Notes under the pieces: generated by a model | What the model was told of the DNA's origin: nothing | The model's database searches: none | Seen by the model: only the letters and a program-made list of their open reading frames with translations | Program-made: the position numbers and the translations under genes | Shown here: positions 1 to 64,000 of the stretch, in pieces | Position numbering within the stretch: position 1 is the first letter of the stretch | Layout: each line of letters opens with the position of its first letter | Assembly: GCA_030699385.1 (NCBI GenBank) | Contig: JAUYMY010000060.1 | Span: 1 to 64,000 of the forward strand | Source: Methylobacter sp. | Lineage (GTDB): Bacteria; Pseudomonadota; Gammaproteobacteria; Methylococcales; Methylomonadaceae | Length of the DNA: 64,000 bases | Reading direction: 5' to 3'

Positions 1-207
1 GGTTTCTGGTGGCTGAAAGCAAACGGCAAAATTGAAATTGACTGCACAGAAGTCTCTGAATTGTTAGGTAAAAGTTACAGTGTTTATGATCTGTTAGTGG
101 ATGTTTCTTCTACTATCGGTCGCGCTTATACACTGGGTGAAACTTTCACTATCACATCAGAATTGATGGGTCTTGATGTCAAACTGCAAGACGTTGCCAG
201 AGCATAG
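1..207 (+). CDS. mmoB: sMMO regulatory (coupling) protein MmoB, 3' part
   Basis: Partial gene: only the last 68 codons lie in the window, ending in TAG at 205-207. The product is the cofactor-less effector protein of soluble methane monooxygenase, which binds the hydroxylase near its diiron site and controls substrate access and coupling to the reductase. The visible tail (FWWLKANGKIEIDCTE, then YDLLVDVSSTIGRAYTLG) fits the MmoB/DmpM family. Identification is strengthened by the operon order, because mmoB directly precedes mmoZ in known sMMO operons. The mmoZ start follows 9 bases after the stop, so the two are co-transcribed and probably translationally coupled. Confidence 0.9.
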   Translation, partial: GFWWLKANGKIEIDCTEVSELLGKSYSVYDLLVDVSSTIGRAYTLGETFTITSELMGLDVKLQDVARA

Positions 208-216
208 GAGAGAACA

Positions 217-714
217 ATGGCTAACATTCATGATAATCCCAAACGTGACGAATGGGTTAAAAAAATCGCTGGTTTAACCACACTGGCAGCAGGTCATGCG
301 TTATTAAAAGATTTTCGTGTCAAACACATGAATCCTTTTAAAACCGACTGGTCTTTAGAGCTTGATGGTCAATGGATTGAGTGCAAAATCGAAGAAAAAG
401 TGGCGTTGCTGAAACGCGCTGAATTCAATGACGCGAAATTCATGAACAACTGTACTTGTGGTGCCAATGCACAAGAAGTTGCTGATAAAGCGGTTGCTGA
501 AATGGATGCGTGTACTGATATGTACAAAGCAGAAAGAATTCATATCGACTTCAGACTGGCTTGCAAACCACCTGTCATGCCTGTCAATGTCTTTCTGGAC
601 ACTGACCGTCTGTTAGGTACTAAGTTAATGGAACTGAGAAACACGGATTATTACGCCTTGCCGTTAGAGGAATTGCGTAAAGTGCGTGGCGTAAAAGTCA
701 TTACCTTACAGTAG
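217..714 (+). CDS. mmoZ: soluble methane monooxygenase hydroxylase, gamma subunit
   Basis: 165 residues, close to the usual 160-170 for the gamma subunit of the (alpha-beta-gamma)2 hydroxylase. The protein is helical, lacks metal ligands and stabilises the alpha/beta core in the cytoplasm. Recognisable features are the start MANIHDNPKRDEWVKKI and the later segment IHIDFRLACKPPVMPVNVFL. The ATG at 217 is preceded by GGAGAG at about 207-212, a good ribosome site overlapping the mmoB stop. It sits between mmoB and mmoD in the canonical mmoXYBZDC order. The catalytic alpha subunit gene mmoX and mmoY lie upstream, outside the window. Confidence 0.95.
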   Translation: MANIHDNPKRDEWVKKIAGLTTLAAGHALLKDFRVKHMNPFKTDWSLELDGQWIECKIEEKVALLKRAEFNDAKFMNNCTCGANAQEVADKAVAEMDACTDMYKAERIHIDFRLACKPPVMPVNVFLDTDRLLGTKLMELRNTDYYALPLEELRKVRGVKVITLQ

Positions 715-721
715 TTCGCAG

Positions 722-789
722 GTTGGGTTGCCGCTTTTGGCAACCCAACACAAAACAGGTTTTATTGGGTTGGCTATGGTCAGCCCAAT
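722..789 (+). other. two stem-loops in the mmoZ-mmoD gap
   Basis: Two hairpins fill the 112-base gap between mmoZ and mmoD. The first has an 11-bp perfect stem (GTTGGGTTGCC at 722-732 with GGCAACCCAAC at 739-749) and a 6-base loop. The second has a 9-bp stem with one wobble pair (764-772 with 781-789). Neither has a T-run behind it, so they are unlikely to be simple terminators. mRNA processing or stabilisation, giving unequal amounts of hydroxylase versus MmoD and MmoC, is a reasonable inference. The two stems share the TTGGGTT motif. Confidence 0.6.
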
Positions 790-826
790 CTACACAGTTT
801 CTATTTATAAACAAACACACTAAGCC

Positions 827-1096
827 ATGTTAGAAGCATTCAATGTAGCGTCGGATTCACAACATCACGACATTCAAAATGAGAATTCCCAACTCACTAA
901 ACTCTATGATTCAGAGTCTTACACCGCTTACACAGAAGATCTGGAATTTATGTGGCGGTGGACTATCTATCGGGACAATAAACTGGTTCAGGAAGGCTGT
1001 TCGTTGACCTTAGATGCCTCCAGACGTTCCGTGAATCATGTGATGGCGTTTTTTAACATGAGTAACAAAAACAACACGGTAGCACAGGAGTTGTAG
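827..1096 (+). CDS. mmoD: sMMO operon protein MmoD (assembly/copper-switch factor)
   Basis: 89 residues, located between mmoZ and mmoC exactly where mmoD (orfY) occurs in sMMO operons. MmoD inhibits or assists hydroxylase maturation and has been proposed to take part in the copper switch between soluble and particulate methane monooxygenase. The central segment (LEFMWRWTIYRDNKLVQEGCSL) is the typical family core, followed by an AxxxxxMAFF-like helix. The stop is only 3 bases before the mmoC ATG, so the two are coupled. Assignment rests on position, size and this core; I did not identify catalytic residues. Confidence 0.85.
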   Translation: MLEAFNVASDSQHHDIQNENSQLTKLYDSESYTAYTEDLEFMWRWTIYRDNKLVQEGCSLTLDASRRSVNHVMAFFNMSNKNNTVAQEL

Positions 1097-1099
1097 CTA

Positions 1100-2137
1100 A
1101 TGGCAAACACACACCAAGTCACAATTATTACTCAGGATGACGAGTCAGTCACATTTGAATGCCGTTCGGATGAAGACGTTATCAGCGCGGCGGTACGACA
1201 AGATATTTATTTAATGTCCTCTTGCCGTGAAGGCGGTTGCGCCACTTGTAAAGGACTCTGCACGGAAGGCGATTACGTTTTAGGGAAAGTGAGTTCGCAA
1301 GCTCTGCCTTATGAAGAAGAGGAGGCGGGCGAAGTTTTATTATGCCGTTGTTATCCCAGTACCGACATTGAGGTCGAAGTACCTTATGTTTACGAACGTA
1401 TCAGTTTTTCGCCAGAAGGTTTGTCTTTTGAGGCGGAAGTCGTTGGCGTGTCTCAAGTATCAAGTAACGTCATGCGTTTGTTATTAAATCGCACGGGCGA
1501 TGATAAACAAATCAAATTTGAATCGGGACAGTTTTTTGATTTAGAAATTCCTAATACCACAACCACACGTTCGTATTCCCCAGCTAACACCGCTAATAAA
1601 AAAGGTGAACTGGAATTTTTAATTCGTGTGGTCGAGGGTGGCAAGTTTTCAACGTATTTGAAAAACGAGGCTCACGTTGGACAAAAAATAAATGTTAAAG
1701 GCGCGTCAGGTATTTTCGGTTTAAAAGAAAATGGCTTTACGCCGCGCTATTTTGTTGCAGGTGGCACAGGATTGGCTCCCATACTGTCTATGGTAAGGCA
1801 TATGCACGAATGGAGTGAGCCACAGAAATGTATCATTTATTTCGGTGTAAACACGGAAGAAGAAATATTTTTTCTGGATGAATTAGAAAAATTAGCCTCG
1901 GAAATGAAAACTCTGGAGCTGAGAAACTGTGTATGGAAATGCAGTGATGAATGGCGTTACGAAAAAGGCAGTGTGGTCGATGTTTTACGCCGTGATTTAA
2001 CAGAAACGGGCGCGAAACCCGACATTTATTTATGCGGCCCTCCAGGTATGGTGGATGCAACGTTCAACGTCTGCGAAACCTTAGGTATTCCAAAAGAACG
2101 AGTGTATTTAGAAAAGTTTTTACCTAGCGGTTCTTAA
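1100..2137 (+). CDS. mmoC: soluble methane monooxygenase reductase (protein C)
   Basis: 345 residues, the usual size. It passes electrons from NADH through FAD and a plant-type [2Fe-2S] cluster to the hydroxylase. The N-terminal ferredoxin domain (1-95) has all four cluster cysteines, C42, C47, C50 and C82, with the motif [13 protein letters not shown]. The flavin domain carries RSYSPAN (about residue 156) and the NADH domain carries [13 protein letters not shown] (about 221) and a C-terminal CGPPGMVDA. The ATG follows mmoD by 3 bases. Everything needed for activity appears intact. It ends the canonical mmo operon, and a hairpin follows at 2151. Confidence 0.96.
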
Positions 2138-2150
2138 ACAATAGCCACAC

Positions 2151-2190
2151 AGAGGTCGGTCTGTCACATGATAGTGCGTGACCTCTTTTA
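2151..2190 (+). terminator. probable terminator after mmoC
   Basis: AGAGGTC (2151-2157) pairs with GACCTCT (2180-2186), followed by TTTTA. An alternative inner stem GTCAC/GTGAC exists at 2163-2182. The loop is long (22 bases) for the outer stem, so termination may be partial. Confidence 0.5.
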
Positions 2191-2233
2191 GCGAAGTTAA
2201 CACAAGTAATTAACATTATAAGAGGGGATTAAA

Positions 2234-2659
2234 ATGTCACTACATTGTCTGGTGTATGTCAGCTTAGCAAATCAAGAGATGTCTGATGATCATCTAAAGT
2301 CTATGCTCCAAAAAGCGCGAGCGAAAAATGAAACGTTGGATATTACAGGGATGTTGCTGTACCGAGACGGATTCTTTATGCAGGCACTTGAAGGTGCGTT
2401 AAAAGACATCGAAGCCTTATTTGACACTATTTCAAAAGATGCACGGCATCGTGATGTGTTATTGGTTTATAAAAAGCCAATCAAAGAACGTGGTTTTGAA
2501 AAGTGGACGATGGGATTCAATAAGGTAGATAGCAAAACTCTGGAATGTCTGGATGGTTTCTGCGATTTTATGGCACGCCCAACCCCTGAGTTTTTTAAAT
2601 ACCGTGCCAGTGAAGCAGAAGCACTGCTGGATGAGTTTAAACATCAGATTTTCTTTTAA
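2234..2659 (+). CDS. BLUF-domain blue-light sensor protein
   Basis: 141 residues. Residues 1-95 form a BLUF domain, which binds FAD and senses blue light by rearranging a Tyr-Gln hydrogen-bond network. The key residues are present: Y8, N32, Q50 (in FFMQALEG), W91 and M93 (KWTMGF). The C-terminal 45 residues form a short helical cap with no output domain, so it is a short BLUF protein that must act on a partner. A good ribosome site (GAGGGG, 2222-2227) precedes the ATG. It lies between mmoC and the mmoG locus on the same strand, so it could be expressed with sMMO genes if the mmoC terminator leaks. Its partner and role here are unknown. Confidence 0.9.
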   Translation: MSLHCLVYVSLANQEMSDDHLKSMLQKARAKNETLDITGMLLYRDGFFMQALEGALKDIEALFDTISKDARHRDVLLVYKKPIKERGFEKWTMGFNKVDSKTLECLDGFCDFMARPTPEFFKYRASEAEALLDEFKHQIFF

Positions 2660-2681
2660 AGAGTGATGGCGTTTATTTGAA

Positions 2682-2978
2682 ATGAGCATAAAGCCTGAAG
2701 ACGAAGCGTTTCTCCATGACATGGTCATACAACTGGATGAAACCATTAGAAAGTTAGCGATTGAAGAACGCGAAATCACTGAAAAATTGGGGATAGTTCG
2801 TGTTGAGGAATTAAAAGAGTTCTGGCAACAAGCGTTATCTGAGGAAGAAGAGAAATTTTTCAGAATAACACTGGATTACTGGGACAGATCACTGATTCGT
2901 GTGTGGGCGCATAGTTCTCGCGCCCATGATACGCGAGTGAAAGTGGGTCATACATTAATGTTGTGTGTTCTAAATTAA
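2682..2978 (+). CDS. hypothetical 98-aa protein in the sMMO locus
   Basis: I do not recognise this family. The protein is small, acidic and mostly charged helix. Residues 10-75 are rich in Glu, Lys and Leu and may form a coiled coil (EEREITEKLGIVRVEELKEF), followed by a more basic end (RVWAHSSRAHDTRVKVGHT). It begins 22 bases after the BLUF gene and ends 18 bases before mmoG, which suggests one transcription unit. There is no signal peptide, membrane segment or metal motif. It could be a partner of the BLUF protein or of the chaperonin, but only position supports this. Confidence 0.65.
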   Translation: MSIKPEDEAFLHDMVIQLDETIRKLAIEEREITEKLGIVRVEELKEFWQQALSEEEEKFFRITLDYWDRSLIRVWAHSSRAHDTRVKVGHTLMLCVLN

Positions 2979-2996
2979 AGGCATAGACAGAAAACC

Positions 2997-4682
2997 ATGA
3001 GCAAACAAATTATTTATAACCCCGAAGCTCTTTCGAGAATGATACACGGCATTGACAGTGTGGCACGCGCCGCGATTGTGACGATGGGCAGTGCAGGGCC
3101 TGCGGTGATGATTCAGCATCGTACCGACGGCATTATGCCTGTGTTTACTCGCGATGGCGTGACGGTTGCCAGATCAATTAATTTTGATGATCGGATCGCT
3201 GATTTGGGGGCGCGAATGTTGCGTGATGTCGCAGGCGCCATGTCTCGACAAGTCGGTGACGGCACAAACACCGCGATTGTATAGGAGCAAAAACTGGCAC
3301 ATGAAAGTTTTCGTAGTCTCGCGGCAGGCTTTCATCCCTTGCAATTGAAAAAAGGCTTGGATTTAGCGTTGGCTCTGGTGGAAAAACACTTGTTGGAGTC
3401 CGCTGTGACGGGTGTAACCGACGATTGGATTGAAAAAATGTCGGCAGTTGCCACTAAGAATGAACCCAAAGTGGGTAAATTATTGGCTCATGCTCTGAAC
3501 GAGTTAGGGCTTGAAGGTCAACTCACTTTTCAACTGGGCAATGGACGTGATGATGAGCTGGATATTGTCGATGGTATTCACTATGAGCAAGGTTATTTAT
3601 CGCCGTATTTTATCACCGATAAAACGCGTGCAGAAGCGGTGCTCGATAATCCGTATATCCTGCTCTATGATCGTGAAATCAATGATTTAATGGATTTAAT
3701 TCCAATTCTGGAAGAAGTCAGAGCCGAAGGACGCTCATTGCTCATTATTGCCGAAAACGTCATTGATAAAGCCTTGACGGGCTTATTGCTTAATCTTACA
3801 CAAGGCGTGTTTAAAGTCGTTGCTGTTAAACCGTCTGGGTTTGGCGATAGGCGACTTGACCGCTTTAAAGATTTGGCTTTATTAACAGGCGGACAGGCGA
3901 TTTTAGATGATTACAGCAGCCCAAAATTAGAACACGTTACCTTGGATATGCTGGGGCAAGCACAGCGCGTTGTGGTCACAGAAACCAGCATTACCATCAT
4001 CGGTGCGAAAGGTGATAAACAACTTGCCAAACAGCGTATTGAAACACTACGCGCCCAAGCCGACTTTATTCTGGCAATAAAACCCGGGGAAGGTTCTGCC
4101 TCAGGCAATAAACATGATTTTGATGAACTGGAAGAGCGTATTGCACTATTAGCCGCTAAAACAGGCGTGTTCAGTGTTGGCGGACTGGCGGATTTTGAGA
4201 TTAAAGAGCGCATGGTGCGTATAGAAAATGCTTACATGTCCGCTAAAGCGGCACTGGAAGAAGGTGTGTTAGCGGGGGGTGGTGTCGGGTTGTTTCGCTG
4301 TATAAAAATGCTTGATAGCGTGATTGCCGAAAATGCCGAGCAGCAACAAGGCATTATTATTATGAAATTGGCACTTATCGCACCGTTGCAAAGTGTTACC
4401 CGCAATGCGGGATTGAATTCCGAAGCGGTTATTGCTCACTTAATGAGCAGTGATGATGAGCATTTAACCATCGATACGCAACGACATCTTTACGGCAACT
4501 TTTTGGAGATCGGCATTATTGATCCGGTGAAAGTCATGCGTTTAGCACTGCGTAATGCGGTGAGTGTCGTAACAACGTTAATTACTACCGAAGCGATAGT
4601 AATGAATGTCCCTGATTTATCTATCATGGATGGTTATTCGCCCGAATGGGCGGCAGCAACCCGCGAAGATCCAAGGTCATAA
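2997..4682 (+). pseudogene. mmoG: sMMO-associated GroEL-like chaperonin, interrupted by an in-frame TAG
   Basis: A 561-codon reading frame with GroEL similarity from end to end, broken only by TAG at 3282-3284 (codon 96). Upstream, residues 1-95 end in QVGDGTNTAIV; downstream the same frame resumes with EQKLAHESFRSLAAG, aligning without gap to Gro[10 protein letters not shown]. The stop thus replaces Leu and the next codon changes Ala to Glu. MmoG is a group I chaperonin homologue needed for sMMO expression or assembly, encoded beside mmoR. It lacks the GGM-rich tail, and the position equivalent to GroEL D398 (ATP hydrolysis) is Asn (RIENAYMSAK); D52 and D87 equivalents are kept. The long intact 3' frame argues for a recent mutation, readthrough, internal restart or sequencing error. 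Confidence 0.85.
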
Positions 4683-4806
4683 GCTCGGTATTCCTGCGGT
4701 ATACCGAGTTGTAAACTACATGCTGGGGATCTGCCCCGGCTTTCATCGAGTGTCATATCTACCTATTCCTGTAACCAGGGACCTTCCTTATTCCTCCGTG
4801 GAATAG

Positions 4807-4850
4807 AGGCAATGCGACAGAATGCCACATTGCCTATTTTTTTTATTTTG
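4807..4850 (+). terminator. rho-independent terminator after mmoG
   Basis: AGGCAATG (4807-4814) pairs with CATTGCCT (4828-4835) and is followed by ATTTTTTTTATTTT. A second stem without T-run (CTCGGTAT 4684-4691 / ATACCGAG 4701-4708) lies just after the mmoG stop. Together they separate mmoG from mmoR, so mmoR probably has its own promoter within 4851-4963; I could not pick a convincing one. Confidence 0.85.
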
Positions 4851-4963
4851 TTATCTTGGTCTTCCACTTTGTAACGAGTCAAAATTCCATGCAAAAAGAT
4901 TGAGTTTTGGAGCGTTCAGGTTAGCCGTCGACACTATTCTGTGTCAAATCAATCAAGAAGAAC

Positions 4964-6718
4964 ATGGATATAGATCTTAAGATTCCAGGCAAAGTCAAGC
5001 TGATTCATGAATCCTTGTTGCTTAGGCATACGGTTGAATTTGAAGTAGACCGCCCGGTGCAAGCCTGGCAATGGATGAATCAGACCCGCTCTGTTCCTGA
5101 TCAAAACGATTGGGTTCGGCCTGAAGTCACTGAGGCCTGGAGGCGTTGTCTTGATGATTATGGTTTACCACTGGGTAATTACGCCAATTGGGACAACTAT
5201 CCCGTTATTGAATCCACCCTTAGAAATACGCTTCCAATCACTCATATTGAAGAGCTGATTAAACAGTTGAGCCACAATTTTCACGTTTTTTTAAAAGAAG
5301 CCGAAGTGATGATGGTGTTGACGGAGGCGGCTGGCAGGTTGCTGTACGTGGCAGGTGAGCAGCAGTTTCCCAGTTCATTTATGACCCGTATGCATGCCAC
5401 TGGCACAAATTGGAGTGAGTCGGTTTTGGGCAATAATGGCATAGGCTCTACGGCAGTCCTGAAAAAGCCGGTTGCGTTTCAGGGTATGGAGCATTTTCTA
5501 AGTGCGCTACATCCATTTACGACTGTCGGCTATCCCTTGCTTGATGATACAGGCGAATTGTTGGCAGTCATCGGTTTAATCAGCGATCACCAAGAAAGCA
5601 TGAATGCGCTGTTTGCGTTTTTGCATTTAATTTGCGTGTTGGTAAATACCAACTTGCCTTTGGCTAAAAATCCTTCTGCGCAAGAACGGGTATTGGAGAA
5701 AATTCACTTTAATCCGGCAAGAAAACCACAGTTGCCACTCAATAATTCGGCGATTTCCGACGAGTTGGATGCGCTCATAAAAAAATCCGTTAAATTACAA
5801 AACCACAAAATTCCCATTCTAATTACTGGTGAGTCAGGGGTGGGCAAGGATCATTTTGTGAACCTGCTAAAAAACGCTGGCCCCAGGAAAGATGGGCCAC
5901 TGATAGCCATTAACTGCGCCTCTATCCCTCATGATTTGATTGAAAGCGAGCTGTTTGGTTATGAGGCCGGTAGTTTCACTGGCGCGCGAACCAGCGGCAA
6001 GTTAGGTAAGTTCATGCTGGCGGACAAAGGTATCTTGTTTCTTGATGAAATTGGCGATATGAGTTTTGATTTGCAATCAACTTTACTTCGCGTACTGGAA
6101 ACCTCTGAATTCACCCCAGTGGGCGGATGTAAGCCGGTTCGGGTTGATGTGCAAGTGGTTGCGGCAACTAATGTGCGCTTATTGGAAGCCGTCGAGGCTG
6201 GGCGTTTTCGCCGCGATCTTTATTACCGTTTGAATGGCGCTCAAATTCATTTACAGCCATTACGTGACAGATCAGATAAAAAATCCATTATTCAATATAT
6301 TTTACAGAGAGAATTGAATGCTGTTGCAGCAGATGATCGGATTCAAATTTGTCCGGAAGTACTCAGCTTAATCGAGCAGCACCCATGGCCGGGTAATATT
6401 CGTCAATTAATTAATGTGATTAGGGCAACCCTTTATACTGCCAACGATCCTATTATTACCTTGCAAGATTTGCCGGTTGATTTTGTCGCCGAACTCAGGC
6501 AATTTAATGTTGGCGATACTCGCGCTGTTAATTCAGTTTTAATTGCGACGCTGATGGATAATTCGCCGGTTATGAGTTTAATGGATTGGGAATTGTGCGG
6601 CATAAAAACGGCACTTAAAGACTGTGACGGTAATATTTCAATTGCGGCAAAAAAACTTGGCATTACTCGCACCACGCTTTATAAAAAAATTGAACGTTTT
6701 GGTTTAAATAGTGCCTGA
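4964..6718 (+). CDS. mmoR: sigma-54-dependent activator of sMMO transcription
   Basis: 584 residues. The N-terminal part (about 1-240) is a GAF-like sensory region. The AAA+ domain has Walker A GESGVGKD (about residue 289), Walker B ILFLDEIGDM (about 360) and an arginine-finger region. The C-terminal Fis-type helix-turn-helix is NISIAAKKLGITRTTLYKKI. Such proteins drive sigma-54 RNA polymerase, and MmoR with MmoG is required for expression of the mmoX promoter in other methanotrophs. The sigma-54 contact loop reads GSFTGA rather than the common GAFTGA. The gene stands alone between the mmoG terminator and a convergent PilZ gene. Its domain order resembles AcoR-like activators, but context favours MmoR. 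Confidence 0.88.
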   Translation: MDIDLKIPGKVKLIHESLLLRHTVEFEVDRPVQAWQWMNQTRSVPDQNDWVRPEVTEAWRRCLDDYGLPLGNYANWDNYPVIESTLRNTLPITHIEELIKQLSHNFHVFLKEAEVMMVLTEAAGRLLYVAGEQQFPSSFMTRMHATGTNWSESVLGNNGIGSTAVLKKPVAFQGMEHFLSALHPFTTVGYPLLDDTGELLAVIGLISDHQESMNALFAFLHLICVLVNTNLPLAKNPSAQERVLEKIHFNPARKPQLPLNNSAISDELDALIKKSVKLQNHKIPILITGESGVGKDHFVNLLKNAGPRKDGPLIAINCASIPHDLIESELFGYEAGSFTGARTSGKLGKFMLADKGILFLDEIGDMSFDLQSTLLRVLETSEFTPVGGCKPVRVDVQVVAATNVRLLEAVEAGRFRRDLYYRLNGAQIHLQPLRDRSDKKSIIQYILQRELNAVAADDRIQICPEVLSLIEQHPWPGNIRQLINVIRATLYTANDPIITLQDLPVDFVAELRQFNVGDTRAVNSVLIATLMDNSPVMSLMDWELCGIKTALKDCDGNISIAAKKLGITRTTLYKKIERFGLNSA

Positions 6719-6723
6719 CCGGG

Positions 6724-7341
6724 TCACATTGCAAAACGCGGTATACCCTTAACGGCGGTATTTTCCATGTGGACGTATTTCAAGCCAATCAATAAGCCGC
6801 CATCTTCGGCGTTCTCAACCCAGACCACTTTTATTTCGCCTTTTAATGCCAGCCGTTCAAATTCGAACACGGTTATTTCGCCCACTTCGACAGCGATGGA
6901 TTCAGCGAGCTTAATCATTAAGCCGTCGACCGAAACATTGACTGCATTAAACTCGCGATAACTGCCATCCAATAGGATTTTCCCCGAATCCGTCATGTTT
7001 TTTCTATACGCTTTTCGCTTGTACAGTTGGTTATTGACGTCATAGGTCACATTTTTAAAATTCAAGGCAATGAGGATATGACCATCAAATATATCAATCC
7101 TGACCACATCGGCTTCACCGGCCAAACGCATTTCAGGAAGGTACATATCAACGACGGTTGAAGCCAGCAGCGCATTAAAAATTTCTTTAATGTCACTACT
7201 GACTTGATCGGCTTTTAATTCTGCCAGTATGCCGGTTAAAGAAAGATCCTTAATGGTGATTTCCAGTTCTTCTTCACCTAAATAAATCAGACCTTGTGAC
7301 ATTAATTTTTTACGGTAATGCCGGTTTGAAACCAAATTCAT
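6724..7341 (-). CDS. tandem PilZ-domain protein
   Basis: 205 residues with two PilZ-like units. Unit one has RHYRKK near residue 7 and DLSLTG near 31. Unit two has KRKAYRKN near 109 and NVSVDG near 134. PilZ domains bind cyclic di-GMP through an arginine motif and the D/NxSxxG motif, so the protein is probably a cyclic-di-GMP effector affecting motility, exopolysaccharide or regulation. There is no signal peptide or additional output domain. It converges on mmoR with only 5 bases between the stop codons. The opposite-facing gene at 7489 starts 147 bases beyond its ATG. Confidence 0.8.
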   Translation of the reverse strand: MNLVSNRHYRKKLMSQGLIYLGEEELEITIKDLSLTGILAELKADQVSSDIKEIFNALLASTVVDMYLPEMRLAGEADVVRIDIFDGHILIALNFKNVTYDVNNQLYKRKAYRKNMTDSGKILLDGSYREFNAVNVSVDGLMIKLAESIAVEVGEITVFEFERLALKGEIKVVWVENAEDGGLLIGLKYVHMENTAVKGIPRFAM

Positions 7342-7488
7342 TTATCAACCCTCGCTGATTATCAATCGTTCTAGCGCTCAAGTGCTGTAAAACAGCCTGA
7401 TGCAATTATAGTGTCTGTGCTATATTTTTCTTTTTTTTATTTTAATTATTTTTACAGCCTCGACAATATCGACGCTATGTAACGTGCC

Positions 7489-8088
7489 ATGAAAAAATTA
7501 TTCGCCCTGCTTTTGCTCTTATCCCTAGCAGCCTGCACGGCATTACCGCCTAAAAACACTGACAATATTTGCTCCACTTTTAGGGAAAAAGACGGTTGGT
7601 ATGAGGATGCTAAAAATACCTTTAAAAAATGGGGTGTGCCCATTCCTGTACAGATGGCGATTATGCATCAAGAGTCGCGTTTTGTCGCCGATGCCAGGCC
7701 GCCGCGCCCTTGGTTTCTGGGTTTTATTCCTCTGCCTAGAACCAGCAGCGCTTATGGTTATGCCCAGGCTAAAGACGAAACGTGGGGCGATTATCAAAAC
7801 AAGGCGGGCAGTTGGTGGGCGGATCGCGACGAATTTGCCGACGCCACTGATTTTATTGGCTGGTATTGCACCATCAGCCATACTCGCTTAGGCATAGCGA
7901 AATGGGATGCCCGGAACTTGTATCTCGCTTACCACGAAGGTCACGGCGGTTTTTCCCGCAAAAGTTTTGTTAAAAAACCGTGGCTACAACAAGTCGCCAC
8001 TAAAGTGGACAGGCGCGCACAATTATTTCAACGCCAATTGGGTGAATGCCAAGGTGATTTAGACAACAAAGGCTGGTTTTTTTGGTAA
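7489..8088 (+). CDS. lipoprotein with lytic-transglycosylase-like (SLT) domain
   Basis: 199 residues. A lipoprotein signal peptide with lipobox LAAC (Cys16) directs it to the outer membrane or periplasm. The HQESRF motif (about residue 57, candidate catalytic Glu), followed by SSAYGYAQAKDETW (about 85) and YLAYHEGHGG (about 141), matches the SLT fold of the soluble lytic transglycosylase superfamily. It probably cleaves or binds peptidoglycan. The FKBP gene follows after 35 bases, so the two may be co-transcribed. Family membership is clear, exact substrate is not. Confidence 0.75.
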   Translation: MKKLFALLLLLSLAACTALPPKNTDNICSTFREKDGWYEDAKNTFKKWGVPIPVQMAIMHQESRFVADARPPRPWFLGFIPLPRTSSAYGYAQAKDETWGDYQNKAGSWWADRDEFADATDFIGWYCTISHTRLGIAKWDARNLYLAYHEGHGGFSRKSFVKKPWLQQVATKVDRRAQLFQRQLGECQGDLDNKGWFFW

Positions 8089-8123
8089 ACTACCGCCTCT
8101 ACATCAACTATATAGGATAAGTC

Positions 8124-8606
8124 GTGAGAAAAATTCAGACCCAAGTTCTTTCACTCGTCACCATTCTTCTTACAGGATTCACTATGTTTTCAATGGCCAA
8201 CGCCACCACCCCCGCAGAAAGTAAAGCTGCTGGAGTTGCCTTTCTGGCAGAAAATGCTAAAAAAACCAATATCGTCACCACTGCAAGCGGCTTGCAATAT
8301 GAAATATTGACGCCCGGAACCGGCACCGCTCATCCAACAGCAACCGACAACGTTACCGTGCATTACAAAGGCACCACGCTTGACGGTGCCGAATTTGACA
8401 GTTCTTACAGTCGCGGTGAACCTATCAGTTTCCCTCTTAACGGAGTCATCAAGGGCTGGACTGAAGGCGTACAACTGATGACAGAAGGCGCCAAATACCG
8501 TTTTTACATTCCGTCAGAACTCGCTTACGGTGAACGCGGCGCAGGCCGTGCCATCGGCCCGAATGCTACATTGATTTTTGATGTTGAGTTGATCAAAATC
8601 CAATAA
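8124..8606 (+). CDS. FKBP-type peptidyl-prolyl cis-trans isomerase (exported)
   Basis: 160 residues with a GTG start. An N-terminal signal peptide (about 1-27, ending MANA) predicts export to the periplasm. The FKBP domain (about 55-160) contains VTVHYKGTTLDGAEFDSSY, GVIKGWTEGVQLM, YRFYIPSELAYGERG and ALIFDVEL-type ends, all typical of FklB/FkpA. It lacks the long FkpA dimerisation segment, having only a short helical lead. It catalyses proline isomerisation during folding of exported proteins. A strong terminator follows at 8636. Confidence 0.9.
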   Translation: MRKIQTQVLSLVTILLTGFTMFSMANATTPAESKAAGVAFLAENAKKTNIVTTASGLQYEILTPGTGTAHPTATDNVTVHYKGTTLDGAEFDSSYSRGEPISFPLNGVIKGWTEGVQLMTEGAKYRFYIPSELAYGERGAGRAIGPNATLIFDVELIKIQ

Positions 8607-8635
8607 AGCAGAATTAAGGTTCAAAGTTCAAGAAT

Positions 8636-8674
8636 AAAGGCACAAGGCCAGCAGGTCTTGTGCCTTTCTTTTTG
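8636..8674 (+). terminator. rho-independent terminator after FKBP gene
   Basis: An 11-bp perfect stem, AAAGGCACAAG (8636-8646) with CTTGTGCCTTT (8657-8667), is followed by CTTTTTG. Confidence 0.85.
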
Positions 8675-8851
8675 TAACTACTCAGCCGAAAAAGAAATAG
8701 AACACGGACACCACAGATCAGACGGATTTACACGGATTTTTTAAAATAGACGTGCTTTTAATCAGTGATTATCCGTTTTACTTGTGCCCCAGAGGGTATC
8801 AGTGCCATCCGCGTTCCATTTAGTTATTTTTAACAACCGCTGAGTAGTTAC
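8675..8851. repeat. family B repeat, copy 1
   Basis: About 177 bp bounded by inverted ends GTAACTACTCAGC (from 8675) and GCTGAGTAGTTAC (to 8851), with an inner inverted pair AATAGAACACGGAC / ATCCGCGTTCCATT and the motif CAGTGATTATCCGTTT. Related copies are at 16554-16917 and 57726-57885. It has no coding capacity, so it resembles a MITE. It fills the gap between the FKBP terminator and rlmKL; the remaining 56 bases before rlmKL contain the short repeat CTTGCACCTTGCACCTTTAA. Confidence 0.7.
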
Positions 8852-8907
8852 TTCTTTTTTATATTGAGCCTTGCACCTTGCACCTTTAACCTTTTCCCCA
8901 AGTCCTT

Positions 8908-11271
8908 ATGCCCACTTACCAACTCTTTGCCACCACGCCCAAAGCGATGGAATCCATCCTGAGCGATGAACTTCGCGCCATTGGGGTCAGTCATATCAAG
9001 GCCACACTGGCCGGCGTCGCTTTTCAGGGCGATCTGGAAACGGCTTACCGCGCCTGTCTGTGGTCAAGAACGGCAAACCGGATTTTGCTGGTGCTGAGTT
9101 CGTTCGAGGTAAAAAGCCAGCAAGATTTGTATGACGGCGTGCAAAAAATCGACTGGTTTGAGCATATTAATCCTGAGGACAGCTTTGCTGTGTCGTTCAG
9201 CGCGAAAAACTCAGAAGCCATTAACAACACCCATTTTGGCGCGTTAAAAGTCAAAGACGCCATCGTCGATCAAATGCGCGCCCGCTTTCAAACCCGCCCC
9301 AGCATCAATACCGAACAGCCCAATATCCGCATCAATGTGTATTTGAACGGCGAAAGCGCGCAGCTGAGCCTCGATCTTTCCGGCGAAAGCCTGCATCGGC
9401 GCGGTTATCGCGATGTCAGCATCAAAGCGCCGATGAAAGAAAATCTGGCGGCGGCGATGTTATTGCGTAGCGGCTGGCCGCAAATCGCCCAGCAACAGGG
9501 CGCGTTAATCGACCCGATGTGCGGTTCTGGCACGCTGTTGTTGGAAGGCGCGATGATCGCCGCCGATTACGCGCCCGGTTTGCTGCGCGATTATTACGGC
9601 TTTAGCGGCTGGAAAAAACACGATGCCGACTGCTGGAAAAAATTATGCGCGGAAGCCGAACAGCGCAAAAAAATCGGCATTGAAAAATTGCCGGTCATCG
9701 TCGGTTTCGATCAAAACCGCCAGACCGTCAATACTGCGTTGGCGCATGTCGCCAATGCCGGTTTGCAAAACAAGATTCATATTGAACGCCGCGATATTGA
9801 AGATGCGGCACCTGCCGAAAGCTGGACCCCCGGCCTGCTAATCTGCAACCCGCCTTATGGCGAGCGTTTGGGCGATGAGCAAGAAACCGCTGAGTTATAC
9901 AAGAAATTCGGCGAAACATTAAAAAAGCATTTTGTCGGCTGGAAAGCCGCGATGATCATCAGCAACCCGGAATTGGGCTTTCGTTTGGGATTGCGCTCGC
10001 AAAAGCCGATTACGCTGTTTAACGGCGCGCTGGAATGTAAGCTGTTACGGTTGGCTATTGAAGAGCGCAATTTTTTTATTCCCAAAGCCAGAACGCAAGA
10101 AGAGCGGATTACGCAGGCGCTTGAAAGCAGCAAGGTTCAAGCGACTGAAAACCGCCCTACGCTAGCCAATGCCGACAAAGAAACCATTGAACCTGAAGCG
10201 ATAAACGTTCCCAGCGAACCGGCCCGCGCAGAAATGTTCGCCTACAGGGATGTAGGCGAGGGGCGTGAGCTGGGAGCGGTAAGCTTCGCCTACAGGGATG
10301 TAGGCGAGGGGCGTGAGCCTGTCGCTGCTGAGATGTTCGCCAACCGGCTCAAAAAAAATCTGAAAAAACTGTCCAACTGGGTCAAACAAAACCGCATCAG
10401 TTGTTATCGGGTTTACGATGCCGATTTGCCGGAATACGCAGTTGCCGTCGACATTTACCAAGGAGCGCAAACCTGGGTCAATGTCCAGGAATACGAGCCG
10501 CCCAAAAGCATAGACCAACACAAAGCCGATCAGCGCTTGGCCGGGCTATTGGCCGAAATTCCGCGCATCCTTAAAGTCGAGCCCGAACAGGTGTTTTTGA
10601 AAATCCGCCGCAAACAAAAAAGTACCGACCAATACGAAAAATACGGCGACCAAGGCCGTTTCCATATCATTGAAGAAGGCGGCTGCAAACTGCTGGTGAA
10701 TTTTGAGGATTATCTGGACACTGGCTTATTTTTGGATCATCGGCCTATACGCAGGCTGATTCAGCAGCAGGCTAACGGTAAACATTTTCTCAATCTGTTT
10801 GCCTACACCGGCAGCGCCACCGTCCATGCCGCTGTCGGCGGCGCCAAGTCAACCACGACAGTGGATATGTCCAACACCTATGTGAACTGGGCGAAAAAAA
10901 ATTTGGCGCTGAATGTCAGCGAAGGCAATCATGAATTTATACAAGCCGATTGTCTGGACTGGCTGGAACAACAAGCCGCGCAACCGGGCAAACTGTACGA
11001 CCTGATTTTTCTCGATCCGCCGACTTTTTCCAATTCCAAGCGCATGGAGGCGGCGTTCGATATACAAACCGACCATGTTCAACTGATTAATAACGCAGTT
11101 GCCTTGCTCGCGCCGGGCGGCGTGCTGTATTTTTCCACCAATTTCAGGCGATTTAAAATCGATAATGCCGCCTTGTCCGAGTTGATTGTAGAAGACATCA
11201 GCGCGGCAACGGTGCCGGAAGATTTTGCCCGCAACCCCAAAATTCATTATTGCTGGAGGATTCAAGAATAA
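8908..11271 (+). CDS. rlmL: bifunctional 23S rRNA methyltransferase RlmKL (m2G2445 and m7G2069)
   Basis: 787 residues; the E. coli protein is about 700. The N-terminal half (RlmL) has a THUMP domain (about 45-155) and a methyltransferase with DPMCGSGTLLLEGAMIA and catalytic NPPYGERLG. The C-terminal half (RlmK) has LNLFAYTGSATVHAA (about 630) and LIFLDPPTFSNSK (about 700). It modifies two guanines of 23S rRNA with S-adenosylmethionine. The extra length lies mainly in the interdomain linker (about 400-480), where a 99-bp repeat (family C, 10231-10341) is translated in frame as two FAYRDVGEGRE units. The stop overlaps the next start (TAATG). Confidence 0.93.
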   Translation: MPTYQLFATTPKAMESILSDELRAIGVSHIKATLAGVAFQGDLETAYRACLWSRTANRILLVLSSFEVKSQQDLYDGVQKIDWFEHINPEDSFAVSFSAKNSEAINNTHFGALKVKDAIVDQMRARFQTRPSINTEQPNIRINVYLNGESAQLSLDLSGESLHRRGYRDVSIKAPMKENLAAAMLLRSGWPQIAQQQGALIDPMCGSGTLLLEGAMIAADYAPGLLRDYYGFSGWKKHDADCWKKLCAEAEQRKKIGIEKLPVIVGFDQNRQTVNTALAHVANAGLQNKIHIERRDIEDAAPAESWTPGLLICNPPYGERLGDEQETAELYKKFGETLKKHFVGWKAAMIISNPELGFRLGLRSQKPITLFNGALECKLLRLAIEERNFFIPKARTQEERITQALESSKVQATENRPTLANADKETIEPEAINVPSEPARAEMFAYRDVGEGRELGAVSFAYRDVGEGREPVAAEMFANRLKKNLKKLSNWVKQNRISCYRVYDADLPEYAVAVDIYQGAQTWVNVQEYEPPKSIDQHKADQRLAGLLAEIPRILKVEPEQVFLKIRRKQKSTDQYEKYGDQGRFHIIEEGGCKLLVNFEDYLDTGLFLDHRPIRRLIQQQANGKHFLNLFAYTGSATVHAAVGGAKSTTTVDMSNTYVNWAKKNLALNVSEGNHEFIQADCLDWLEQQAAQPGKLYDLIFLDPPTFSNSKRMEAAFDIQTDHVQLINNAVALLAPGGVLYFSTNFRRFKIDNAALSELIVEDISAATVPEDFARNPKIHYCWRIQE
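10231..10341. repeat. family C repeat inserted in frame in rlmL
   Basis: Two copies of a 34-bp unit starting TTCGCCTACAGGGATGTAGG occur at 10237-10270 and 10285-10318, 48 bp apart. Each forms a 9-bp stem TCGCCTACA/TGTAGGCGA. The segment is flanked by near-identical 12-mers, GAAATGTTCGCC (10231-10242) and GAGATGTTCGCC (10330-10341), like a target duplication, 99 bp apart so the frame is kept. The same tandem unit lies at the end of dusA (16409-16535). Confidence 0.8.
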
Positions 11272-11540
11272 TGCGTAAAGTTAAAATACTGGTTTCCGGT
11301 CGTGTGCAAGGCGTTTATTTCCGCTATTTTACCCAGAACAAAGCCCAACATTTTGCCGTGAAAGGTTACGCCAAAAATCTGGCTGATGGTCGGGTGGAAA
11401 TTATCGCCGAAGCGGAACATGTGGTTCTTGAAAAATTCATCGACTGGTGCCGCAAAGGCCCGCTTACCGCACGGGTCGATGCGATTGAAATCACTGAACT
11501 CGAAGCGGGTGAAGCGTTAACGTCTTTTGACATCAAATAA
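11271..11540 (+). CDS. acylphosphatase
   Basis: 89 residues from the ATG at 11271, which overlaps the rlmL stop by one base (TAATG); GGAGG at 11255-11259 is its ribosome site. The family signature is intact: SGRVQGVYFRYFT with the catalytic Arg, and GYAKNLADGRVEI with the catalytic Asn. The enzyme hydrolyses acyl phosphates such as carbamoyl and acetyl phosphate in the cytoplasm. Pairing with rlmL suggests translational coupling rather than a shared pathway. Confidence 0.93.
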   Translation: MRKVKILVSGRVQGVYFRYFTQNKAQHFAVKGYAKNLADGRVEIIAEAEHVVLEKFIDWCRKGPLTARVDAIEITELEAGEALTSFDIK

Positions 11541-11843
11541 CGCGCTAGTAGAGCGTCGATGATTAGTTACAAACAACATCAAATCGCTCAATCCAGACCC
11601 GTATTTATTCACTACGAAGAACACAAAGAATGAAACTTCGTGCATCGTTCCCACGCTTCATAGCTTATCTTTATACACAAGTATCTGCGGGGCGTGATCC
11701 TTGCGTTACCGTGAAACATGCCGATATATAAATTTTCCAGGTTTTAAATAGGCAGGATGTTGTAGTCTCCCGGCCTACTTCGAGATGTGTATAACGATGA
11801 GCACCAGAACGTGGGAATGATTTATTCCAGTGTTTTTCTGATT
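11541..11843. other. intergenic region with degenerate repeat remnants
   Basis: No gene seen. It holds fragments of dispersed repeats: ACGAAGAACACAAAGAATGA (like 62946-62982), an inverted pair CGTTCCCACG / CGTGGGAATG (about 11648 and 11811), and TTCCAGGTTTTAAA, which matches the core of the nested element at 16706-16738. Confidence 0.5.
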
Positions 11844-11872
11844 TTGACAAATCATAACGATATGTATATTAT
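11844..11872 (+). promoter_or_regulatory. sigma-70 promoter of the MarR gene
   Basis: TTGACA (11844-11849), 17-bp spacer, TATTAT (11867-11872). Transcription would start near 11879, leaving a leader of about 20 bases before the ATG at 11899. Confidence 0.75.
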
Positions 11873-11898
11873 ATCCATTGCTTATTATATTTTTTATT

Positions 11899-12321
11899 AT
11901 GCATTCTAAATTCGGTTTTCTAAGTTACGAAATCAGCCATATCATTCGCCAACGTTTTAACAAGGAAGCGGAAAATATCGGCTTGACCCATGCCCAATGG
12001 CGAGCCTTAGTGCATCTGTCCAACAATGAAAACTGTCGCCAAATTGATCTGGCCGAAATCCTCGAAATTAAACCAATTACGCTGGTAAGGCAGATTGACT
12101 TATTAGAAGAGGCAGGGTTGGTGCGGCGTAATAAGGACAGCGAAGATCGGCGTGCTTACCGTCTTGAACTGATGCCCAAGGCGCACATTGTCATGCAGCA
12201 GCTCTGGGAAATTGCCGATGCGGTGGAAGCGGAGGTGCTTAAAACCTTAACTGAACAAGAACAAAAGCTGATGACCGTATTGCTGGAGCGCATTAAAACC
12301 AGCTTGGGTGAATCGATCTGA
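11899..12321 (+). CDS. MarR-family transcriptional regulator
   Basis: 140 residues from the ATG at 11899. An upstream in-frame TTG at 11878 overlaps the expected transcription start, so I rejected it. The winged-helix core is visible: LTHAQWRALVHLSNNENCRQIDLAE, the recognition region IKPITLVRQIDLLEEAGLVRRN and the wing DSEDRRAYRLELM. MarR proteins act as dimers, usually repressing neighbouring genes until a small ligand binds. The membrane protein at 12339 and the SulP/USP pair beyond it are candidate targets. No clear palindromic operator was found in the promoter. Confidence 0.88.
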   Translation: MHSKFGFLSYEISHIIRQRFNKEAENIGLTHAQWRALVHLSNNENCRQIDLAEILEIKPITLVRQIDLLEEAGLVRRNKDSEDRRAYRLELMPKAHIVMQQLWEIADAVEAEVLKTLTEQEQKLMTVLLERIKTSLGESI

Positions 12322-12338
12322 GTTAATGGGATTGGGTA

Positions 12339-12860
12339 TTGAAAAGTTTGCTTAAACCTAACGTGATAATCCGTTTATTTACCAAGCTGACTGACGGCGG
12401 ATTGTGCTATGGCCGGGCTGATGAGACCGACCAGCAAATGCTGATCCGAGTCGGAATACAGTTCGTGGCGTTATTCCTTATTATTATCTTGTTCGATGAA
12501 CTTCTGGATGTAGTGCTCGAAATACTGCATTTTGTTTTTGAATTAATGCACCTGCTTTTTGAGGTTATCGAAGGATTTATTGAAGAAATCTTGGAGCATA
12601 CGTTGAACACGGCTCACCACGAAAGCGAAATCTTCATTATCAGCACGATTTTGATTTTGTTGGTATTCGGGCTATATCAACTCTACAAGATATGGCCGCG
12701 TTTATATCGTTCCTGGCGAAGAAATAGCAGGGCTGTCTGGTTACGATATACCAGGCGTCAATCTTTCTATTGGCGAACATTGCCAATTGGACGTAAATGG
12801 AAATTAATCACCGCTTATGGGATCGGACTTTTCTGTCTTCTATTTTGGATTTTTCTCTAA
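12339..12860 (+). CDS. hypothetical membrane protein
   Basis: 173 residues from a TTG at 12339; the start is uncertain because no ATG is near. Hydrophobic segments lie at about 36-53, 98-115 and 154-173. Between the first two is a Glu/Leu/Phe-rich amphipathic stretch (about 54-88) with repeated FEL, FEV and IEEIL patterns. The segment 119-150 is strongly basic (RLYRSWRRNSRAVWLRYTRR). I do not recognise the family. It begins 17 bases after the MarR stop and is probably co-transcribed with it. Confidence 0.6.
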   Translation: MKSLLKPNVIIRLFTKLTDGGLCYGRADETDQQMLIRVGIQFVALFLIIILFDELLDVVLEILHFVFELMHLLFEVIEGFIEEILEHTLNTAHHESEIFIISTILILLVFGLYQLYKIWPRLYRSWRRNSRAVWLRYTRRQSFYWRTLPIGRKWKLITAYGIGLFCLLFWIFL

Positions 12861-12988
12861 AGGATGATCAATGTCGGTAAAAACGGTTCAAACAATGCCA
12901 CCTTGGCATTCCTTCTATCTTTGAATAACTTTTTATGCTCCTTGGCTGTGTTCCCGCATAGCTTTTTTTTTCAATTTATAGGATAACC

Positions 12989-14482
12989 ATGCTTTTACTC
13001 TCAAAAAAACAGGATTGGTTCGGCAACATACGTGGCGATGTGCTCTCCGGTATTGTCGTTGCTCTTGCACTGATACCCGAAGCGATTGCTTTTTCCATCA
13101 TTGCCGGGGTCGACCCTAAAGTCGGGCTTTATGCGTCTTTTTGTATTGCAGTCATCACTGCCATTGTCGGCGGTAGGCCCGGTATGATCAGTGCTGCGAC
13201 CGGTGCGATGGCCTTGCTGATGGTGACCTTGGTCAAGGATCATGGTTTGCAGTATTTATTAGCGGCAACGGTGTTGACCGGTTTTTTGCAAATTCTATTC
13301 GGCTATCTGAAACTCGGCAGTTTGATGAGTTTTGTGTCGCGCTCGGTAGTGACCGGCTTTGTTAATGCGTTGGCGATATTGATTTTTATGGCGCAATTGC
13401 CCGAATTGATAGGTGTTAGCTGGCATGTTTATGCGATGACGGCAGGCGGACTGGCAATTATTTATCTATTTCCCTACCTTCCTGTTGTCGGCAAAACCCT
13501 GCCTTCGCCGCTGGTTTGTATTGTGACGCTGACCGGTATTGCCATCTATTTGAATCTGGATATTCACACCGTGGGCGATATGGGGCAATTACCCGATACT
13601 TTGCCGATATTCCTCTGGCCTGAGGTGCCGTTGACCTTGGAAACTCTGCAAATCATTTTGCCTTATTCGGTTCCATTGGCCGTGGTGGGTCTATTGGAAT
13701 CGTTAATGACCGCAACCATTGTTGATGACTTAACCGATACGTCCAGCGACAAAAACCGCGAATGTAAAGGTCAGGGCATTGCTAATATCGGTGCCGGTCT
13801 GCTCGGCGGCATGGCGGGTTGCGCGATGATAGGGCAGTCGATTATCAATATTAAATCGGGTGGGCGTGGGCGATTATCGACGCTATGCGCCGGTGTTTTC
13901 TTGTTAATCATGGTGGTTTTTCTGGGCGACTGGATATCTAAAATTCCTATGGCCGCATTGGTGGCGGTGATGATTATGGTATCCATCGGTACCTTTAGTT
14001 GGAATTCTATCGTCAAGCTGAAAGAGCATCCTTTTTCAACCAATATGGTCATGGTGGCGACCGTTGTGGTGGTGGTTTGGACGCACAATTTGGCTTACGG
14101 GGTTTTTGTTGGCGTGTTGCTGGCCTCCTTGTTTTTTGCTAACAAAATCGGTCATTTCATGTATGTCGAGTCAGCTTTGAATGAAGACAGCAACACGCGA
14201 ACTTATCAGGTAATCGGGCAGGTTTTCTTTAATTCGGCAGATAAATTTACTGCCGCTTTCGACTTTAAGGAAGCCGTTGATAAGGTGGTGATCGATTTAC
14301 ACCGTGCGCATTTTTGGGATATATCGTCGGTGACCGCGCTGGATAAAGTCGTGATCAAGTTCCGCAGAGAGGGCGCTGAAGTCGAATTAATCGGTTTAAA
14401 CGAGGCCAGTTCGACCATTGTCGATCGTTTTGGCGTTCATGATAAACCGGAAGACATTGAAAAAATCATGGGAGGACACTAA
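12989..14482 (+). CDS. SulP-family anion transporter with STAS domain (BicA-like)
   Basis: 497 residues. The membrane part (about 1-390) starts with [22 protein letters not shown], a SulP signature, and contains [16 protein letters not shown] and LVSR-like [11 protein letters not shown] segments. The C-terminal STAS domain (about 400-490) has [15 protein letters not shown]. SulP proteins carry sulfate, bicarbonate or other anions across the inner membrane. The compact size and direct coupling to a universal stress protein resemble BicA-type sodium/bicarbonate transporters; a methanotroph with CO2-fixing or carboxylation needs could use that, but substrate cannot be read from sequence alone. 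The stop overlaps the next ATG. Confidence 0.88.
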
Positions 14483-15354
14483 TGAATAATAACAATACAA
14501 ATTGGGTGCTGGCCTGCATCGACGGCTCGTCATTAACCGAAGCGGTTTGCGATTACGCGGCCTGGATCGCACAACGGGTTGATGCGCCGTTAAAACTGCT
14601 GCATGGCATTGACCATCACCATGAAACCGCAACCGCAATAGACTTGACCGGCAATATCGGCTTGGACAGCCGGGAGCATTTGCTGGAAGACATCATCAAT
14701 CTGGAGCAACAGCAAAGCAAGCTGCGTTTGCAGCAAGGCAAGCAATTATTGCAAGACGCCAAAGAGCGGGTTATTAGGGCCGGTGTCAGCGAGCCGGTCT
14801 GCAATCAGCGCCACGGCAGCCTGGTTGAGTCGCTGATTGAGCTTGAAGATGACATCCGCGTTTTGGTAATCGGCGTGCGCGGCAAAGTGCATGAAAATAA
14901 GCCTGACAAGCTGGGCGCAAAATTGGAGTCCATTATCCGTTCTTTGCACCGGCCCATTCTGGTGGTGAACGCCCCGTTTAAAGCGCCGCAACGCATCATG
15001 ATTGCTTATGACGGCAGTACGGCATCTGAAAAAGCCATTGATATGGTGGCGAATAGCCCTTTGTACAAAGGCCTCGACTGCCATTTGGTGTGTGTCTGTA
15101 AAGATGATGTTAGCGCTGACAGGCTGCTGGATCAGGCTACCGATAAATTGCGCAGCGCCGGCGGCATTGAGGTCACATCGGTTAAACTGCAAGGTAAAGT
15201 TGACTTGGCGCTGTGCGATTATCAGTCTAAACGCGACATTGATCTGACTATTATGGGCGCATTCAGTCATACCCGGATTCATGATCTGCTGCTCGGCAGT
15301 TTTACCGCCAAGATGCTGTTGAATACCAAAAAACCGCTGCTGTTGCTCAGATGA
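14482..15354 (+). CDS. tandem universal stress protein (UspA family)
   Basis: 290 residues with two Usp domains (about 1-152 and 170-290). The first begins WVLACIDGSSLTEAVCDYAA and the second MIAYDGSTASEKAIDM. The second ends with LTIMGAFSHTRIHDLLLGSFT, an ATP-binding GxxxxxxxxxxGS-type loop. Usp proteins bind ATP or act in stress signalling. It overlaps the SulP stop by one base, so the two are produced together and probably interact; the same two modules are fused in the gene at 23422-25737. Confidence 0.88.
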   Translation: MNNNNTNWVLACIDGSSLTEAVCDYAAWIAQRVDAPLKLLHGIDHHHETATAIDLTGNIGLDSREHLLEDIINLEQQQSKLRLQQGKQLLQDAKERVIRAGVSEPVCNQRHGSLVESLIELEDDIRVLVIGVRGKVHENKPDKLGAKLESIIRSLHRPILVVNAPFKAPQRIMIAYDGSTASEKAIDMVANSPLYKGLDCHLVCVCKDDVSADRLLDQATDKLRSAGGIEVTSVKLQGKVDLALCDYQSKRDIDLTIMGAFSHTRIHDLLLGSFTAKMLLNTKKPLLLLR

Positions 15355-15422
15355 TTTATCCAGATGTCAGCCGCATTAGAAATGTCTAAAAACACCTCAA
15401 AAATGTATAAAAAATAATCAAA

Positions 15423-16427
15423 ATGAACTTGTTAGAATCCAACGACGAGCTTTACCACAGTAAATTTAACGCTCATCGGTTTTGTATAGCGCCAATGCTC
15501 GATTGGACGGACAGACACTGCCGTTATTTCCACCGCCTGATTTCACAACAAGCGCTGCTCTATAGCGAAATGGTAACCACCGGCGCGTTGATTCATGGCG
15601 ATCATCAGCGGTTTTTGCAGTTTAATGCGTCAGAACATCCGCTTGCGTTTCAATTGGGCGGCAGCAACCCGCATGATCTGGCTCTCTGCGCCAAAATGGT
15701 TGAAGATTACGGCTATGACGAGGTGAATTTGAATGTCGGCTGTCCTAGTGACCGGGTGCAAAATGGTCGTTTTGGCGCTTGCCTGATGGCCGAACCCGAG
15801 CTGGTTGCTGAATGTGTTGCCGCCATGAAACAGACGGTTTCAATCCCGGTTACGGTCAAATCGAGAATCGGCATTGATGAGCGCGATTCTTATCAGGAGC
15901 TGGCGCATTTTGTCGCGACGGTTGCCGCTGCGGGTTGTGAAACTTTCATCATTCATGCCCGAAAAGCCTGGTTGAGCGGCTTGTCGCCGAAGCAAAACCG
16001 CGATGTGCCGCCGTTGCGTTACGAGGTAGTTTATCAAATCAAGCAGGACTTTCCGCAACTGAACATTATCCTAAACGGCGGCATCAGCACGCTGGAGCAG
16101 GCAGACGAGATTTTGCAGCAGGTTGATGGCGTGATGGTTGGCAGGGAGGCTTATCACAATCCCTATTTATTGGCCGATGTCGATAGACGGTTTTTTGGCG
16201 CGCCCACAGAACCCCAGTCACGGGATAAGATTATGCAGTTGTTAATACCCTATATTCAGCAGCAGCTTGATGACGGCGTGCGTTTGCACAGCGTGTCTCG
16301 GCATATTTTGGGGCTTTTTCATGGCGAGCCCGGCGCACGCGGTTGGCGGCGGCATTTGAGTGAAAATGCCGGTAAATCCGGTGCCGACATACAAGTGATT
16401 TTGGATGCTTTGCCTACAGGGATGTAG
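15423..16427 (+). CDS. dusA: tRNA-dihydrouridine(20/20a) synthase DusA
   Basis: 334 residues. An FMN TIM barrel (about 18-250) with the DusA-specific catalytic loop NVGCPSDRVQNGRFGACLM (catalytic Cys near 107), IHARKAWLSGLSPK, and NGGISTLEQADEIL. It reduces uridine 20/20a of tRNA using NADPH. The conserved C-terminal GLFHGEPGARGWRRHLSENA is present, but the last residues, LPTGM, and the TAG stop come from a family C repeat starting at 16409, so the native tail was probably replaced. The start at 15423 is preceded by an AT-rich region. Confidence 0.94.
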   Translation: MNLLESNDELYHSKFNAHRFCIAPMLDWTDRHCRYFHRLISQQALLYSEMVTTGALIHGDHQRFLQFNASEHPLAFQLGGSNPHDLALCAKMVEDYGYDEVNLNVGCPSDRVQNGRFGACLMAEPELVAECVAAMKQTVSIPVTVKSRIGIDERDSYQELAHFVATVAAAGCETFIIHARKAWLSGLSPKQNRDVPPLRYEVVYQIKQDFPQLNIILNGGISTLEQADEILQQVDGVMVGREAYHNPYLLADVDRRFFGAPTEPQSRDKIMQLLIPYIQQQLDDGVRLHSVSRHILGLFHGEPGARGWRRHLSENAGKSGADIQVILDALPTGM

Positions 16428-16535
16428 GCAAGGGGCGTGAGCTTGGAGCGGAAGCTTTGCCTACAGGGCAATGATTGCTCCGGGCAATCATTTTGCATTT
16501 CCTCCATCCTTGGAGGTTAGATGTAGGCAAAGGGT
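16409..16535. repeat. family C repeat overlapping the dusA end
   Basis: First unit 16409-16442 (TTTGCCTACAGGGATGTAGG and on), 16-bp-type linker GCTTGGAGCGG, then a second unit starting at 16456. The second is split by about 52 bp (16469-16520) containing a hairpin TGATTGC/GCAATCA, before ATGTAGGCAAAGGG resumes at 16521. Spacing matches the two units in rlmL. The dusA stop codon (16425-16427) is inside the first unit. Confidence 0.75.
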
Positions 16536-16553
16536 TACTGTATCAAATCGAAT

Positions 16554-16917
16554 GCTGTAATTGCTCAGTCCTATGCTAAACATAAAATATTAAATAGAAC
16601 ACGGATAACACAGATGAAACGGATAATCACTGATTAAAAGCACCGGTATATACTTTGAACGGTTAAGTTTTCGGCTTATGTTATGCGAGAAATAGGCCGA
16701 ACTGCAGACCTTCCAGGTTTTAAAAACCTGGAAGGTCTAACTCGCAACGTTTTGAAATAGACAGCTTTCAGTTTTTTGGCGCGGAATAGCTGACGTTGAT
16801 TGTAAAAACCGAAAACTTAGGCGTTTAAAAATATACCCGTGCAAATCCGTCTTATCTGTGTCGTCCGTGTTCTTCGGGGTGAAATATTTTTAACTGCTAT
16901 GAGTGGCAAGTTACCGC
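16554..16917. repeat. family B repeat, copy 2, interrupted
   Basis: Outer halves match family B: AATAGAACACGGATAACACA and CGGATAATCACTGATTAAAA on the left, AAATCCGTC then CCGTGTTCTTCGG on the right; outer inverted ends GTAATTGCTCAG and ATGAGTGGCAAGTTAC. The centre is occupied by a separate element at 16658-16825. The remaining gap to folE (16918-17002) is AT-rich leader without a gene. Confidence 0.65.
16658..16825. mobile_element. nested MITE-like element
   Basis: 168 bp with 17-bp terminal inverted repeats, AACGGTTAAGTTTTCGG at 16658-16674 and the complement of AACGCCTAAGTTTTCGG at 16809-16825 (two mismatches). Its centre is a 16-bp-arm perfect palindrome, AGACCTTCCAGGTTTT and complement, at 16706-16738. 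It has no coding capacity and sits inside family B copy 2. No clear target duplication was seen. Confidence 0.65.
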
Positions 16918-17002
16918 CGGTGTAGGTAAAGAGCGAGGCTTTAAAATTGATAACGCCATGCTGTATACTGCCTCACTATTTTTAATAACAGAGATTTAAA
17001 TT

Positions 17003-17545
17003 ATGGAACAGCATTTTGCCAGGATTATCGAAGGCGTCGGTGAAGATTTAACACGCGAAGGTCTGATCGATACGCCAGCGCGCGCGGCTAAGGCATTCAA
17101 ATTTTTAAACAACGGCTACGAAAAAACGCTGGAAGAAGTGCTGAACGGGGCTATCTTCAGCGCCGATACCGAAGATATGGTGATTGTGAAGGATATTGAA
17201 CTGTACTCGCTGTGTGAGCATCATTTGTTGCCGTTTATCGGCAAGTGCCATGTGGGCTATCTGCCGCGCGGCAAGGTGATGGGCTTGTCCAAAGTGGCGC
17301 GGGTGATCGATATGTATGCGCGCCGTTTACAAATTCAGGAAAAACTGACCAAACAAATAGCCGATGCGATAGAGTTGGCAACCGGTGCGCGGGGCGTGGC
17401 GGTAGTGATTGAAGCCAAGCATTTGTGCATGATGATGCGCGGTGTTGAAAAGCAAAATTCGGTGATGACGACTTCGGTGATGACTGGGGCTTTCCGTAAG
17501 GAAATCAGCACCCGTTCCGAATTTTTAAACCTGATTAACCGATAA
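17003..17545 (+). CDS. folE: GTP cyclohydrolase I
   Basis: 180 residues, typical FolE-I length. It converts GTP to dihydroneopterin triphosphate, the first step of folate and pterin synthesis; methanotrophs also need methanopterin-type cofactors. Zinc and active-site motifs are visible: [20 protein letters not shown] (about residue 70), [20 protein letters not shown], and [22 protein letters not shown] at 17003 follows the end of family B repeat sequence by about 85 bases. hemH begins 31 bases after its stop. Confidence 0.96.
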
Positions 17546-17576
17546 ATTTAATTTTTTAGTGAGCTAAACCAAAGCA

Positions 17577-18545
17577 ATGACAGCAAAAAAAACCGGCGTA
17601 TTGTTGGCAAATCTGGGCTCGCCCACGGCTCCGACAACATCGGCAGTCAGGAAGTTCCTTCGGGCGTTTTTGTGGGATCCGCGCGTGGTCAACCTGCCTC
17701 GGCCGTTATGGTGGATGATACTGAACTTTTTTGTGCTGCCTTTTCGTCCACGTAAATCGGCCAAAGCTTACCGCAAAATCTGGCATGAAAAAGGTTCGCC
17801 GTTAATTTACCTGACCCGGCAGTTGACCGAGTTGGTTGCTGATAAGTTGCTGGATAAAGGTGTCACGACACAGCATGTGATGCGTTACGGCGAGCCCTCG
17901 ATAGCGAAGCAGTTGAGGGTTTTCAAACAGGCCGGGATTGATAATCTAATCGTGTTGCCGCTGTATCCGCAATACTCATCGACCACCACGGCATCGATTT
18001 ATGATGATGTCATTAAAGAGTTGAATCAGTGGAGGCATCTGCCGAACATTCACTTTATCAGCGATTATCATGAGCATAGCCATTACATTGCCGCCGTGGC
18101 TGAATCCATCGAGCAGAGCTGGCGCGAACACGGCAAAAACGAGCTGTTATTGATGTCTTTTCACGGCTTGCCCGAGCAGTTGACAAAATGGGGCGACCCT
18201 TATTTTCATCAATGCCATAAAACCGCCGCGCTGATTGCCGAAAAATTGGGCTTGGAACAAAAGCAGTGGATGATTGTGTTCCAGTCGCGTTTTGGCAAGG
18301 CGCAATGGCTAAAGCCTTATTGCGTGGACACCTTACAGGCGCTTCCCGGACAAGGCATCAAGACGATAGACGTGGTTTGTCCTGGTTTTGCTGTCGATTG
18401 CCTGGAAACGCTGGAAGAAATTGCGATGGAAAACAAGTCGATTTTTCTTGAGTCGGGAGGCAAAGAGTACCGCTATATAGCGGCGCTGAACGATTCGGAT
18501 ATTCATGTTGATGCGATAGTTAAGTTGATTGAACAGACGTTGTAG
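17577..18545 (+). CDS. hemH: ferrochelatase
   Basis: 322 residues. It inserts ferrous iron into protoporphyrin IX at the inner membrane, the last step of protohaem synthesis. Motifs include GVLLANLGSPTAPTT at the N-terminus, RYGEPSI (about 102), LPLYPQYSSTTTASI (about 128) and the catalytic-histidine segment LLMSFHGLPEQ (about 192), then FQSRFGKAQWLKPY and CPGFAVDCLETLEEI. It lies between folE and the MutS-like gene on the same strand. Confidence 0.96.
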   Translation: MTAKKTGVLLANLGSPTAPTTSAVRKFLRAFLWDPRVVNLPRPLWWMILNFFVLPFRPRKSAKAYRKIWHEKGSPLIYLTRQLTELVADKLLDKGVTTQHVMRYGEPSIAKQLRVFKQAGIDNLIVLPLYPQYSSTTTASIYDDVIKELNQWRHLPNIHFISDYHEHSHYIAAVAESIEQSWREHGKNELLLMSFHGLPEQLTKWGDPYFHQCHKTAALIAEKLGLEQKQWMIVFQSRFGKAQWLKPYCVDTLQALPGQGIKTIDVVCPGFAVDCLETLEEIAMENKSIFLESGGKEYRYIAALNDSDIHVDAIVKLIEQTL

Positions 18546-18583
18546 GGCAAACGATAGAATCCGTTAATAAAAAAGGCCAACCG

Positions 18584-20182
18584 ATGAAGCAAACACTCTT
18601 ACAAAGCTGGCAAGATAGCAGCTGGCCCACGATCAAATCCACCCAGCCGCTGGCAACCGGCGACGGCGTGATCGACGAAAGGTCTTTCAATACCATTGAA
18701 GTCGATGAATTGTTTGATCATGTCAATCATGCGGCTACGATAGCGGGGCAGGGCGTGTTGTACCGTTCGTTGGTTCAGCCGCTGGCTGAGCTGGAGCCGA
18801 TTAAGGCCAAGCAGCAAGCGGTTGAAGAATTGCGCGCTAATCCGGCACTGAAAGAACAGCTCGAACGCATCGTGCAACAAGCTGTCGACAATGAAAAAAA
18901 CTTCTATTTATTGCTGTTTGGCGAATTTCTCGGCTCGTTTGGCACCGCCCGCGAAGCCCATGAAATAGAAGGCTACGGCTATCTGCAATATAAACGCGGT
19001 ATTCGTTTTATGCTGGAATTGGTCGAGCAAATTGAATCTATCGACACGCCGAACAGCGCCTATTTGCAGGATATTTTCAATAAAATCAAAGCTTTTGCCG
19101 AATCGCGTGCGTATTCGCTGATGCAAGGGCCGGTTTATATCGGTGAAGAGGCTATTCAAAGCAAGGAGCAGCGCAAAGGTTCGTTTTCGCCGGCGATTAT
19201 TTTTAAACCCCGGTTGTTCAAACCGCTGCTGATCAGTGTGTTTGTCGGCGCGGTTTGGGCGCTGGCGCATTTTTTTCCTAGCGACATGTTCAAAGTATCT
19301 GTCGAAGCCATCCCGACTGCGGCGATTTTCTTCGTACCTTTGTTGCTGGCTTATCTGCCTATCGTCGGTGGTTTTGACCGGGACAGCTGCATTATCCCGC
19401 TCAGAAATGAGTTTAAAAAATCCCCTGAAGTGGCTGAGACACTTGATGCGCTCGGGCAACTTGACGAATTGCTGTCGTTTATAAATTTCGCCGATGGTTT
19501 TGGCGGCAATATGGTTTTGCCCGAATTGCTTGATGCACCGCATCACCGGATCAATTTGGCCGATGCCAGAAACCCGGTGTTGGGCAAACAAAATCCGGCT
19601 TATGTCGGCAACGATTTCGTGCTGGACGATGACAAACTGGTGCTGGTCACCGGCCCGAACAGCGGCGGTAAGACTGCTTTTTGCAAAACCGTTACCCAAA
19701 TCCAGCTGCTGGCGCAAATCGGCTGTTATGTGCCGGCGCAATCGGCAACATTGACTGTCGCCGACCGGATTTTTTATCAAGCGCCCGAAATTAGCCATCT
19801 TGACGATGGCGAAGGCCGTTTCGGCACTGAACTAAAGCGTACCAAAGACATCTTTTTGGCGACGACCGCGAAAAGCCTGGTGGCGCTGGATGAACTGTCG
19901 GAAGGTACGACCTTTGAGGAGAAAATGGAATCGTCGTCGAATGTGTTGAACGGCTTTTACCGCAAAGGCAACAGCACCCTGTTAATTACCCATAATCATC
20001 AACTGGTTGACCATTTTGTCGCCCAAGGCATTGGCTTGCCCAAACAAGTTGAGTTTGCCAATGACGCGCCGACTTACAAACTGGTTCCGGGCATCTCCCG
20101 TGTCAGCCATGCCGACCGCGTGGCGAAAAAAATCGGCTTTTCCAAAGAAGACATCGACAACTATCTGGCAGACTCACAATGA
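18584..20182 (+). CDS. MutS-related ATPase with predicted membrane segments
   Basis: 532 residues. The C-terminal part (about 340-520) is a MutS domain V ATPase with Walker [16 protein letters not shown], the [17 protein letters not shown] signature region, Walker [13 protein letters not shown] and a TLLITHNHQ switch. There is no mismatch-recognition domain I. The middle has two hydrophobic stretches (about 212-228 and 240-260, e.g. [16 protein letters not shown]) that look membrane-spanning. The N-terminal part resembles the MutS core/lever region. Function is unknown; mismatch repair itself is unlikely. The stop overlaps the purT ATG by 4 bases. Confidence 0.8.
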
Positions 20183-21378
20183 AACTAGGCACCGCATTAT
20201 CCAACAGCGCGACCAAAGCCCTACTGCTCGGCAGCGGCGAATTAGGCAAGGAACTGGCGATTTGTCTGCAACGCTACGGCGTCGAAGTCATTGCCGTAGA
20301 CCGCTATGCCAATGCACCAGCGCAACATGTCGCCCATCGCAGCCATGTCATCGATATGACCGACACTGTAGCGGTCAAGCAACTGATTGCGCAGGAACAG
20401 CCCGATTTCATCATCCCGGAAATCGAAGCGATTGCGACGCAGGCGCTGGTCGATATTGAGGCGGAAGGTGGTTGTACGGTGGTGCCCAACGCTAGGGCAA
20501 TACAATTGACCATGAACCGCGAAGGCATCCGCACTTTGGCTGCCGAACAACTGAAAATCCCGACGTCGGCTTATGCTTTTGCCCAAAGTTTCGATGAATT
20601 GCAAGCGGCCGTTGACAGCGGCATCGGTTATCCGTGTTTTATCAAGCCGACCATGTCCTCATCGGGCAAAGGCCAGTCTATGGTTAAAAGCGCGGATCAA
20701 CTTAAGGCGGCCTGGGACACCGCCAAATCCAGCGGCCGCGTCGATACCGGCAAAGTCATTGTGGAAGCCAAAATAGACTTCGATTTTGAAATTACCCTAC
20801 TGACGGTACGCGCCAAAAACGCGCACGGCGATATAGAAACCCATTTTTGCGCGCCGATAGGCCATGTGCAAGAAAACGGCGATTATCGCGAGAGCTGGCA
20901 ACCGCAAGCCATGAGTGCCGGCGCGATTGAAGCCTCACAAGATATTGCCCATAAAATAACTGCCGAAATCGGCGGATTAGGTTTGTTTGGCGTTGAGCTG
21001 TTTATTAAAGGCGATAGCGTCTGGTTCAGCGAAGTCAGCCCCAGGCCGCATGATACCGGCATGGTGACGATGGCGACGCAAAGACAAAATGAATTTGAAT
21101 TACACGCCAGAGCTATTTTAGGCTTGCCGGTCAACACTGCGATGCACAGCGAAGGCGCCAGCGCGGTGATATTAGGCGGCTTGAATGCTCGCGGCGTGGT
21201 TTATGAGGGATTGGACAAGGCGCTGGCCGTTGCCGATAGCGAAATCAGATTATTCGGAAAACCGGAAGCTTTTACCCACAGGCGCATGGGCGTTGCCTTA
21301 GCCACCGCTGAAAACGTCGATGTCGCCAGAAGCAGGGCGGCTAAGGCCGCCGGCATGATCGTTATTAAACCTGACTAA
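20179..21378 (+). CDS. purT: formate-dependent phosphoribosylglycinamide formyltransferase
   Basis: 399 residues (E. coli PurT 392). It makes formyl-GAR from GAR, formate and ATP in purine synthesis. Formate is plentiful in a methane oxidiser, so this folate-independent route fits the physiology. ATP-grasp motifs visible: [14 protein letters not shown] at the N-terminus, [71 protein letters not shown] (shown here as separate known blocks) and RRMGVALA. It overlaps the MutS-like gene by 4 bases. Confidence 0.95.
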
Positions 21379-21390
21379 TAGGTAAACGTT

Positions 21391-22071
21391 ATGATGAAAA
21401 TGGCCGTTATTTTAACCAGTTTATTAGCCTCAAACGCCGTGCTGGCTGACATTTATAAATATGTTGATGCGGCCGGTACGATTCACTATACCGACAGACC
21501 CAAACAGAATTCACATAAACTGGTCACGCAAAAAAAGAAGGTGCTGATAGGCATGATACAAGGCGCTATCTGTACCAATGGTCGCGGTTCCTTTTCTGAC
21601 AAGGCTTTAGATAGCTCTTATAAATGCACACACTATACCAAGGAGGCGACTTATTTTGCCGCCCTACCTTATATGGGCACTAACAAAAAGAAATTTGCCG
21701 ATTTGGTTAACGAGGCCGCCAACCGGCATCAAGTTGATGCCAGATTGGTACACGCCGTCATTCAAGCCGAATCGGCCTACAATGCCAGCGCTATCTCCTC
21801 AGCCGGTGCTGTAGGTTTAATGCAGTTGATGCCCGGCACGGCAAAGCGTTATGGCGTTGTCGACCGCAATAATCCGGTGCAAAATATCGATGGCGGCACC
21901 CATTATTTGAAAGATTTGCTCAAAATGTTTAATTCAAATCTGGATCTCGCGGTTGCGGCTTATAACGCAGGGGAGGGCGCGGTGATGAAATACAACAACT
22001 CCATCCCGCCCTATCCCGAAACGCAAAATTACGTTAAAACCGTGCTGGCTTTGTATGACAAGCGATCTTGA
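21391..22071 (+). CDS. lytic transglycosylase with N-terminal DUF4124-like region
   Basis: 226 residues. Signal peptide 1-19 (ending VLAD) for export. Residues 20-45 (IYKYVDAAGTIHYTDRPKQN) are a DUF4124-type segment. The SLT domain (about 105-220) has the catalytic Glu in VIQAESAYN, then SSAGAVGLMQLMPGTAKRYG and AVAAYNAGEGAV. It cleaves the peptidoglycan glycan strand to give anhydromuropeptides. It starts 12 bases after purT and ends before a repeat-filled gap. Confidence 0.92.
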   Translation: MMKMAVILTSLLASNAVLADIYKYVDAAGTIHYTDRPKQNSHKLVTQKKKVLIGMIQGAICTNGRGSFSDKALDSSYKCTHYTKEATYFAALPYMGTNKKKFADLVNEAANRHQVDARLVHAVIQAESAYNASAISSAGAVGLMQLMPGTAKRYGVVDRNNPVQNIDGGTHYLKDLLKMFNSNLDLAVAAYNAGEGAVMKYNNSIPPYPETQNYVKTVLALYDKRS

Positions 22072-22140
22072 GCTTTAGGCACCGATCAAAATAGCGTCCA
22101 CGAAAAAAAGTAACGTCTCGAGAAATGACCATTCAGTGCT

Positions 22141-22342
22141 TGGGCGATTTTCTGAAAAAAACAGTCCAAAATAATTGTCCACGAAAAGCACGAAAAGCCA
22201 AAAGTAGCATCTCCAGGCGACACGAAAATAAGTGACGCTATTATATTTTGACTGCTTTTTTTCGTGGCTTTCGTGACTTTCGTGGACTTTGTTTTTCTAC
22301 AGCTTTCGATCATCAGGGACATTTTTTATTAGAAATCACCTT
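22141..22342. repeat. family A MITE-like repeat, copy 1
   Basis: About 200 bp, same family as copies at 23264, 34262 and 61375. Ends are inverted: GGGCGATTTTCTGAAAAA on the left and AGAAATCACCTT on the right. Inside are blocks rich in CACGAAAA and their complement TTTTCGTG, which fold on each other. Reverse orientation compared with copy 3. A truncated piece (about 22096-22128) precedes it. Together these fill the 321-base gap between the transglycosylase and the epimerase gene; a usual leader (22343-22392) remains. Confidence 0.8.
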
Positions 22343-22392
22343 GCCTGCCTGTGAGTAATCAGAATCCCATTTAACAACTACATAAACTCAAC

Positions 22393-23259
22393 ATGGCGAA
22401 AATTTTAATTGTCGGCTGCGGCGCGATAGGTTCTGAACTGGGTCGTGTTTTATCAGTCCAAGGCCATGAGGTGACCGGTTTAAAACGCAATCCGCCCGAA
22501 TCGGCGCTAGACGGCATCCGTTATATTGCTGCCGATATAAGCTCTGCCGCCGATCTGGCCGCGTTGGACAGCGATTTTACTCACGCATTTTTTATCGTGT
22601 CGCCGACCGGGCGCACTGAACCAAGTTACCGTGCTGTTTACGAAACAGGCCTTAATAATTTGCTCGATAAACTGCCGAAAACGTGGTGGCTGATGGTGTC
22701 ATCGACCAGCGTTTACGGGCAAACGCAAGGCGAATGGGTGGATGAAGATTCGTCCGCCGAGCCGACGAATATCACTAGCCGCTTAATCAGACAGGCCGAG
22801 CAACGCGTGATGGCGGCAAATAGTGCCAATATCGTGCTGCGCTTTTCCGGCATTTACGGGTCGGGGCGGGAATATTTGTTAAGGCAGGCGCTACAGACCC
22901 CCGCGATACAGCAAACGCCGCCTTATTTTACCAACCGCATACATCAGCACGATTGCGTTGGCGCACTGGCTTTTTTACTGGAACGCAGTATCGCCGGAGC
23001 CGTGCTGGATCAATGCTATATCGCCAGCGACGATGACCCGGCGCCGACTTGGGAAGTCATGACTTGGCTGGCAGCACAGCTAAACTGTACGCCACCGACA
23101 GCCAAGCACAGTGCCGATGCCGAGATGAATAAACGCTGTCGCAATAGCCGCTTAAAAGCGCTGGGTTATCAGTGGCAATATCCGGGCTATAAAGATGGCT
23201 ATGCGGCATTAATCAGCACAAAAAAACCACTCGAAGGTGGATTTTCGGTCTTACAATGA
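22393..23259 (+). CDS. NAD(P)-binding epimerase/dehydratase-like protein
   Basis: 288 residues. An atypical/extended SDR fold: N-terminal ILIVGCGAIGSELGRVLSVQGH (shown as the dinucleotide-binding region, Gly pattern GxGxxG), then MVSSTSVYGQTQGEWVDE, which carries the serine and tyrosine (YG) of the catalytic area, and LRFSGIYGSGREYLL. It resembles the YeeZ/YbjT-like family of SDR proteins. Substrate unknown. It is flanked on both sides by family A repeats, the second starting just after its stop. Confidence 0.8.
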   Translation: MAKILIVGCGAIGSELGRVLSVQGHEVTGLKRNPPESALDGIRYIAADISSAADLAALDSDFTHAFFIVSPTGRTEPSYRAVYETGLNNLLDKLPKTWWLMVSSTSVYGQTQGEWVDEDSSAEPTNITSRLIRQAEQRVMAANSANIVLRFSGIYGSGREYLLRQALQTPAIQQTPPYFTNRIHQHDCVGALAFLLERSIAGAVLDQCYIASDDDPAPTWEVMTWLAAQLNCTPPTAKHSADAEMNKRCRNSRLKALGYQWQYPGYKDGYAALISTKKPLEGGFSVLQ

Positions 23260-23263
23260 AACT

Positions 23264-23425
23264 GCTTAGGCGATTTCTGAGAAAGAATATCCCCTAATGG
23301 TCGTGGCTGTAGAAAAACAGAGTCCACGAAAATCACAAAAAACACGAAAATTTTGTATTTTTCGTGTTTTTCGTGCCTTTCGTGGACAATTATTTGGGTA
23401 TGCTCTTTTCAGGAAATAGCCTTAG
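23264..23425. repeat. family A MITE-like repeat, copy 2
   Basis: About 160 bp. Left end GCTTAGGCGATTTCTGAGAA, right end TTTTCAGGAAATAGCCTTAG, inverted with respect to each other. Its right terminus supplies the stop codon of the minus-strand SulP-USP gene (23422-23424). The core holds the ACGAAAA / TTTTCGT foldback. Confidence 0.8.
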
Positions 23426-25737
23426 TTGGTTTTTGGATCAGGTCTATCCCAGAACCGGCTGGCAATTAAGGCATCAAGCAGATTTAAATGATCGCCAACA
23501 TGCTTGACCGCAATAATGGGGATAGGTGAATCCATCATGGTTTGCGAGGTCGCACTGCCCAGTAGAATGGTTGCGGCATTGCTGCGGCCGCGTGTGCTCA
23601 TCACGATCAGGTCGGCTTCAAGCTCTTTGGCTTTGCGTAAGATCGCGTTGGCAGGAACGCTGCTTTCGATAAACTCAGGTTTGATGCTGATGCCGTGAGT
23701 TTCGATGCTTGCCACAAACTCTTCAAAAACATGCTGTTCATGCCATTTGACTTCGTCTACATGCTCCTCGTAGCGTATCGTCGAGGAGTCGAAATAAACG
23801 TGCAATGCAGTCACTTCACTCAAGCCGTGCAACTTAGCCAGCGCAGTTGCTTGCGATAAGCTGTCGGCGGACGCTTTGGAAAAATCAACCGGGGCAACAA
23901 TGCGCTTGATGTCGCGGGCGGTGCCTTCAGGGATCATCCACACCGAGGCTTTGGTAATCATCGCTAAACGGCGGCCTAAAGAACGCTGTCCAGACCGCTC
24001 TTTGCGATGACCCAGCAAAATCAGATCGGAATTTGCGGTCACGGTATATTCAATCAGTTTGTCGAGGCGCGAGGCCCCGCTCATGACGTGGCTATTTAAG
24101 GTCAGGCCTTCAACCGGGGTATCGAAATATTTATCGACCTCATCACGAATGCGCTGTTTGATCGACGCTTCTTGTTTCGGCTGAATCGGTTGTTGTTGCG
24201 GCGGAATTACATGCACGAAGGTAAATTGCTGGGCGATCTGGCGTCTGGCAAGGTTGGCGGCATAATGCAGCAATTCAGCATCTTCATCGGTCATCGCCAA
24301 CGGCACGGTCACATTATTAAAGCGGCCATCTGAGGCAATGATGGCTTGGGCTTTACCGTGCGCTTCCAGTTCATGTTCGATGCCGTGTTTGACCGGTTTA
24401 TCGAGAAATTTGAACAGCAGGCCATAAATGATTAAGGCTGACAGTACGCCGGTCAAAAAGTCGGTCATCGGCACCATCACGGCGGTATAAGTCATTAAAC
24501 CGGCATGGAATTTGTTGTGCGCTAAAACTTCTTTAATTTCAGCGGGCTTGAACATATTAGTCGCCACCCACAGCAAAATGCCGCCGATGCAGGCCATCGG
24601 CACCATTTCCAGATAACTGGCGATGTAATAAGCCAAAGCCAATTTAAGAATTGCTTTGAAATAACCTGCCAACGGCGTAACGGCACCCGCTTTGATGCTG
24701 GTGGCTGTTCTGGCCAGTGCGCCGGTGCAGGGAAAGCCGTTGACCAGCGGCACAATAATCTGCACCAAACCTTGGCCCCAGAATTCTTTGTCAGGATTGA
24801 ACGGGGTTTTGCGGTTATCGGCAAGGCGGTCAGCCATCGACGAACACAGCAAACTTTCGACGCCGGACACGAACACAATAGCTAATACGAAATAGACAAT
24901 ATCGAGCATCACGCCTGAGGTCATTGCGGGCATGATCGGCGGTGTAAACACGAAAAAATTATTCGGGATTGAGCCGTAAATGTCGCCGACCAGCATGATG
25001 CCTTTGTCGCCCAACAAGGTCGCGGTCACAAGGGTGGAGGTGGCAATCGCGATCAGCGGCGCCGGAATAAATATTGAAATGCGCAACAAATATTTGGTTA
25101 GTGCAAAGGTGCCGAGGCCTATCAGGACAGCCCAGCCATTGATCATGTCAATATGGGCGAAGGCCTGCAAAACAGCGTCAAAAAAGCCACCTCCGGCTCC
25201 GTCATCCTGCCCGAGCATGTCTTTGAGATTTTCTACACCGAGAATATCCTCGATATTGGTCAGCGCGATCACCACCGCGATACCGACGGTAAAGCCGACA
25301 ACGATAGAATTGGGCACCAGTTTGGCGTATTTGCCAAGTCCGAATACCCCCATCAGCATCAATACCACACCGGCTATGATAGACACCAGCACCAGAAAAC
25401 CGTGGGCTTCCTGTAGTGTGCCGCCGCTGGCTTCGCCGTATTTTGTTATCAGTGCGGCAATTAACGGGATAAAGGCGGCAGTAGGGCCGTAAACCTGATA
25501 TTTGGAGCCGCCCCAGGTTCGGCCGACCGCACAGGCCAGCGCGCCGGCAATGATGCCTTGCTCCGGCCGTAGTCCCATCGCCATAGAAAAACCCATGGCC
25601 ATAGGAATCGCGGTCAGCGCGACGATTAAGCCGGCGCTAAAATCGCGATAAGTGGTTTGCATCCAGGTGTCGCGGGTTAAGTCCTCCCAGCGGCTGTCAA
25701 AAAAGGTATTGAAGAGCTTTAATCGTTGCAAAATCAT
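23422..25737 (-). CDS. SulP-family transporter fused to two universal stress domains
   Basis: 771 residues. SulP membrane domain at about 1-460 with FSAGLIVALTAIPMAMGFSMA, PTAAFIPLIAALI and FPCTGALARTATSIKAGA. It has no STAS domain; instead two Usp domains follow (about 475-605 and 610-750), the second with IKRIVAPVDFSKASADSL and LIVMSTRGRSNAATILLGSA. It probably imports an anion (bicarbonate or sulfate) under control of nucleotide or stress signals through the Usp part. Three 11-bp direct repeats lie upstream (25790-25822). The last codon and stop come from a family A repeat. Confidence 0.88.
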   Translation of the reverse strand: MILQRLKLFNTFFDSRWEDLTRDTWMQTTYRDFSAGLIVALTAIPMAMGFSMAMGLRPEQGIIAGALACAVGRTWGGSKYQVYGPTAAFIPLIAALITKYGEASGGTLQEAHGFLVLVSIIAGVVLMLMGVFGLGKYAKLVPNSIVVGFTVGIAVVIALTNIEDILGVENLKDMLGQDDGAGGGFFDAVLQAFAHIDMINGWAVLIGLGTFALTKYLLRISIFIPAPLIAIATSTLVTATLLGDKGIMLVGDIYGSIPNNFFVFTPPIMPAMTSGVMLDIVYFVLAIVFVSGVESLLCSSMADRLADNRKTPFNPDKEFWGQGLVQIIVPLVNGFPCTGALARTATSIKAGAVTPLAGYFKAILKLALAYYIASYLEMVPMACIGGILLWVATNMFKPAEIKEVLAHNKFHAGLMTYTAVMVPMTDFLTGVLSALIIYGLLFKFLDKPVKHGIEHELEAHGKAQAIIASDGRFNNVTVPLAMTDEDAELLHYAANLARRQIAQQFTFVHVIPPQQQPIQPKQEASIKQRIRDEVDKYFDTPVEGLTLNSHVMSGASRLDKLIEYTVTANSDLILLGHRKERSGQRSLGRRLAMITKASVWMIPEGTARDIKRIVAPVDFSKASADSLSQATALAKLHGLSEVTALHVYFDSSTIRYEEHVDEVKWHEQHVFEEFVASIETHGISIKPEFIESSVPANAILRKAKELEADLIVMSTRGRSNAATILLGSATSQTMMDSPIPIIAVKHVGDHLNLLDALIASRFWDRPDPKTN

Positions 25738-25789
25738 CGGTTATTTCCTCGTGAAAAGGGCGTGTTCGGATAATATTGTATCGATACTA

Positions 25790-25822
25790 CCTTTCACGAA
25801 CCTTTCACAAACCTTTCAGAAA
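25790..25822 (-). promoter_or_regulatory. three 11-bp direct repeats upstream of SulP-USP gene
   Basis: CCTTTCACGAA (25790-25800), CCTTTCACAAA (25801-25811) and CCTTTCAGAAA (25812-25822) follow one another with exactly 11-bp period, about 53-85 bases upstream of the ATG at 25737. On the gene strand each reads like TTCGTGAAAGG. Such helically phased repeats are the usual shape of OmpR/PhoB-type activator sites, but the sequence differs from the classical Pho box, so the regulator is unknown. Confidence 0.6.
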
Positions 25823-25834
25823 TACAACAAGCGG

Positions 25835-26626
25835 CTAATTGACCCGATCGACTTTAATCAAAATACGCATCCGTTTATCGGCGGTTTGCCGTCTATTGAC
25901 GTGCGTGCTTTCGCTGCGGATTTCGCCAGTGCCGCCCAGTTCCACCCATTCGCCAAGATTCACTCTGAGGGTTGATTGCGCGTTTTGAGTCTCGATTTGA
26001 CGTTGATTGTTCATTTTGTCCGACCAGGGCGAAACATTCAGTATCACTTGCTGGCCGACCAATTGCGGCGTTACCGAAAAGCCGGTGGTCGCCTCGATCA
26101 ACTCGGTTGTGCCGGGATAACCGTAGCCGGAAAAATTTTGCTGTGAATAAAGCTTACCGGCTTTGATGTAAGCCGGAACGCCTTCCAGCGTTCGGATGGT
26201 TTGAGTGTTTTCATCGGCTTGTTTATCTTGGGTTTGATGAACATAGCCGCGCATGGCGATGCTGGTTTTTGCTGTATTGTTCGCCGAACTATGCAGCCGG
26301 ATGTTGGCGGCGGCATTAAGTTCGTTGGCGTTAGCCTGCTGGCTTTGAATGACGGTAATGAGCAGATTGCTCTGGCGCACATCGAGTTGTTGAATCAGCG
26401 CCTTGATGCCATCAAGTTGGTCAGGCGTGGTTTTGACTAATAGGCTAGAGCCGTTATCAATCAGCTGTGCGCTATCGCCGAGCAAAGGCGCCAGCAGCGG
26501 CACCAACTCGGATGCCGGTCTATTGTTTAAGGGAATCACCTCAATCGTGGTGTCGGCGGCAAGCGCGCACTGTCCGAACAGGGTGCCGAACAGGGTTATG
26601 AATATCGCTATTAAAAAAATTTTCAA
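25835..26626 (-). CDS. short secretin-like periplasmic protein
   Basis: 263 residues with a signal peptide (about 1-23, ending ALAAD). Residues 25-95 are a secretin N-domain (TTIEVIPLNNRPASELVPLL, then IDNGSSLLVKTTPDQL and IKALIQQLDVRQ). The second half (GFSVTPQLVGQQVILNVSPW, WVELGGTGE) resembles part of the secretin core. It is far shorter than GspD/PilQ, so it could not form a normal gate alone. No other secretion genes are nearby. It may be an orphan periplasmic scaffold. Located 98 bases upstream of the SulP-USP gene on the same strand. Confidence 0.7.
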   Translation of the reverse strand: MKIFLIAIFITLFGTLFGQCALAADTTIEVIPLNNRPASELVPLLAPLLGDSAQLIDNGSSLLVKTTPDQLDGIKALIQQLDVRQSNLLITVIQSQQANANELNAAANIRLHSSANNTAKTSIAMRGYVHQTQDKQADENTQTIRTLEGVPAYIKAGKLYSQQNFSGYGYPGTTELIEATTGFSVTPQLVGQQVILNVSPWSDKMNNQRQIETQNAQSTLRVNLGEWVELGGTGEIRSESTHVNRRQTADKRMRILIKVDRVN

Positions 26627-26770
26627 GGGAATCTCCAGTGCAGGTTAAGCGTTAATGGTATCACTCTTTAAAATAGTTGGATTTGCGGACGGGATATAGT
26701 TATTCCGAACTATTTTGTCCCTGTTACAATTCAAGCTAAAAACCGCACAGCATTTTTTGGATAATTCACT

Positions 26771-27916
26771 ATGACCGCCTTGGGTAAAAAACCACTCTTT
26801 ATCATCATCGGCCTTGCACTGGCTATCGCGATTTATTTTTTTACCCAACAACCGAAATTTGTCGATGTCGACATCATCACCTTAGAACAAGGCGAGGTGA
26901 GGGCGACGGTGTCCAATACCCGTGTCGGTACGGTTAAAGCCTGTCGGCGCGCTTATTTGGCGCCGGCAACCGGCGGACAGGTAGCGGTGCTGCATATCAA
27001 AGAAGGCGATAACGTCAAAAAAAACCAGCTACTGATGGAAATTTGGAATAACGATTTAAAGGCGCAGGTCAAACTGCAGGATGCGCAAATCAGGTCTAAT
27101 CGGGCTTTGGCCGAACAAGCCTGCCAACTCGGCGCAGGCGCTGAACGCGAGGCCGATCGCGTGTTGCGCCTGCAAAAATTCAACAATATTATTTCCGAGG
27201 AACAGGTCGATATTAAAGCCACCGGCGCCCGCGCCAAGCGCGCCTCCTGCACCGCCGCACTTGAAGCTATTGCTGTCAGTCAGGCTAACCGCGATGCGGC
27301 TCAGGCGGCGGTTGAGCGCACCCTGATTGTCGCGCCGTTCGATGGCACCGTGGCTGAAATCAATGCCGAATTGGGCGAATTTATCACGCCGTCACCGCCC
27401 GGCATTCCGACTTTGCCTGCCATCGATTTGCTCGATGTCAGTTGTCTGTATGTGTCTGCGCCAATTGACGAAGTCGATGCGCCGCAGATCAAAACCGGCA
27501 TGAGCGCCTGCGTATCACTGGATGCCTTTACCGATAAACGCTGTTCCGGCACGGTCAGCCGCATCGCGCCTTATGTGCTGGAAAAAGAAAAGCAGGCGCG
27601 CACCGTCGAGGTGGAAGTGAAGTTGACCGACCCGAAAGACCTTAACGGCTTGTTGCCGGGTTACAGCGCCGATATTGAAGTGTTGTTAGACCGTAAAGCC
27701 GCTGCGCTCAGAGTGCCTGCCGAGGCGGTGCTGGAAAATAACCGGGTGTTGCTGATGCGGCCGGATGGTTTGCTGGAAGAACGCAGCTTTAAGCCGGGAC
27801 TGGCCGATTGGAATATTGTCGAAGTGTTGTCGGGGCTGAGTGTCGGCGACAAAGTGGTGTTGTCGGTAGGCCGCGAGGGCGTGGCGGCCGGTGTTTATGC
27901 CCGCGAACAACCATGA
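26771..27916 (+). CDS. periplasmic adaptor (HlyD/MacA family) of an ABC exporter
   Basis: 381 residues. An N-terminal membrane anchor (about 8-24, FIIIGLALAIAIYFFTQ) is followed by a lipoyl-type domain (GTVKACRRAYLAPATGGQVAVL), a helical hairpin (about 95-185) and the returning half VAPFDGTVAEINAELGEF. It bridges the inner-membrane ABC permease to an outer-membrane channel. The stop overlaps the ATPase ATG by 4 bases. Next genes are ATPase and two permeases, making a four-gene MacAB-like set with no outer-membrane factor in the window. Confidence 0.9.
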   Translation: MTALGKKPLFIIIGLALAIAIYFFTQQPKFVDVDIITLEQGEVRATVSNTRVGTVKACRRAYLAPATGGQVAVLHIKEGDNVKKNQLLMEIWNNDLKAQVKLQDAQIRSNRALAEQACQLGAGAEREADRVLRLQKFNNIISEEQVDIKATGARAKRASCTAALEAIAVSQANRDAAQAAVERTLIVAPFDGTVAEINAELGEFITPSPPGIPTLPAIDLLDVSCLYVSAPIDEVDAPQIKTGMSACVSLDAFTDKRCSGTVSRIAPYVLEKEKQARTVEVEVKLTDPKDLNGLLPGYSADIEVLLDRKAAALRVPAEAVLENNRVLLMRPDGLLEERSFKPGLADWNIVEVLSGLSVGDKVVLSVGREGVAAGVYAREQP

Positions 27917-28572
27917 TAAAGCTAGAGCATATACACCGCTATTTTCAGGTCGGCGAGCAGACCGTCCATGCCCTGAATGACATCAACATCAGCATTGAAA
28001 AAGGCGAATATGTGTCGGTGATGGGGCCGTCGGGCTCCGGCAAATCGACCTTGCTAAACGTCATTGCTCTGCTGGATCAGCCGAGTTCAGGGCAGTATTT
28101 GTTAAACAATCAGCCGGTTACCCGGCTTGACGATGATGAGCTGGCCAGGATCCGCCGCGAAAATATCGGTTTTGTGTTCCAGTTTTTCCATTTGATCCCG
28201 CGCCTGTCGGCAGCCGAAAATATCGAAATACCGATGATATTGGCCGGTGTCGCCGCCAGGCAGCGAAAGCTGCGGGTGCAGGAAGCGCTGGCCTCGGTCA
28301 ACCTGGAATATCGGGCTGAACACAAGCCGGATCAGCTGTCCGGCGGCCAGTTGCAGCGCGTCGCCATTGCCAGGGCGATGATTATGCGCCCGGAGATTTT
28401 ATTGGCGGACGAGCCGACCGGGAATCTTGACAGCAAATCCGGCAAGGAAATTATCGAGTTGCTGGAAGGGCTGAACGCGCAGGGCGTGACGCTGGTGATT
28501 ATTACCCACGACCAGAACATAGGTGACCGGGCGCGCCGGAAAATCCGCATTGTTGATGGGCAGATAGCGTGA
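27913..28572 (+). CDS. ABC transporter ATPase (MacB/LolD type)
   Basis: 219 residues starting at the ATG that overlaps the adaptor stop (ATGA). Walker A is GPSGSGKST (about residue 38), the Q-loop lies in VFQFFHLIPRLS, the signature is LSGGQLQRVAIARAM and Walker B is ILLADEPTGNLDS, followed by the switch histidine in VIITHDQ. It belongs to the mechanotransmission (MacB/LolD/FtsE) class. It powers the permeases encoded immediately downstream. Confidence 0.95.
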   Translation: MIKLEHIHRYFQVGEQTVHALNDINISIEKGEYVSVMGPSGSGKSTLLNVIALLDQPSSGQYLLNNQPVTRLDDDELARIRRENIGFVFQFFHLIPRLSAAENIEIPMILAGVAARQRKLRVQEALASVNLEYRAEHKPDQLSGGQLQRVAIARAMIMRPEILLADEPTGNLDSKSGKEIIELLEGLNAQGVTLVIITHDQNIGDRARRKIRIVDGQIA

Positions 28573-28614
28573 TGGACAAGTATTAACAAGTATTAACAAT
28601 TACTACAATAAATC

Positions 28615-29820
28615 ATGCTCATTAAAGACACATTAGCCCAAGCCTTAGCTGCTATCAGCACTCAGCGTTTACGCGCGGGTTTGATTATTCTGGCGATGAG
28701 TATCGGCATTGCTTCGGTATCGGTGTTGACGGCGCTGGGCGATAGCGCCCGTCGTTATGTGGTTAATGAGTTTGAAGCCTTGGGCACCAACTTGATTATC
28801 GTACTGCCGGGGCGCACTGAAACCACCGGCGGACAGCCGCCGCTGTTTGGCGAAACGCCGCGCGATTTGACGTTGGATGATGCCGAAGCTTTGTTGCGCA
28901 GCCGTCGTATTGCCGCGATTGCACCGCTGACCATCGGTTCTGCGCCGGTTTCCTCACTGGGTTTGGAGCGCGAAACCAATGTCGTTGGTTCAACCTATGC
29001 ACTAAGACGGGTGCGTCGTTTGACCGTGGCGCAGGGCAGTTTCCTGCCGCAAACCGAGATCGATAAAGCCGAGTCGGTTTGCGTGATCGGCCAAACCATA
29101 CGCAACGAATTGTTCGCCAATCAACCGGCGCTGGGGCAGTGGTTGCGCATTAATGACCGGCGTTTTCGGGTGATTGGCGTACTGGCGTCGGAAGGGCAAT
29201 CGGTCGGCATCGATTTTGACGAAATCGTGATTATTCCGGTGGCGTCGGCACAGGCCTTGTTCGACACCTATTCCTTATTTCGGATTTTGGTGGAAGCCAA
29301 ATCCAAACCGGATATGTATCAGGCCGTTGATGAAATTCGCGACATTATCAAAGCGCGGCACGAAGGCGAGGACGACGTGACGCTGATTACCCAGGACAGC
29401 GTGGTTGGCGCGTTCGACAAGATATTGACCGCCTTAACCCTGACCGTCGCCGGTATCGCCAGCATCAGTCTGGCGGTGGCCGGTGTGTTGGTGATGAATG
29501 TGATGCTGGTCAGCGTGACTCAGCGTACCGCCGAAATCGGTTTGTTAAAAGCCTTGGGCGCGACCAAGCGGCAACTGCTTTGGCTGTTTTTGACCGAAGC
29601 GGCAATGTTGTCGGTGGCTGGCGCGCTATTGGGCGTGGCGTTGGGCTACGCAACGCTGGGGTTGTTGCAGGCGTTTTACCCTAATTTCCCGATGCAGTTG
29701 CCTGCGTGGGCATTGCTGGCCGCGTTGGCGGTTTCATTATTTACCGGCTTGCTGTTTGGCGTTTTGCCGGCCAGAAAAGCGGCGAGCCTTGATCCTGTCA
29801 GCGCCTTGGCAAAGCGGTAA
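28615..29820 (+). CDS. MacB-like ABC permease, first copy
   Basis: 401 residues. One N-terminal membrane helix (IILAMSIGIASVSVLTALG, about 25-43), a periplasmic MacB_PCD domain (about 50-260) and a C-terminal FtsX domain with three helices (about 275-395) containing TQRTAEIGLLKALGATKRQ. It begins 42 bases after the ATPase. It likely pairs with the next permease as a heterodimer, since both are single-length. Substrate is unknown; such systems export peptides, lipids or antibiotics. Confidence 0.9.
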   Translation: MLIKDTLAQALAAISTQRLRAGLIILAMSIGIASVSVLTALGDSARRYVVNEFEALGTNLIIVLPGRTETTGGQPPLFGETPRDLTLDDAEALLRSRRIAAIAPLTIGSAPVSSLGLERETNVVGSTYALRRVRRLTVAQGSFLPQTEIDKAESVCVIGQTIRNELFANQPALGQWLRINDRRFRVIGVLASEGQSVGIDFDEIVIIPVASAQALFDTYSLFRILVEAKSKPDMYQAVDEIRDIIKARHEGEDDVTLITQDSVVGAFDKILTALTLTVAGIASISLAVAGVLVMNVMLVSVTQRTAEIGLLKALGATKRQLLWLFLTEAAMLSVAGALLGVALGYATLGLLQAFYPNFPMQLPAWALLAALAVSLFTGLLFGVLPARKAASLDPVSALAKR

Positions 29821-29824
29821 AAAC

Positions 29825-31021
29825 ATGCACTACGCCGACCTGATCTCATTATCCTACCGGACAGTTATCAGCCATAAACTGCGTTCGGCGCTGACCGCGT
29901 TGGGGCTGATTATCGGCATTGCCGCCGTCGTTTTATTAACCTCGATTGGGCGCGGCATTCATACCTTTGTCTTGGCTGAATTTACCCAGTTCGGCACCCA
30001 TTTAATCAGCGTTCGTCCCGGCAAAACCACCACCTTCGGCCTATCGGGCGCAAGCATCAGCACGGTCAGGCCGCTGGTCATCGCTGATGCCGTCAGCTTA
30101 AGCAAAGTGCGGAACATTATTTCCGTATCGCCGATGACACAAGGCAATGCGCAAATTAAAGCGGGTACTAAACAGCGGCGCACCAACGTGCTGGGGGTCG
30201 GTTCTGCGGTGCCGGAGATATTGAAAATCAAGGTGGTTAGCGGACGTTTTTTACCGGAAGAAGACAGCAACCCGCGCGCTTTTGCCGTGTTGGGCGATAA
30301 ATTGGCGAGTGAATTATTCGGTACGAATAGTCCACTGGGCCAGCGCATCCGCATCGGCAGCGACCGTTACCGGGTGATTGGCGTGATGGAAAAAAAAGGC
30401 CAGATGGTCGGCTTTGATATGGATGACACTATTTATATCCCCGCCGCCAAAGCGCTGGAGCTATTTAACCGGGAAAGTTTGATGGAAATCCACTTGCTTT
30501 ATAACAGCAACGCCGCGATTGAAAATGTAGAAAGCGCGATCAAACGCCATTTGATTGCCCGTCACGGTGGGGAAGATTTCACCCTGATTACCCAGAACCA
30601 GATGCTGAAAAGCATGGATTCCATCCTGAATATCCTGACTCTGGCGGTGGCAGCCTTGGGCGGCATTTCTTTATTAGTCGGCTCGGTCGGTATTTTAACT
30701 ATCATGACCATTGCCGTGTCTGAACGCATTTCTGAAATCGGTCTGCTGCGCGCAGTCGGTGCAGAACGCAGCAGCATTTTTCAGCTGTTCCTGTGCGAGG
30801 CCCTGGCGCTAAGCAGTGCGGGTGGATTGTGCGGCGTGTTGTTGGGCATAACCATGGTCAAGATACTTGAGGCCGCGTTGCCCGCCTTGCCGGTGGAACT
30901 GGCCTGGGCTTATATCATTGCCGCCTTTATGGTTTCATTGTTGATCGGCATCGTGGCAGGCGTAGCGCCAGCGATGAAAGCGGCTAGATTAGAGCCGTTG
31001 GAGGCTTTGCGGGCTGAGTGA
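29825..31021 (+). CDS. MacB-like ABC permease, second copy
   Basis: 398 residues from the ATG at 29825, 4 bases after the first permease stop. Same architecture: TM1 (ALTALGLIIGIAAVVLLTSI), MacB_PCD domain with RRTNVLGVGSAVPEILKI, and FtsX domain with AVSERISEIGLLRAVGAERS. It is clearly a diverged duplicate of the preceding gene and completes the adaptor-ATPase-permease-permease operon. It converges with the exporter at 31061-34178. Confidence 0.9.
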   Translation: MHYADLISLSYRTVISHKLRSALTALGLIIGIAAVVLLTSIGRGIHTFVLAEFTQFGTHLISVRPGKTTTFGLSGASISTVRPLVIADAVSLSKVRNIISVSPMTQGNAQIKAGTKQRRTNVLGVGSAVPEILKIKVVSGRFLPEEDSNPRAFAVLGDKLASELFGTNSPLGQRIRIGSDRYRVIGVMEKKGQMVGFDMDDTIYIPAAKALELFNRESLMEIHLLYNSNAAIENVESAIKRHLIARHGGEDFTLITQNQMLKSMDSILNILTLAVAALGGISLLVGSVGILTIMTIAVSERISEIGLLRAVGAERSSIFQLFLCEALALSSAGGLCGVLLGITMVKILEAALPALPVELAWAYIIAAFMVSLLIGIVAGVAPAMKAARLEPLEALRAE

Positions 31022-31060
31022 GCATACTGTAACCGTTCATGTACCTTTTTTGTTGTTATT

Positions 31061-33478
31061 TCAATAACTCAATCCTGCCCTGACCACTATCTTGGCCGCG
31101 TTTCGCGCCGGTAAATAAGCCGCGATCAGCGCTAATATCAAGACAAAAACTAACCAAACGCCTACCGATAACAGCGAAAAAACAAAATCAAGCTGTATGC
31201 CGAGCATGGTGAGTCCCAGTTGTTTGGCTAAGGGTTCGGCGACGATGAAGGCTAGCGGAATGCTGATTAGCCAGGCCAATAGGCCATGAAACAAGCCTTC
31301 GAGCATGAATAATTTGAAAATCGCCGACGAGCTGGCGCCGATGGCGCGGAGCACGCCGATTTCGCGGGTGCGTTGCAACACGCCGATGGCTAAGGTTCCT
31401 GACAGGCCGATCGCGCCGACTGCGGCAATCATGATGGCCAGTCCCAGCAACATGCGAGTCATCGGGCGGAATTGGTTTTCGGCAAACTGGCGTTGTTCCA
31501 GTTTGGCTTGCGTGGTGTAAAAATCGAGTTTGATGTGTTGTTGCTCAAAGGCGGTTTTTAACGCATCGACATAGTTTTTTTCTGCCGACAATGAGCCAAT
31601 ATCGGCAGACAGCAGCGCAAATGCATGTTTTTGTTCAGGGTTTTGAACGGCGCTTAATGGCGCGTACACTGATTCTACCGCATAGCCGGAACCGGCAAAG
31701 CTGCGATATAAACCAATAATCTGCCATGCACTTTCCGCTTGCCGTATCAATTTGGCGTTAACGCTGTCGCCAACCTGTAGGCCGTTGAGTTCGGCGGTTT
31801 CGGCGTTAATGACCAGCCGCTGTTGTCTGTTGTCGCTGGGCTCAAACCAGCGTCCGGCGACGATCAGCGGGCGGTACAGCGGGGTGTCAACGGGCAGGGC
31901 TATCATTTGCAAGCCCAGACTACCGGCTTGCCGGATTAATTTATCGCGGAAGAACAATTCGGCAGGCTGGCGGTTCCAGAATTCGACGGCGGCGGTGGGC
32001 GGGAGTGTGCGCACGATGTCATTGATGATGCCCACCGGCTGGTCTTGGGCAAAGCCGATACGGACGGCATAGCGGCTGCGCGCCAGTTCGTTGTCCAATG
32101 TCAGTTTAACTGAGGCCATCAGGCTGATGATGACGATAAATAACACGCCAGCGATAATCAGTACGCTTTGCGTCCACAGCAAACGCGCTTTGCGGCGCAG
32201 CAAATTACCCAGCGCGACGGCGTAAAGCGTTGGCAATAATGCGGCGGCGATGCGCTCAAGCCAGCGGTCAACGCCGCCGCTGGCAAAATCGGCACCTAAG
32301 CCGTAACTGGCAATGGCTTGGCGCACCGACATCGATGCGCCTTTCCAAACCGGCCATAATGCCGCCAGCAACGGCGCTATTAATCCGCCCGCACTCATTA
32401 AAATCAACGCTTGTTTTGAGTAAACAAAGCCGTTCAGCTCGATATTGAATACATCGAGTAGCCAGCGGCTGCTGTAAAAAGCGCCCGTCCAGCTCAACGG
32501 GATAGCGATCAATAACGCGATCAACGACAGGATAAATACTTCGGACAAATAGACGCCCGCGATAGTCGAGCGGCGTGCGCCCAAGGCTTTCATGATGCCG
32601 ATTTGGTCGGTTTGCTGAGTAATTAACGCGGCCACGGTGTTTAAAATCAGCACCGAACTCAAGGCTAGCGACGCCCATGCCATCACTTTTAACACCAGAT
32701 GAATACCGGAAAAAATCGCCCGCCCCCAATGCCGCTCGGGATGTTGCAATAAGGTGGCGTTAACGGCAATGCCCGATGCCGCCAGCTGTGCGCGAATGTC
32801 AGCGGCGATGGTGCGGGCCTTTTCCTCGCTGTACGGCGGTTTTATTTGTACTAACAATTGCCGAAAGGTGTGCGCGGGGATGCCAAAAAGCGGGGCTAAT
32901 TCGGGCGCGATAAAAAAATGCATTTGCCCGCCAAACGCCGGCGGTTTAACAAATGGATGCCGAATAATGCCGTCAATAACCAGCTTTTCGCTGCCTTTCG
33001 CGCCGCTAAATTCTATGCTGTCGCCGGCTGCAAGCCCGGAAAATTGTGCTGATAAGCGTTCGATGGCAATGCTCTGTTCGTGTGGAAAATGGCCGGACAG
33101 CAAGTCCATTTTGTCGTAGCGTTGAGCCAGGTAATCGGCTCGGAACAATACGGTTCCGCTCTGCCATTGCGCCGATGCGGGCGTTTTAAATTGCGCGGTA
33201 AATTGGGTCAGGGTGTCGATACCGGCAACGCCGTCTATAGTTTCAATGGCTTTGGCAACGGCTAAATCGACATCTTGTCTCAGTATCAAATTAATATGCG
33301 AAGGCTGCGATTGCCGGTGCGCGTTGTCCATGCTGCCGAGTTGCAAGTCCATCATGCCCAATAAGGTGCCGATGACAAACAGACCTATCGCAATGCTGGA
33401 GATTGCCAACACGCTGCGGGAGGGGTGGCTGAGCAGATCGGCGCTGATTTTTTGCCGCAGGTTAGCGTTAAACAACAT
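31061..33478 (-). CDS. large FtsX-type ABC permease
   Basis: 805 residues with two FtsX domains. The first (about 270-390) contains TQQTDQIGIMKALGARRSTI; the second (about 680-800) contains RTREIGVLRAIGASSSAIF. An N-terminal helix (SVLAISSIAIGLFVIGTLLG) and a helix near 435 precede the two extracytoplasmic domains. This 10-helix layout resembles YbbP/AttF-type permeases for lipids, acyl chains or surface molecules. It is encoded 7 bases downstream of its ATPase and converges with the MacB-like operon. Confidence 0.88.
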   Translation of the reverse strand: MLFNANLRQKISADLLSHPSRSVLAISSIAIGLFVIGTLLGMMDLQLGSMDNAHRQSQPSHINLILRQDVDLAVAKAIETIDGVAGIDTLTQFTAQFKTPASAQWQSGTVLFRADYLAQRYDKMDLLSGHFPHEQSIAIERLSAQFSGLAAGDSIEFSGAKGSEKLVIDGIIRHPFVKPPAFGGQMHFFIAPELAPLFGIPAHTFRQLLVQIKPPYSEEKARTIAADIRAQLAASGIAVNATLLQHPERHWGRAIFSGIHLVLKVMAWASLALSSVLILNTVAALITQQTDQIGIMKALGARRSTIAGVYLSEVFILSLIALLIAIPLSWTGAFYSSRWLLDVFNIELNGFVYSKQALILMSAGGLIAPLLAALWPVWKGASMSVRQAIASYGLGADFASGGVDRWLERIAAALLPTLYAVALGNLLRRKARLLWTQSVLIIAGVLFIVIISLMASVKLTLDNELARSRYAVRIGFAQDQPVGIINDIVRTLPPTAAVEFWNRQPAELFFRDKLIRQAGSLGLQMIALPVDTPLYRPLIVAGRWFEPSDNRQQRLVINAETAELNGLQVGDSVNAKLIRQAESAWQIIGLYRSFAGSGYAVESVYAPLSAVQNPEQKHAFALLSADIGSLSAEKNYVDALKTAFEQQHIKLDFYTTQAKLEQRQFAENQFRPMTRMLLGLAIMIAAVGAIGLSGTLAIGVLQRTREIGVLRAIGASSSAIFKLFMLEGLFHGLLAWLISIPLAFIVAEPLAKQLGLTMLGIQLDFVFSLLSVGVWLVFVLILALIAAYLPARNAAKIVVRAGLSY

Positions 33479-33485
33479 GCTTTTG

Positions 33486-34178
33486 TTATCGGTTTAGATA
33501 CTGGTCGTCATGGATGCGCCCATCATGAATGGCGATGCGGCGCGAGGCGGCTTGGGCGAGTTCTTCGTTATGGGTGACGATGACCAGGGTTTTGCCTTGC
33601 TGCTGCAAGGTGGAAAACAGCGCAAATACCGAGTCGGCGGTGGCGGAATCAAGGTTGCCGGTCGGTTCGTCGGCGACAATCAACGCCGGGTCATTGGCTA
33701 AAGCGCGGGCGATGGCGGCGCGTTGCTGTTGTCCGCCGGACACTTGGCTCGGCAATTGTTTGGCTTGATCAGCTAGGCCGACCAAATCAAGCAAATAACG
33801 CGCGCGTTCTAAGCGCTGCCGCTTGGGCAGTGTGCCGACAAAATCCATCGGCAACAGGATGTTTTGTAATAAATTGAGCGCGGGCAATAATTGAAAAAAT
33901 TGGAACACAATGCCGACATGAGCGCCGCGCCATTTGGATAATTGTTCTTCGCGCAAGCGGTGCAAGGCGCTGCCGTTCACTTGTATTTCGCCCCGGCAAG
34001 GCCGGTCGATGCCGGTCAACAGGTTCAATAAAGTCGATTTGCCGTTGCCGGAAGGGCCGACAATGGCGACAAATTCGCCGGCATTAATGGTCAGGCAAAT
34101 ATCATGCAAAACAGGCTGTTTGATTTGCCCTAGCGTATAGGCTTTATGGACGTGGGTCAGTTGGATGATATTAGGCAT
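33486..34178 (-). CDS. ABC transporter ATPase (YbbA/LolD type)
   Basis: 230 residues. Walker A GPSGNGKST, Q-loop VFQFFQLLPALN, signature VSGGQQQRAAIARAL, Walker B LIVADEPTGNLDS, switch VIVTHNEE. It pairs with the 805-residue permease immediately downstream on the minus strand. Together they form a second mechanotransmission-type exporter without its own adaptor protein in the window. Confidence 0.94.
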   Translation of the reverse strand: MPNIIQLTHVHKAYTLGQIKQPVLHDICLTINAGEFVAIVGPSGNGKSTLLNLLTGIDRPCRGEIQVNGSALHRLREEQLSKWRGAHVGIVFQFFQLLPALNLLQNILLPMDFVGTLPKRQRLERARYLLDLVGLADQAKQLPSQVSGGQQQRAAIARALANDPALIVADEPTGNLDSATADSVFALFSTLQQQGKTLVIVTHNEELAQAASRRIAIHDGRIHDDQYLNR

Positions 34179-34261
34179 GCTAAGAAGCGGTTATAATGGC
34201 GCAATCCGAAAAATAGGGTAGATTCTACCACGCACTGATTTTAATCACCGACCCGACACAT

Positions 34262-34453
34262 AAAGTGATTTCCGAAAAAAATAATATCCCTTAATGATCT
34301 TGTGCTGTAGAAAAACAGAGTCCACGAAAAACACGAAAGCCACGAAAAAAAGCAGCGAAAATAATGGCATTTCTTATCTTCGTGTCACTTGGGGATGCCT
34401 ACTTTTGACTTTTCGTGGACAATTATTTGGCTATGCTTTTTTCAAGAAATCAC
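34262..34453. repeat. family A MITE-like repeat, copy 3
   Basis: About 190 bp, left end AAAGTGATTTCCGAAAAAA and right end TTTTTTCAAGAAATCAC, inverted. Very similar to the reverse complement of copy 1, including CTGTAGAAAAACA and TTTTCGTGGACAATTATTTG. It ends 3 bases before the methyltransferase ATG at 34457 and so must supply its leader. Confidence 0.8.
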
Positions 34454-34456
34454 ATA

Positions 34457-35029
34457 ATGACCTCAATACAATACTTTTGGCTGCTGCTGGGCGGCAGTTG
34501 GACGCTGCTGGAAATGGCTATCGTTTATAAAACCCGCTTGCCCGGATGCCATTCAAATCAGCAAAAATACCGCTCGGAAAAGTTGATTTGGCTCGTTGTT
34601 GTTGCCGCGCTAATCGCTGCATTAACGCTTAAACAACTGCAGCTGGCGGTTTTGCCGCTGGCTTATGTTCAACGGCAAATAATTGCGCTGCTGGTGTTGG
34701 CTCTCGGCTTAGGCTTGCGCTTTTATGCGGTACTGAGTCTTGGGCGTTTTTTCAGCACCACCGCGATGATTCAGTCCGAACATCTTTTGATAGCTCACGG
34801 CCCTTACCAGTTGATTCGCCACCCCGCTTATACCGGCTTGTTAATCAGTTTTTTTGCGGCGGGACTGGCGATGGGCGATCTATTGGCGATACTGTCGCTG
34901 CTGTGCCCGATTGCTTATGTGTTAAATCAGCGCATCCGCATTGAAGAACAGGAACTTATAGACCATTTCGGCGCGGCTTATCAGGCTTACCGGGTGCGCA
35001 CCAAGAAACTGATTCCTTGGTTATACTAA
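34457..35029 (+). CDS. ICMT-family membrane methyltransferase-like protein
   Basis: 190 residues from the ATG at 34457. A longer reading with a GTG at 34415 would start inside a repeat, so I rejected it. There are about five membrane segments. The C-terminal signature HGPYQLIRHPAYTGLLI (about 118) and EEQELIDHFGAAYQAYRVRTKKL match the isoprenylcysteine carboxyl methyltransferase / phospholipid N-methyltransferase superfamily that uses S-adenosylmethionine. Its place directly before the carotenoid genes suggests, but does not prove, a lipid or carotenoid-related substrate. Confidence 0.82.
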   Translation: MTSIQYFWLLLGGSWTLLEMAIVYKTRLPGCHSNQQKYRSEKLIWLVVVAALIAALTLKQLQLAVLPLAYVQRQIIALLVLALGLGLRFYAVLSLGRFFSTTAMIQSEHLLIAHGPYQLIRHPAYTGLLISFFAAGLAMGDLLAILSLLCPIAYVLNQRIRIEEQELIDHFGAAYQAYRVRTKKLIPWLY

Positions 35030-35075
35030 TATCCACGACCAACCGCCCTCTATTCCACTTTAAGAAAACCTATTC

Positions 35076-36581
35076 ATGTCAGAAAAAAAACATATTGTCA
35101 TCATCGGTGCCGGCCCCGGCGGCCTGTGTGCAGGAATGCTGTTAAGCCAACGCGGTTTTAACGTCACTATTTTTGATAAACACAGCGAGGTCGGCGGGCG
35201 TAACCGGCCGATTCGTCTCGGCGATTTTGTTTTCGATACCGGCCCGACCTTTTTGTTGATGAAACATGTGCTTGATGAAATGTTCGCGCTCTGCGGCAAA
35301 AACAGCGCTGATTATCTGGAGTTCATTAAACTCGATCCGATGTACCGCTTGTTGTTTGCCGACCGCGCCGTCAATGTCTTTTCCGACCGCGACAAAATGC
35401 GCGCCGAATTGACTGCCGCTTTTTCTGAAGGCAGCGCCGGCTACGATGCTTATTTGCAGCACGAAGGTCAGCGCTTTGAAAAACTGTATCCTTGCATTAA
35501 ACGCGACTACAGCAGCCTGAAAGCCTTTTTTTCGTTGGATTTGCTGCGCGCTCTGCCGCGTTTGGCGCTCAATCACAGCGTTTTTTCCAATCTGGGCAAA
35601 TACTTTAAAGAAGAAAAAATGCGCCTGGTATTTTCTTTTCAATCCAAATATTTGGGTATGTCGCCGTGGGAGTGTCCGGCGCTATTTACCATGCTGTCTT
35701 ATCTGGAACATGAATACGGCATTTATCATGTCAAAGGCGGCCTGAATAAAATTGCCGCTGCGATGGCGAAAGTTATCACCGAACAGGGCGGCGTCATACA
35801 CACCGGCAGCGCAGTTGACGCGTTGATGATTGAAAACAAAGTGGTTACTGGCGTGCGCCTACAAGATGGTCGCGAGATTGCCGCCGATGAAGTCATTATC
35901 AATGCCGATTTTGCCCATGCGATGACCCATCTGCTCAAGCCGACCGAATTAAAGCAATACAGCCCGGAAAAAGTGAAAAAGCTGGAATATTCCTGTTCGA
36001 CGTTCATGTTGTATCTGGGTTTGAACACCCGCTACGACTTGCCGCATCACTCGATTGCTTTTGCCGAAGACTATACGACCAACATCAAAAATATTTTCAG
36101 CAACAAAATTTTGAGCAAAGATTTCTCGTTTTATGTGCAAAATGCCTGCGTCAATGACGACAGCCTCGCGCCGACCGGAAAATCGGCTCTGTATGTGCTG
36201 GTGCCTATGCCCAATAACGACAGCCGGTTGGATTGGCCGGCTATTTGTGCCGACATGCGCGAGCAAGTGCTGGATACATTAGAAACCCGGCTGGGTTTGG
36301 CTGGTATCCGCGAACATATCGAATGCGAAAAAATCATCACGCCAGAGACCTGGGAAACCGAGGAATCGGTCTTTAAAGGCGCGACTTTCAGCTTGTCGCA
36401 TAAATTTAGCCAGTTGTTGTACTGGCGGCCGCACAATCAATTTCAGGAACTTGACCGCTGTTATTTGGTCGGCGGTGGCACCCATCCGGGCAGCGGCTTG
36501 CCGACCATTTATGAATCGGCGCATATTTCTGCAAAATTGATTTGCCAAAAACATGGCCTTAGTTTTGGTTTGGCATCATGA
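35076..36581 (+). CDS. crtN: 4,4'-diapophytoene desaturase-like enzyme (CrtN)
   Basis: 501 residues. FAD-binding N-terminus IVIIGAGPGGLCAGMLLSQ and the desaturase end GGGTHPGSGLPTIYESA. The central segments YSCSTFMLYLGLN and DDSLAPTGKSALYVLVPMPN closely match the layout of Staphylococcus CrtN, so I assign desaturation of the C30 carotenoid backbone. It is the first of three genes in the crtN-aldehyde dehydrogenase-crtP order described for Methylomonas-type methanotrophs. The stop overlaps the dehydrogenase ATG by 4 bases. No diapophytoene synthase gene lies in the window. Confidence 0.85.
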   Translation: MSEKKHIVIIGAGPGGLCAGMLLSQRGFNVTIFDKHSEVGGRNRPIRLGDFVFDTGPTFLLMKHVLDEMFALCGKNSADYLEFIKLDPMYRLLFADRAVNVFSDRDKMRAELTAAFSEGSAGYDAYLQHEGQRFEKLYPCIKRDYSSLKAFFSLDLLRALPRLALNHSVFSNLGKYFKEEKMRLVFSFQSKYLGMSPWECPALFTMLSYLEHEYGIYHVKGGLNKIAAAMAKVITEQGGVIHTGSAVDALMIENKVVTGVRLQDGREIAADEVIINADFAHAMTHLLKPTELKQYSPEKVKKLEYSCSTFMLYLGLNTRYDLPHHSIAFAEDYTTNIKNIFSNKILSKDFSFYVQNACVNDDSLAPTGKSALYVLVPMPNNDSRLDWPAICADMREQVLDTLETRLGLAGIREHIECEKIITPETWETEESVFKGATFSLSHKFSQLLYWRPHNQFQELDRCYLVGGGTHPGSGLPTIYESAHISAKLICQKHGLSFGLAS

Positions 36582-38155
36582 GTGACGACATAAGCGCTGT
36601 GTCGCTGCTGGATGGGCACGTTTTAAGCACTTACCCGATCAGCAGCGACGCCGACATCAAGCAGGCAATAATCGCCGCGAGAAACGCCGCCGGCGTTTGG
36701 GCGAAAATAGACGTCAAGCAGCGCGTGAAACGCTTGGCGCAATTAGAGCGCATCATTTTGGCCGAGCAGGATAGCATCATTGAGACCATCAGCGCCGCGA
36801 CCGGCAAGGTCAAAACCGAAGTGCTGCTGGGTGAAATTTATCCGGTGCTGGCGTTGTTGCGCTATTACCAAAAAAACGCCGCCGACATCCTCGCGCCCCG
36901 TGCTGTGATTACCGTGCCGCCGGAGTTCTCCAACGTTGAAGCCGGCTACGAACGCCGCCCTTATGGCGTAGTTGCGCTCATTTCGCCGTGGAACTTTCCG
37001 TTTCAACTGACTTTGAGCCCGCTCTTGACCGCCTTGGTCAGCGGCAATGCTTGCGTGTTTAAAATGTCCGAACTCAGTTTGCCGATTGGCGCATTGCTGC
37101 TGCACTTATTGGCCCAACTGGAATTGCCGCAAGGTTTGGTGCAGCAAGTTATCGGCTTGGCGGCAACCGGCGAGCAATTGATTGATGCCCGTCCCGATTT
37201 GGTGTTTTTTACCGGCAGCGTCAATGCCGGCCGCGCCGTGATGGCAAGAGCCGCGCAGCATCCGATACCGGTCATTCTGGAACTCGGCGGTAAAGATGCG
37301 ATGCTGGTGTTTGCCGACGCCAACCTGGAGCGGGCGGCGAAAGCGGCGATGTATGGCGCATTCAGCAATAGCGGGCAAGTCTGCGTGTCGGTCGAACGCT
37401 GTTATGTCGAAGCCGCTTGCTACGCGGGTTTTGTCGATAAATTAAAAGCCGCAGTGGCAAAAGTCAGCGCCGAAGACATTGGCTCCTTGACTACATTAAA
37501 GCAATTTAGCGTGATCGAAGCCCACTACCAGGATGCCTTGGCCAAAGGCGCAAAAGCCTCAGCGCCATTGCGCTTGGACGGCCATTATGTACAGCCGGTG
37601 GTCTTGTGGGACGTGACCCACGACATGCGCATCATGCGCGAAGAAACCTTCGGGCCGTTATTGCCGGTAATGGCGTTTGACGCCGAGCAACAGGCCATCG
37701 ACTTGGCTAATGACAGCGATTACGGACTGAATGCCAGCATTTGGAGCCAAGACATAGACAAAGCCGAGCGTGTCGCCCGGCAATTACAGGTCGGCAACTG
37801 GGCAGTGAATGATGTGATCAAAAATATCGGCCATCCGGGCTTGCCGTTCGGCGGCGTTAAAAACAGCGGCTTTGGTCGTTATCACGGCGCCGAAGGCTTG
37901 CGTCAATTTACCTATACCGTGGCCGGTTTCACCAATCGCAGCCGCCTGGATGACGAGCCGAACTGGTTTCCGTATTCGGACAGCCGCTATCTGGAAATGC
38001 GCGGTTTTATTGATCTGCTGTTCGGCAGCGGCAGCTTATATCAACGCATAACCCGCAACTGGCGCGCATTGCAGGCGTTCCGGGGTTATGCGTCGTTAAA
38101 TTTGCGCCAGCATGGACGGAATCTGTGGATTTTTTTGCGGGGGCAGGGGGGGTAA
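36578..38155 (+). CDS. aldehyde dehydrogenase of the carotenoid cluster
   Basis: 525 residues. NAD(P)-dependent aldehyde dehydrogenase with ISPWNFPFQLTLSPL, the catalytic Glu region PVILELGGKDAM, the catalytic Cys in FSNSGQVCVSVERC, and EETFGPLLPV. The C-terminal about 50 residues extend past the usual end. In related C30 pathways the enzyme oxidises 4,4'-diapolycopene aldehyde ends to carboxylic acids; that role is inferred from its place between crtN and crtP. It overlaps crtN by 4 bases. Confidence 0.85.
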   Translation: MSDDISAVSLLDGHVLSTYPISSDADIKQAIIAARNAAGVWAKIDVKQRVKRLAQLERIILAEQDSIIETISAATGKVKTEVLLGEIYPVLALLRYYQKNAADILAPRAVITVPPEFSNVEAGYERRPYGVVALISPWNFPFQLTLSPLLTALVSGNACVFKMSELSLPIGALLLHLLAQLELPQGLVQQVIGLAATGEQLIDARPDLVFFTGSVNAGRAVMARAAQHPIPVILELGGKDAMLVFADANLERAAKAAMYGAFSNSGQVCVSVERCYVEAACYAGFVDKLKAAVAKVSAEDIGSLTTLKQFSVIEAHYQDALAKGAKASAPLRLDGHYVQPVVLWDVTHDMRIMREETFGPLLPVMAFDAEQQAIDLANDSDYGLNASIWSQDIDKAERVARQLQVGNWAVNDVIKNIGHPGLPFGGVKNSGFGRYHGAEGLRQFTYTVAGFTNRSRLDDEPNWFPYSDSRYLEMRGFIDLLFGSGSLYQRITRNWRALQAFRGYASLNLRQHGRNLWIFLRGQGG

Positions 38156-38229
38156 GTAATCAGCGCTAACTCTTTTGAGTTTATATACAATAATGTTTAT
38201 TATTTGATCTCAGCAACGCCGAGGTATTA

Positions 38230-38409
38230 ATGAAATACAGTGAATTTAAACGCTGGTTAGAGCAACAGGGCACAAAGTTTAAGCCGGGTAAAGGCAGCCA
38301 CTTACATGCCGAACTCAACGGTAAATATTCTGTGTTTCCCTTTCACGGGGCTAAAGAAATACCCATGCCGCTGGTTAATGCCATCAAAAAAGACTTAGGC
38401 TTAAAATAA
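38230..38409 (+). CDS. hicA: HicA-like mRNA interferase toxin
   Basis: 59 residues, MKYSEFKRWLEQQG and on. The dsRBD-like HicA fold is suggested by KPGKGSHLHAEL, where the His of GSH is the catalytic residue, and by PFHGAKEIPMPLVNAIKKDL. It would cleave mRNA when free. It is followed after 12 bases by a HicB antitoxin gene, in the normal toxin-antitoxin order. The pair interrupts the carotenoid cluster. Confidence 0.85.
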   Translation: MKYSEFKRWLEQQGTKFKPGKGSHLHAELNGKYSVFPFHGAKEIPMPLVNAIKKDLGLK

Positions 38410-38421
38410 AGGAGCAACAAA

Positions 38422-38844
38422 ATGTTATGTTATCCCGCCATCCTTGAACACGACCCGGAAACAGGGGCTGTCATCGTGTCCTTTCCTGATTTACCCTTTG
38501 CCCATGCGGTGGGTGATGATGAGGCGGAAGCCCTGCTGAATGCAGAGGAAGCGTTGGTCACTGCCTTTGAAATTTGCGAAGAAAAACGTATCGCAATACC
38601 CACACCTTCTGCCGCAAACTTAGGGCAAGCGCTGGTTAATTTGCCGGTGATCGTTGCCGGCAAAGTGGCACTCTACAACACGATGCTCAACGAATCCAAA
38701 CGCAAAGCCGACATGGCACGTCTGCTCAATATTGCCCCGACTCTGGTTGACCGATTATTGTCGTTCCGGCATAAAAGCCGAATAGAGCAGATTGAAACGG
38801 CACTGGCGGTTTTAGGCAAGCGTTTGGTGGTGGAGCTTAGATAA
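38422..38844 (+). CDS. hicB: HicB-like antitoxin
   Basis: 140 residues. The N-terminal degraded RNase-H-like fold contains YPAILEHDPETGAVIVSFPD and ALVTAFEICEEKRIAIPTPS. The C-terminal part (about 95-138) resembles a Cro/XRE-type helix-turn-helix (ADMARLLNIAPTLVDRLLSF), which would let it autoregulate the pair. AAGGAG (38408-38413) precedes the ATG. A 20-codon open remnant (38844-38906, ending YRLSRIN) follows, possibly the tail of a lost gene. Confidence 0.88.
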   Translation: MLCYPAILEHDPETGAVIVSFPDLPFAHAVGDDEAEALLNAEEALVTAFEICEEKRIAIPTPSAANLGQALVNLPVIVAGKVALYNTMLNESKRKADMARLLNIAPTLVDRLLSFRHKSRIEQIETALAVLGKRLVVELR

Positions 38845-38936
38845 TGGCATCGCTTGCCGAAGCAGCAGGATTTAAAAAAGTCTATCGGCTGAGCCGGATA
38901 AACTGAGGCTTACGCTTTCTACAATGAGATGATTAA

Positions 38937-40436
38937 ATGAACACTAACAATAAACCCCATATCGTCGTTATCGGTGCCGGATTGGGCGGCCTGTCCGCCG
39001 CCATTTCGTTGGCAACTGAAGGCTTTAGCGTCGATTTACTGGAAAAAAACGATAAAGTCGGCGGCAAGCTGAATGTGCTGGAAAAGGACGGCTTCAGCTT
39101 TGATTTAGGCCCGTCCATCCTGACTATGCCGCATATTTTTCGCGCACTGTTCGAGCGCGCCGGTAAAAATATGGACGATTATGTCAGCATAGAAAGCGTC
39201 GAACCGCATTGGCGCAATTTCTTTGAAGACGGCAGTACGCTGGATTTAAGCTCTGATCCGGCGCGGATGAAACAGCAATTAGACCGGCTCGGCCCGAATA
39301 CCGCGAACGAATTCGAGCAGTTTTTGGCCTATTCAAAAAAGCTGTGCGAAGTGACCGAGGCAGGCTATTTTGCCAAAGGGTTGGATTCGTTCTGGGAATT
39401 GCTCCGGCATTACGGCCCGGTAAAAAGCCTGCAGGACTTTGATGTATTTCGCTCGATGGATCAAGGCGTTAGGCGTTTTATTAAAGACCCGAAACTGGTC
39501 GAGGTGTTGAATTATTTTATTAAATACGTCGGTTCATCGCCTTACGATGCCCCGGCGCTGATGAATTTACTGCCTTATATTCAGTTCGGCTATGGGCTGT
39601 GGTACATCAAAGGCGGCATGTACGGCATGGCGCAAGGCTTGGAAAAACTGGCGCTGGAGCTGGGCGTGACCATTCGGGTGAATACCGAAGTTGCAGAAAT
39701 TCAGCATCAGGGCGGTCGTGCTACGGCAGTACGCTTGGCCGATGATAGCGTGATTGCGGCTGAACTTATTGTCTCCAATATGGAGTTGATACCGGCCTAT
39801 CAAACGCTGTTGCATGGCCAGGACAAAGAAATCCGCCGGATAGAAAAGTTTGCGCCAAGCTGCTCAGGTTTGGTGTTGCATTTGGGCGTAGACCGTATTT
39901 ACCCGCAACTGGCGCATCATAATTTCTTTTATTCCGATCATCCGCGCGAGCATTTCAAGGCGATATTCCACGATCATCGTTTATCGGAAGACCCGACTAT
40001 TTATCTGGTTGCGCCGTGCAAATCCGACCCACAGCAAGCGCCGGACGGCTGCGAAATCATTAAAATCCTGCCGCATATTCCGCATCTTGACCCTGAGAAT
40101 CCGCTGCAGCCGGAAGATTATGCGGCCATGCGGGAGCGGGTTTTACAAAAACTCGAACGCATGGGTTTGACTGATTTACGCCAACATATTGTCTGTGAAG
40201 AAAGCTGGACGCCGGTTGATATACAACAAAAATATTATTCCAATCAAGGCGCCATTTACGGGGTTGTGGCCGACCGCTTTAAAAACCTGGGCTTTAAAAA
40301 CGCGCAACGCAGCAAGGTATTAAGCAATTTGTATTTTGTCGGCGGTAGCGTCAATCCGGGCGGCGGTATGCCGATGGTGACCTTATCCGGTCAGTTGGTA
40401 CGGGATAAAATTTTGGCTGATTTGGGCTACGGTTGA
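38937..40436 (+). CDS. crtP: diaponeurosporene/diapolycopene oxygenase-like enzyme (CrtP/CrtNb)
   Basis: 499 residues. FAD motif IVVIGAGLGGLSAAISLA, then FDLGPSILTMPHIFRALFE, YFIKYVGSSPYDAPALMNLL and GLWYIKGGMYGMAQGLEKLA. These segments match Staphylococcus CrtP far better than CrtN, so I assign oxidation of the terminal methyl groups of the C30 carotenoid to aldehydes. The ending GGSVNPGGGMPMVTLSGQL is family-typical. With crtN and the aldehyde dehydrogenase it would give carboxylated C30 carotenoids, which colour many type I methanotrophs. Confidence 0.87.
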   Translation: MNTNNKPHIVVIGAGLGGLSAAISLATEGFSVDLLEKNDKVGGKLNVLEKDGFSFDLGPSILTMPHIFRALFERAGKNMDDYVSIESVEPHWRNFFEDGSTLDLSSDPARMKQQLDRLGPNTANEFEQFLAYSKKLCEVTEAGYFAKGLDSFWELLRHYGPVKSLQDFDVFRSMDQGVRRFIKDPKLVEVLNYFIKYVGSSPYDAPALMNLLPYIQFGYGLWYIKGGMYGMAQGLEKLALELGVTIRVNTEVAEIQHQGGRATAVRLADDSVIAAELIVSNMELIPAYQTLLHGQDKEIRRIEKFAPSCSGLVLHLGVDRIYPQLAHHNFFYSDHPREHFKAIFHDHRLSEDPTIYLVAPCKSDPQQAPDGCEIIKILPHIPHLDPENPLQPEDYAAMRERVLQKLERMGLTDLRQHIVCEESWTPVDIQQKYYSNQGAIYGVVADRFKNLGFKNAQRSKVLSNLYFVGGSVNPGGGMPMVTLSGQLVRDKILADLGYG

Positions 40437-40439
40437 TAC

Positions 40440-40467
40440 GTTCGCGGCCGGGTGGCCGCTCCCACAA
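40440..40467. repeat. single REP element
   Basis: TTCGCGGCCGGGTGGCCGCT followed by CCCACAA, a REP with stem CGGCC.GGTGGCCG, directly after the crtP stop. The same sequence is found as an inverted pair at 42337-42403. A second hairpin-like AAGCTTCCCCCTTTGAAAGA region lies at 40530-40560. Confidence 0.75.
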
Positions 40468-40562
40468 ATCTACAGCTAGGTAACGGTTCGCGTATCTCTT
40501 GTAATTTCTGTTAAAACAAGCTGGAACTAAGCTTCCCCCTTTGAAAGAGGGGGACTGAACGC

Positions 40563-42452
40563 TTACGTTGCATAAGCAGGAATACACAGTTTAAAAACAG
40601 CGCCTTGTTCGTTGTTTTCAGCACTCAGCGTACCGAACATTTTTTCCTTAATAATTTTTCTCGCCACATACAAACCGATGCCGGATTTGGCGTTAGTTTT
40701 AGTGCTAAAACCGAGCTGAAATATTTTATCCACGGGTTTAGCTTTAATACCGCCGGCATTATCGGCAATAGTAATTTGTACCGTATTATTAATGACAAAC
40801 AAGTGAAGTTTGATAATCGGTTCAGCGATTTCTCGTTCCAGCAGCACATCTTTTGCATTGACCAGAATACTCAAAATAACATGGGCAAATTCAGTGGAAT
40901 TCGCGGTGATTCGAGTATCTTGATCACAGTCGAAACTCAAGGTGATAGCGTTATCCTGAAAGTTTTCAATCACTAACTGTAGCGTCTCCCGAATAACCAG
41001 CGCCGGATTAAAATGGCTTACCGTATTATTGGTGCTAAGAAAATTTCTAAACACATCAACCGTGTTCGCCATAAACTCTAAAATATCATGGCTTTTATCA
41101 GTAATTCTTTGTATCTCCGCCGTATTCTCATTAACGGGACTTCGCGCCATTATCGATTCAATTAACATTATCTGTATGCCCAGCTCATTAAGCGGTTGTT
41201 TCCATTGATGCGAAATAGTATTAACCGACTCGCCGATATTGGCATGATAATTTTTGATATACAGTAATTTATCAAGCTTATTATTCAGCCTGAAATAACG
41301 CAAAGCAACATGACTGACAATAAAAATGACGATTAGCGCCGACATCACAATGGCAAAAAGCCAGATAAAAGCCGACAGCGGATAAGGATTGGGATTATAG
41401 AGAAAACCGGCCAATGCAAAATCTTTCGGCAACAAATTCAAATCAGCATAGGTTTCAGCAATATGCTGCCAGCGTCCTGGGAACATATAACCGATTTCGA
41501 TCAGTTCGGGAAACATCAACGACTGCATTTGCCGGGCCTCGTAAAGCAAATGCGCCCGTGTTTTCTTTTGCGAATAGCGAGCTAAAATCAGCTCAACGGT
41601 TTCTTCAGGATGGCTCATTGCATAACGCCAGCCTTTTAAACTGGCTTCCCGGAATGCCTTAACGCGCCGTGGGTGATCGGCTACTTGCTGCTCTGAGGTA
41701 AATAAATTATCGCCATAAAAATCAATGCCCGCCGAACGCGGTGAGTACAGCTGATAAGTAAACTTAGCCTCATCCAGAAAATAAGGCTCGTCGGTGATAT
41801 AAGCCGATATCACATCAATCTGACCAGCAATTAAATCGTGGACATCAGGATTGCGGGCAGTCAAAGTAAGCTCATTAATCGCAAGACTTTCTTTTTTAAG
41901 ATAGGCAATTAACTCGTAGGCGAGTGGCTCCATCATCAGGCGCTTGCCGGCAATATCGTGAATAGACTGCACTGCAGATTGCTGCCGCGCCAAGATAACA
42001 TAAGGCGAATGCTGAAAAATCACAGCCAGCACCAACAGCGGCTTTCCTGCATTGCGTTCGAGCAACAAACTGCTGCTGCCCACACCAAAATCGGCGTTGC
42101 CACTTAGCACCTCCGCCACCGGATCAGTATTGGCAGCGGCCTCGACGATATTGACCGCCAACCCCGCCTCTTGATAATAGCCCTTTTCCTGAGCCATATA
42201 ATAGCCGGCAAATTGGAACTGGTGCGTCCATTTTAGTTGTAAAGTCACCGTCTCCAATGCAAATGTAGGCATCGCGGTTAACGCCAGGCACAGCCATAAA
42301 AGCTGGATTAATCGGCGGGTCAGTCTGTAGAACAGTCTGTGGGAGTGGCCACCCGGCCACGAACAATCGCACACTGTTCGCGGCCGGGTGGCCGCTCCCA
42401 CAATATTATTCGCTCCCACAAAATCACTCAGCACAACATCACCCATGACCAT
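40563..42452 (-). CDS. sensor histidine kinase with NMT1/THI5-like periplasmic domain
   Basis: 629 residues from the ATG at 42452; a TTG directly upstream is possible. Residues about 70-330 form an NMT1/SsuA-type substrate-binding domain (LQLKWTHQFQFAGYYMAQEKG). A membrane helix (FIWLFAIVMSALIVIFIVSH, about 370) is followed by a dimerisation helix with ISHQWKQPLNELGIQ (phospho-His) and a HATPase with FAHVILSILVNAKD, NAGGIKAK and GIGLYVARKII. It would sense a small ligand, perhaps pyrimidine-like, and phosphorylate the regulator at 42439. The first about 45 residues are encoded by an inverted REP pair. Confidence 0.87.
   Translation of the reverse strand: MVMGDVVLSDFVGANNIVGAATRPRTVCDCSWPGGHSHRLFYRLTRRLIQLLWLCLALTAMPTFALETVTLQLKWTHQFQFAGYYMAQEKGYYQEAGLAVNIVEAAANTDPVAEVLSGNADFGVGSSSLLLERNAGKPLLVLAVIFQHSPYVILARQQSAVQSIHDIAGKRLMMEPLAYELIAYLKKESLAINELTLTARNPDVHDLIAGQIDVISAYITDEPYFLDEAKFTYQLYSPRSAGIDFYGDNLFTSEQQVADHPRRVKAFREASLKGWRYAMSHPEETVELILARYSQKKTRAHLLYEARQMQSLMFPELIEIGYMFPGRWQHIAETYADLNLLPKDFALAGFLYNPNPYPLSAFIWLFAIVMSALIVIFIVSHVALRYFRLNNKLDKLLYIKNYHANIGESVNTISHQWKQPLNELGIQIMLIESIMARSPVNENTAEIQRITDKSHDILEFMANTVDVFRNFLSTNNTVSHFNPALVIRETLQLVIENFQDNAITLSFDCDQDTRITANSTEFAHVILSILVNAKDVLLEREIAEPIIKLHLFVINNTVQITIADNAGGIKAKPVDKIFQLGFSTKTNAKSGIGLYVARKIIKEKMFGTLSAENNEQGAVFKLCIPAYAT
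42337..42425. repeat. inverted REP pair in a 5' coding region
   Basis: TGTGGGAGTGGCCACCCGGC (from 42337) and its near complement GCGGCCGGGTGGCCGCTCCC (42380-42399) face each other around AATCGCACAC; a third partial, CGCTCCCACAAAATC, is at 42411-42425. It lies within the reading frame of the histidine kinase before the signal-peptide-like segment. Confidence 0.8.
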
Positions 42453-43128
42453 CAATATACCAACCTTGCGCCGGCCGGTTTTTAATCACCTCACAACCTA
42501 ATTTTTTCCTCAACTCGCTCAACAAATTCTTTAACGCCGAATCGGTCATTTCTTGATTCGGCCACACCGTGTCATTGATTAACTGCTTGGACACAACCCG
42601 CTCAGGAGAAAACAACAGCAACTCCAACAATAAACTTTCCTTGTTGCCCAAACTCACATCAACACCATCAACCTGCAGTGACTTTTCCAGCGGCAAATAC
42701 TGAATATGCGGCGCAATAATAACTGGCGCTATTTTTGCGTCCAACCGTCTGATCGCGGACACCAGCGCTGCGTTCAGCTTTTTAAAATTAAGCGGCTTGA
42801 CGACATAACCATCAATTTGCAGATTGGCCGCACGCAACAAATAATCGGTATCGGTAAAAGCACTCAGAATAACAATGGGAATAAACGCATTTTCAACGCG
42901 GATTTGCTCGATAAAACTAAGGCCATCGCGCCCCGGCATTTTAATATCCGTAATAATAAAATCGATAGCCTGCTGTTGGACAACTTGCAGCGCAATTGCC
43001 GCATTATTAGCCACCGTAATCGACTTAAATGTCTCGGAAAATAACGCATAAATATCCGCACAAATGTCCGCATTATCATCGACAAACAGTAAATTTAGAT
43101 TCTTTAAAATATGTTTTTTATTCAGCAT
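42439..43128 (-). CDS. OmpR-type response regulator
   Basis: 229 residues. Receiver domain (about 12-125) with acid pocket FVDDN, phospho-Asp in IITDIKMPGRDGLSF, Thr/Ser LSAFTD and Lys VVKPL. The C-terminal winged helix (about 140-227) has LGNKESLLLELLLFSPERVV, SALKNLLSELRKKLG and the end RPAQGWYI. It binds DNA once phosphorylated by the kinase encoded just downstream, with which it overlaps by about 14 bases. The giant gene at 43410 starts divergently 281 bases away and is a candidate target. That gap is AT-rich, contains no gene and probably both promoters. Confidence 0.92.
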   Translation of the reverse strand: MLNKKHILKNLNLLFVDDNADICADIYALFSETFKSITVANNAAIALQVVQQQAIDFIITDIKMPGRDGLSFIEQIRVENAFIPIVILSAFTDTDYLLRAANLQIDGYVVKPLNFKKLNAALVSAIRRLDAKIAPVIIAPHIQYLPLEKSLQVDGVDVSLGNKESLLLELLLFSPERVVSKQLINDTVWPNQEMTDSALKNLLSELRKKLGCEVIKNRPAQGWYIDGHG

Positions 43129-43409
43129 GAAAAGTCAGAGGGCAGGCAACATAAAGCCGCGCAAAAAATAGCGTCAAATTTTACTGATTTTATCACTACA
43201 AAAATGTGTTTTTTTACAAAATCAGACCAATTTGAGACTCGGTTGTTGTTAATATAGCCGCCGAATACATTTTTAGTTCCATAACATTTGCGGAATAACA
43301 AAAAACAGAACATCCCCGCAATTATGTATATTGATTAAAAACTAAAAAAACCGTGCGCCACTAGGCTCTAAGTAATTGATTTAAAAACAAAAATATACCA
43401 GAAAAGACC

Positions 43410-46400
43410 ATGATAACTCTATCGATTGAATCATCCGCGCCCCACTTCGTCACCACTGACCGATATAACCGGTTTAAAAAAATCCTGCAACAACCGACGT
43501 CGATGCTGAACGCCGATAGTGTCTTATTCAAATCCTGGCTTAGTTTAATCCGTAGTCATTTGCCTACATTAAGCAGTGCAGAATTAATTATTGCCGACGG
43601 CCTGTGTTCGCAGATTGCCGAACTCTTAACCGGCGCCTTACAGCCGGTCGCCGCATTGGGCAGCGTTGACAACCCCTTAGCCGCCATCACCGCCCGTCTT
43701 GCCGGACAAAACTTACACACCTTGCATCTGGTTGCCCACGGCCAAGCCGGCACGTTTAACCTTGGCGGACAACGTATAGATGCCGAGCTGTTGCGCGCAA
43801 ATGCCGACTTACTGGCGCAATGGCAAGTGCAGCGCATCGCCTTGTGGAGCTGCTCGGTCGGACAGGATAACGAATTTATCCGCTTATTAAGCGAATTGAC
43901 CGGCGCGCAGGTATTCGCCGCCGAACAGCCGCTGGGCAAATTAGACCACACCCACAACTGGCAACTCAGCCACGGCTTTAACCAAAATCCTTTTTCCTCA
44001 ACAACCCTTGCAAACTGGAGTTATCAATTGGCTACGTTTAATTTTGGCGCTGCGTATGAAGTATTAAAAGACAGAACGCCTGCAGGTAAAGAATCTAATA
44101 CCCATGACTTTGATTCTGCGGCAAAATTTGCTAGCGTTACCGTTGACGACCAAAATGTTGATAGTCGTTATTTTAGTGGTAACGATGTTTATGCTGTAGG
44201 GCTGAAAATTGGTGGTTCTGATTACTATGGCTGGATCAGTCGGCCAATCAAAGTCGGTGGCGTCGTTAAAGGTTTTTACTTTTGGACGGATACGCAATTT
44301 ACTAGTCTTGCCGCTGCAATAGCTGACGGCAATACTGATGGTGATCGTGATGTCACCGACAATCGTGGCTTCATTTTGGTGGTTGATGAAACGTATTTTA
44401 ATAACCTGAGTCCGATCTCAGGAACCATCAAAAATGTCGGCTCTTCCTCCGATCGTGTTGATTCTGCGTTGAATGCGCTGATCCAACCCGAAGTTAAATT
44501 AACGGCCGTTGCCGACACGGGTATTGCCACTGAAGCAGGCGGTATCAATAATGGCACAGCAGGCTCAGATGCGACTGGCAATGCGCTAACCAACGATACC
44601 GGTACTGCCCTCTCAAAAACTATCACTGAGATCGGCACTACAGCTGCTGACCAAACGGTAGCTTCAGGCTCCACTTCTACAACTGGCACCACGGTGACCG
44701 GTCAATATGGCTCACTCAAAATCGGTGCCGATGGCAGCTATAGCTATGCCATTAGCAATCAACTCGATGCCGCTATACAAGCATTACGCACCACAGCCAA
44801 TACCCTTACCGATACTTTTACCTATACGGTAACCGATAGCAACGGGCTTAAATCCAGCACTACATTGGCTATTACCATTCAAGGGACTAATGATGCGCCG
44901 GTGGCAAATAACGATTACAACGTCGCCAAAGAATCCCTGAAAACCGATGGCACCGAATACACCGGCACCGACTTAGTAGGTAAATTAGCTGAAGGCAATG
45001 TCCTTAGTAATGACACCGATGTTGATCGTTATGACGAAACCAAAACCATCACAGGAACAAGCACTTCCGGCTCCGCAACCGGCACGACATCTGGCGCAAC
45101 AGGATCAGCGACAACGCTGTCTTTCACCACATTGCCGAGTAATGTCTCTGTTGGCTATTATGTATTTCTGGATGGCGACGGTGTAGTAGGAACGAGCGGA
45201 GCAGGAACTGCCCTGAAAGACGCGTCAAACAATCAGATTACGATTAGCGCAATAAACACCACGAATAAAACCTTCACATTAAGTGCAGTGGTCAGCAATG
45301 TAACCCTGAGCGGCACTCCCATTCTGGGTTTCGCCAACAAAGCGAATGGGTCTGGAGCTTATAAAGACGCTCAAATATCGTCTGCTGTTTCTAGCACCAA
45401 CACGACTGTTAATCTAAGCGGAACGATTACAGGGACTATTGCCTCTGGCATGACCGAAACAAGCACAGGTGCCCAAGTGATTTCGGTCATCTATGACACT
45501 GCAGGAAAGCCAACCTCAGTGAAGCTTGACGGGATTCACACTTTTACCAGCCAATCCCTAAGCTTCACCGGAAACAGTGCGGCGGCGCAAGACATTTCCG
45601 GGAACTACGGCTTGCTCAAGCTCAACAGCGACGGCAGTTATATCTACACGCCTTACATCGCCAACGAGGCGTTGGCTGAAGGCGATACACGCACCGAAGT
45701 ATTCAACTACACCATGCAGGATGCGGTCGGCTTGCAAAGTACCGCGACATTGACGATTTCGGTTCTCGGCTCCAGCGGTACGAGCTTTGCCTACGCTAAT
45801 GCCGATACTGCGATAGTGAACGAAGCCGGTGGTACCAATAATCAAACAGCAGAAACAAATTCTACGCCTACTGGCAACGTTTTAACCAATGATAGCTCGA
45901 CGTTAACTAGCCCAACCGTTACGGTACTTTCTGCGCGTACTGATAGCACCGCGCCAAGCTCTGCAACCCCAGTGGTTACTAATACAACGGTGACAGGCCT
46001 TTACGGCACCTTAACCATCAGTAGCACTGGTGTCTACACCTATACGGTTAATAATGACAACGGCGCTGTTCAGTCATTGCGCGATAGTAATGCTACTTTG
46101 ACTGAAAACTTCGTCTACACGATGCAGGCGGTTAAAAATAGTACTACATTAACCAGTTCGGCCACCTTAAAAATTACCATCCAAGGCGCCAACGATGCCC
46201 CGATTGCTGGCAACGTGGCTGCCACCGCCATCGAAGCCAGCGGCGAAAACAACAGTATTCCCGGTTACAACCCCAGCGGCAATGTACTCGACTACGCCAG
46301 CGATGTTGACGATTTGCGCTCCGAATTGCGAGTCACAGCCTTGCGCGCTGGTGGCTCCGAAGGTTCTGGCTCTGCTGGGACAGTGGGTACCGCTCTAGTC

Positions 46401-49400
46401 GGTACTTATGGTTCATTGACACTAAGCGCTGATGGTACCTGGAACTATACGGTGGATAATAGCAATCCATTAGTCAACGTAATGGCACCCAATGACACCC
46501 TTACCGACAGTTTTAACTATACCGTCACCGATCGTACTGGTACTGCACTCTTTGATACAGCGGTTTTGAACGTCACCATTCAAGGCGCAGCGGACAACAT
46601 CACCGTCAACGACATCTTCGTCAACGAAGCATCGCCTTACGCTGTCTTTACCGTGACCGGTGATAAAAATGCCACTGTTACGCTGAGTTTGAGTGATACC
46701 GAAGGACTGAACAGTAACGATACCAAAGCGACATTGGGCACGGATATTAGTAATCAATTACAGTATTACAATGGCTCTAGCTGGGTTAATTACGGTACAG
46801 GCACGCCAACTATTCCCGACAACGGCAAATTGCTGGTTCGAGTGGCGGTTAATACAGATGACGTTCATGAAGGCAACGAAGCTTTTACGCTAAAAGCCAC
46901 TTCCAATAATGTTAGTAGTATTGGTGTCGCTACCATCAATGACGAAGGCGATTTAGAGGGGAATATTTATCTTGATAATACTACCGGCACACCAGGCAGC
47001 GGCACACTAGACGACGACCGTCCCACCATTAGCATCACCAGTCCAACCGTTAACGAAGGCGCAAATGCCGTATTTACCGTCAGTATCGACAAAACGGCCA
47101 CTAAAGCGATTAGCTTCACGCCTACGCTCACGGGAACTGGGGCAATATTAGGCACCGATACCGAAGCGGCAAACACTTTACAAGTTTCAACAAACGGAGG
47201 TACCGACTGGACTACCGTTTCAGGCCCAGTCACCATCGCCGCAGGTCAAACCTCGCTGCAACTACGCCTTGCTACTAAGACTGATACTGATACAGAATCT
47301 AATGAAACCTTTACCCTTGAGACAGGGTATATTTCGGGCACCGTTAAAAATCAAGATGGCGTAACGGGCACTGCGACGATTCAGGATGGAGCTAGTCAAA
47401 GCGTCAGCAGTGTCACCGCCGAAGACAACGCCAACACCGGCCAAACCCCGGTCGACAGCACCGTCGTCGAAGGCAACAGCCTGCGTTATACCGTTGCCCT
47501 CAGTGTGGCCAGCCCAATTGCCACCGAATACAGCCTAGCGATTACGGGTACCGCTACAAGTACGGATTATGCTGCGCCCAGCAGCTGGACCTTCAGCAAT
47601 GACGTCACTTGGAAAGACACCAATTACAATGCCCTGACGATTCCGGCCAACGTCACCAGCTTCACCATCACCGTCGGCACCACTGACGACAGCGCGATTG
47701 AAAGCGCCGAAACCCTGATTCTGACCGTGGGCGGCCAAGCCGGTACTGGCAACATTACCGACAACGACAGTCAAAGCGTCAGCAGTGTCACCGCCGAAGA
47801 CAACGCCAACACCGGCCAAACCCCGGTCGACAGCACCGTCGTCGAAGGCAACAGCCTGCGTTACACCGTTGCCCTCAGTGTGGCCAGCCCAACCGCCACC
47901 GAATACAGCCTAGCGATTACGGGTACCGCTACAAGTACGGATTATGCTGCGCCCAGCAGCTGGACCTTCAGCAATGACGTCACCTGGAAAGACACCAATT
48001 ACAATGCCCTGACGATTCCGGCCAACGTCACCAGCTTCACCATCACCGTCGGCACCACTGACGACAGCATCATCGAAAGTGCAGAGACGATGATCTTGAC
48101 GATCGGCGGTGTCGCCGGTAATGGCGGCATTATTGATAATGATCTGCTTGTTACCAGCCCAACGGTCAATGAAGCCTCGCCCTACGCGGTATTCACCGTC
48201 ACCGGCTCGGTTGGGCAACAACTCAGCCTGGCGCTGACGGCGGGTACGGCAACCGGCAACGGTACCGATTTTGGCGGCGGCGCTAATCTGGAGTATTCGC
48301 TAAACGGCGGCGTTGATTGGATTGCCTACAGCGTCACGCCTAATCCCACGCTGACCGGCACGACGCTCTTGGTGCGCACGCCGGTCATTGAAGACACCAT
48401 CGCCGACAACGGCGAAACTTTTACCCTGACCGCCACGCCAGCAGGTGGTTCAGCCGTAATCGGCACTGCCACTATCAACGATCAGGGCGGCGGCACTATT
48501 TTCAATGCCAACGGCACTGAGAACACTACGGCGCCAAAATCTGATGATCGTGCTTTGGCGGTTAGCAGTCCAACGGTCAATGAAGCCTCACCCTATGCGG
48601 TGTTTACTGTCACCGGCGTGGCGGGGCAACAAGTCACATTGGCTTTGGGTAACACCAGCGCTACGACCGATATTGACGCGACATTGGGCACTGACACCGG
48701 CAATGCGGGCAGTGGCGTTCCGTTGCAGTATTTTAATGGCACGAGCTGGGTGGATTACACGGCTAATAGTCTGGTGGCTATTCCAGCGGGTAGCACCACG
48801 TTGTTGGTCAGAACCAAAATAATCAATGACAGCCTGAACGAAGGTGCGGAAACTTTCACGCTGACGGTGACACCGAACGGCGGCAGCGCGGTAGTTGGCA
48901 CTGCGACTATTAAAGACGATGGCACCGGCGATATTTATCCTGATAACAACACCGGCGCGACCGATCCGAATGCGGTCAAAGATGACGACCGCGCTATTAA
49001 TGTGGCTATCACTGCTATCAGTGAAGACAGCGGTACGCCGGGTGATTTTATTACCAACGATTCTTCGCTGATTTTTTCAGGCACGGCGACGGCGGGCAGC
49101 AGTGTGTTAATCAAGCTGTTTGATGCCAATAACACGCTGGTATTTGAAGCGACACAAACGGCGGTTAATGGCGTTTGGTCGGTTGATCGTTCGGCCTTTA
49201 ATCTGGCGGGCGGCAGTTATCAAATTATCGCTGAAGCCAGCAATAGTTCAGGTCAGAAGGCTAATGCCAATAAGTTGCTGACGATTGATAGTGACATCAA
49301 GGTGACCAATCTTGATATTACCGATGCGACCGATACCGGCGCTAATGATTTGATTACCGCTAATGGCAATCCGCAATTAATTTTGCAGGCTTCTTCTGGC

Positions 49401-52400
49401 TTGACCTTGTCTTTAAAAGGCCCGAATGGAGAAATTTTGCAGCCGAGTCAGTATGCGGTGAAAGAGGTGCCGTTATTGAACGGTCAAAGCCGCTATGAGG
49501 TGACGTTGCTGGATGCTGATTTAAGCAAGCCGGGCGCTCAGGCGTTTGGTGATTTTGCCAACGGTCAGGCGGCGGGTAATCCGGCGAATGCGACTGACGG
49601 CACTTATCAAATTATCGCGACGACTAACACCGGTAAGGTTGCGGTGGTGGGTGAGTTTATTATCGATACCGTGGCGCCGCGCATACCGACGATTGATTTA
49701 CCGGCCAGCAGTGATTCGGGTTCCAGCGATACTGATAATATTACCGGCAATACTGTGGTGGCGTTAACCGGTAGTGCCGAGCCTAATAGTAAGGTTAATC
49801 TGTATCGGCCTGATGGTCAGTTGTACGCCACGGTGCCGACTAATCAGTTGGGCGAATGGCAATTGGCCGGTATTGATTTGACCAAAATCGATGGTGATGA
49901 CCGTGACGGCATTTTGAACGAGGACGGTGATTTTACGTTTACCGCAAAAACGGTGGATGTTGCCGGTAATGAAGGGCTTGCGGCTACGTTAACGCTGACC
50001 TTGAATCGTGGTTTGCTGAGTATTGATTTGCCGGATCAATTTGATAGCGGCGAAAGCAATACCGATAATTTAACCAATATTTCGCTGATTCAGTTGCAGG
50101 GCAATGCGCCGAGCGGTTCCAGGGTGCAAGTCAAAGCGCCGGATGGTACGGTATTAGGTACGGTGACGGCAGATGCTCAAGGCCTCTGGACGCTGGACAA
50201 TGTTAATTTGCAAGCCATTAAGAATGATGTGGGCATTTTGGCCGATGGCAACTTTACCTTTAGTGCGGACATTGTCGATGTTAATGGCCTGCCTATTCCT
50301 GACATGAACAGCAAGTTGACGGTGACACTCGATACTAAAGCACCGGATACGCCGTTGACGCTTAATTTGACTGATGAATCCGATTTGCAGCTGGATGCGA
50401 CGCTGGATGATGTGACCAATATTCCGACACCTAAGTTTATTGTCGGTTTGGCGACTGCCGCCGATGCGGATGTTAAGGCGGGTTATATTCTCAAGTTATA
50501 TGCGACACCGATAGGCGGTGGTGCTGAACAATGGGTGAGTACACGAGTCTTGACCGAGTCCGATGTGCTTAATCGCACTGCGTTTATAGTGACCGATTCG
50601 ATGGCGGATGGTGAATATAACTTTAAGGTTAAATTGTTTGATGTTAGCGGTAATGCTAAAGAAAATGCTGCTACATTCGCCGAAATACGTACCGACTTGG
50701 ATGGCGTGAATGCGGCTGTTGAGGATGTTGGTACCGGTAATGGCGACTTTAATGATGATGGTATTGCTGATAGTCTGCAAAATGCAGTGGCGACTTTTCC
50801 GGTGGTTCCTACTGAGGGAAAATCGGGTGCAGAAGCATTTGAGGAAGGTGTTAACGCCCCGGCGGCCTCATTCGGCTCGTTGATTGCGGGGAATTTGCAA
50901 AATAAAACGGCAAGCACACCGCAGGTGCCGGTAGACGATAATGTGCAATTAAAAGCTGTCGCAGTCTTGTCGCCCAACGATCCAAAATTTGCCGGTCAAA
51001 CTCGACCTGCCGATAAAACGCCGGTCACAGACCCGCTGCAATTTACCATTACCGCAAGAGACGGCAAAACCTTAACGGATTTGGATGGTAATCCAGCTAA
51101 TGGCTTGCAAACCAGGGTGGTATTGGAAATGCCGGCGGGTGTGAAAGCGGATACTTTTATTAAATTTGGGCCTAAAACAGCAGGTAGTCTTACCAATGAA
51201 TTTTTCGAGTTTTTAGCCGATGGTGATTTGGCAACTTTCGATGATGGCGCAGAATTGTTTGATACGAATGGTGATGGCTTAATTGATCGGGTGGTAATTA
51301 CCTTAACTGATAATGGTATCGGTGATACTGATCCGCAAGTGGGTGTTATTTCTGATCCGGGGTATTTGGCTGTTACGGCGGCACCTGTTCTTACACCAAC
51401 GCCTGAGCCGACTCCTATACCTGAGCCAGCTCCCGTTTGCACAATTGAGCGTGATGATGATCGCGACGGTATCAATGATCATATTGAAGCATTTGTGCTG
51501 GGAGCCGCACGCCGATTCCTCGGCGATGGCAATAGCGATGGTCGTGCTGATGCCACTCAAAAGCAAGTAACTTCATTATTTATGAGCCATTGGACTCACA
51601 GCTATGAGCGTTACGCTACTTTTGAATTAATCAATGCGCCGGAGGCGGCAAAATTTTCCTTTAACAGTCTGCCGCAGATTTCTCCGACTTCTGTTAGCGT
51701 TGATAATTTGCCGTTTGATATCCTGACTGTTCGTGCTGAAAACGTGATAAGTAGTGAAGCTACAAATTTTAAATTTTACGTTGAGCCGAATCAGTTAATG
51801 AACGGCTTTTTAATCGCCGACACCAGCGGGGAGTTAATTAATTTTGGTACTGACAGCCTGGTCATTGATAACGGTAAGCTGCAAATAAGCTGGCAAATTA
51901 CTGAGAATGGGGCGTTTGACCTGGATGGCTGGCAAAATAATGCCATTACTGTGTATGGCGGTGCTGGTTTTGCTGCAGGCAAGACTGCCGGCGATCGTGA
52001 TGCGGACGGTGTTCCGGATACTCTGGAAGCCGGCTGGGGGCTTGATACTAAGGTCAATGATAATAATCTGCGCCAGTCTGATTTATTTATCGCACAAATG
52101 TACCGTGACTTGTTTGATCGTGAAGTTAGCTCTCAGGAATTGGAAGCTCAGCTGAATTTGCTTAAGCAGGATAATAACCGAGTCGCTCGCATTGTTGATT
52201 TGGCGTCATCGGCGGAATTTGAAAAGTACCGCCTCAATGAAGCGGTGCGTTTGTTTTCGGTAGCCGATAATCGTGCAGTAACCCGGCAGGAACTGGATGT
52301 GTGGCGTACCCTGCTACAGAATGGCAGCAGCGATAAAGATGTTATCAGTTATTTTATGGCTAATACTTCGTTGGGCGAGGTTTACCGGTCAGGGAGTAAT

Positions 52401-54026
52401 TTTGACTATCTGCAGGCATTGGAACAGCGTATTCTGGGACGCCAGGCGACAGAGCAAGAGTGGGCCACTATGAATGACTCGCTGAAAACGCTGGGTCGTG
52501 CTGGCTTTACTCAGCAAATGCTGGCGCAACCGGAGTTTCAGCAGCGTACTCAGGCACAACTGATCGCCACTCTGATTGCTGATTTAGCGCTGAGTCCTGA
52601 AATGCTGAACCATTACAGTTCACAGCTTTATCGTGGTGAAATCAGTGCTGATGAACTGATTACCTTGGCCCTGGATGCCGCTGTGGAATCCCGTTTTAAC
52701 TTGGCGGCGGCGCAACAGCTATTGTTTAACTTTGACAATGCTTATAGCCATAGTGACGCCGATCTTGATGGCGATGGTATCGGTGACAATGTCGAAAGTC
52801 AGATAGCCAGTTTGGTCGGTGTTCCTTTCAAATTTGGCGATGGTAATGGTGACGGTATTTTAGATGCACGCCAGTCTAATGTTGTTTCTATGCCTGTGGC
52901 TATTGGTGATAGTAGTGAAGCTTTCGAACAGCGCTTTATTACCTTGGAGATTACTGATTATCCAGACGCGATATTGTCCTTCGATCACTTTACTCAGAGC
53001 TTTGATCGCGTTCCAATGCAAGGTGACTTGCCCATGGGCTTGTTAAACTTTCAGGTTAAAAATATTCCAAGTGATATTGACTTTAAGTTTAAGTTTTATC
53101 TGGAGCCAAAAGAGTTGCTCAATGGTTTTTGGCGGCAAACGGCTGATGGTCAATGGATACAGTATGGCGCTGATAGCCTTGTTATCGAAAATGGCAAGCT
53201 ACAGGCAACTTGGCAATACTCAACTGCTGATAGATTGGATTATCAAGACAAATGCTTGCTCAATATTCAGGGTGGCCCAGGATTTGGTATTGGCATCCGT
53301 GCTGATGACCGCGATAATGATGGTATGACCGATACAGTGGAGCTGCAATTAGGCTTGAATCCAATGGTTAAGGATAACGACACCGACCAGGATGCGTTTT
53401 TTATCAGACAAATTTACCGTGACCTGTATCACCGTGAAGCGACACAGGATGAGCTGAGTACGGCTTTAACTACGTTTGGTAATCGAACCGAGCAGGTTTT
53501 GAAACTTGCCGGTCAACCGGAATTCGATCAATACCAGACTATTGAAGCAGTGAGCTTGTTTTTGGCAACTGATGCGCGCGCCATTACCCCGCAAGAGCTT
53601 GATGTATGGCGCACCTTGTTGAAAAACGGTAGCGATGAAATCGATGTGATTGATTATTTTATGGGTAACACTGCGTTGGCTGAGGTATATCAAAACGGCA
53701 GCGACAGTGATTATCTGCAGGCATTGGATAATCCTATTTTTGCCCGTGAATTGACAGCAGAGGAGTTCAGGGTACTGAGTGATTTTATGAAAACAGTCAG
53801 CCGTGCTGAATTTACCAAGTTGGCTTTGGCTCAACCGGAATTTCTGCAGGCAAACCAAAGTGAAGCGACTGTCATTTGGATTAATAACTTGTTGAATGAT
53901 ATTTCGTTAAATAATGACCAACTGGCGCACTATAGCGATCAACTTGATCAAGGAGAGATTACCGTAGTAGGTTTAATCGACTTAGCGGTAAGTCCTGATG
54001 TGTTCATTGAACGTTTTATGGCTTAA
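43410..54026 (+). CDS. giant repetitive surface/secreted protein (DUF4347, VCBS and Calx-beta-like repeats, DUF4214)
   Basis: 3538 residues. N-terminal DUF4347 (about 55-180: LHTLHLVAHGQAGTFNLGGQ, ALWSCSVGQDNEF). A spacer follows (210-360). VCBS/cadherin-like modules (about 365-1060) end in TIQGTNDAPVA-type strands. Calx-beta-like modules (about 1060-1850) start SPTVNE(A/G). More Ig-like modules (about 1850-2430) carry ITNDSSLIFSGTATAGS and AEPNSKV. A Pro-rich hinge (PTPEPTPIPEPAP, about 2665) precedes two copies of a block with DxDxDG calcium sites and DUF4214 (about 2890-3100 and 3330-3538). No Sec signal is seen, so type I secretion is likely. It is probably an adhesin or matrix protein. 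Confidence 0.88.
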   Translation: MITLSIESSAPHFVTTDRYNRFKKILQQPTSMLNADSVLFKSWLSLIRSHLPTLSSAELIIADGLCSQIAELLTGALQPVAALGSVDNPLAAITARLAGQNLHTLHLVAHGQAGTFNLGGQRIDAELLRANADLLAQWQVQRIALWSCSVGQDNEFIRLLSELTGAQVFAAEQPLGKLDHTHNWQLSHGFNQNPFSSTTLANWSYQLATFNFGAAYEVLKDRTPAGKESNTHDFDSAAKFASVTVDDQNVDSRYFSGNDVYAVGLKIGGSDYYGWISRPIKVGGVVKGFYFWTDTQFTSLAAAIADGNTDGDRDVTDNRGFILVVDETYFNNLSPISGTIKNVGSSSDRVDSALNALIQPEVKLTAVADTGIATEAGGINNGTAGSDATGNALTNDTGTALSKTITEIGTTAADQTVASGSTSTTGTTVTGQYGSLKIGADGSYSYAISNQLDAAIQALRTTANTLTDTFTYTVTDSNGLKSSTTLAITIQGTNDAPVANNDYNVAKESLKTDGTEYTGTDLVGKLAEGNVLSNDTDVDRYDETKTITGTSTSGSATGTTSGATGSATTLSFTTLPSNVSVGYYVFLDGDGVVGTSGAGTALKDASNNQITISAINTTNKTFTLSAVVSNVTLSGTPILGFANKANGSGAYKDAQISSAVSSTNTTVNLSGTITGTIASGMTETSTGAQVISVIYDTAGKPTSVKLDGIHTFTSQSLSFTGNSAAAQDISGNYGLLKLNSDGSYIYTPYIANEALAEGDTRTEVFNYTMQDAVGLQSTATLTISVLGSSGTSFAYANADTAIVNEAGGTNNQTAETNSTPTGNVLTNDSSTLTSPTVTVLSARTDSTAPSSATPVVTNTTVTGLYGTLTISSTGVYTYTVNNDNGAVQSLRDSNATLTENFVYTMQAVKNSTTLTSSATLKITIQGANDAPIAGNVAATAIEASGENNSIPGYNPSGNVLDYASDVDDLRSELRVTALRAGGSEGSGSAGTVGTALVGTYGSLTLSADGTWNYTVDNSNPLVNVMAPNDTLTDSFNYTVTDRTGTALFDTAVLNVTIQGAADNITVNDIFVNEASPYAVFTVTGDKNATVTLSLSDTEGLNSNDTKATLGTDISNQLQYYNGSSWVNYGTGTPTIPDNGKLLVRVAVNTDDVHEGNEAFTLKATSNNVSSIGVATINDEGDLEGNIYLDNTTGTPGSGTLDDDRPTISITSPTVNEGANAVFTVSIDKTATKAISFTPTLTGTGAILGTDTEAANTLQVSTNGGTDWTTVSGPVTIAAGQTSLQLRLATKTDTDTESNETFTLETGYISGTVKNQDGVTGTATIQDGASQSVSSVTAEDNANTGQTPVDSTVVEGNSLRYTVALSVASPIATEYSLAITGTATSTDYAAPSSWTFSNDVTWKDTNYNALTIPANVTSFTITVGTTDDSAIESAETLILTVGGQAGTGNITDNDSQSVSSVTAEDNANTGQTPVDSTVVEGNSLRYTVALSVASPTATEYSLAITGTATSTDYAAPSSWTFSNDVTWKDTNYNALTIPANVTSFTITVGTTDDSIIESAETMILTIGGVAGNGGIIDNDLLVTSPTVNEASPYAVFTVTGSVGQQLSLALTAGTATGNGTDFGGGANLEYSLNGGVDWIAYSVTPNPTLTGTTLLVRTPVIEDTIADNGETFTLTATPAGGSAVIGTATINDQGGGTIFNANGTENTTAPKSDDRALAVSSPTVNEASPYAVFTVTGVAGQQVTLALGNTSATTDIDATLGTDTGNAGSGVPLQYFNGTSWVDYTANSLVAIPAGSTTLLVRTKIINDSLNEGAETFTLTVTPNGGSAVVGTATIKDDGTGDIYPDNNTGATDPNAVKDDDRAINVAITAISEDSGTPGDFITNDSSLIFSGTATAGSSVLIKLFDANNTLVFEATQTAVNGVWSVDRSAFNLAGGSYQIIAEASNSSGQKANANKLLTIDSDIKVTNLDITDATDTGANDLITANGNPQLILQASSGLTLSLKGPNGEILQPSQYAVKEVPLLNGQSRYEVTLLDADLSKPGAQAFGDFANGQAAGNPANATDGTYQIIATTNTGKVAVVGEFIIDTVAPRIPTIDLPASSDSGSSDTDNITGNTVVALTGSAEPNSKVNLYRPDGQLYATVPTNQLGEWQLAGIDLTKIDGDDRDGILNEDGDFTFTAKTVDVAGNEGLAATLTLTLNRGLLSIDLPDQFDSGESNTDNLTNISLIQLQGNAPSGSRVQVKAPDGTVLGTVTADAQGLWTLDNVNLQAIKNDVGILADGNFTFSADIVDVNGLPIPDMNSKLTVTLDTKAPDTPLTLNLTDESDLQLDATLDDVTNIPTPKFIVGLATAADADVKAGYILKLYATPIGGGAEQWVSTRVLTESDVLNRTAFIVTDSMADGEYNFKVKLFDVSGNAKENAATFAEIRTDLDGVNAAVEDVGTGNGDFNDDGIADSLQNAVATFPVVPTEGKSGAEAFEEGVNAPAASFGSLIAGNLQNKTASTPQVPVDDNVQLKAVAVLSPNDPKFAGQTRPADKTPVTDPLQFTITARDGKTLTDLDGNPANGLQTRVVLEMPAGVKADTFIKFGPKTAGSLTNEFFEFLADGDLATFDDGAELFDTNGDGLIDRVVITLTDNGIGDTDPQVGVISDPGYLAVTAAPVLTPTPEPTPIPEPAPVCTIERDDDRDGINDHIEAFVLGAARRFLGDGNSDGRADATQKQVTSLFMSHWTHSYERYATFELINAPEAAKFSFNSLPQISPTSVSVDNLPFDILTVRAENVISSEATNFKFYVEPNQLMNGFLIADTSGELINFGTDSLVIDNGKLQISWQITENGAFDLDGWQNNAITVYGGAGFAAGKTAGDRDADGVPDTLEAGWGLDTKVNDNNLRQSDLFIAQMYRDLFDREVSSQELEAQLNLLKQDNNRVARIVDLASSAEFEKYRLNEAVRLFSVADNRAVTRQELDVWRTLLQNGSSDKDVISYFMANTSLGEVYRSGSNFDYLQALEQRILGRQATEQEWATMNDSLKTLGRAGFTQQMLAQPEFQQRTQAQLIATLIADLALSPEMLNHYSSQLYRGEISADELITLALDAAVESRFNLAAAQQLLFNFDNAYSHSDADLDGDGIGDNVESQIASLVGVPFKFGDGNGDGILDARQSNVVSMPVAIGDSSEAFEQRFITLEITDYPDAILSFDHFTQSFDRVPMQGDLPMGLLNFQVKNIPSDIDFKFKFYLEPKELLNGFWRQTADGQWIQYGADSLVIENGKLQATWQYSTADRLDYQDKCLLNIQGGPGFGIGIRADDRDNDGMTDTVELQLGLNPMVKDNDTDQDAFFIRQIYRDLYHREATQDELSTALTTFGNRTEQVLKLAGQPEFDQYQTIEAVSLFLATDARAITPQELDVWRTLLKNGSDEIDVIDYFMGNTALAEVYQNGSDSDYLQALDNPIFARELTAEEFRVLSDFMKTVSRAEFTKLALAQPEFLQANQSEATVIWINNLLNDISLNNDQLAHYSDQLDQGEITVVGLIDLAVSPDVFIERFMA
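47394..48070 (+). repeat. recent 375-bp tandem duplication inside the giant gene
   Basis: Units begin at 47394 and 47769 (SQSVSSVTAEDNANTGQTPV). The first about 300 bp are identical apart from a few substitutions, then the units diverge. Period 375 bp equals 125 codons, so the frame is kept. Confidence 0.9.
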
Positions 54027-54428
54027 TACCTGAGGCCTTAATTCTTATCCAAGGATGGATGCTCGGTGAAATATGAATTGGGCCGAAAATGCTATTAAAA
54101 ATCAGCTAAAAACAGAGTCCATAAAAGGCTACTCACTTAAGCCGGGCAGTTGTAAGTGAGTGAATGGGAACGCCAAGCCCCTGCTTGGCGAGTACCCGCA
54201 ACGATCAACATTGCCGAGTTGAGGCTCTGCGTCCCGAGTTCTTTGTCGATTGCCCGTCTTCTTAAGTGGGTAACCGAAACTTCGTGCTCTCTGTGTGCTT
54301 CGTGGTCAATAAAACGATAGATTTTATGAGCTTATTTTGTAAAAGCTGAAAGATGTTTTTTAGACTAGAAAAGAGTATTATTCGGCTTCATCTCAAAATA
54401 ATAATATAAAAATTTAGGAGGAGGAATT
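54027..54428. other. intergenic region with hairpins and repeat fragments
   Basis: No gene seen. It has ACTCACTTA...TAAGTGAGT (about 54130-54162), CGCCAAGC/GCTTGGCG (about 54170-54190), repeat fragments AAAACAGAGTCCA and CTTCGTGGTCAATAAAACGA, and an AT-rich stretch ending in a strong ribosome site AGGAGGAGG just before 54429. Confidence 0.5.
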
Positions 54429-54635
54429 ATGGGTGAGGTTTCTGGGTTATTTATCGTTATGATACTGATTGCGGCGTTTGCGTTTGCACCGTTAGGTTAT
54501 TTTATTTACCGTTTTACTAAGATGAGTGACACCCCTTTGGGTGATCTTGAGCCGCATGGCGACAGCCCTTCGGTGGTTAATGATTTTGCCGAAAAAGCTA
54601 TTAAATTTGTTCAGGGCAAACTGGCTAAAAAGTAA
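54429..54635 (+). CDS. small single-pass membrane protein
   Basis: 68 residues with one membrane helix (about 5-28, GLFIVMILIAAFAFAPLGYFIY) and a short soluble tail ending FVQGKLAKK. The very strong AGGAGGAGG ribosome site suggests high expression. I do not recognise the family. It ends at a large hairpin shared with the convergent moeB gene. Confidence 0.7.
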   Translation: MGEVSGLFIVMILIAAFAFAPLGYFIYRFTKMSDTPLGDLEPHGDSPSVVNDFAEKAIKFVQGKLAKK

Positions 54636-54647
54636 GAGTTTGTTGGT

Positions 54648-54689
54648 GTTGGGACATACAGACGCATAGCATCGTCTGTATGTCCCAAC
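54648..54689. terminator. bidirectional terminator hairpin
   Basis: A 17-bp perfect stem, GTTGGGACATACAGACG (54648-54664) with its complement (54673-54689), loop CATAGCAT, between the 68-aa gene and the moeB stop. Confidence 0.75.
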
Positions 54690-54690
54690 A

Positions 54691-55434
54691 TTACACGCCG
54701 CAGGTTGGGCAGTCAGGATTTTTCCGCAGTTTCATCGTATTCCATTCCATTGTTAAGCCATCCAGCAGCAATAGCCGTCCGGTTAATGCTTCGCCAATAT
54801 TCATAATTAATTTCATTGCTTCCAGCGCCTGAATGCTGCCTATGATGCCGGTGAGCGGCGCGATAACGCCGTTAGTGGCGCAATTTTGCAGTTCTTCGCC
54901 GTCGCTGTGGTACAGACAGTTGTAGCACGGGCTGTTATTTTTGCCCGGCGTAAACACGGCAACTTGTCCCTCAAAACGAATCGCCGCGCCTGAAACTAGC
55001 GGCGTTTGCTGTTTGACGCAGGCGCTGTTGATGGCAAAGCGGGTGGTGAAATTGTCGCTACAGTCCAGCACCACATCGGCCTGCATCACTTCGTAATTAA
55101 GTTGATCACCTTCCAGTCGCTGTTTAATCGCTTTTATTTTGACCTCGGGATTTAGCTGATTCAGTGTTTGCCGGGTTGAAATTACCTTATCAGTCCCAAT
55201 ATCGGGCGTGTGATGAGTAATCTGCCTTTGTAAGTTGGACAAGTCCACGGTGTCGTTATCGTAAATAGTTACTGTGCCAACGCCTGCGGCAGCAAGATAT
55301 AGGGCTGCCGGAGAACCTAATCCGCCGGCGCCGACAATCAGCACATTGGCGTCGAGAAGTTTTTGTTGGCCCTCAATATCGATCTGAGGCAGCATAATTT
55401 GACGGCTGTAGCGCAGTAGTTGGTTGTCATTCAT
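54691..55434 (-). CDS. moeB: molybdopterin-synthase adenylyltransferase (MoeB/ThiF family)
   Basis: 247 residues. E1-like fold: RYSRQIMLPQIDIEGQQKL, nucleotide loop VLIVGAGGLGSPAALYLAAAG, the DxDxVDLSNLQRQ motif, the R finger, and zinc CxxC pairs PCYNC and PDCPTC. It adenylates the MoaD (or ThiS) C-terminus for sulfur transfer in molybdenum cofactor or thiamine synthesis. MoeB and ThiF are hard to separate; length without rhodanese domain fits MoeB. Confidence 0.88.
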   Translation of the reverse strand: MNDNQLLRYSRQIMLPQIDIEGQQKLLDANVLIVGAGGLGSPAALYLAAAGVGTVTIYDNDTVDLSNLQRQITHHTPDIGTDKVISTRQTLNQLNPEVKIKAIKQRLEGDQLNYEVMQADVVLDCSDNFTTRFAINSACVKQQTPLVSGAAIRFEGQVAVFTPGKNNSPCYNCLYHSDGEELQNCATNGVIAPLTGIIGSIQALEAMKLIMNIGEALTGRLLLLDGLTMEWNTMKLRKNPDCPTCGV

Positions 55435-55480
55435 AGGTCATGTTGTGGCTGTAGGATGAAACAAGATGATGCCAAAGAAC

Positions 55481-55508
55481 TTGACACAGTGCAAAAGCTC
55501 ATTATCAT
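55481..55508 (+). promoter_or_regulatory. sigma-70 promoter of groESL
   Basis: TTGACA (55481-55486), 16-bp spacer, TATCAT (55503-55508), directly ahead of the CIRCE element. Confidence 0.75.
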
Positions 55509-55534
55509 TAGCACTCATTACTAGCGAGTGCTAA
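55508..55534 (+). promoter_or_regulatory. CIRCE operator (HrcA binding site)
   Basis: Perfect consensus inverted repeat TTAGCACTC (55508-55516), 9-base spacer, GAGTGCTAA (55526-55534). It shows that groESL is repressed by HrcA and induced by heat. Confidence 0.95.
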
Positions 55535-55574
55535 TAACTAAGATTTACCCTTTAATTTTAATGTTTAGGAGATA

Positions 55575-55865
55575 TTGATGAAAATACGTCCGTTACACGA
55601 CAGAGTGATAGTCAAACGTGTTGAAGAAGAAACCACAACCCCAGGCGGCATCGTATTGCCGGGTTCTGCAGCAGAAAAACCAAGTCAAGGCGTGGTTTTA
55701 GCAGTTGGCAACGGCAAGCAACTGGACAACGGCACTGTACGCGCTTTGGAAGTCAAGGTTGGCGATAAGGTGTTGTTTGGCAAATATTCCGGCAACGAAG
55801 TAAAAGTTGACGGCGATGAACTCATCGTTATGCGTGAAGAAGACATCATGGGCATTTTGGGTTAA
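55575..55865 (+). CDS. groS: co-chaperonin GroES
   Basis: 96 residues, the usual length. [20 protein letters not shown] and the mobile loop [18 protein letters not shown] are present, as is the C-terminal [14 protein letters not shown]. It forms the heptameric lid of GroEL. Ribosome site GGAG precedes the ATG; groEL follows after 50 bases. Controlled by the CIRCE element at 55508. Confidence 0.97.
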
Positions 55866-55906
55866 GCCTGAATACCGCAATCACATTCACAGACAAAATT
55901 AGATAA

Positions 55907-57568
<1,662 letters not shown>

Positions 57569-57608
57569 TCATGCTGTCTTAAAGCTCCGTTGCTTTAAGC
57601 CTAATCAA

Positions 57609-57640
57609 AGCCCCGGCTGTTAAGCAGCCGGGGCTTTTTT
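57609..57640 (+). terminator. rho-independent terminator of groESL
   Basis: AGCCCCGGCTG (57609-57619), loop TTAAG, CAGCCGGGGCT (57625-57635), then TTTTT. A smaller palindrome CTTAAAGC/GCTTTAAG lies just upstream (about 57580-57600). Confidence 0.95.
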
Positions 57641-57725
57641 ATGGCGGCTGTTTTATGCCTAAAAATAGCAAGGGTTATTTTGTGTTAGCTTTGTATAATA
57701 ATCGACATTGTGGCGGCTAAAACGT

Positions 57726-57885
57726 AATTGCTCAACCACTGCTAAAAATGATTAATAGAACACGGATGATATAGATGGGACGGATCTACACAGATTTTTT
57801 AAAATATATACTGTGCTTTTTACCGGTGATTATCCGTTTGCTCGGTGCTATCCGTGTTCTATTTCTTTCTTCAGTAAAACTCGCC
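57726..57885. repeat. family B repeat, copy 3
   Basis: Inner inverted pair AATAGAACACGGAT / ATCCGTGTTCTATT (about 57755 and 57850), with CGGTGATTATCCGTTT between. The outer left end GTAATTGCTCA matches copy 2; the right end is less clear. It occupies most of the groEL-vapB gap, which otherwise holds no gene. Confidence 0.65.
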
Positions 57886-57920
57886 GTTCCGATTCGGAAT
57901 TTTTTAACAGGGGTGAAATC

Positions 57921-58148
57921 ATGCAATCATTAAAAATTAAGGCGGAAGTCAGGCCAAATCATACTATCACTGCTGATGTGCCGGAAAATATCGCGGTTGG
58001 CGAACATGAGTTTATCCTTATTTATAATGACAGTAGTCCTAACAAGACCGTTGATTTAATGCAATATAGCGGCACTATCGATTGGCCTGAAGATGGCTTG
58101 GCCTATCAGCGAAAAATCAGGAGTGAATGGGATGAAGCGCTTTTATGA
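57921..58148 (+). CDS. putative antitoxin of a VapBC-like pair
   Basis: 75 residues from ATG 57921 (GGGGTG upstream). I do not recognise the domain with certainty. The N-terminus MQSLKIKAEVRPNHTITADV could be a small beta-type DNA-binding fold, and the C-terminus DGLAYQRKIRSEWDEALL looks like the helix that wraps a PIN toxin. The stop overlaps the PIN gene start by 4 bases, the usual arrangement. Confidence 0.7.
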   Translation: MQSLKIKAEVRPNHTITADVPENIAVGEHEFILIYNDSSPNKTVDLMQYSGTIDWPEDGLAYQRKIRSEWDEALL

Positions 58149-58507
58149 TGTTTGTTTTGGATACCAATGTTGTTATTTATTTGCAGAAAGGATTGCTGTT
58201 AGAATCGCTGCCGATAGCCCACTATGCCATTTCTGTCATTACTGAAATAGAATTGCGCGCTTATCCTGGAATCACGGTTATTCAGGAGCAATGGTTAAAG
58301 CGCTTTGTTAATGATGTGCAGGTCATCAACCTGACAGATTCAATTAAAGAACAAACCATTAAATTACGTAAAGAACGCTTACTAAAACTCCCCGATGCGA
58401 TAGTATGCGCAACGGCATTGCTTGAACAGGCGGTGCTACTGACAAATGATAAAAAATTACATGAAATTAACGGTCTGCAATGCAGGGCTTTAGAGCTGAG
58501 AATTTAA
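58145..58507 (+). CDS. PIN-domain ribonuclease toxin (VapC-like)
   Basis: 120 residues. Acidic metal-binding residues of the PIN fold are present: D6 (FVLDTN), the Glu in ISVITEIELRAYPG (about 35), D in LKLPDAIVCATALL (about 84) and D in LLTNDKKL (about 101). It would cleave RNA unless bound by the protein encoded just upstream. Start ATGATG leaves two options one codon apart. Confidence 0.88.
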   Translation: MMFVLDTNVVIYLQKGLLLESLPIAHYAISVITEIELRAYPGITVIQEQWLKRFVNDVQVINLTDSIKEQTIKLRKERLLKLPDAIVCATALLEQAVLLTNDKKLHEINGLQCRALELRI

Positions 58508-58559
58508 TGATTAAACAAGAAAAGACTTTAATAATGACGATAGTGCCGAGCTGTAATTT

Positions 58560-60794
58560 ATGATCTTACAAGGAAATTTTGAACAACTGCCGTTAAAGGA
58601 GTTTACCGAAAAAGCCTACCTGGATTATTCCATGTATGTGATTTTGGATCGGGCTTTGCCGCATATTGCCGACGGCTTAAAACCGGTGCAACGGCGTATT
58701 GTTTATGCCATGTCCGAGCTGGGCTTGACCGCGACGGCCAAGTTTAAGAAATCGGCTCGGACTGTCGGTGACGTGCTGGGTAAATATCATCCGCACGGCG
58801 ATTCCGCCTGTTATGAAGCCATGGTGTTGATGGCGCAGAATTTTTCTTACCGTTATCCGCTGGTGGACGGGCAGGGCAACTGGGGTTCGCCGGACGATCC
58901 CAAATCGTTTGCCGCGATGCGTTACACCGAATCGCGCCTGACCGCTTATGCGCAAACCTTGTTAAGCGAACTGGGGCAGGGCACGGTGGACTGGTCGGAC
59001 AATTTCGACGCCACGCTAAAAGAACCGGTGCTGTTGCCGGCGCGGCTACCGAATATCTTGCTGAACGGCACGATGGGCATCGCAGTCGGCATGGCGACCG
59101 ACATACCGCCGCATAATCTGCGCGAAGTCGCCCACGCCTGCATTCAATTATTGGATGACCCGAACAGCACGCTGGAAACGCTGTTTACCCATATTCAAGG
59201 CCCCGATTACCCGACCGATGCGGAAATTATCACCTCGGCTGAAGACATACAAAAAATGTACATCAGCGGCGGCGGTTCGATCAAAATGCGCGCCAAATAC
59301 GAGCTGGAAGACGGCAATATCGTCATTACCGCGTTGCCGCATCAGGTGTCCGGCGCTAAATTGATGGAGCAGATTGCCGCGCAAATGCTGGCGAAAAAAC
59401 TGCCGATGATTGAAGATTTGCGCGACGAATCGGATCATGAAAATCCGACCCGCTTGCTGGTGATTCCGCGCTCCAAACGCATTGACGCCGATGAGGTGAT
59501 GTCGCATTTGTTTGCCACCACCGACCTGGAAAAAAGCTACCGCGTTAACATGAACATGATCGGCTTGGACGGGCGGCCTAAAGTGAAAGGGCTGCGGGAC
59601 ATTCTGGTCGAATGGCTGGCGTTCCGCACCGAAACCGTGCGTAAACGTCTGCAATACCGATTGGACAAGGTGCTGGCGCGCCTGCATATTCTCGACGGTT
59701 TGCTGATTGCTTATTTGAATATCGATGAAGTGATTGCGATTATCCGTAACGAAGACCAGCCTAAACCGGTGTTAATGGAGCGGTTTGGACTGACTGACAC
59801 TCAGGCCGAAGCGATACTGGAATTGAAATTGCGGCATCTGGCCAAGCTCGAAGAAATGAAAATTCGCGGCGAACAAGATGAGCTGGAAAAAGAACGGAAA
59901 GGACTGGAAAAAACGCTCGGTTCGCCGCGTTTGCTCAATCGCCTGATTAGGGATGAGCTGGAGCGCGATGCGGAAAAATACGGCGATGAGCGCCGCTCGC
60001 CGATTGTGGCCAGAGTCGCCGCGCAAGCACTGGAAACGACTGCGCTAATCAGCAACGAGCCGCTGACCGTTATCCTGTCGGAAAAAGGCTGGATCAGGTC
60101 GGCGAAAGGCCATGACATCGATGTGGCGAGTTTAAATTACCGTTCCGGTGATAGTTTTTTGGATGCGGTCAAATGCCGCTCCACGCAGCCGGTGTATATT
60201 CTGGATTCTACCGGTCGCGCTTACAGCACAGCGACCCATGATCTGCCGTCAGCCAGGACGCAGGGCGAACCGTTGACCGGACGGCTTAATCCGCCGCCGG
60301 GCTCGTTATTTGTGCATCTGCTGGCGGGGCAGCCTGACGATTGGTACGTGCTGGCCAGTCATTTCGGTTATGGCTTTCGGGTTCAACTGAAAGAATTGTT
60401 GAGCAAAAACAAAGCCGGTAAGTTGTTGATTAACTTGCCTGATGGCGCGAAAGTATTAAAGCCGGTAGCGATACGCAATGAAACCGATGCGCTGGCGGTA
60501 GTGACCTTACAAGGCCGCTTGTTGATTTTTCCGGTCGCGGAATTGCCGGCACTGGCCAAAGGCAAAGGCAATAAATTGATTAATATTCCAAGTCCAGATT
60601 TGAGCGCGGGTAGTGATTATGTCGTCGCTACGGTGGCGCTGCCTGAAAATGCGCAGTTAAAAATCCTCGCCGGTAAACGGCAGTTGACCTTGAAAGGCGC
60701 GGATATTGAACATTATTCCGGCGCCCGCGCCAAACGCGGCTTGGCCTTGCCCCGTGGCTTTCAGCGCGTTGACAGCTTGGAGTGCGAGTCATAA
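58560..60794 (+). CDS. parC: DNA topoisomerase IV subunit A
   Basis: 744 residues. Type IIA topoisomerase: [32 protein letters not shown], and the catalytic Tyr in [14 protein letters not shown] (about 123). The quinolone region has S and E around GDS..YEAM as in sensitive enzymes. The C-terminal beta-propeller is short (about 500-740), typical of ParC rather than GyrA, and no GyrA box was seen. It decatenates replicated chromosomes with ParE, which is not in the window. Confidence 0.95.
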
Positions 60795-60829
60795 CCTTGT
60801 GAATAGATACACAGCCAGAGATCACCGCC

Positions 60830-61324
60830 GTGGAAAAACTAATTAAAGAAATCATCAATGACCCCCGATTTGTCGAAGGAATGGCCTGGAAACGCTGGGA
60901 TTTTGTGACCAATGAAATCATCGTTAGAGAAGGTGATGTGGGCAAATCGTTGTTCTTTATTGAAAGTGGACGGCTGCGGGTGTCTGTACATGTTGAGCTG
61001 GAGGCGCGTGAAAACGTAAAAACCGGCGTGTGCGACTTGGTTAAAGGTGATATTTTTGGCGACACCTGTCTGCATGGAACGATGATTCGAACCGCTTCTG
61101 TGACCGCGATGACTGATGGTTGTTTGCTGGAAATACAAGGGGCAAAGCTAAGCAGTTATCTGGATACTTATCCCACTAAAGGTTATGCCTTTTACAAGCA
61201 GTTATTTGAAATATTGTTTAAGCGCTTGAATGATGGTAACCGCAAGATTGAATATTTGTTGGCTTGGGGGCTTAAAGCGAGGCGTGCTCCTGAAAAATCA
61301 ATTCCCGTTTTTCGGAAAATTTAG
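60830..61324 (+). CDS. cyclic-nucleotide-binding-domain protein
   Basis: 164 residues with a GTG start. A cNMP-binding beta-roll (about 20-125) includes IIVREGDVGKSLFFIESGRLRV and LVKGDIFGDTCLHGT. There is no helix-turn-helix, so it is a stand-alone sensor, not a Crp transcription factor. Partner unknown. A second similar domain starts at 63747. Confidence 0.78.
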   Translation: MEKLIKEIINDPRFVEGMAWKRWDFVTNEIIVREGDVGKSLFFIESGRLRVSVHVELEARENVKTGVCDLVKGDIFGDTCLHGTMIRTASVTAMTDGCLLEIQGAKLSSYLDTYPTKGYAFYKQLFEILFKRLNDGNRKIEYLLAWGLKARRAPEKSIPVFRKI

Positions 61325-61374
61325 AGAGCGATCAATGCTAAAAATCAGCGGATCAGCTCGCCAGCATATCTATT

Positions 61375-61522
61375 AGGCAATTTCCTGAAAAAGACATACC
61401 CAAAATTGTCCACGAAAAGCACGAAAAAACACGAAAATTTCGTGGCTTTCGTGTTTTTCGTGGACTTTATTTTTTACAGACCATTGATCATTAATGGACG
61501 TTATTTCTCGGAAATCACCTTA
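61375..61522. repeat. family A MITE-like repeat, copy 4
   Basis: About 148 bp. Left end AGGCAATTTCCTGAAAAAG, right end CTCGGAAATCACCTT, inverted. Core CCACGAAAAGCACGAAAA with its foldback. Same orientation as copy 1; the gap 61325-61553 otherwise holds nothing. Confidence 0.8.
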
Positions 61523-61553
61523 AACTAACAACCCACTAAAGAGGCCTAATTTT

Positions 61554-62099
61554 ATGCAGGAAGAAGACACACTCATCACCGAAAAAAGCAGGTTCCATAT
61601 CGAAGAAGCCATATTGGTTTTATTGCTGATCTTGTCGCTGATTGGTATCGGCATCATGGATTATTCATCGGCCGATGGCTATAGCTACTGGCTTATCATG
61701 GTCTTTGTATTCTGCCTGTTCGCCATTATTATTGGTTGGCTGCAATCCAAACACCGTAGCGAAGATTTTAAACTGGTTTTTCGCGAGCAATCGATACACT
61801 GGGCGACCTCGTTACTGGTCATTGGCGGTTTGTTTTTAATCCATCAATCCGGGCGGATAAGCCAGCAAGATTCCGCTCTGGTTGTGTTACTGATTTTGTC
61901 GCTGTCAACCATGCTTGATGGCCTGCGCGTAGGCTGGCGTTTTAGTCTGGTTGGGCTTTTTTTGTGTGCGGCCGCTGTGGTTTCTATCTACACCTCGCAT
62001 TTTCTCTGGATGGAGCTGACTATCGCTCTATTAATTGTCGGGGCAACCGTTTTATACGATTTATGGCAGGAAAAAAGGCAAAATCATGACACTAATTGA
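61554..62099 (+). CDS. hypothetical multi-pass membrane protein
   Basis: 181 residues with about six membrane segments, from AILVLLLILSLIGIGIMDYS (20-39) to LTIALLIVGATVLYDLW (155-171), and charged ends. Family not recognised. It overlaps aroE by 14 bases, so they form one unit. Confidence 0.7.
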   Translation: MQEEDTLITEKSRFHIEEAILVLLLILSLIGIGIMDYSSADGYSYWLIMVFVFCLFAIIIGWLQSKHRSEDFKLVFREQSIHWATSLLVIGGLFLIHQSGRISQQDSALVVLLILSLSTMLDGLRVGWRFSLVGLFLCAAAVVSIYTSHFLWMELTIALLIVGATVLYDLWQEKRQNHDTN

Positions 62100-62937
62100 T
62101 CGCTACGCGGTGTTTGGGCACCCCATTAAACACAGCAAATCACCCCGTATTCATGGCCTTTTTGCCGAGCAAACCGAACAAGTGCTTGAATATACCGCGC
62201 AGGATGTACCCGCCGAGCAATTTTCAAATCGCGCTGAAAAATTTTTTGCTGAAGGCGGCAAGGGTTTAAACTGCACCGTGCCGCTAAAGGAGCTGGCCTG
62301 GAGTTATGCTGATTATAGAACCGAACGCGCCCAGATAAGCAAGGCTGTCAACACGCTGGCCTTGCAAGCAGACGGTGCTATTCTTGGCGATAATACCGAC
62401 GGCATAGGCTTGGTGACCGACTTGGTCACTAATCATGCCATTCGCTTATCGGGTAGCCGCATACTGGTTCTCGGTGCGGGCGGCGCCAGTCGCGGTATTC
62501 TCGCGCCGATTCTTGAGCAGTCACCGCACAGCTTGGTTATCGCTAACCGTACCGCCGATAAAGCGATTAAATTGGCCGCCGAATTTCACGCTAACGGCTC
62601 TGTTATTGGCTGCGGTTTTGATGGGTTAGAGAGCCGGCAATTTGACTTGATTTTAAATGCCACTTCCGCCAGTTTGAGCGGCCAATTGCCGCCATTGCCG
62701 ACAGGTTTGTTGGCTGAGGAGGGCTGTTGTTACGACCTTGCCTACGGCAACGAACCGACCGCTTTTGTGCGCTGGGGTCTGGAAAATCATGCGGTAAAAA
62801 GCCTGGATGGTCTGGGTATGCTGGTCGAACAAGCAGCGGAAGCCTTTTTTATCTGGCGCGGCGTTCGTCCCCGAACCCAGCCAGTTATCGCGTTGTTAAA
62901 TGCGGAAAGGCCGTTGATCGCGGACTATAGAAAATAG
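62086..62937 (+). CDS. aroE: shikimate dehydrogenase
   Basis: 283 residues from ATG 62086; earlier start codons lie inside the preceding gene. It reduces dehydroshikimate with NADPH in aromatic amino acid synthesis. Motifs: GHPIKHSKSPRIHGLFAEQ (catalytic Lys follows in CTVPLKELAW), NTDGIGLVTDL, VLGAGGASRGI and the NADP loop NRTADKA. All conserved residues seem present. Confidence 0.95.
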   Translation: MTLIDRYAVFGHPIKHSKSPRIHGLFAEQTEQVLEYTAQDVPAEQFSNRAEKFFAEGGKGLNCTVPLKELAWSYADYRTERAQISKAVNTLALQADGAILGDNTDGIGLVTDLVTNHAIRLSGSRILVLGAGGASRGILAPILEQSPHSLVIANRTADKAIKLAAEFHANGSVIGCGFDGLESRQFDLILNATSASLSGQLPPLPTGLLAEEGCCYDLAYGNEPTAFVRWGLENHAVKSLDGLGMLVEQAAEAFFIWRGVRPRTQPVIALLNAERPLIADYRK

Positions 62938-63009
62938 AATCTGAAAAATCACCACGAAGAGCACGGAGAACACGAAGAATGATTAACGTTGCCTGTGGGA
63001 AATAAAGCT

Positions 63010-63546
63010 TCATATTGAGTCTTTTAAATACTCATTTTTCAGCTGTATATATTGCCGGGATGAGTATTCCAAAAATTCCTTTTCAGACTCTTTTAACGGT
63101 CTGGCCTGTTTGGCGGGTACGCCGACATAAAGATAACCGCTGTCCAGCTTTTTCCCCGGCGGCACCAGTGCGCCGGCGCCGAGCATCACATAATCTTCAA
63201 GTACCGCGCCATCCATAATAATGGCGCCTATCCCGATCAGACAATAATCGCCGACAGTACAGGCATGAACCACCGCTCTATGGCCAATGGTGACGCCTTT
63301 GCCGATGGTTAATGGATAACCTTGCGCGGTATATTTGCCGGCATGAGTCACATGCAACACCGAACCGTCTTGCACATTAGTGCCATCGCCAATAGTGATA
63401 GGCGCCACATCGCCCCTAATTACTGTTGTAGGCCATACCGACACATCATCACCTAAGCTAACATCGCCAATGACCATCGCGCTATCATCGATAAAGACCG
63501 ACTTGCCAAGGCTGGGTTGTTTATTGTTAAATTCTCTAACCGCCAT
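63010..63546 (-). CDS. gamma-class carbonic anhydrase-like protein (YrdA family)
   Basis: 178 residues. A left-handed beta-helix of hexapeptide repeats with the metal histidines in VLHVTHAGKY, GHRAVVHACTVGDYCL and the gamma-CA GxGA pattern. It binds zinc or iron as a trimer. Some members hydrate CO2, others are inactive or act on acyl groups, so activity is uncertain. Confidence 0.88.
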   Translation of the reverse strand: MAVREFNNKQPSLGKSVFIDDSAMVIGDVSLGDDVSVWPTTVIRGDVAPITIGDGTNVQDGSVLHVTHAGKYTAQGYPLTIGKGVTIGHRAVVHACTVGDYCLIGIGAIIMDGAVLEDYVMLGAGALVPPGKKLDSGYLYVGVPAKQARPLKESEKEFLEYSSRQYIQLKNEYLKDSI

Positions 63547-63746
63547 TACCCGCTCTCCTTATTATATTTATTGCTTGTTTATAAAAAAAAATCATTGCTT
63601 GCCGATATGTAAACTATCCTAATAAATTGCGTGTATTCAGTTATTCGACGGTAAAAAACGCCAAATTAGTCACATTTTTCACGTATAATTTAAACATGAT
63701 GGCGTTATTATGCTAACCACTTTACCTCTATTTTTAAAAAACTAAC

Positions 63747-64000
63747 ATGCCTCTTTTCGGTAGTTTTCTTCAAGATAAAAAAAAAATAAAAGCTGACAGC
63801 GTAAAAGGTGTCAGCGGCGACGACGTGCCGCTTGATGTATTAAAAGGGCTTTTTCCTATCCGCAATTATGATAGCGAAAAATTGTTGGCCTTTGCCTCCG
63901 GCCTTAAATCAGAAATATTTCCTGAAACAATGCTGTTATTTCGTGCCGGCGAGTCGACCGATTCGGCGTTTTATTTGCTTAATGGCACCGTTTCCTTATC
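63747..64000 (+). CDS. cyclic-nucleotide-binding-domain protein, 5' part
   Basis: Partial: 84 codons run to the window edge from the ATG at 63747. After a basic start (MPLFGSFLQDKKKIKADSVK) comes a cNMP-binding fold, LRAFASGLK-like then LFRAGESTDSAFYLLNGTVSL. The rest of the protein and any output domain lie outside the window. An AT-rich leader with CACGTATAATTTAAACATGA (63681-63700) may hold the promoter. Confidence 0.75.
   Translation, partial: MPLFGSFLQDKKKIKADSVKGVSGDDVPLDVLKGLFPIRNYDSEKLLAFASGLKSEIFPETMLLFRAGESTDSAFYLLNGTVSL

Follow-up and report, generated by a model that had tools for sequence, protein, structure and literature searches.

The repeat described here is best set against several known families of small repeats. 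Rickettsia palindromic elements are palindromic and dispersed, lie in frame in unrelated genes and are read as protein, at a length given as about 150 bp in the relevant part of PMC10969869. GTAG/CGTC REPs are short stem-loops of several bacteria, some of which lie in frame within ORFs and some of which provide stop codons, according to the sections of PMC3733652 that treat them. The enterobacterial RU or MITE-like repeats are small (103-168 bp), have open frames and are read inside genes in the examples given in part of PMC2759123. In IS200/IS605 and TnpA-REP systems, a hairpin serves as the substrate and the target is chosen by guide base pairing, as the portion of PMC8266576 on targeting describes.

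The element from Methylobacter resembles the Rickettsia elements in being palindromic, dispersed and in frame in unrelated genes, and the initial annotation was right to draw the comparison, in that a dispersed repeat of palindromic form has inserted into an open frame. It differs in length (48 bp, against the figure of about 150 bp in that part of PMC10969869), in host, lineage and apparently sequence, in having two size classes divided between genic and intergenic DNA, and in that one gene is hit at five sites. Its hairpin, with a 9-bp stem that includes two host bases and a 4-nt loop, falls within the range set for GTAG/CGTC REPs (stem 5-13 bp, loop 2-20 nt), but its GTAG lies inside the stem, whereas the definition in the part of PMC3733652 concerned calls for a terminal unpaired GTAG/CGTC. 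Like the RU or MITE-like repeats it is small and read within genes, although those are longer (103-168 bp in the examples above), have another sequence and belong to another host group. With IS200/IS605 it shares a hairpin; an arm base also pairs with a flank base (85/88 copies), which may reflect guide pairing or later correction of the arm. Unlike them, it could be linked to no transposase in 40 Y1 contexts and occurs in both orientations within one gene. Because it lacks a free GTAG/CGTC tag and is not of Rickettsia element size, it is filed in none of these classes. A literature search (titles and abstract starts) returned no report of such an element in Methylobacter, and the string 'Methylo' is absent from PMC3733652. 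Palindromes inside ORFs are already known; what is new is the organism, the gene-dwelling 48-bp class and the repeated invasion of one gene.

The window, that is, the whole 64-kb stretch of DNA analysed, comprises bases 1-64000 of contig C14 from a Methylobacter genome of 3.57 Mb in 84 contigs (G000). Its forward strand carries rlmL (8908-11271), assigned from the ORF list, Pfam and a sequence alignment with E. coli 3V97 as the gene for the bifunctional 23S rRNA methyltransferase RlmKL. The 787-aa product has the Pfam domains RlmL_1st, THUMP, UPF0020 and Methyltrans_SAM. The RlmL-RlmK linker contains an insert of 99 bp at 10240-10338, so that the in-frame repeat of 33 codons first noted in this gene is confirmed, as 48 + 51 bp. 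Unit 1 (10240-10287, forward strand) is the canonical 48-bp form, with sequence GCCTACAGGGATGTAGGCGAGGGGCGTGAGCTGGGAGCGGTAAGCTTC and reading AYRDVGEGRELGAVSF, and is supported by its sequence, a repeat search, a peptide scan and allele comparison. Unit 2 (10288-10338, forward strand), placed by the same means other than the peptide scan, is a 51-bp variant with a host-like tail and reads AYRDVGEGREPVAAEMF. Each unit carries the hairpin TCGCCTACA-GGGA-TGTAGGCGA, located by pattern match and folding at 10238-10259 for unit 1, with a 9-bp stem, the loop GGGA and first two bases that are host target, and at 10286-10307 for unit 2. One 48-bp copy adds 16 amino acids in the host frame. Folded as a single strand, the insert stretch beats 200/200 shuffles (z = -3.98). 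The pattern TCGCCTACANNNATGTAGGCGA, with up to 3 mismatches, matches 6 times in the window (3 places, both strands) against 0.02 expected. The tandem at 10240-10338 is missing from the output of Tandem Repeats Finder but was picked up by a second repeat search. Rfam models gave no match at gathering threshold over window positions 8000-18000, and a plasmid search with the rlmL region returned 15 records with distant rlmL-type matches. Insert sites were located on the alignment with E. coli 3V97; the predicted structures of two RlmKL proteins (mean pLDDT 46.3 and 42.6, from 8 alignment rows) were not used for siting.

We read this segment, with a probability of roughly 0.8, as a head-to-tail pair of units of a small, mobile Methylobacter palindrome that has no gene of its own, whose 48-bp class would be read within proteins and whose 46- and 47-bp classes are intergenic or at gene ends. 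The features of the DNA itself that carry this reading are dispersed copies, precise 48-bp insertions, both orientations, several host genes, segregation by size, and pairing between arm and flank.

Near-identical 12-mers flank the insert (GAAATGTTCGCC and GAGATGTTCGCC), as the initial annotation observed in suggesting a target duplication. The two copies do exist, but target-site duplication is not supported. Each 12-mer ends in the target hexamer TTCGCC, also present at the element's own junction, while the remainder is host-like and is not duplicated where G018, G022, G008 and G021 have clean single insertions at this position; across sites, the sequence shared at junctions varies from 1 to 10 bp. 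Transposition of the single-strand IS200/IS605 type is not known to leave a target duplication.

The sister genome G020 (MAG C17_concoct.bin.6), whose RlmL is 98% identical to the window's protein, has the 51-bp unit only; the rlmL DNA of the two genomes differs at 172 of 2300 compared bases. Unit 1 of G000 has a canonical end and so did not arise by simple copying of unit 2. Either the two genomes had already split when a canonical element landed at TTCGCC, or G020 lost one unit by deletion between the repeats. A local tandem repeat produced in rlmL by replication slippage, with no mobile element, could also give two head-to-tail units where G020 has one (a difference that deletion between repeats explains as well), and the three units of G013 point the same way. 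The precise solo copies that occur, in either orientation, in further genes and genomes make that account most improbable and refute pure slippage as the origin, although slippage may alter copy number.

The 30 aligned RlmL proteins are those with loci, from 55 genomes with an rlmL match; a Methylobacter fragment (G017) was omitted. The peptide scan finds the 16-aa element peptide in 14/22 Methylobacter proteins and in 0/8 from outside the genus, with up to 7 substitutions over 16 residues allowed for the forward reading (FAYRDVGEGRELGAVS) and up to 6 for the reverse-strand reading (AYRSQLTPLAYIPVGE); actual matches have 0-4. A more degenerate look-alike occurs outside the genus in G023. The remaining 8/22 Methylobacter genes have no recognisable copy. 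Alleles of rlmL without the insert are thus found in relatives, where the initial annotation proposed to look for them, and the segment is neither universal in the RlmKL of Methylococcales nor confined to it, given 14 of 22 in Methylobacter and copies dispersed elsewhere.

The element occupies five sites in rlmL, in both orientations. Site A lies between FIPK and AKTQ (G021), site B between AEM and FANRL (G000, G020, G008, G018, G022 and G021), and site B' further upstream in the linker than B (G007 and G013). The two sites within the RlmK half are C, between DIYQGE and QTW (G021, G006, G003, G011, G019, G005 and G007), and D, between NEG and HEF (G007 and G002). Both orientations occur within a single rlmL gene in G021 and in G007 ('Ca. 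Methylobacter titanis'), and the type strain M. tundripaludum SV96, an isolate (G019), carries the insert at site C, inside the RlmK half. The view that the peptide sits in the linker between the two methyltransferases therefore holds for the window, but in relatives the unit is also found in the RlmK half (C and D) and in other proteins. Relative to E. coli 3V97, site C falls where the E. coli protein is three residues shorter and site D beside a one-residue gap, so that both are probably in surface turns. The linkers of G019 and G021 contain what appear by eye to be decayed element tails. Another translated insert, KPSPEGEG..., which we take to be a repeat, is present in the rlmL linker of G001 (L030), G009 (L026), G006 (L020) and G012 (L014), and the linker thus accepts more than one kind of sequence.

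On a gene tree built without linker and inserts, minimum changes number 5 for B, 3 for B', 4 for C and 2 for D, on a topology whose base and deep branches are weakly supported and with a B' label for G002 that rests on a remnant only. With 5 changes at B and 4 at C, allele exchange may mimic repeated insertion. Units may have reached identical sites through exchange of rlmL alleles between species, or through old insertion followed by repeated loss, a reading to which we give a substantial minority share of the probability: patchy presence at identical positions and the homoplasy on this weakly resolved tree favor it, but the different sites, the two orientations, the other genes and an AsmA-family site filled in G012 alone still need insertion.

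Five of the ten distinct Methylobacter sites are in rlmL, the others being two in AsmA and one each in the propeller, PepA and PAS genes (p = 6e-14 against chance placement in coding DNA). A tolerant linker explains the insertions at B and B' but leaves those at C and D unaccounted for; short-range hopping from a copy already in place would account for all of them. The same concentration in one 2.4-kb gene could suggest that the inserts serve the host protein, through linker spacing, an mRNA hairpin or regulation, and are kept by positive selection. We hold this improbable, since 8 of the 22 Methylobacter rlmL genes do without a recognisable copy, unrelated proteins are interrupted too, and the linker tolerates other inserts.

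Alignments show that the element interrupts AsmA-family and beta-propeller genes in frame, with empty alleles in relatives. AsmA-family site 1, between I and KDFA, is filled in G012, G009 and G008 (3/20 aligned rows) and empty in the others; site 2, between LQKII and DEGKA, is filled in G012 only (1/20). That alignment omits L262 and the weak matches L264-L266. In 7/23 genomes, including that of the window, a YNCE-like beta-propeller gene is filled at a site that closely follows an apparent signal peptide (AQPFAYKDVGKGRELGAASFAYISN). Leucyl aminopeptidase (PepA) has a copy between its N-terminal and catalytic domains in G002 and G015, and a PAS sensor gene has degenerate copies in G018 and G011. 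Outside the genus, the element occurs in a NuoF-like protein of MAG RIFOXYD12_FULL_61_37 and in rlmL of a MAG titled Methylomagnum ishizawai.

A search of the window's own genome, one of the checks first proposed, finds further matches at C14:16409 (within the window), C9:18645, C14:164850 and C71:125651. Element matches occur in 22/61 genomes searched, and these include 19 of the 23 genomes of Methylobacter. Among GTDB genomes, a 28-base exact pattern matched 28 stretches. Of these, 22 bear a Methylobacter title, including those from the isolates M. tundripaludum SV96 and M. marinus A45; the remaining 6 are gammaproteobacterial MAGs. Judged by these copies, the element is a dispersed palindromic repeat of the genus Methylobacter. 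Viral contigs gave 0 matches to a slightly wider element pattern, which speaks against viral carriage.

Elsewhere in the window, own-genome match, size count and Pfam identify a 47-bp-class copy (16412-16458, forward strand) that overlaps the 3' terminus of a Dus-family ORF and provides the stop codon. This ORF (PF01207, 15423-16427) ends in a TAG that comes from the GTAG of the overlapping element hairpin. In the second hairpin of this copy (16459-16531, forward strand), the loop is broken up by some 50 bp that contain another two inverted repeats, as seen by eye. The window contains other repeats as well. Arrays of a 9-bp unit, CACGAAAAA / TTTCGTG, often in facing pairs, lie at 22180-22284, 23325-23384, 34323-34347 and 61411-61462 (12 matches to the unit in the window, 0.03 expected). 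A 375-bp tandem repeat of 2 copies with 93% matches (47394-48132) lies within ORF 43410-54026, which encodes 3538 aa with DUF4347, Ig-like and cadherin-like domains.

Element length was counted for 88 distinct spacer-bearing copies, from loci among the matches listed, with L306-L343 and the degenerate PAS copies excluded; "in genes" here means five gene families picked after the data were seen, PAS not counted. Of 35 in-gene copies, 33 are 48 bp and 2 are 51 bp. The 53 other copies comprise 24 of 46 bp, 15 of 47 bp and 1 whose fit to 49 bp is doubtful, and a further 13 for which the script gave no length, 10 of which have another hairpin in place of the spacer; one of the 13, L193, counted by hand at 48 bp, was added by hand to the measured set. 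Length is divisible by three in 35/35 in-gene copies vs 1/41 measured others (p = 7e-21 by copies, which are not independent; 2e-10 with one count for each of 11 in-gene sites). Four of the 53 non-gene copies touch ORFs 200 aa or longer; two of the four lie ahead of the probable start, and the other two at the C-terminus. Among later loci, one 46-bp copy lies within a 252-aa frame (L339) and another within a 203-aa frame (L341); as neither frame has a Pfam match, both are taken as spurious, which falls short of proof. Intergenic-class copies at L175, L177, L338 and L340 supply the last residues up to the stop of longer ORFs, of which that at L338 encodes an HDOD/response-regulator/GGDEF protein and that at L340 a HAD hydrolase. 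In intergenic mosaics the spacer is often swapped for another hairpin, close to CTCCTGCATCCATGCAGTCG; such loci are L091, L092, L094, L098, L101, L105, L106, L124, L133 and L203.

A separate census of the 48-type spacer gave 35 matches in 18/23 genomes, which we assign as follows: 19 in rlmL, 4 in AsmA, 7 in the propeller gene, 2 in PepA, 1 in PAS and 2 others. These last two have 3 mismatches each; L193 has no frame over 63 codons, and the match at G007:C81 is without a hairpin, inside a 280-codon frame. Because the searches were seeded by an in-gene copy, intergenic 48-bp copies should have ranked high if present. Genes would be expected to lose copies that shift the frame; this loss does not by itself explain why 48-bp copies are almost missing from intergenic DNA, which is the most surprising part of the result. 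Three of the six frames of the consensus unit are open, including both frames used in genes (one per strand), and freedom from stops in these two would allow the 48-bp class to be tolerated there. Selection would remove insertions that break the frame, and the 16-residue peptide is probably made and nearly neutral.

Filled alleles differ from empty ones by a precise 48-bp insertion. Its exact limits can be read at AsmA site 2, where the complementary strand of the empty allele reads CATC/AATGAT and the filled one CATC/GAAGCTTACC...GTAGGC/AATAAT. Sequence shared at the junction amounts to 1 bp at AsmA site 2, 2 bp at AsmA site 1, at B' in G007 and in the NuoF-like gene, 2-6 bp at C, 3-5 bp in PepA, 3-6 bp at B, 5 bp at D, 6 bp at A and 4-10 bp in the propeller gene. 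With one copy per site, this microhomology exceeds that at other positions in the same stretch (combined p = 1e-5 with the copy we chose for each site, 6e-5 with the weakest). The pattern is that of favored targets similar in sequence to the junction of the element itself, not of a duplication of fixed length.

In 85/88 copies, the host base directly following GTAGGC is complementary to a base in the opposite arm of the element (C-G 18, T-A 67, unpaired 3). By distinct in-gene sites there are 4 C-G and 6 T-A (p = 0.005), a count in which site B is entered as C-G though T-A (G008, G022) and a mismatch (G021) occur there, and in which a mutated arm at D in G002 is set aside. At site C, in the propeller gene and at both AsmA sites, empty relatives already carry the paired base, so the base preceded the element there; some of the more remote AsmA rows have a different one, as has the empty sister G015 at D. 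The second flanking base is A in 29/32 in-gene copies and in 33/34 other copies not followed by another unit. Two in-gene copies retain the stem through a two-sided change (T-A for C-G at stem pair 5). The pairing suggests guide-like, single-strand target choice; it could alternatively come from later correction of one arm by copying.

One route, which we put forward tentatively and at somewhat less than even odds, is that the element is copied as single-stranded DNA folded into its hairpin, an internal base helping to pick a target beside TY (RA on the other strand), in a manner modelled on the guide sequences of IS200/IS605 and REP transposases. A strict lagging-strand bias is at odds with the occurrence of both orientations in a single gene. 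The repeat might instead be of REP type, moved by a resident REP-associated tyrosine transposase, an explanation that we rank beside allele exchange. The hairpin arm with GTAG, the tandem and mosaic intergenic copies and the presence of Y1-family genes in 22/23 genomes searched agree with it, but GTAG is paired within the stem and is not the free end tag of the definition in that part of PMC3733652, and 40 Y1 contexts (39 from relatives, 1 from the window's genome) show no REPtron-like arrangement. Some element match, at up to 4-5 mismatches, occurs in 8/40 of these contexts, and a near-identical copy (up to 1 mismatch) in 3/40, 0.4-2 kb from the gene, with no control set. On these contexts, the Y1 genes are no more than candidate RAYT partners of the element.

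A bolder reading, which we consider rather unlikely, is that the palindrome has split into gene-dwelling and intergenic lineages. Its 48-bp form, two bases longer than the 46-bp relative, would live almost only in coding sequence, be read through on either strand and find its targets by pairing between an arm base and a host base, as a translated parasite with rlmL for its main home.

In-frame palindromic elements are best known from Rickettsia, where reduced genomes are the usual explanation. The same phenomenon is here found in free-living methanotrophs, with filled and empty alleles side by side in related genomes: a scrap of mobile DNA that appears to spread inside the working genes of methane-eating Methylobacter, with a split in size that bears on selection for the reading frame. 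Since filled and empty alleles are both available and the type strain SV96 carries an insert, the copying route, base-paired targeting and the effect on the rRNA methyltransferase are open to test.
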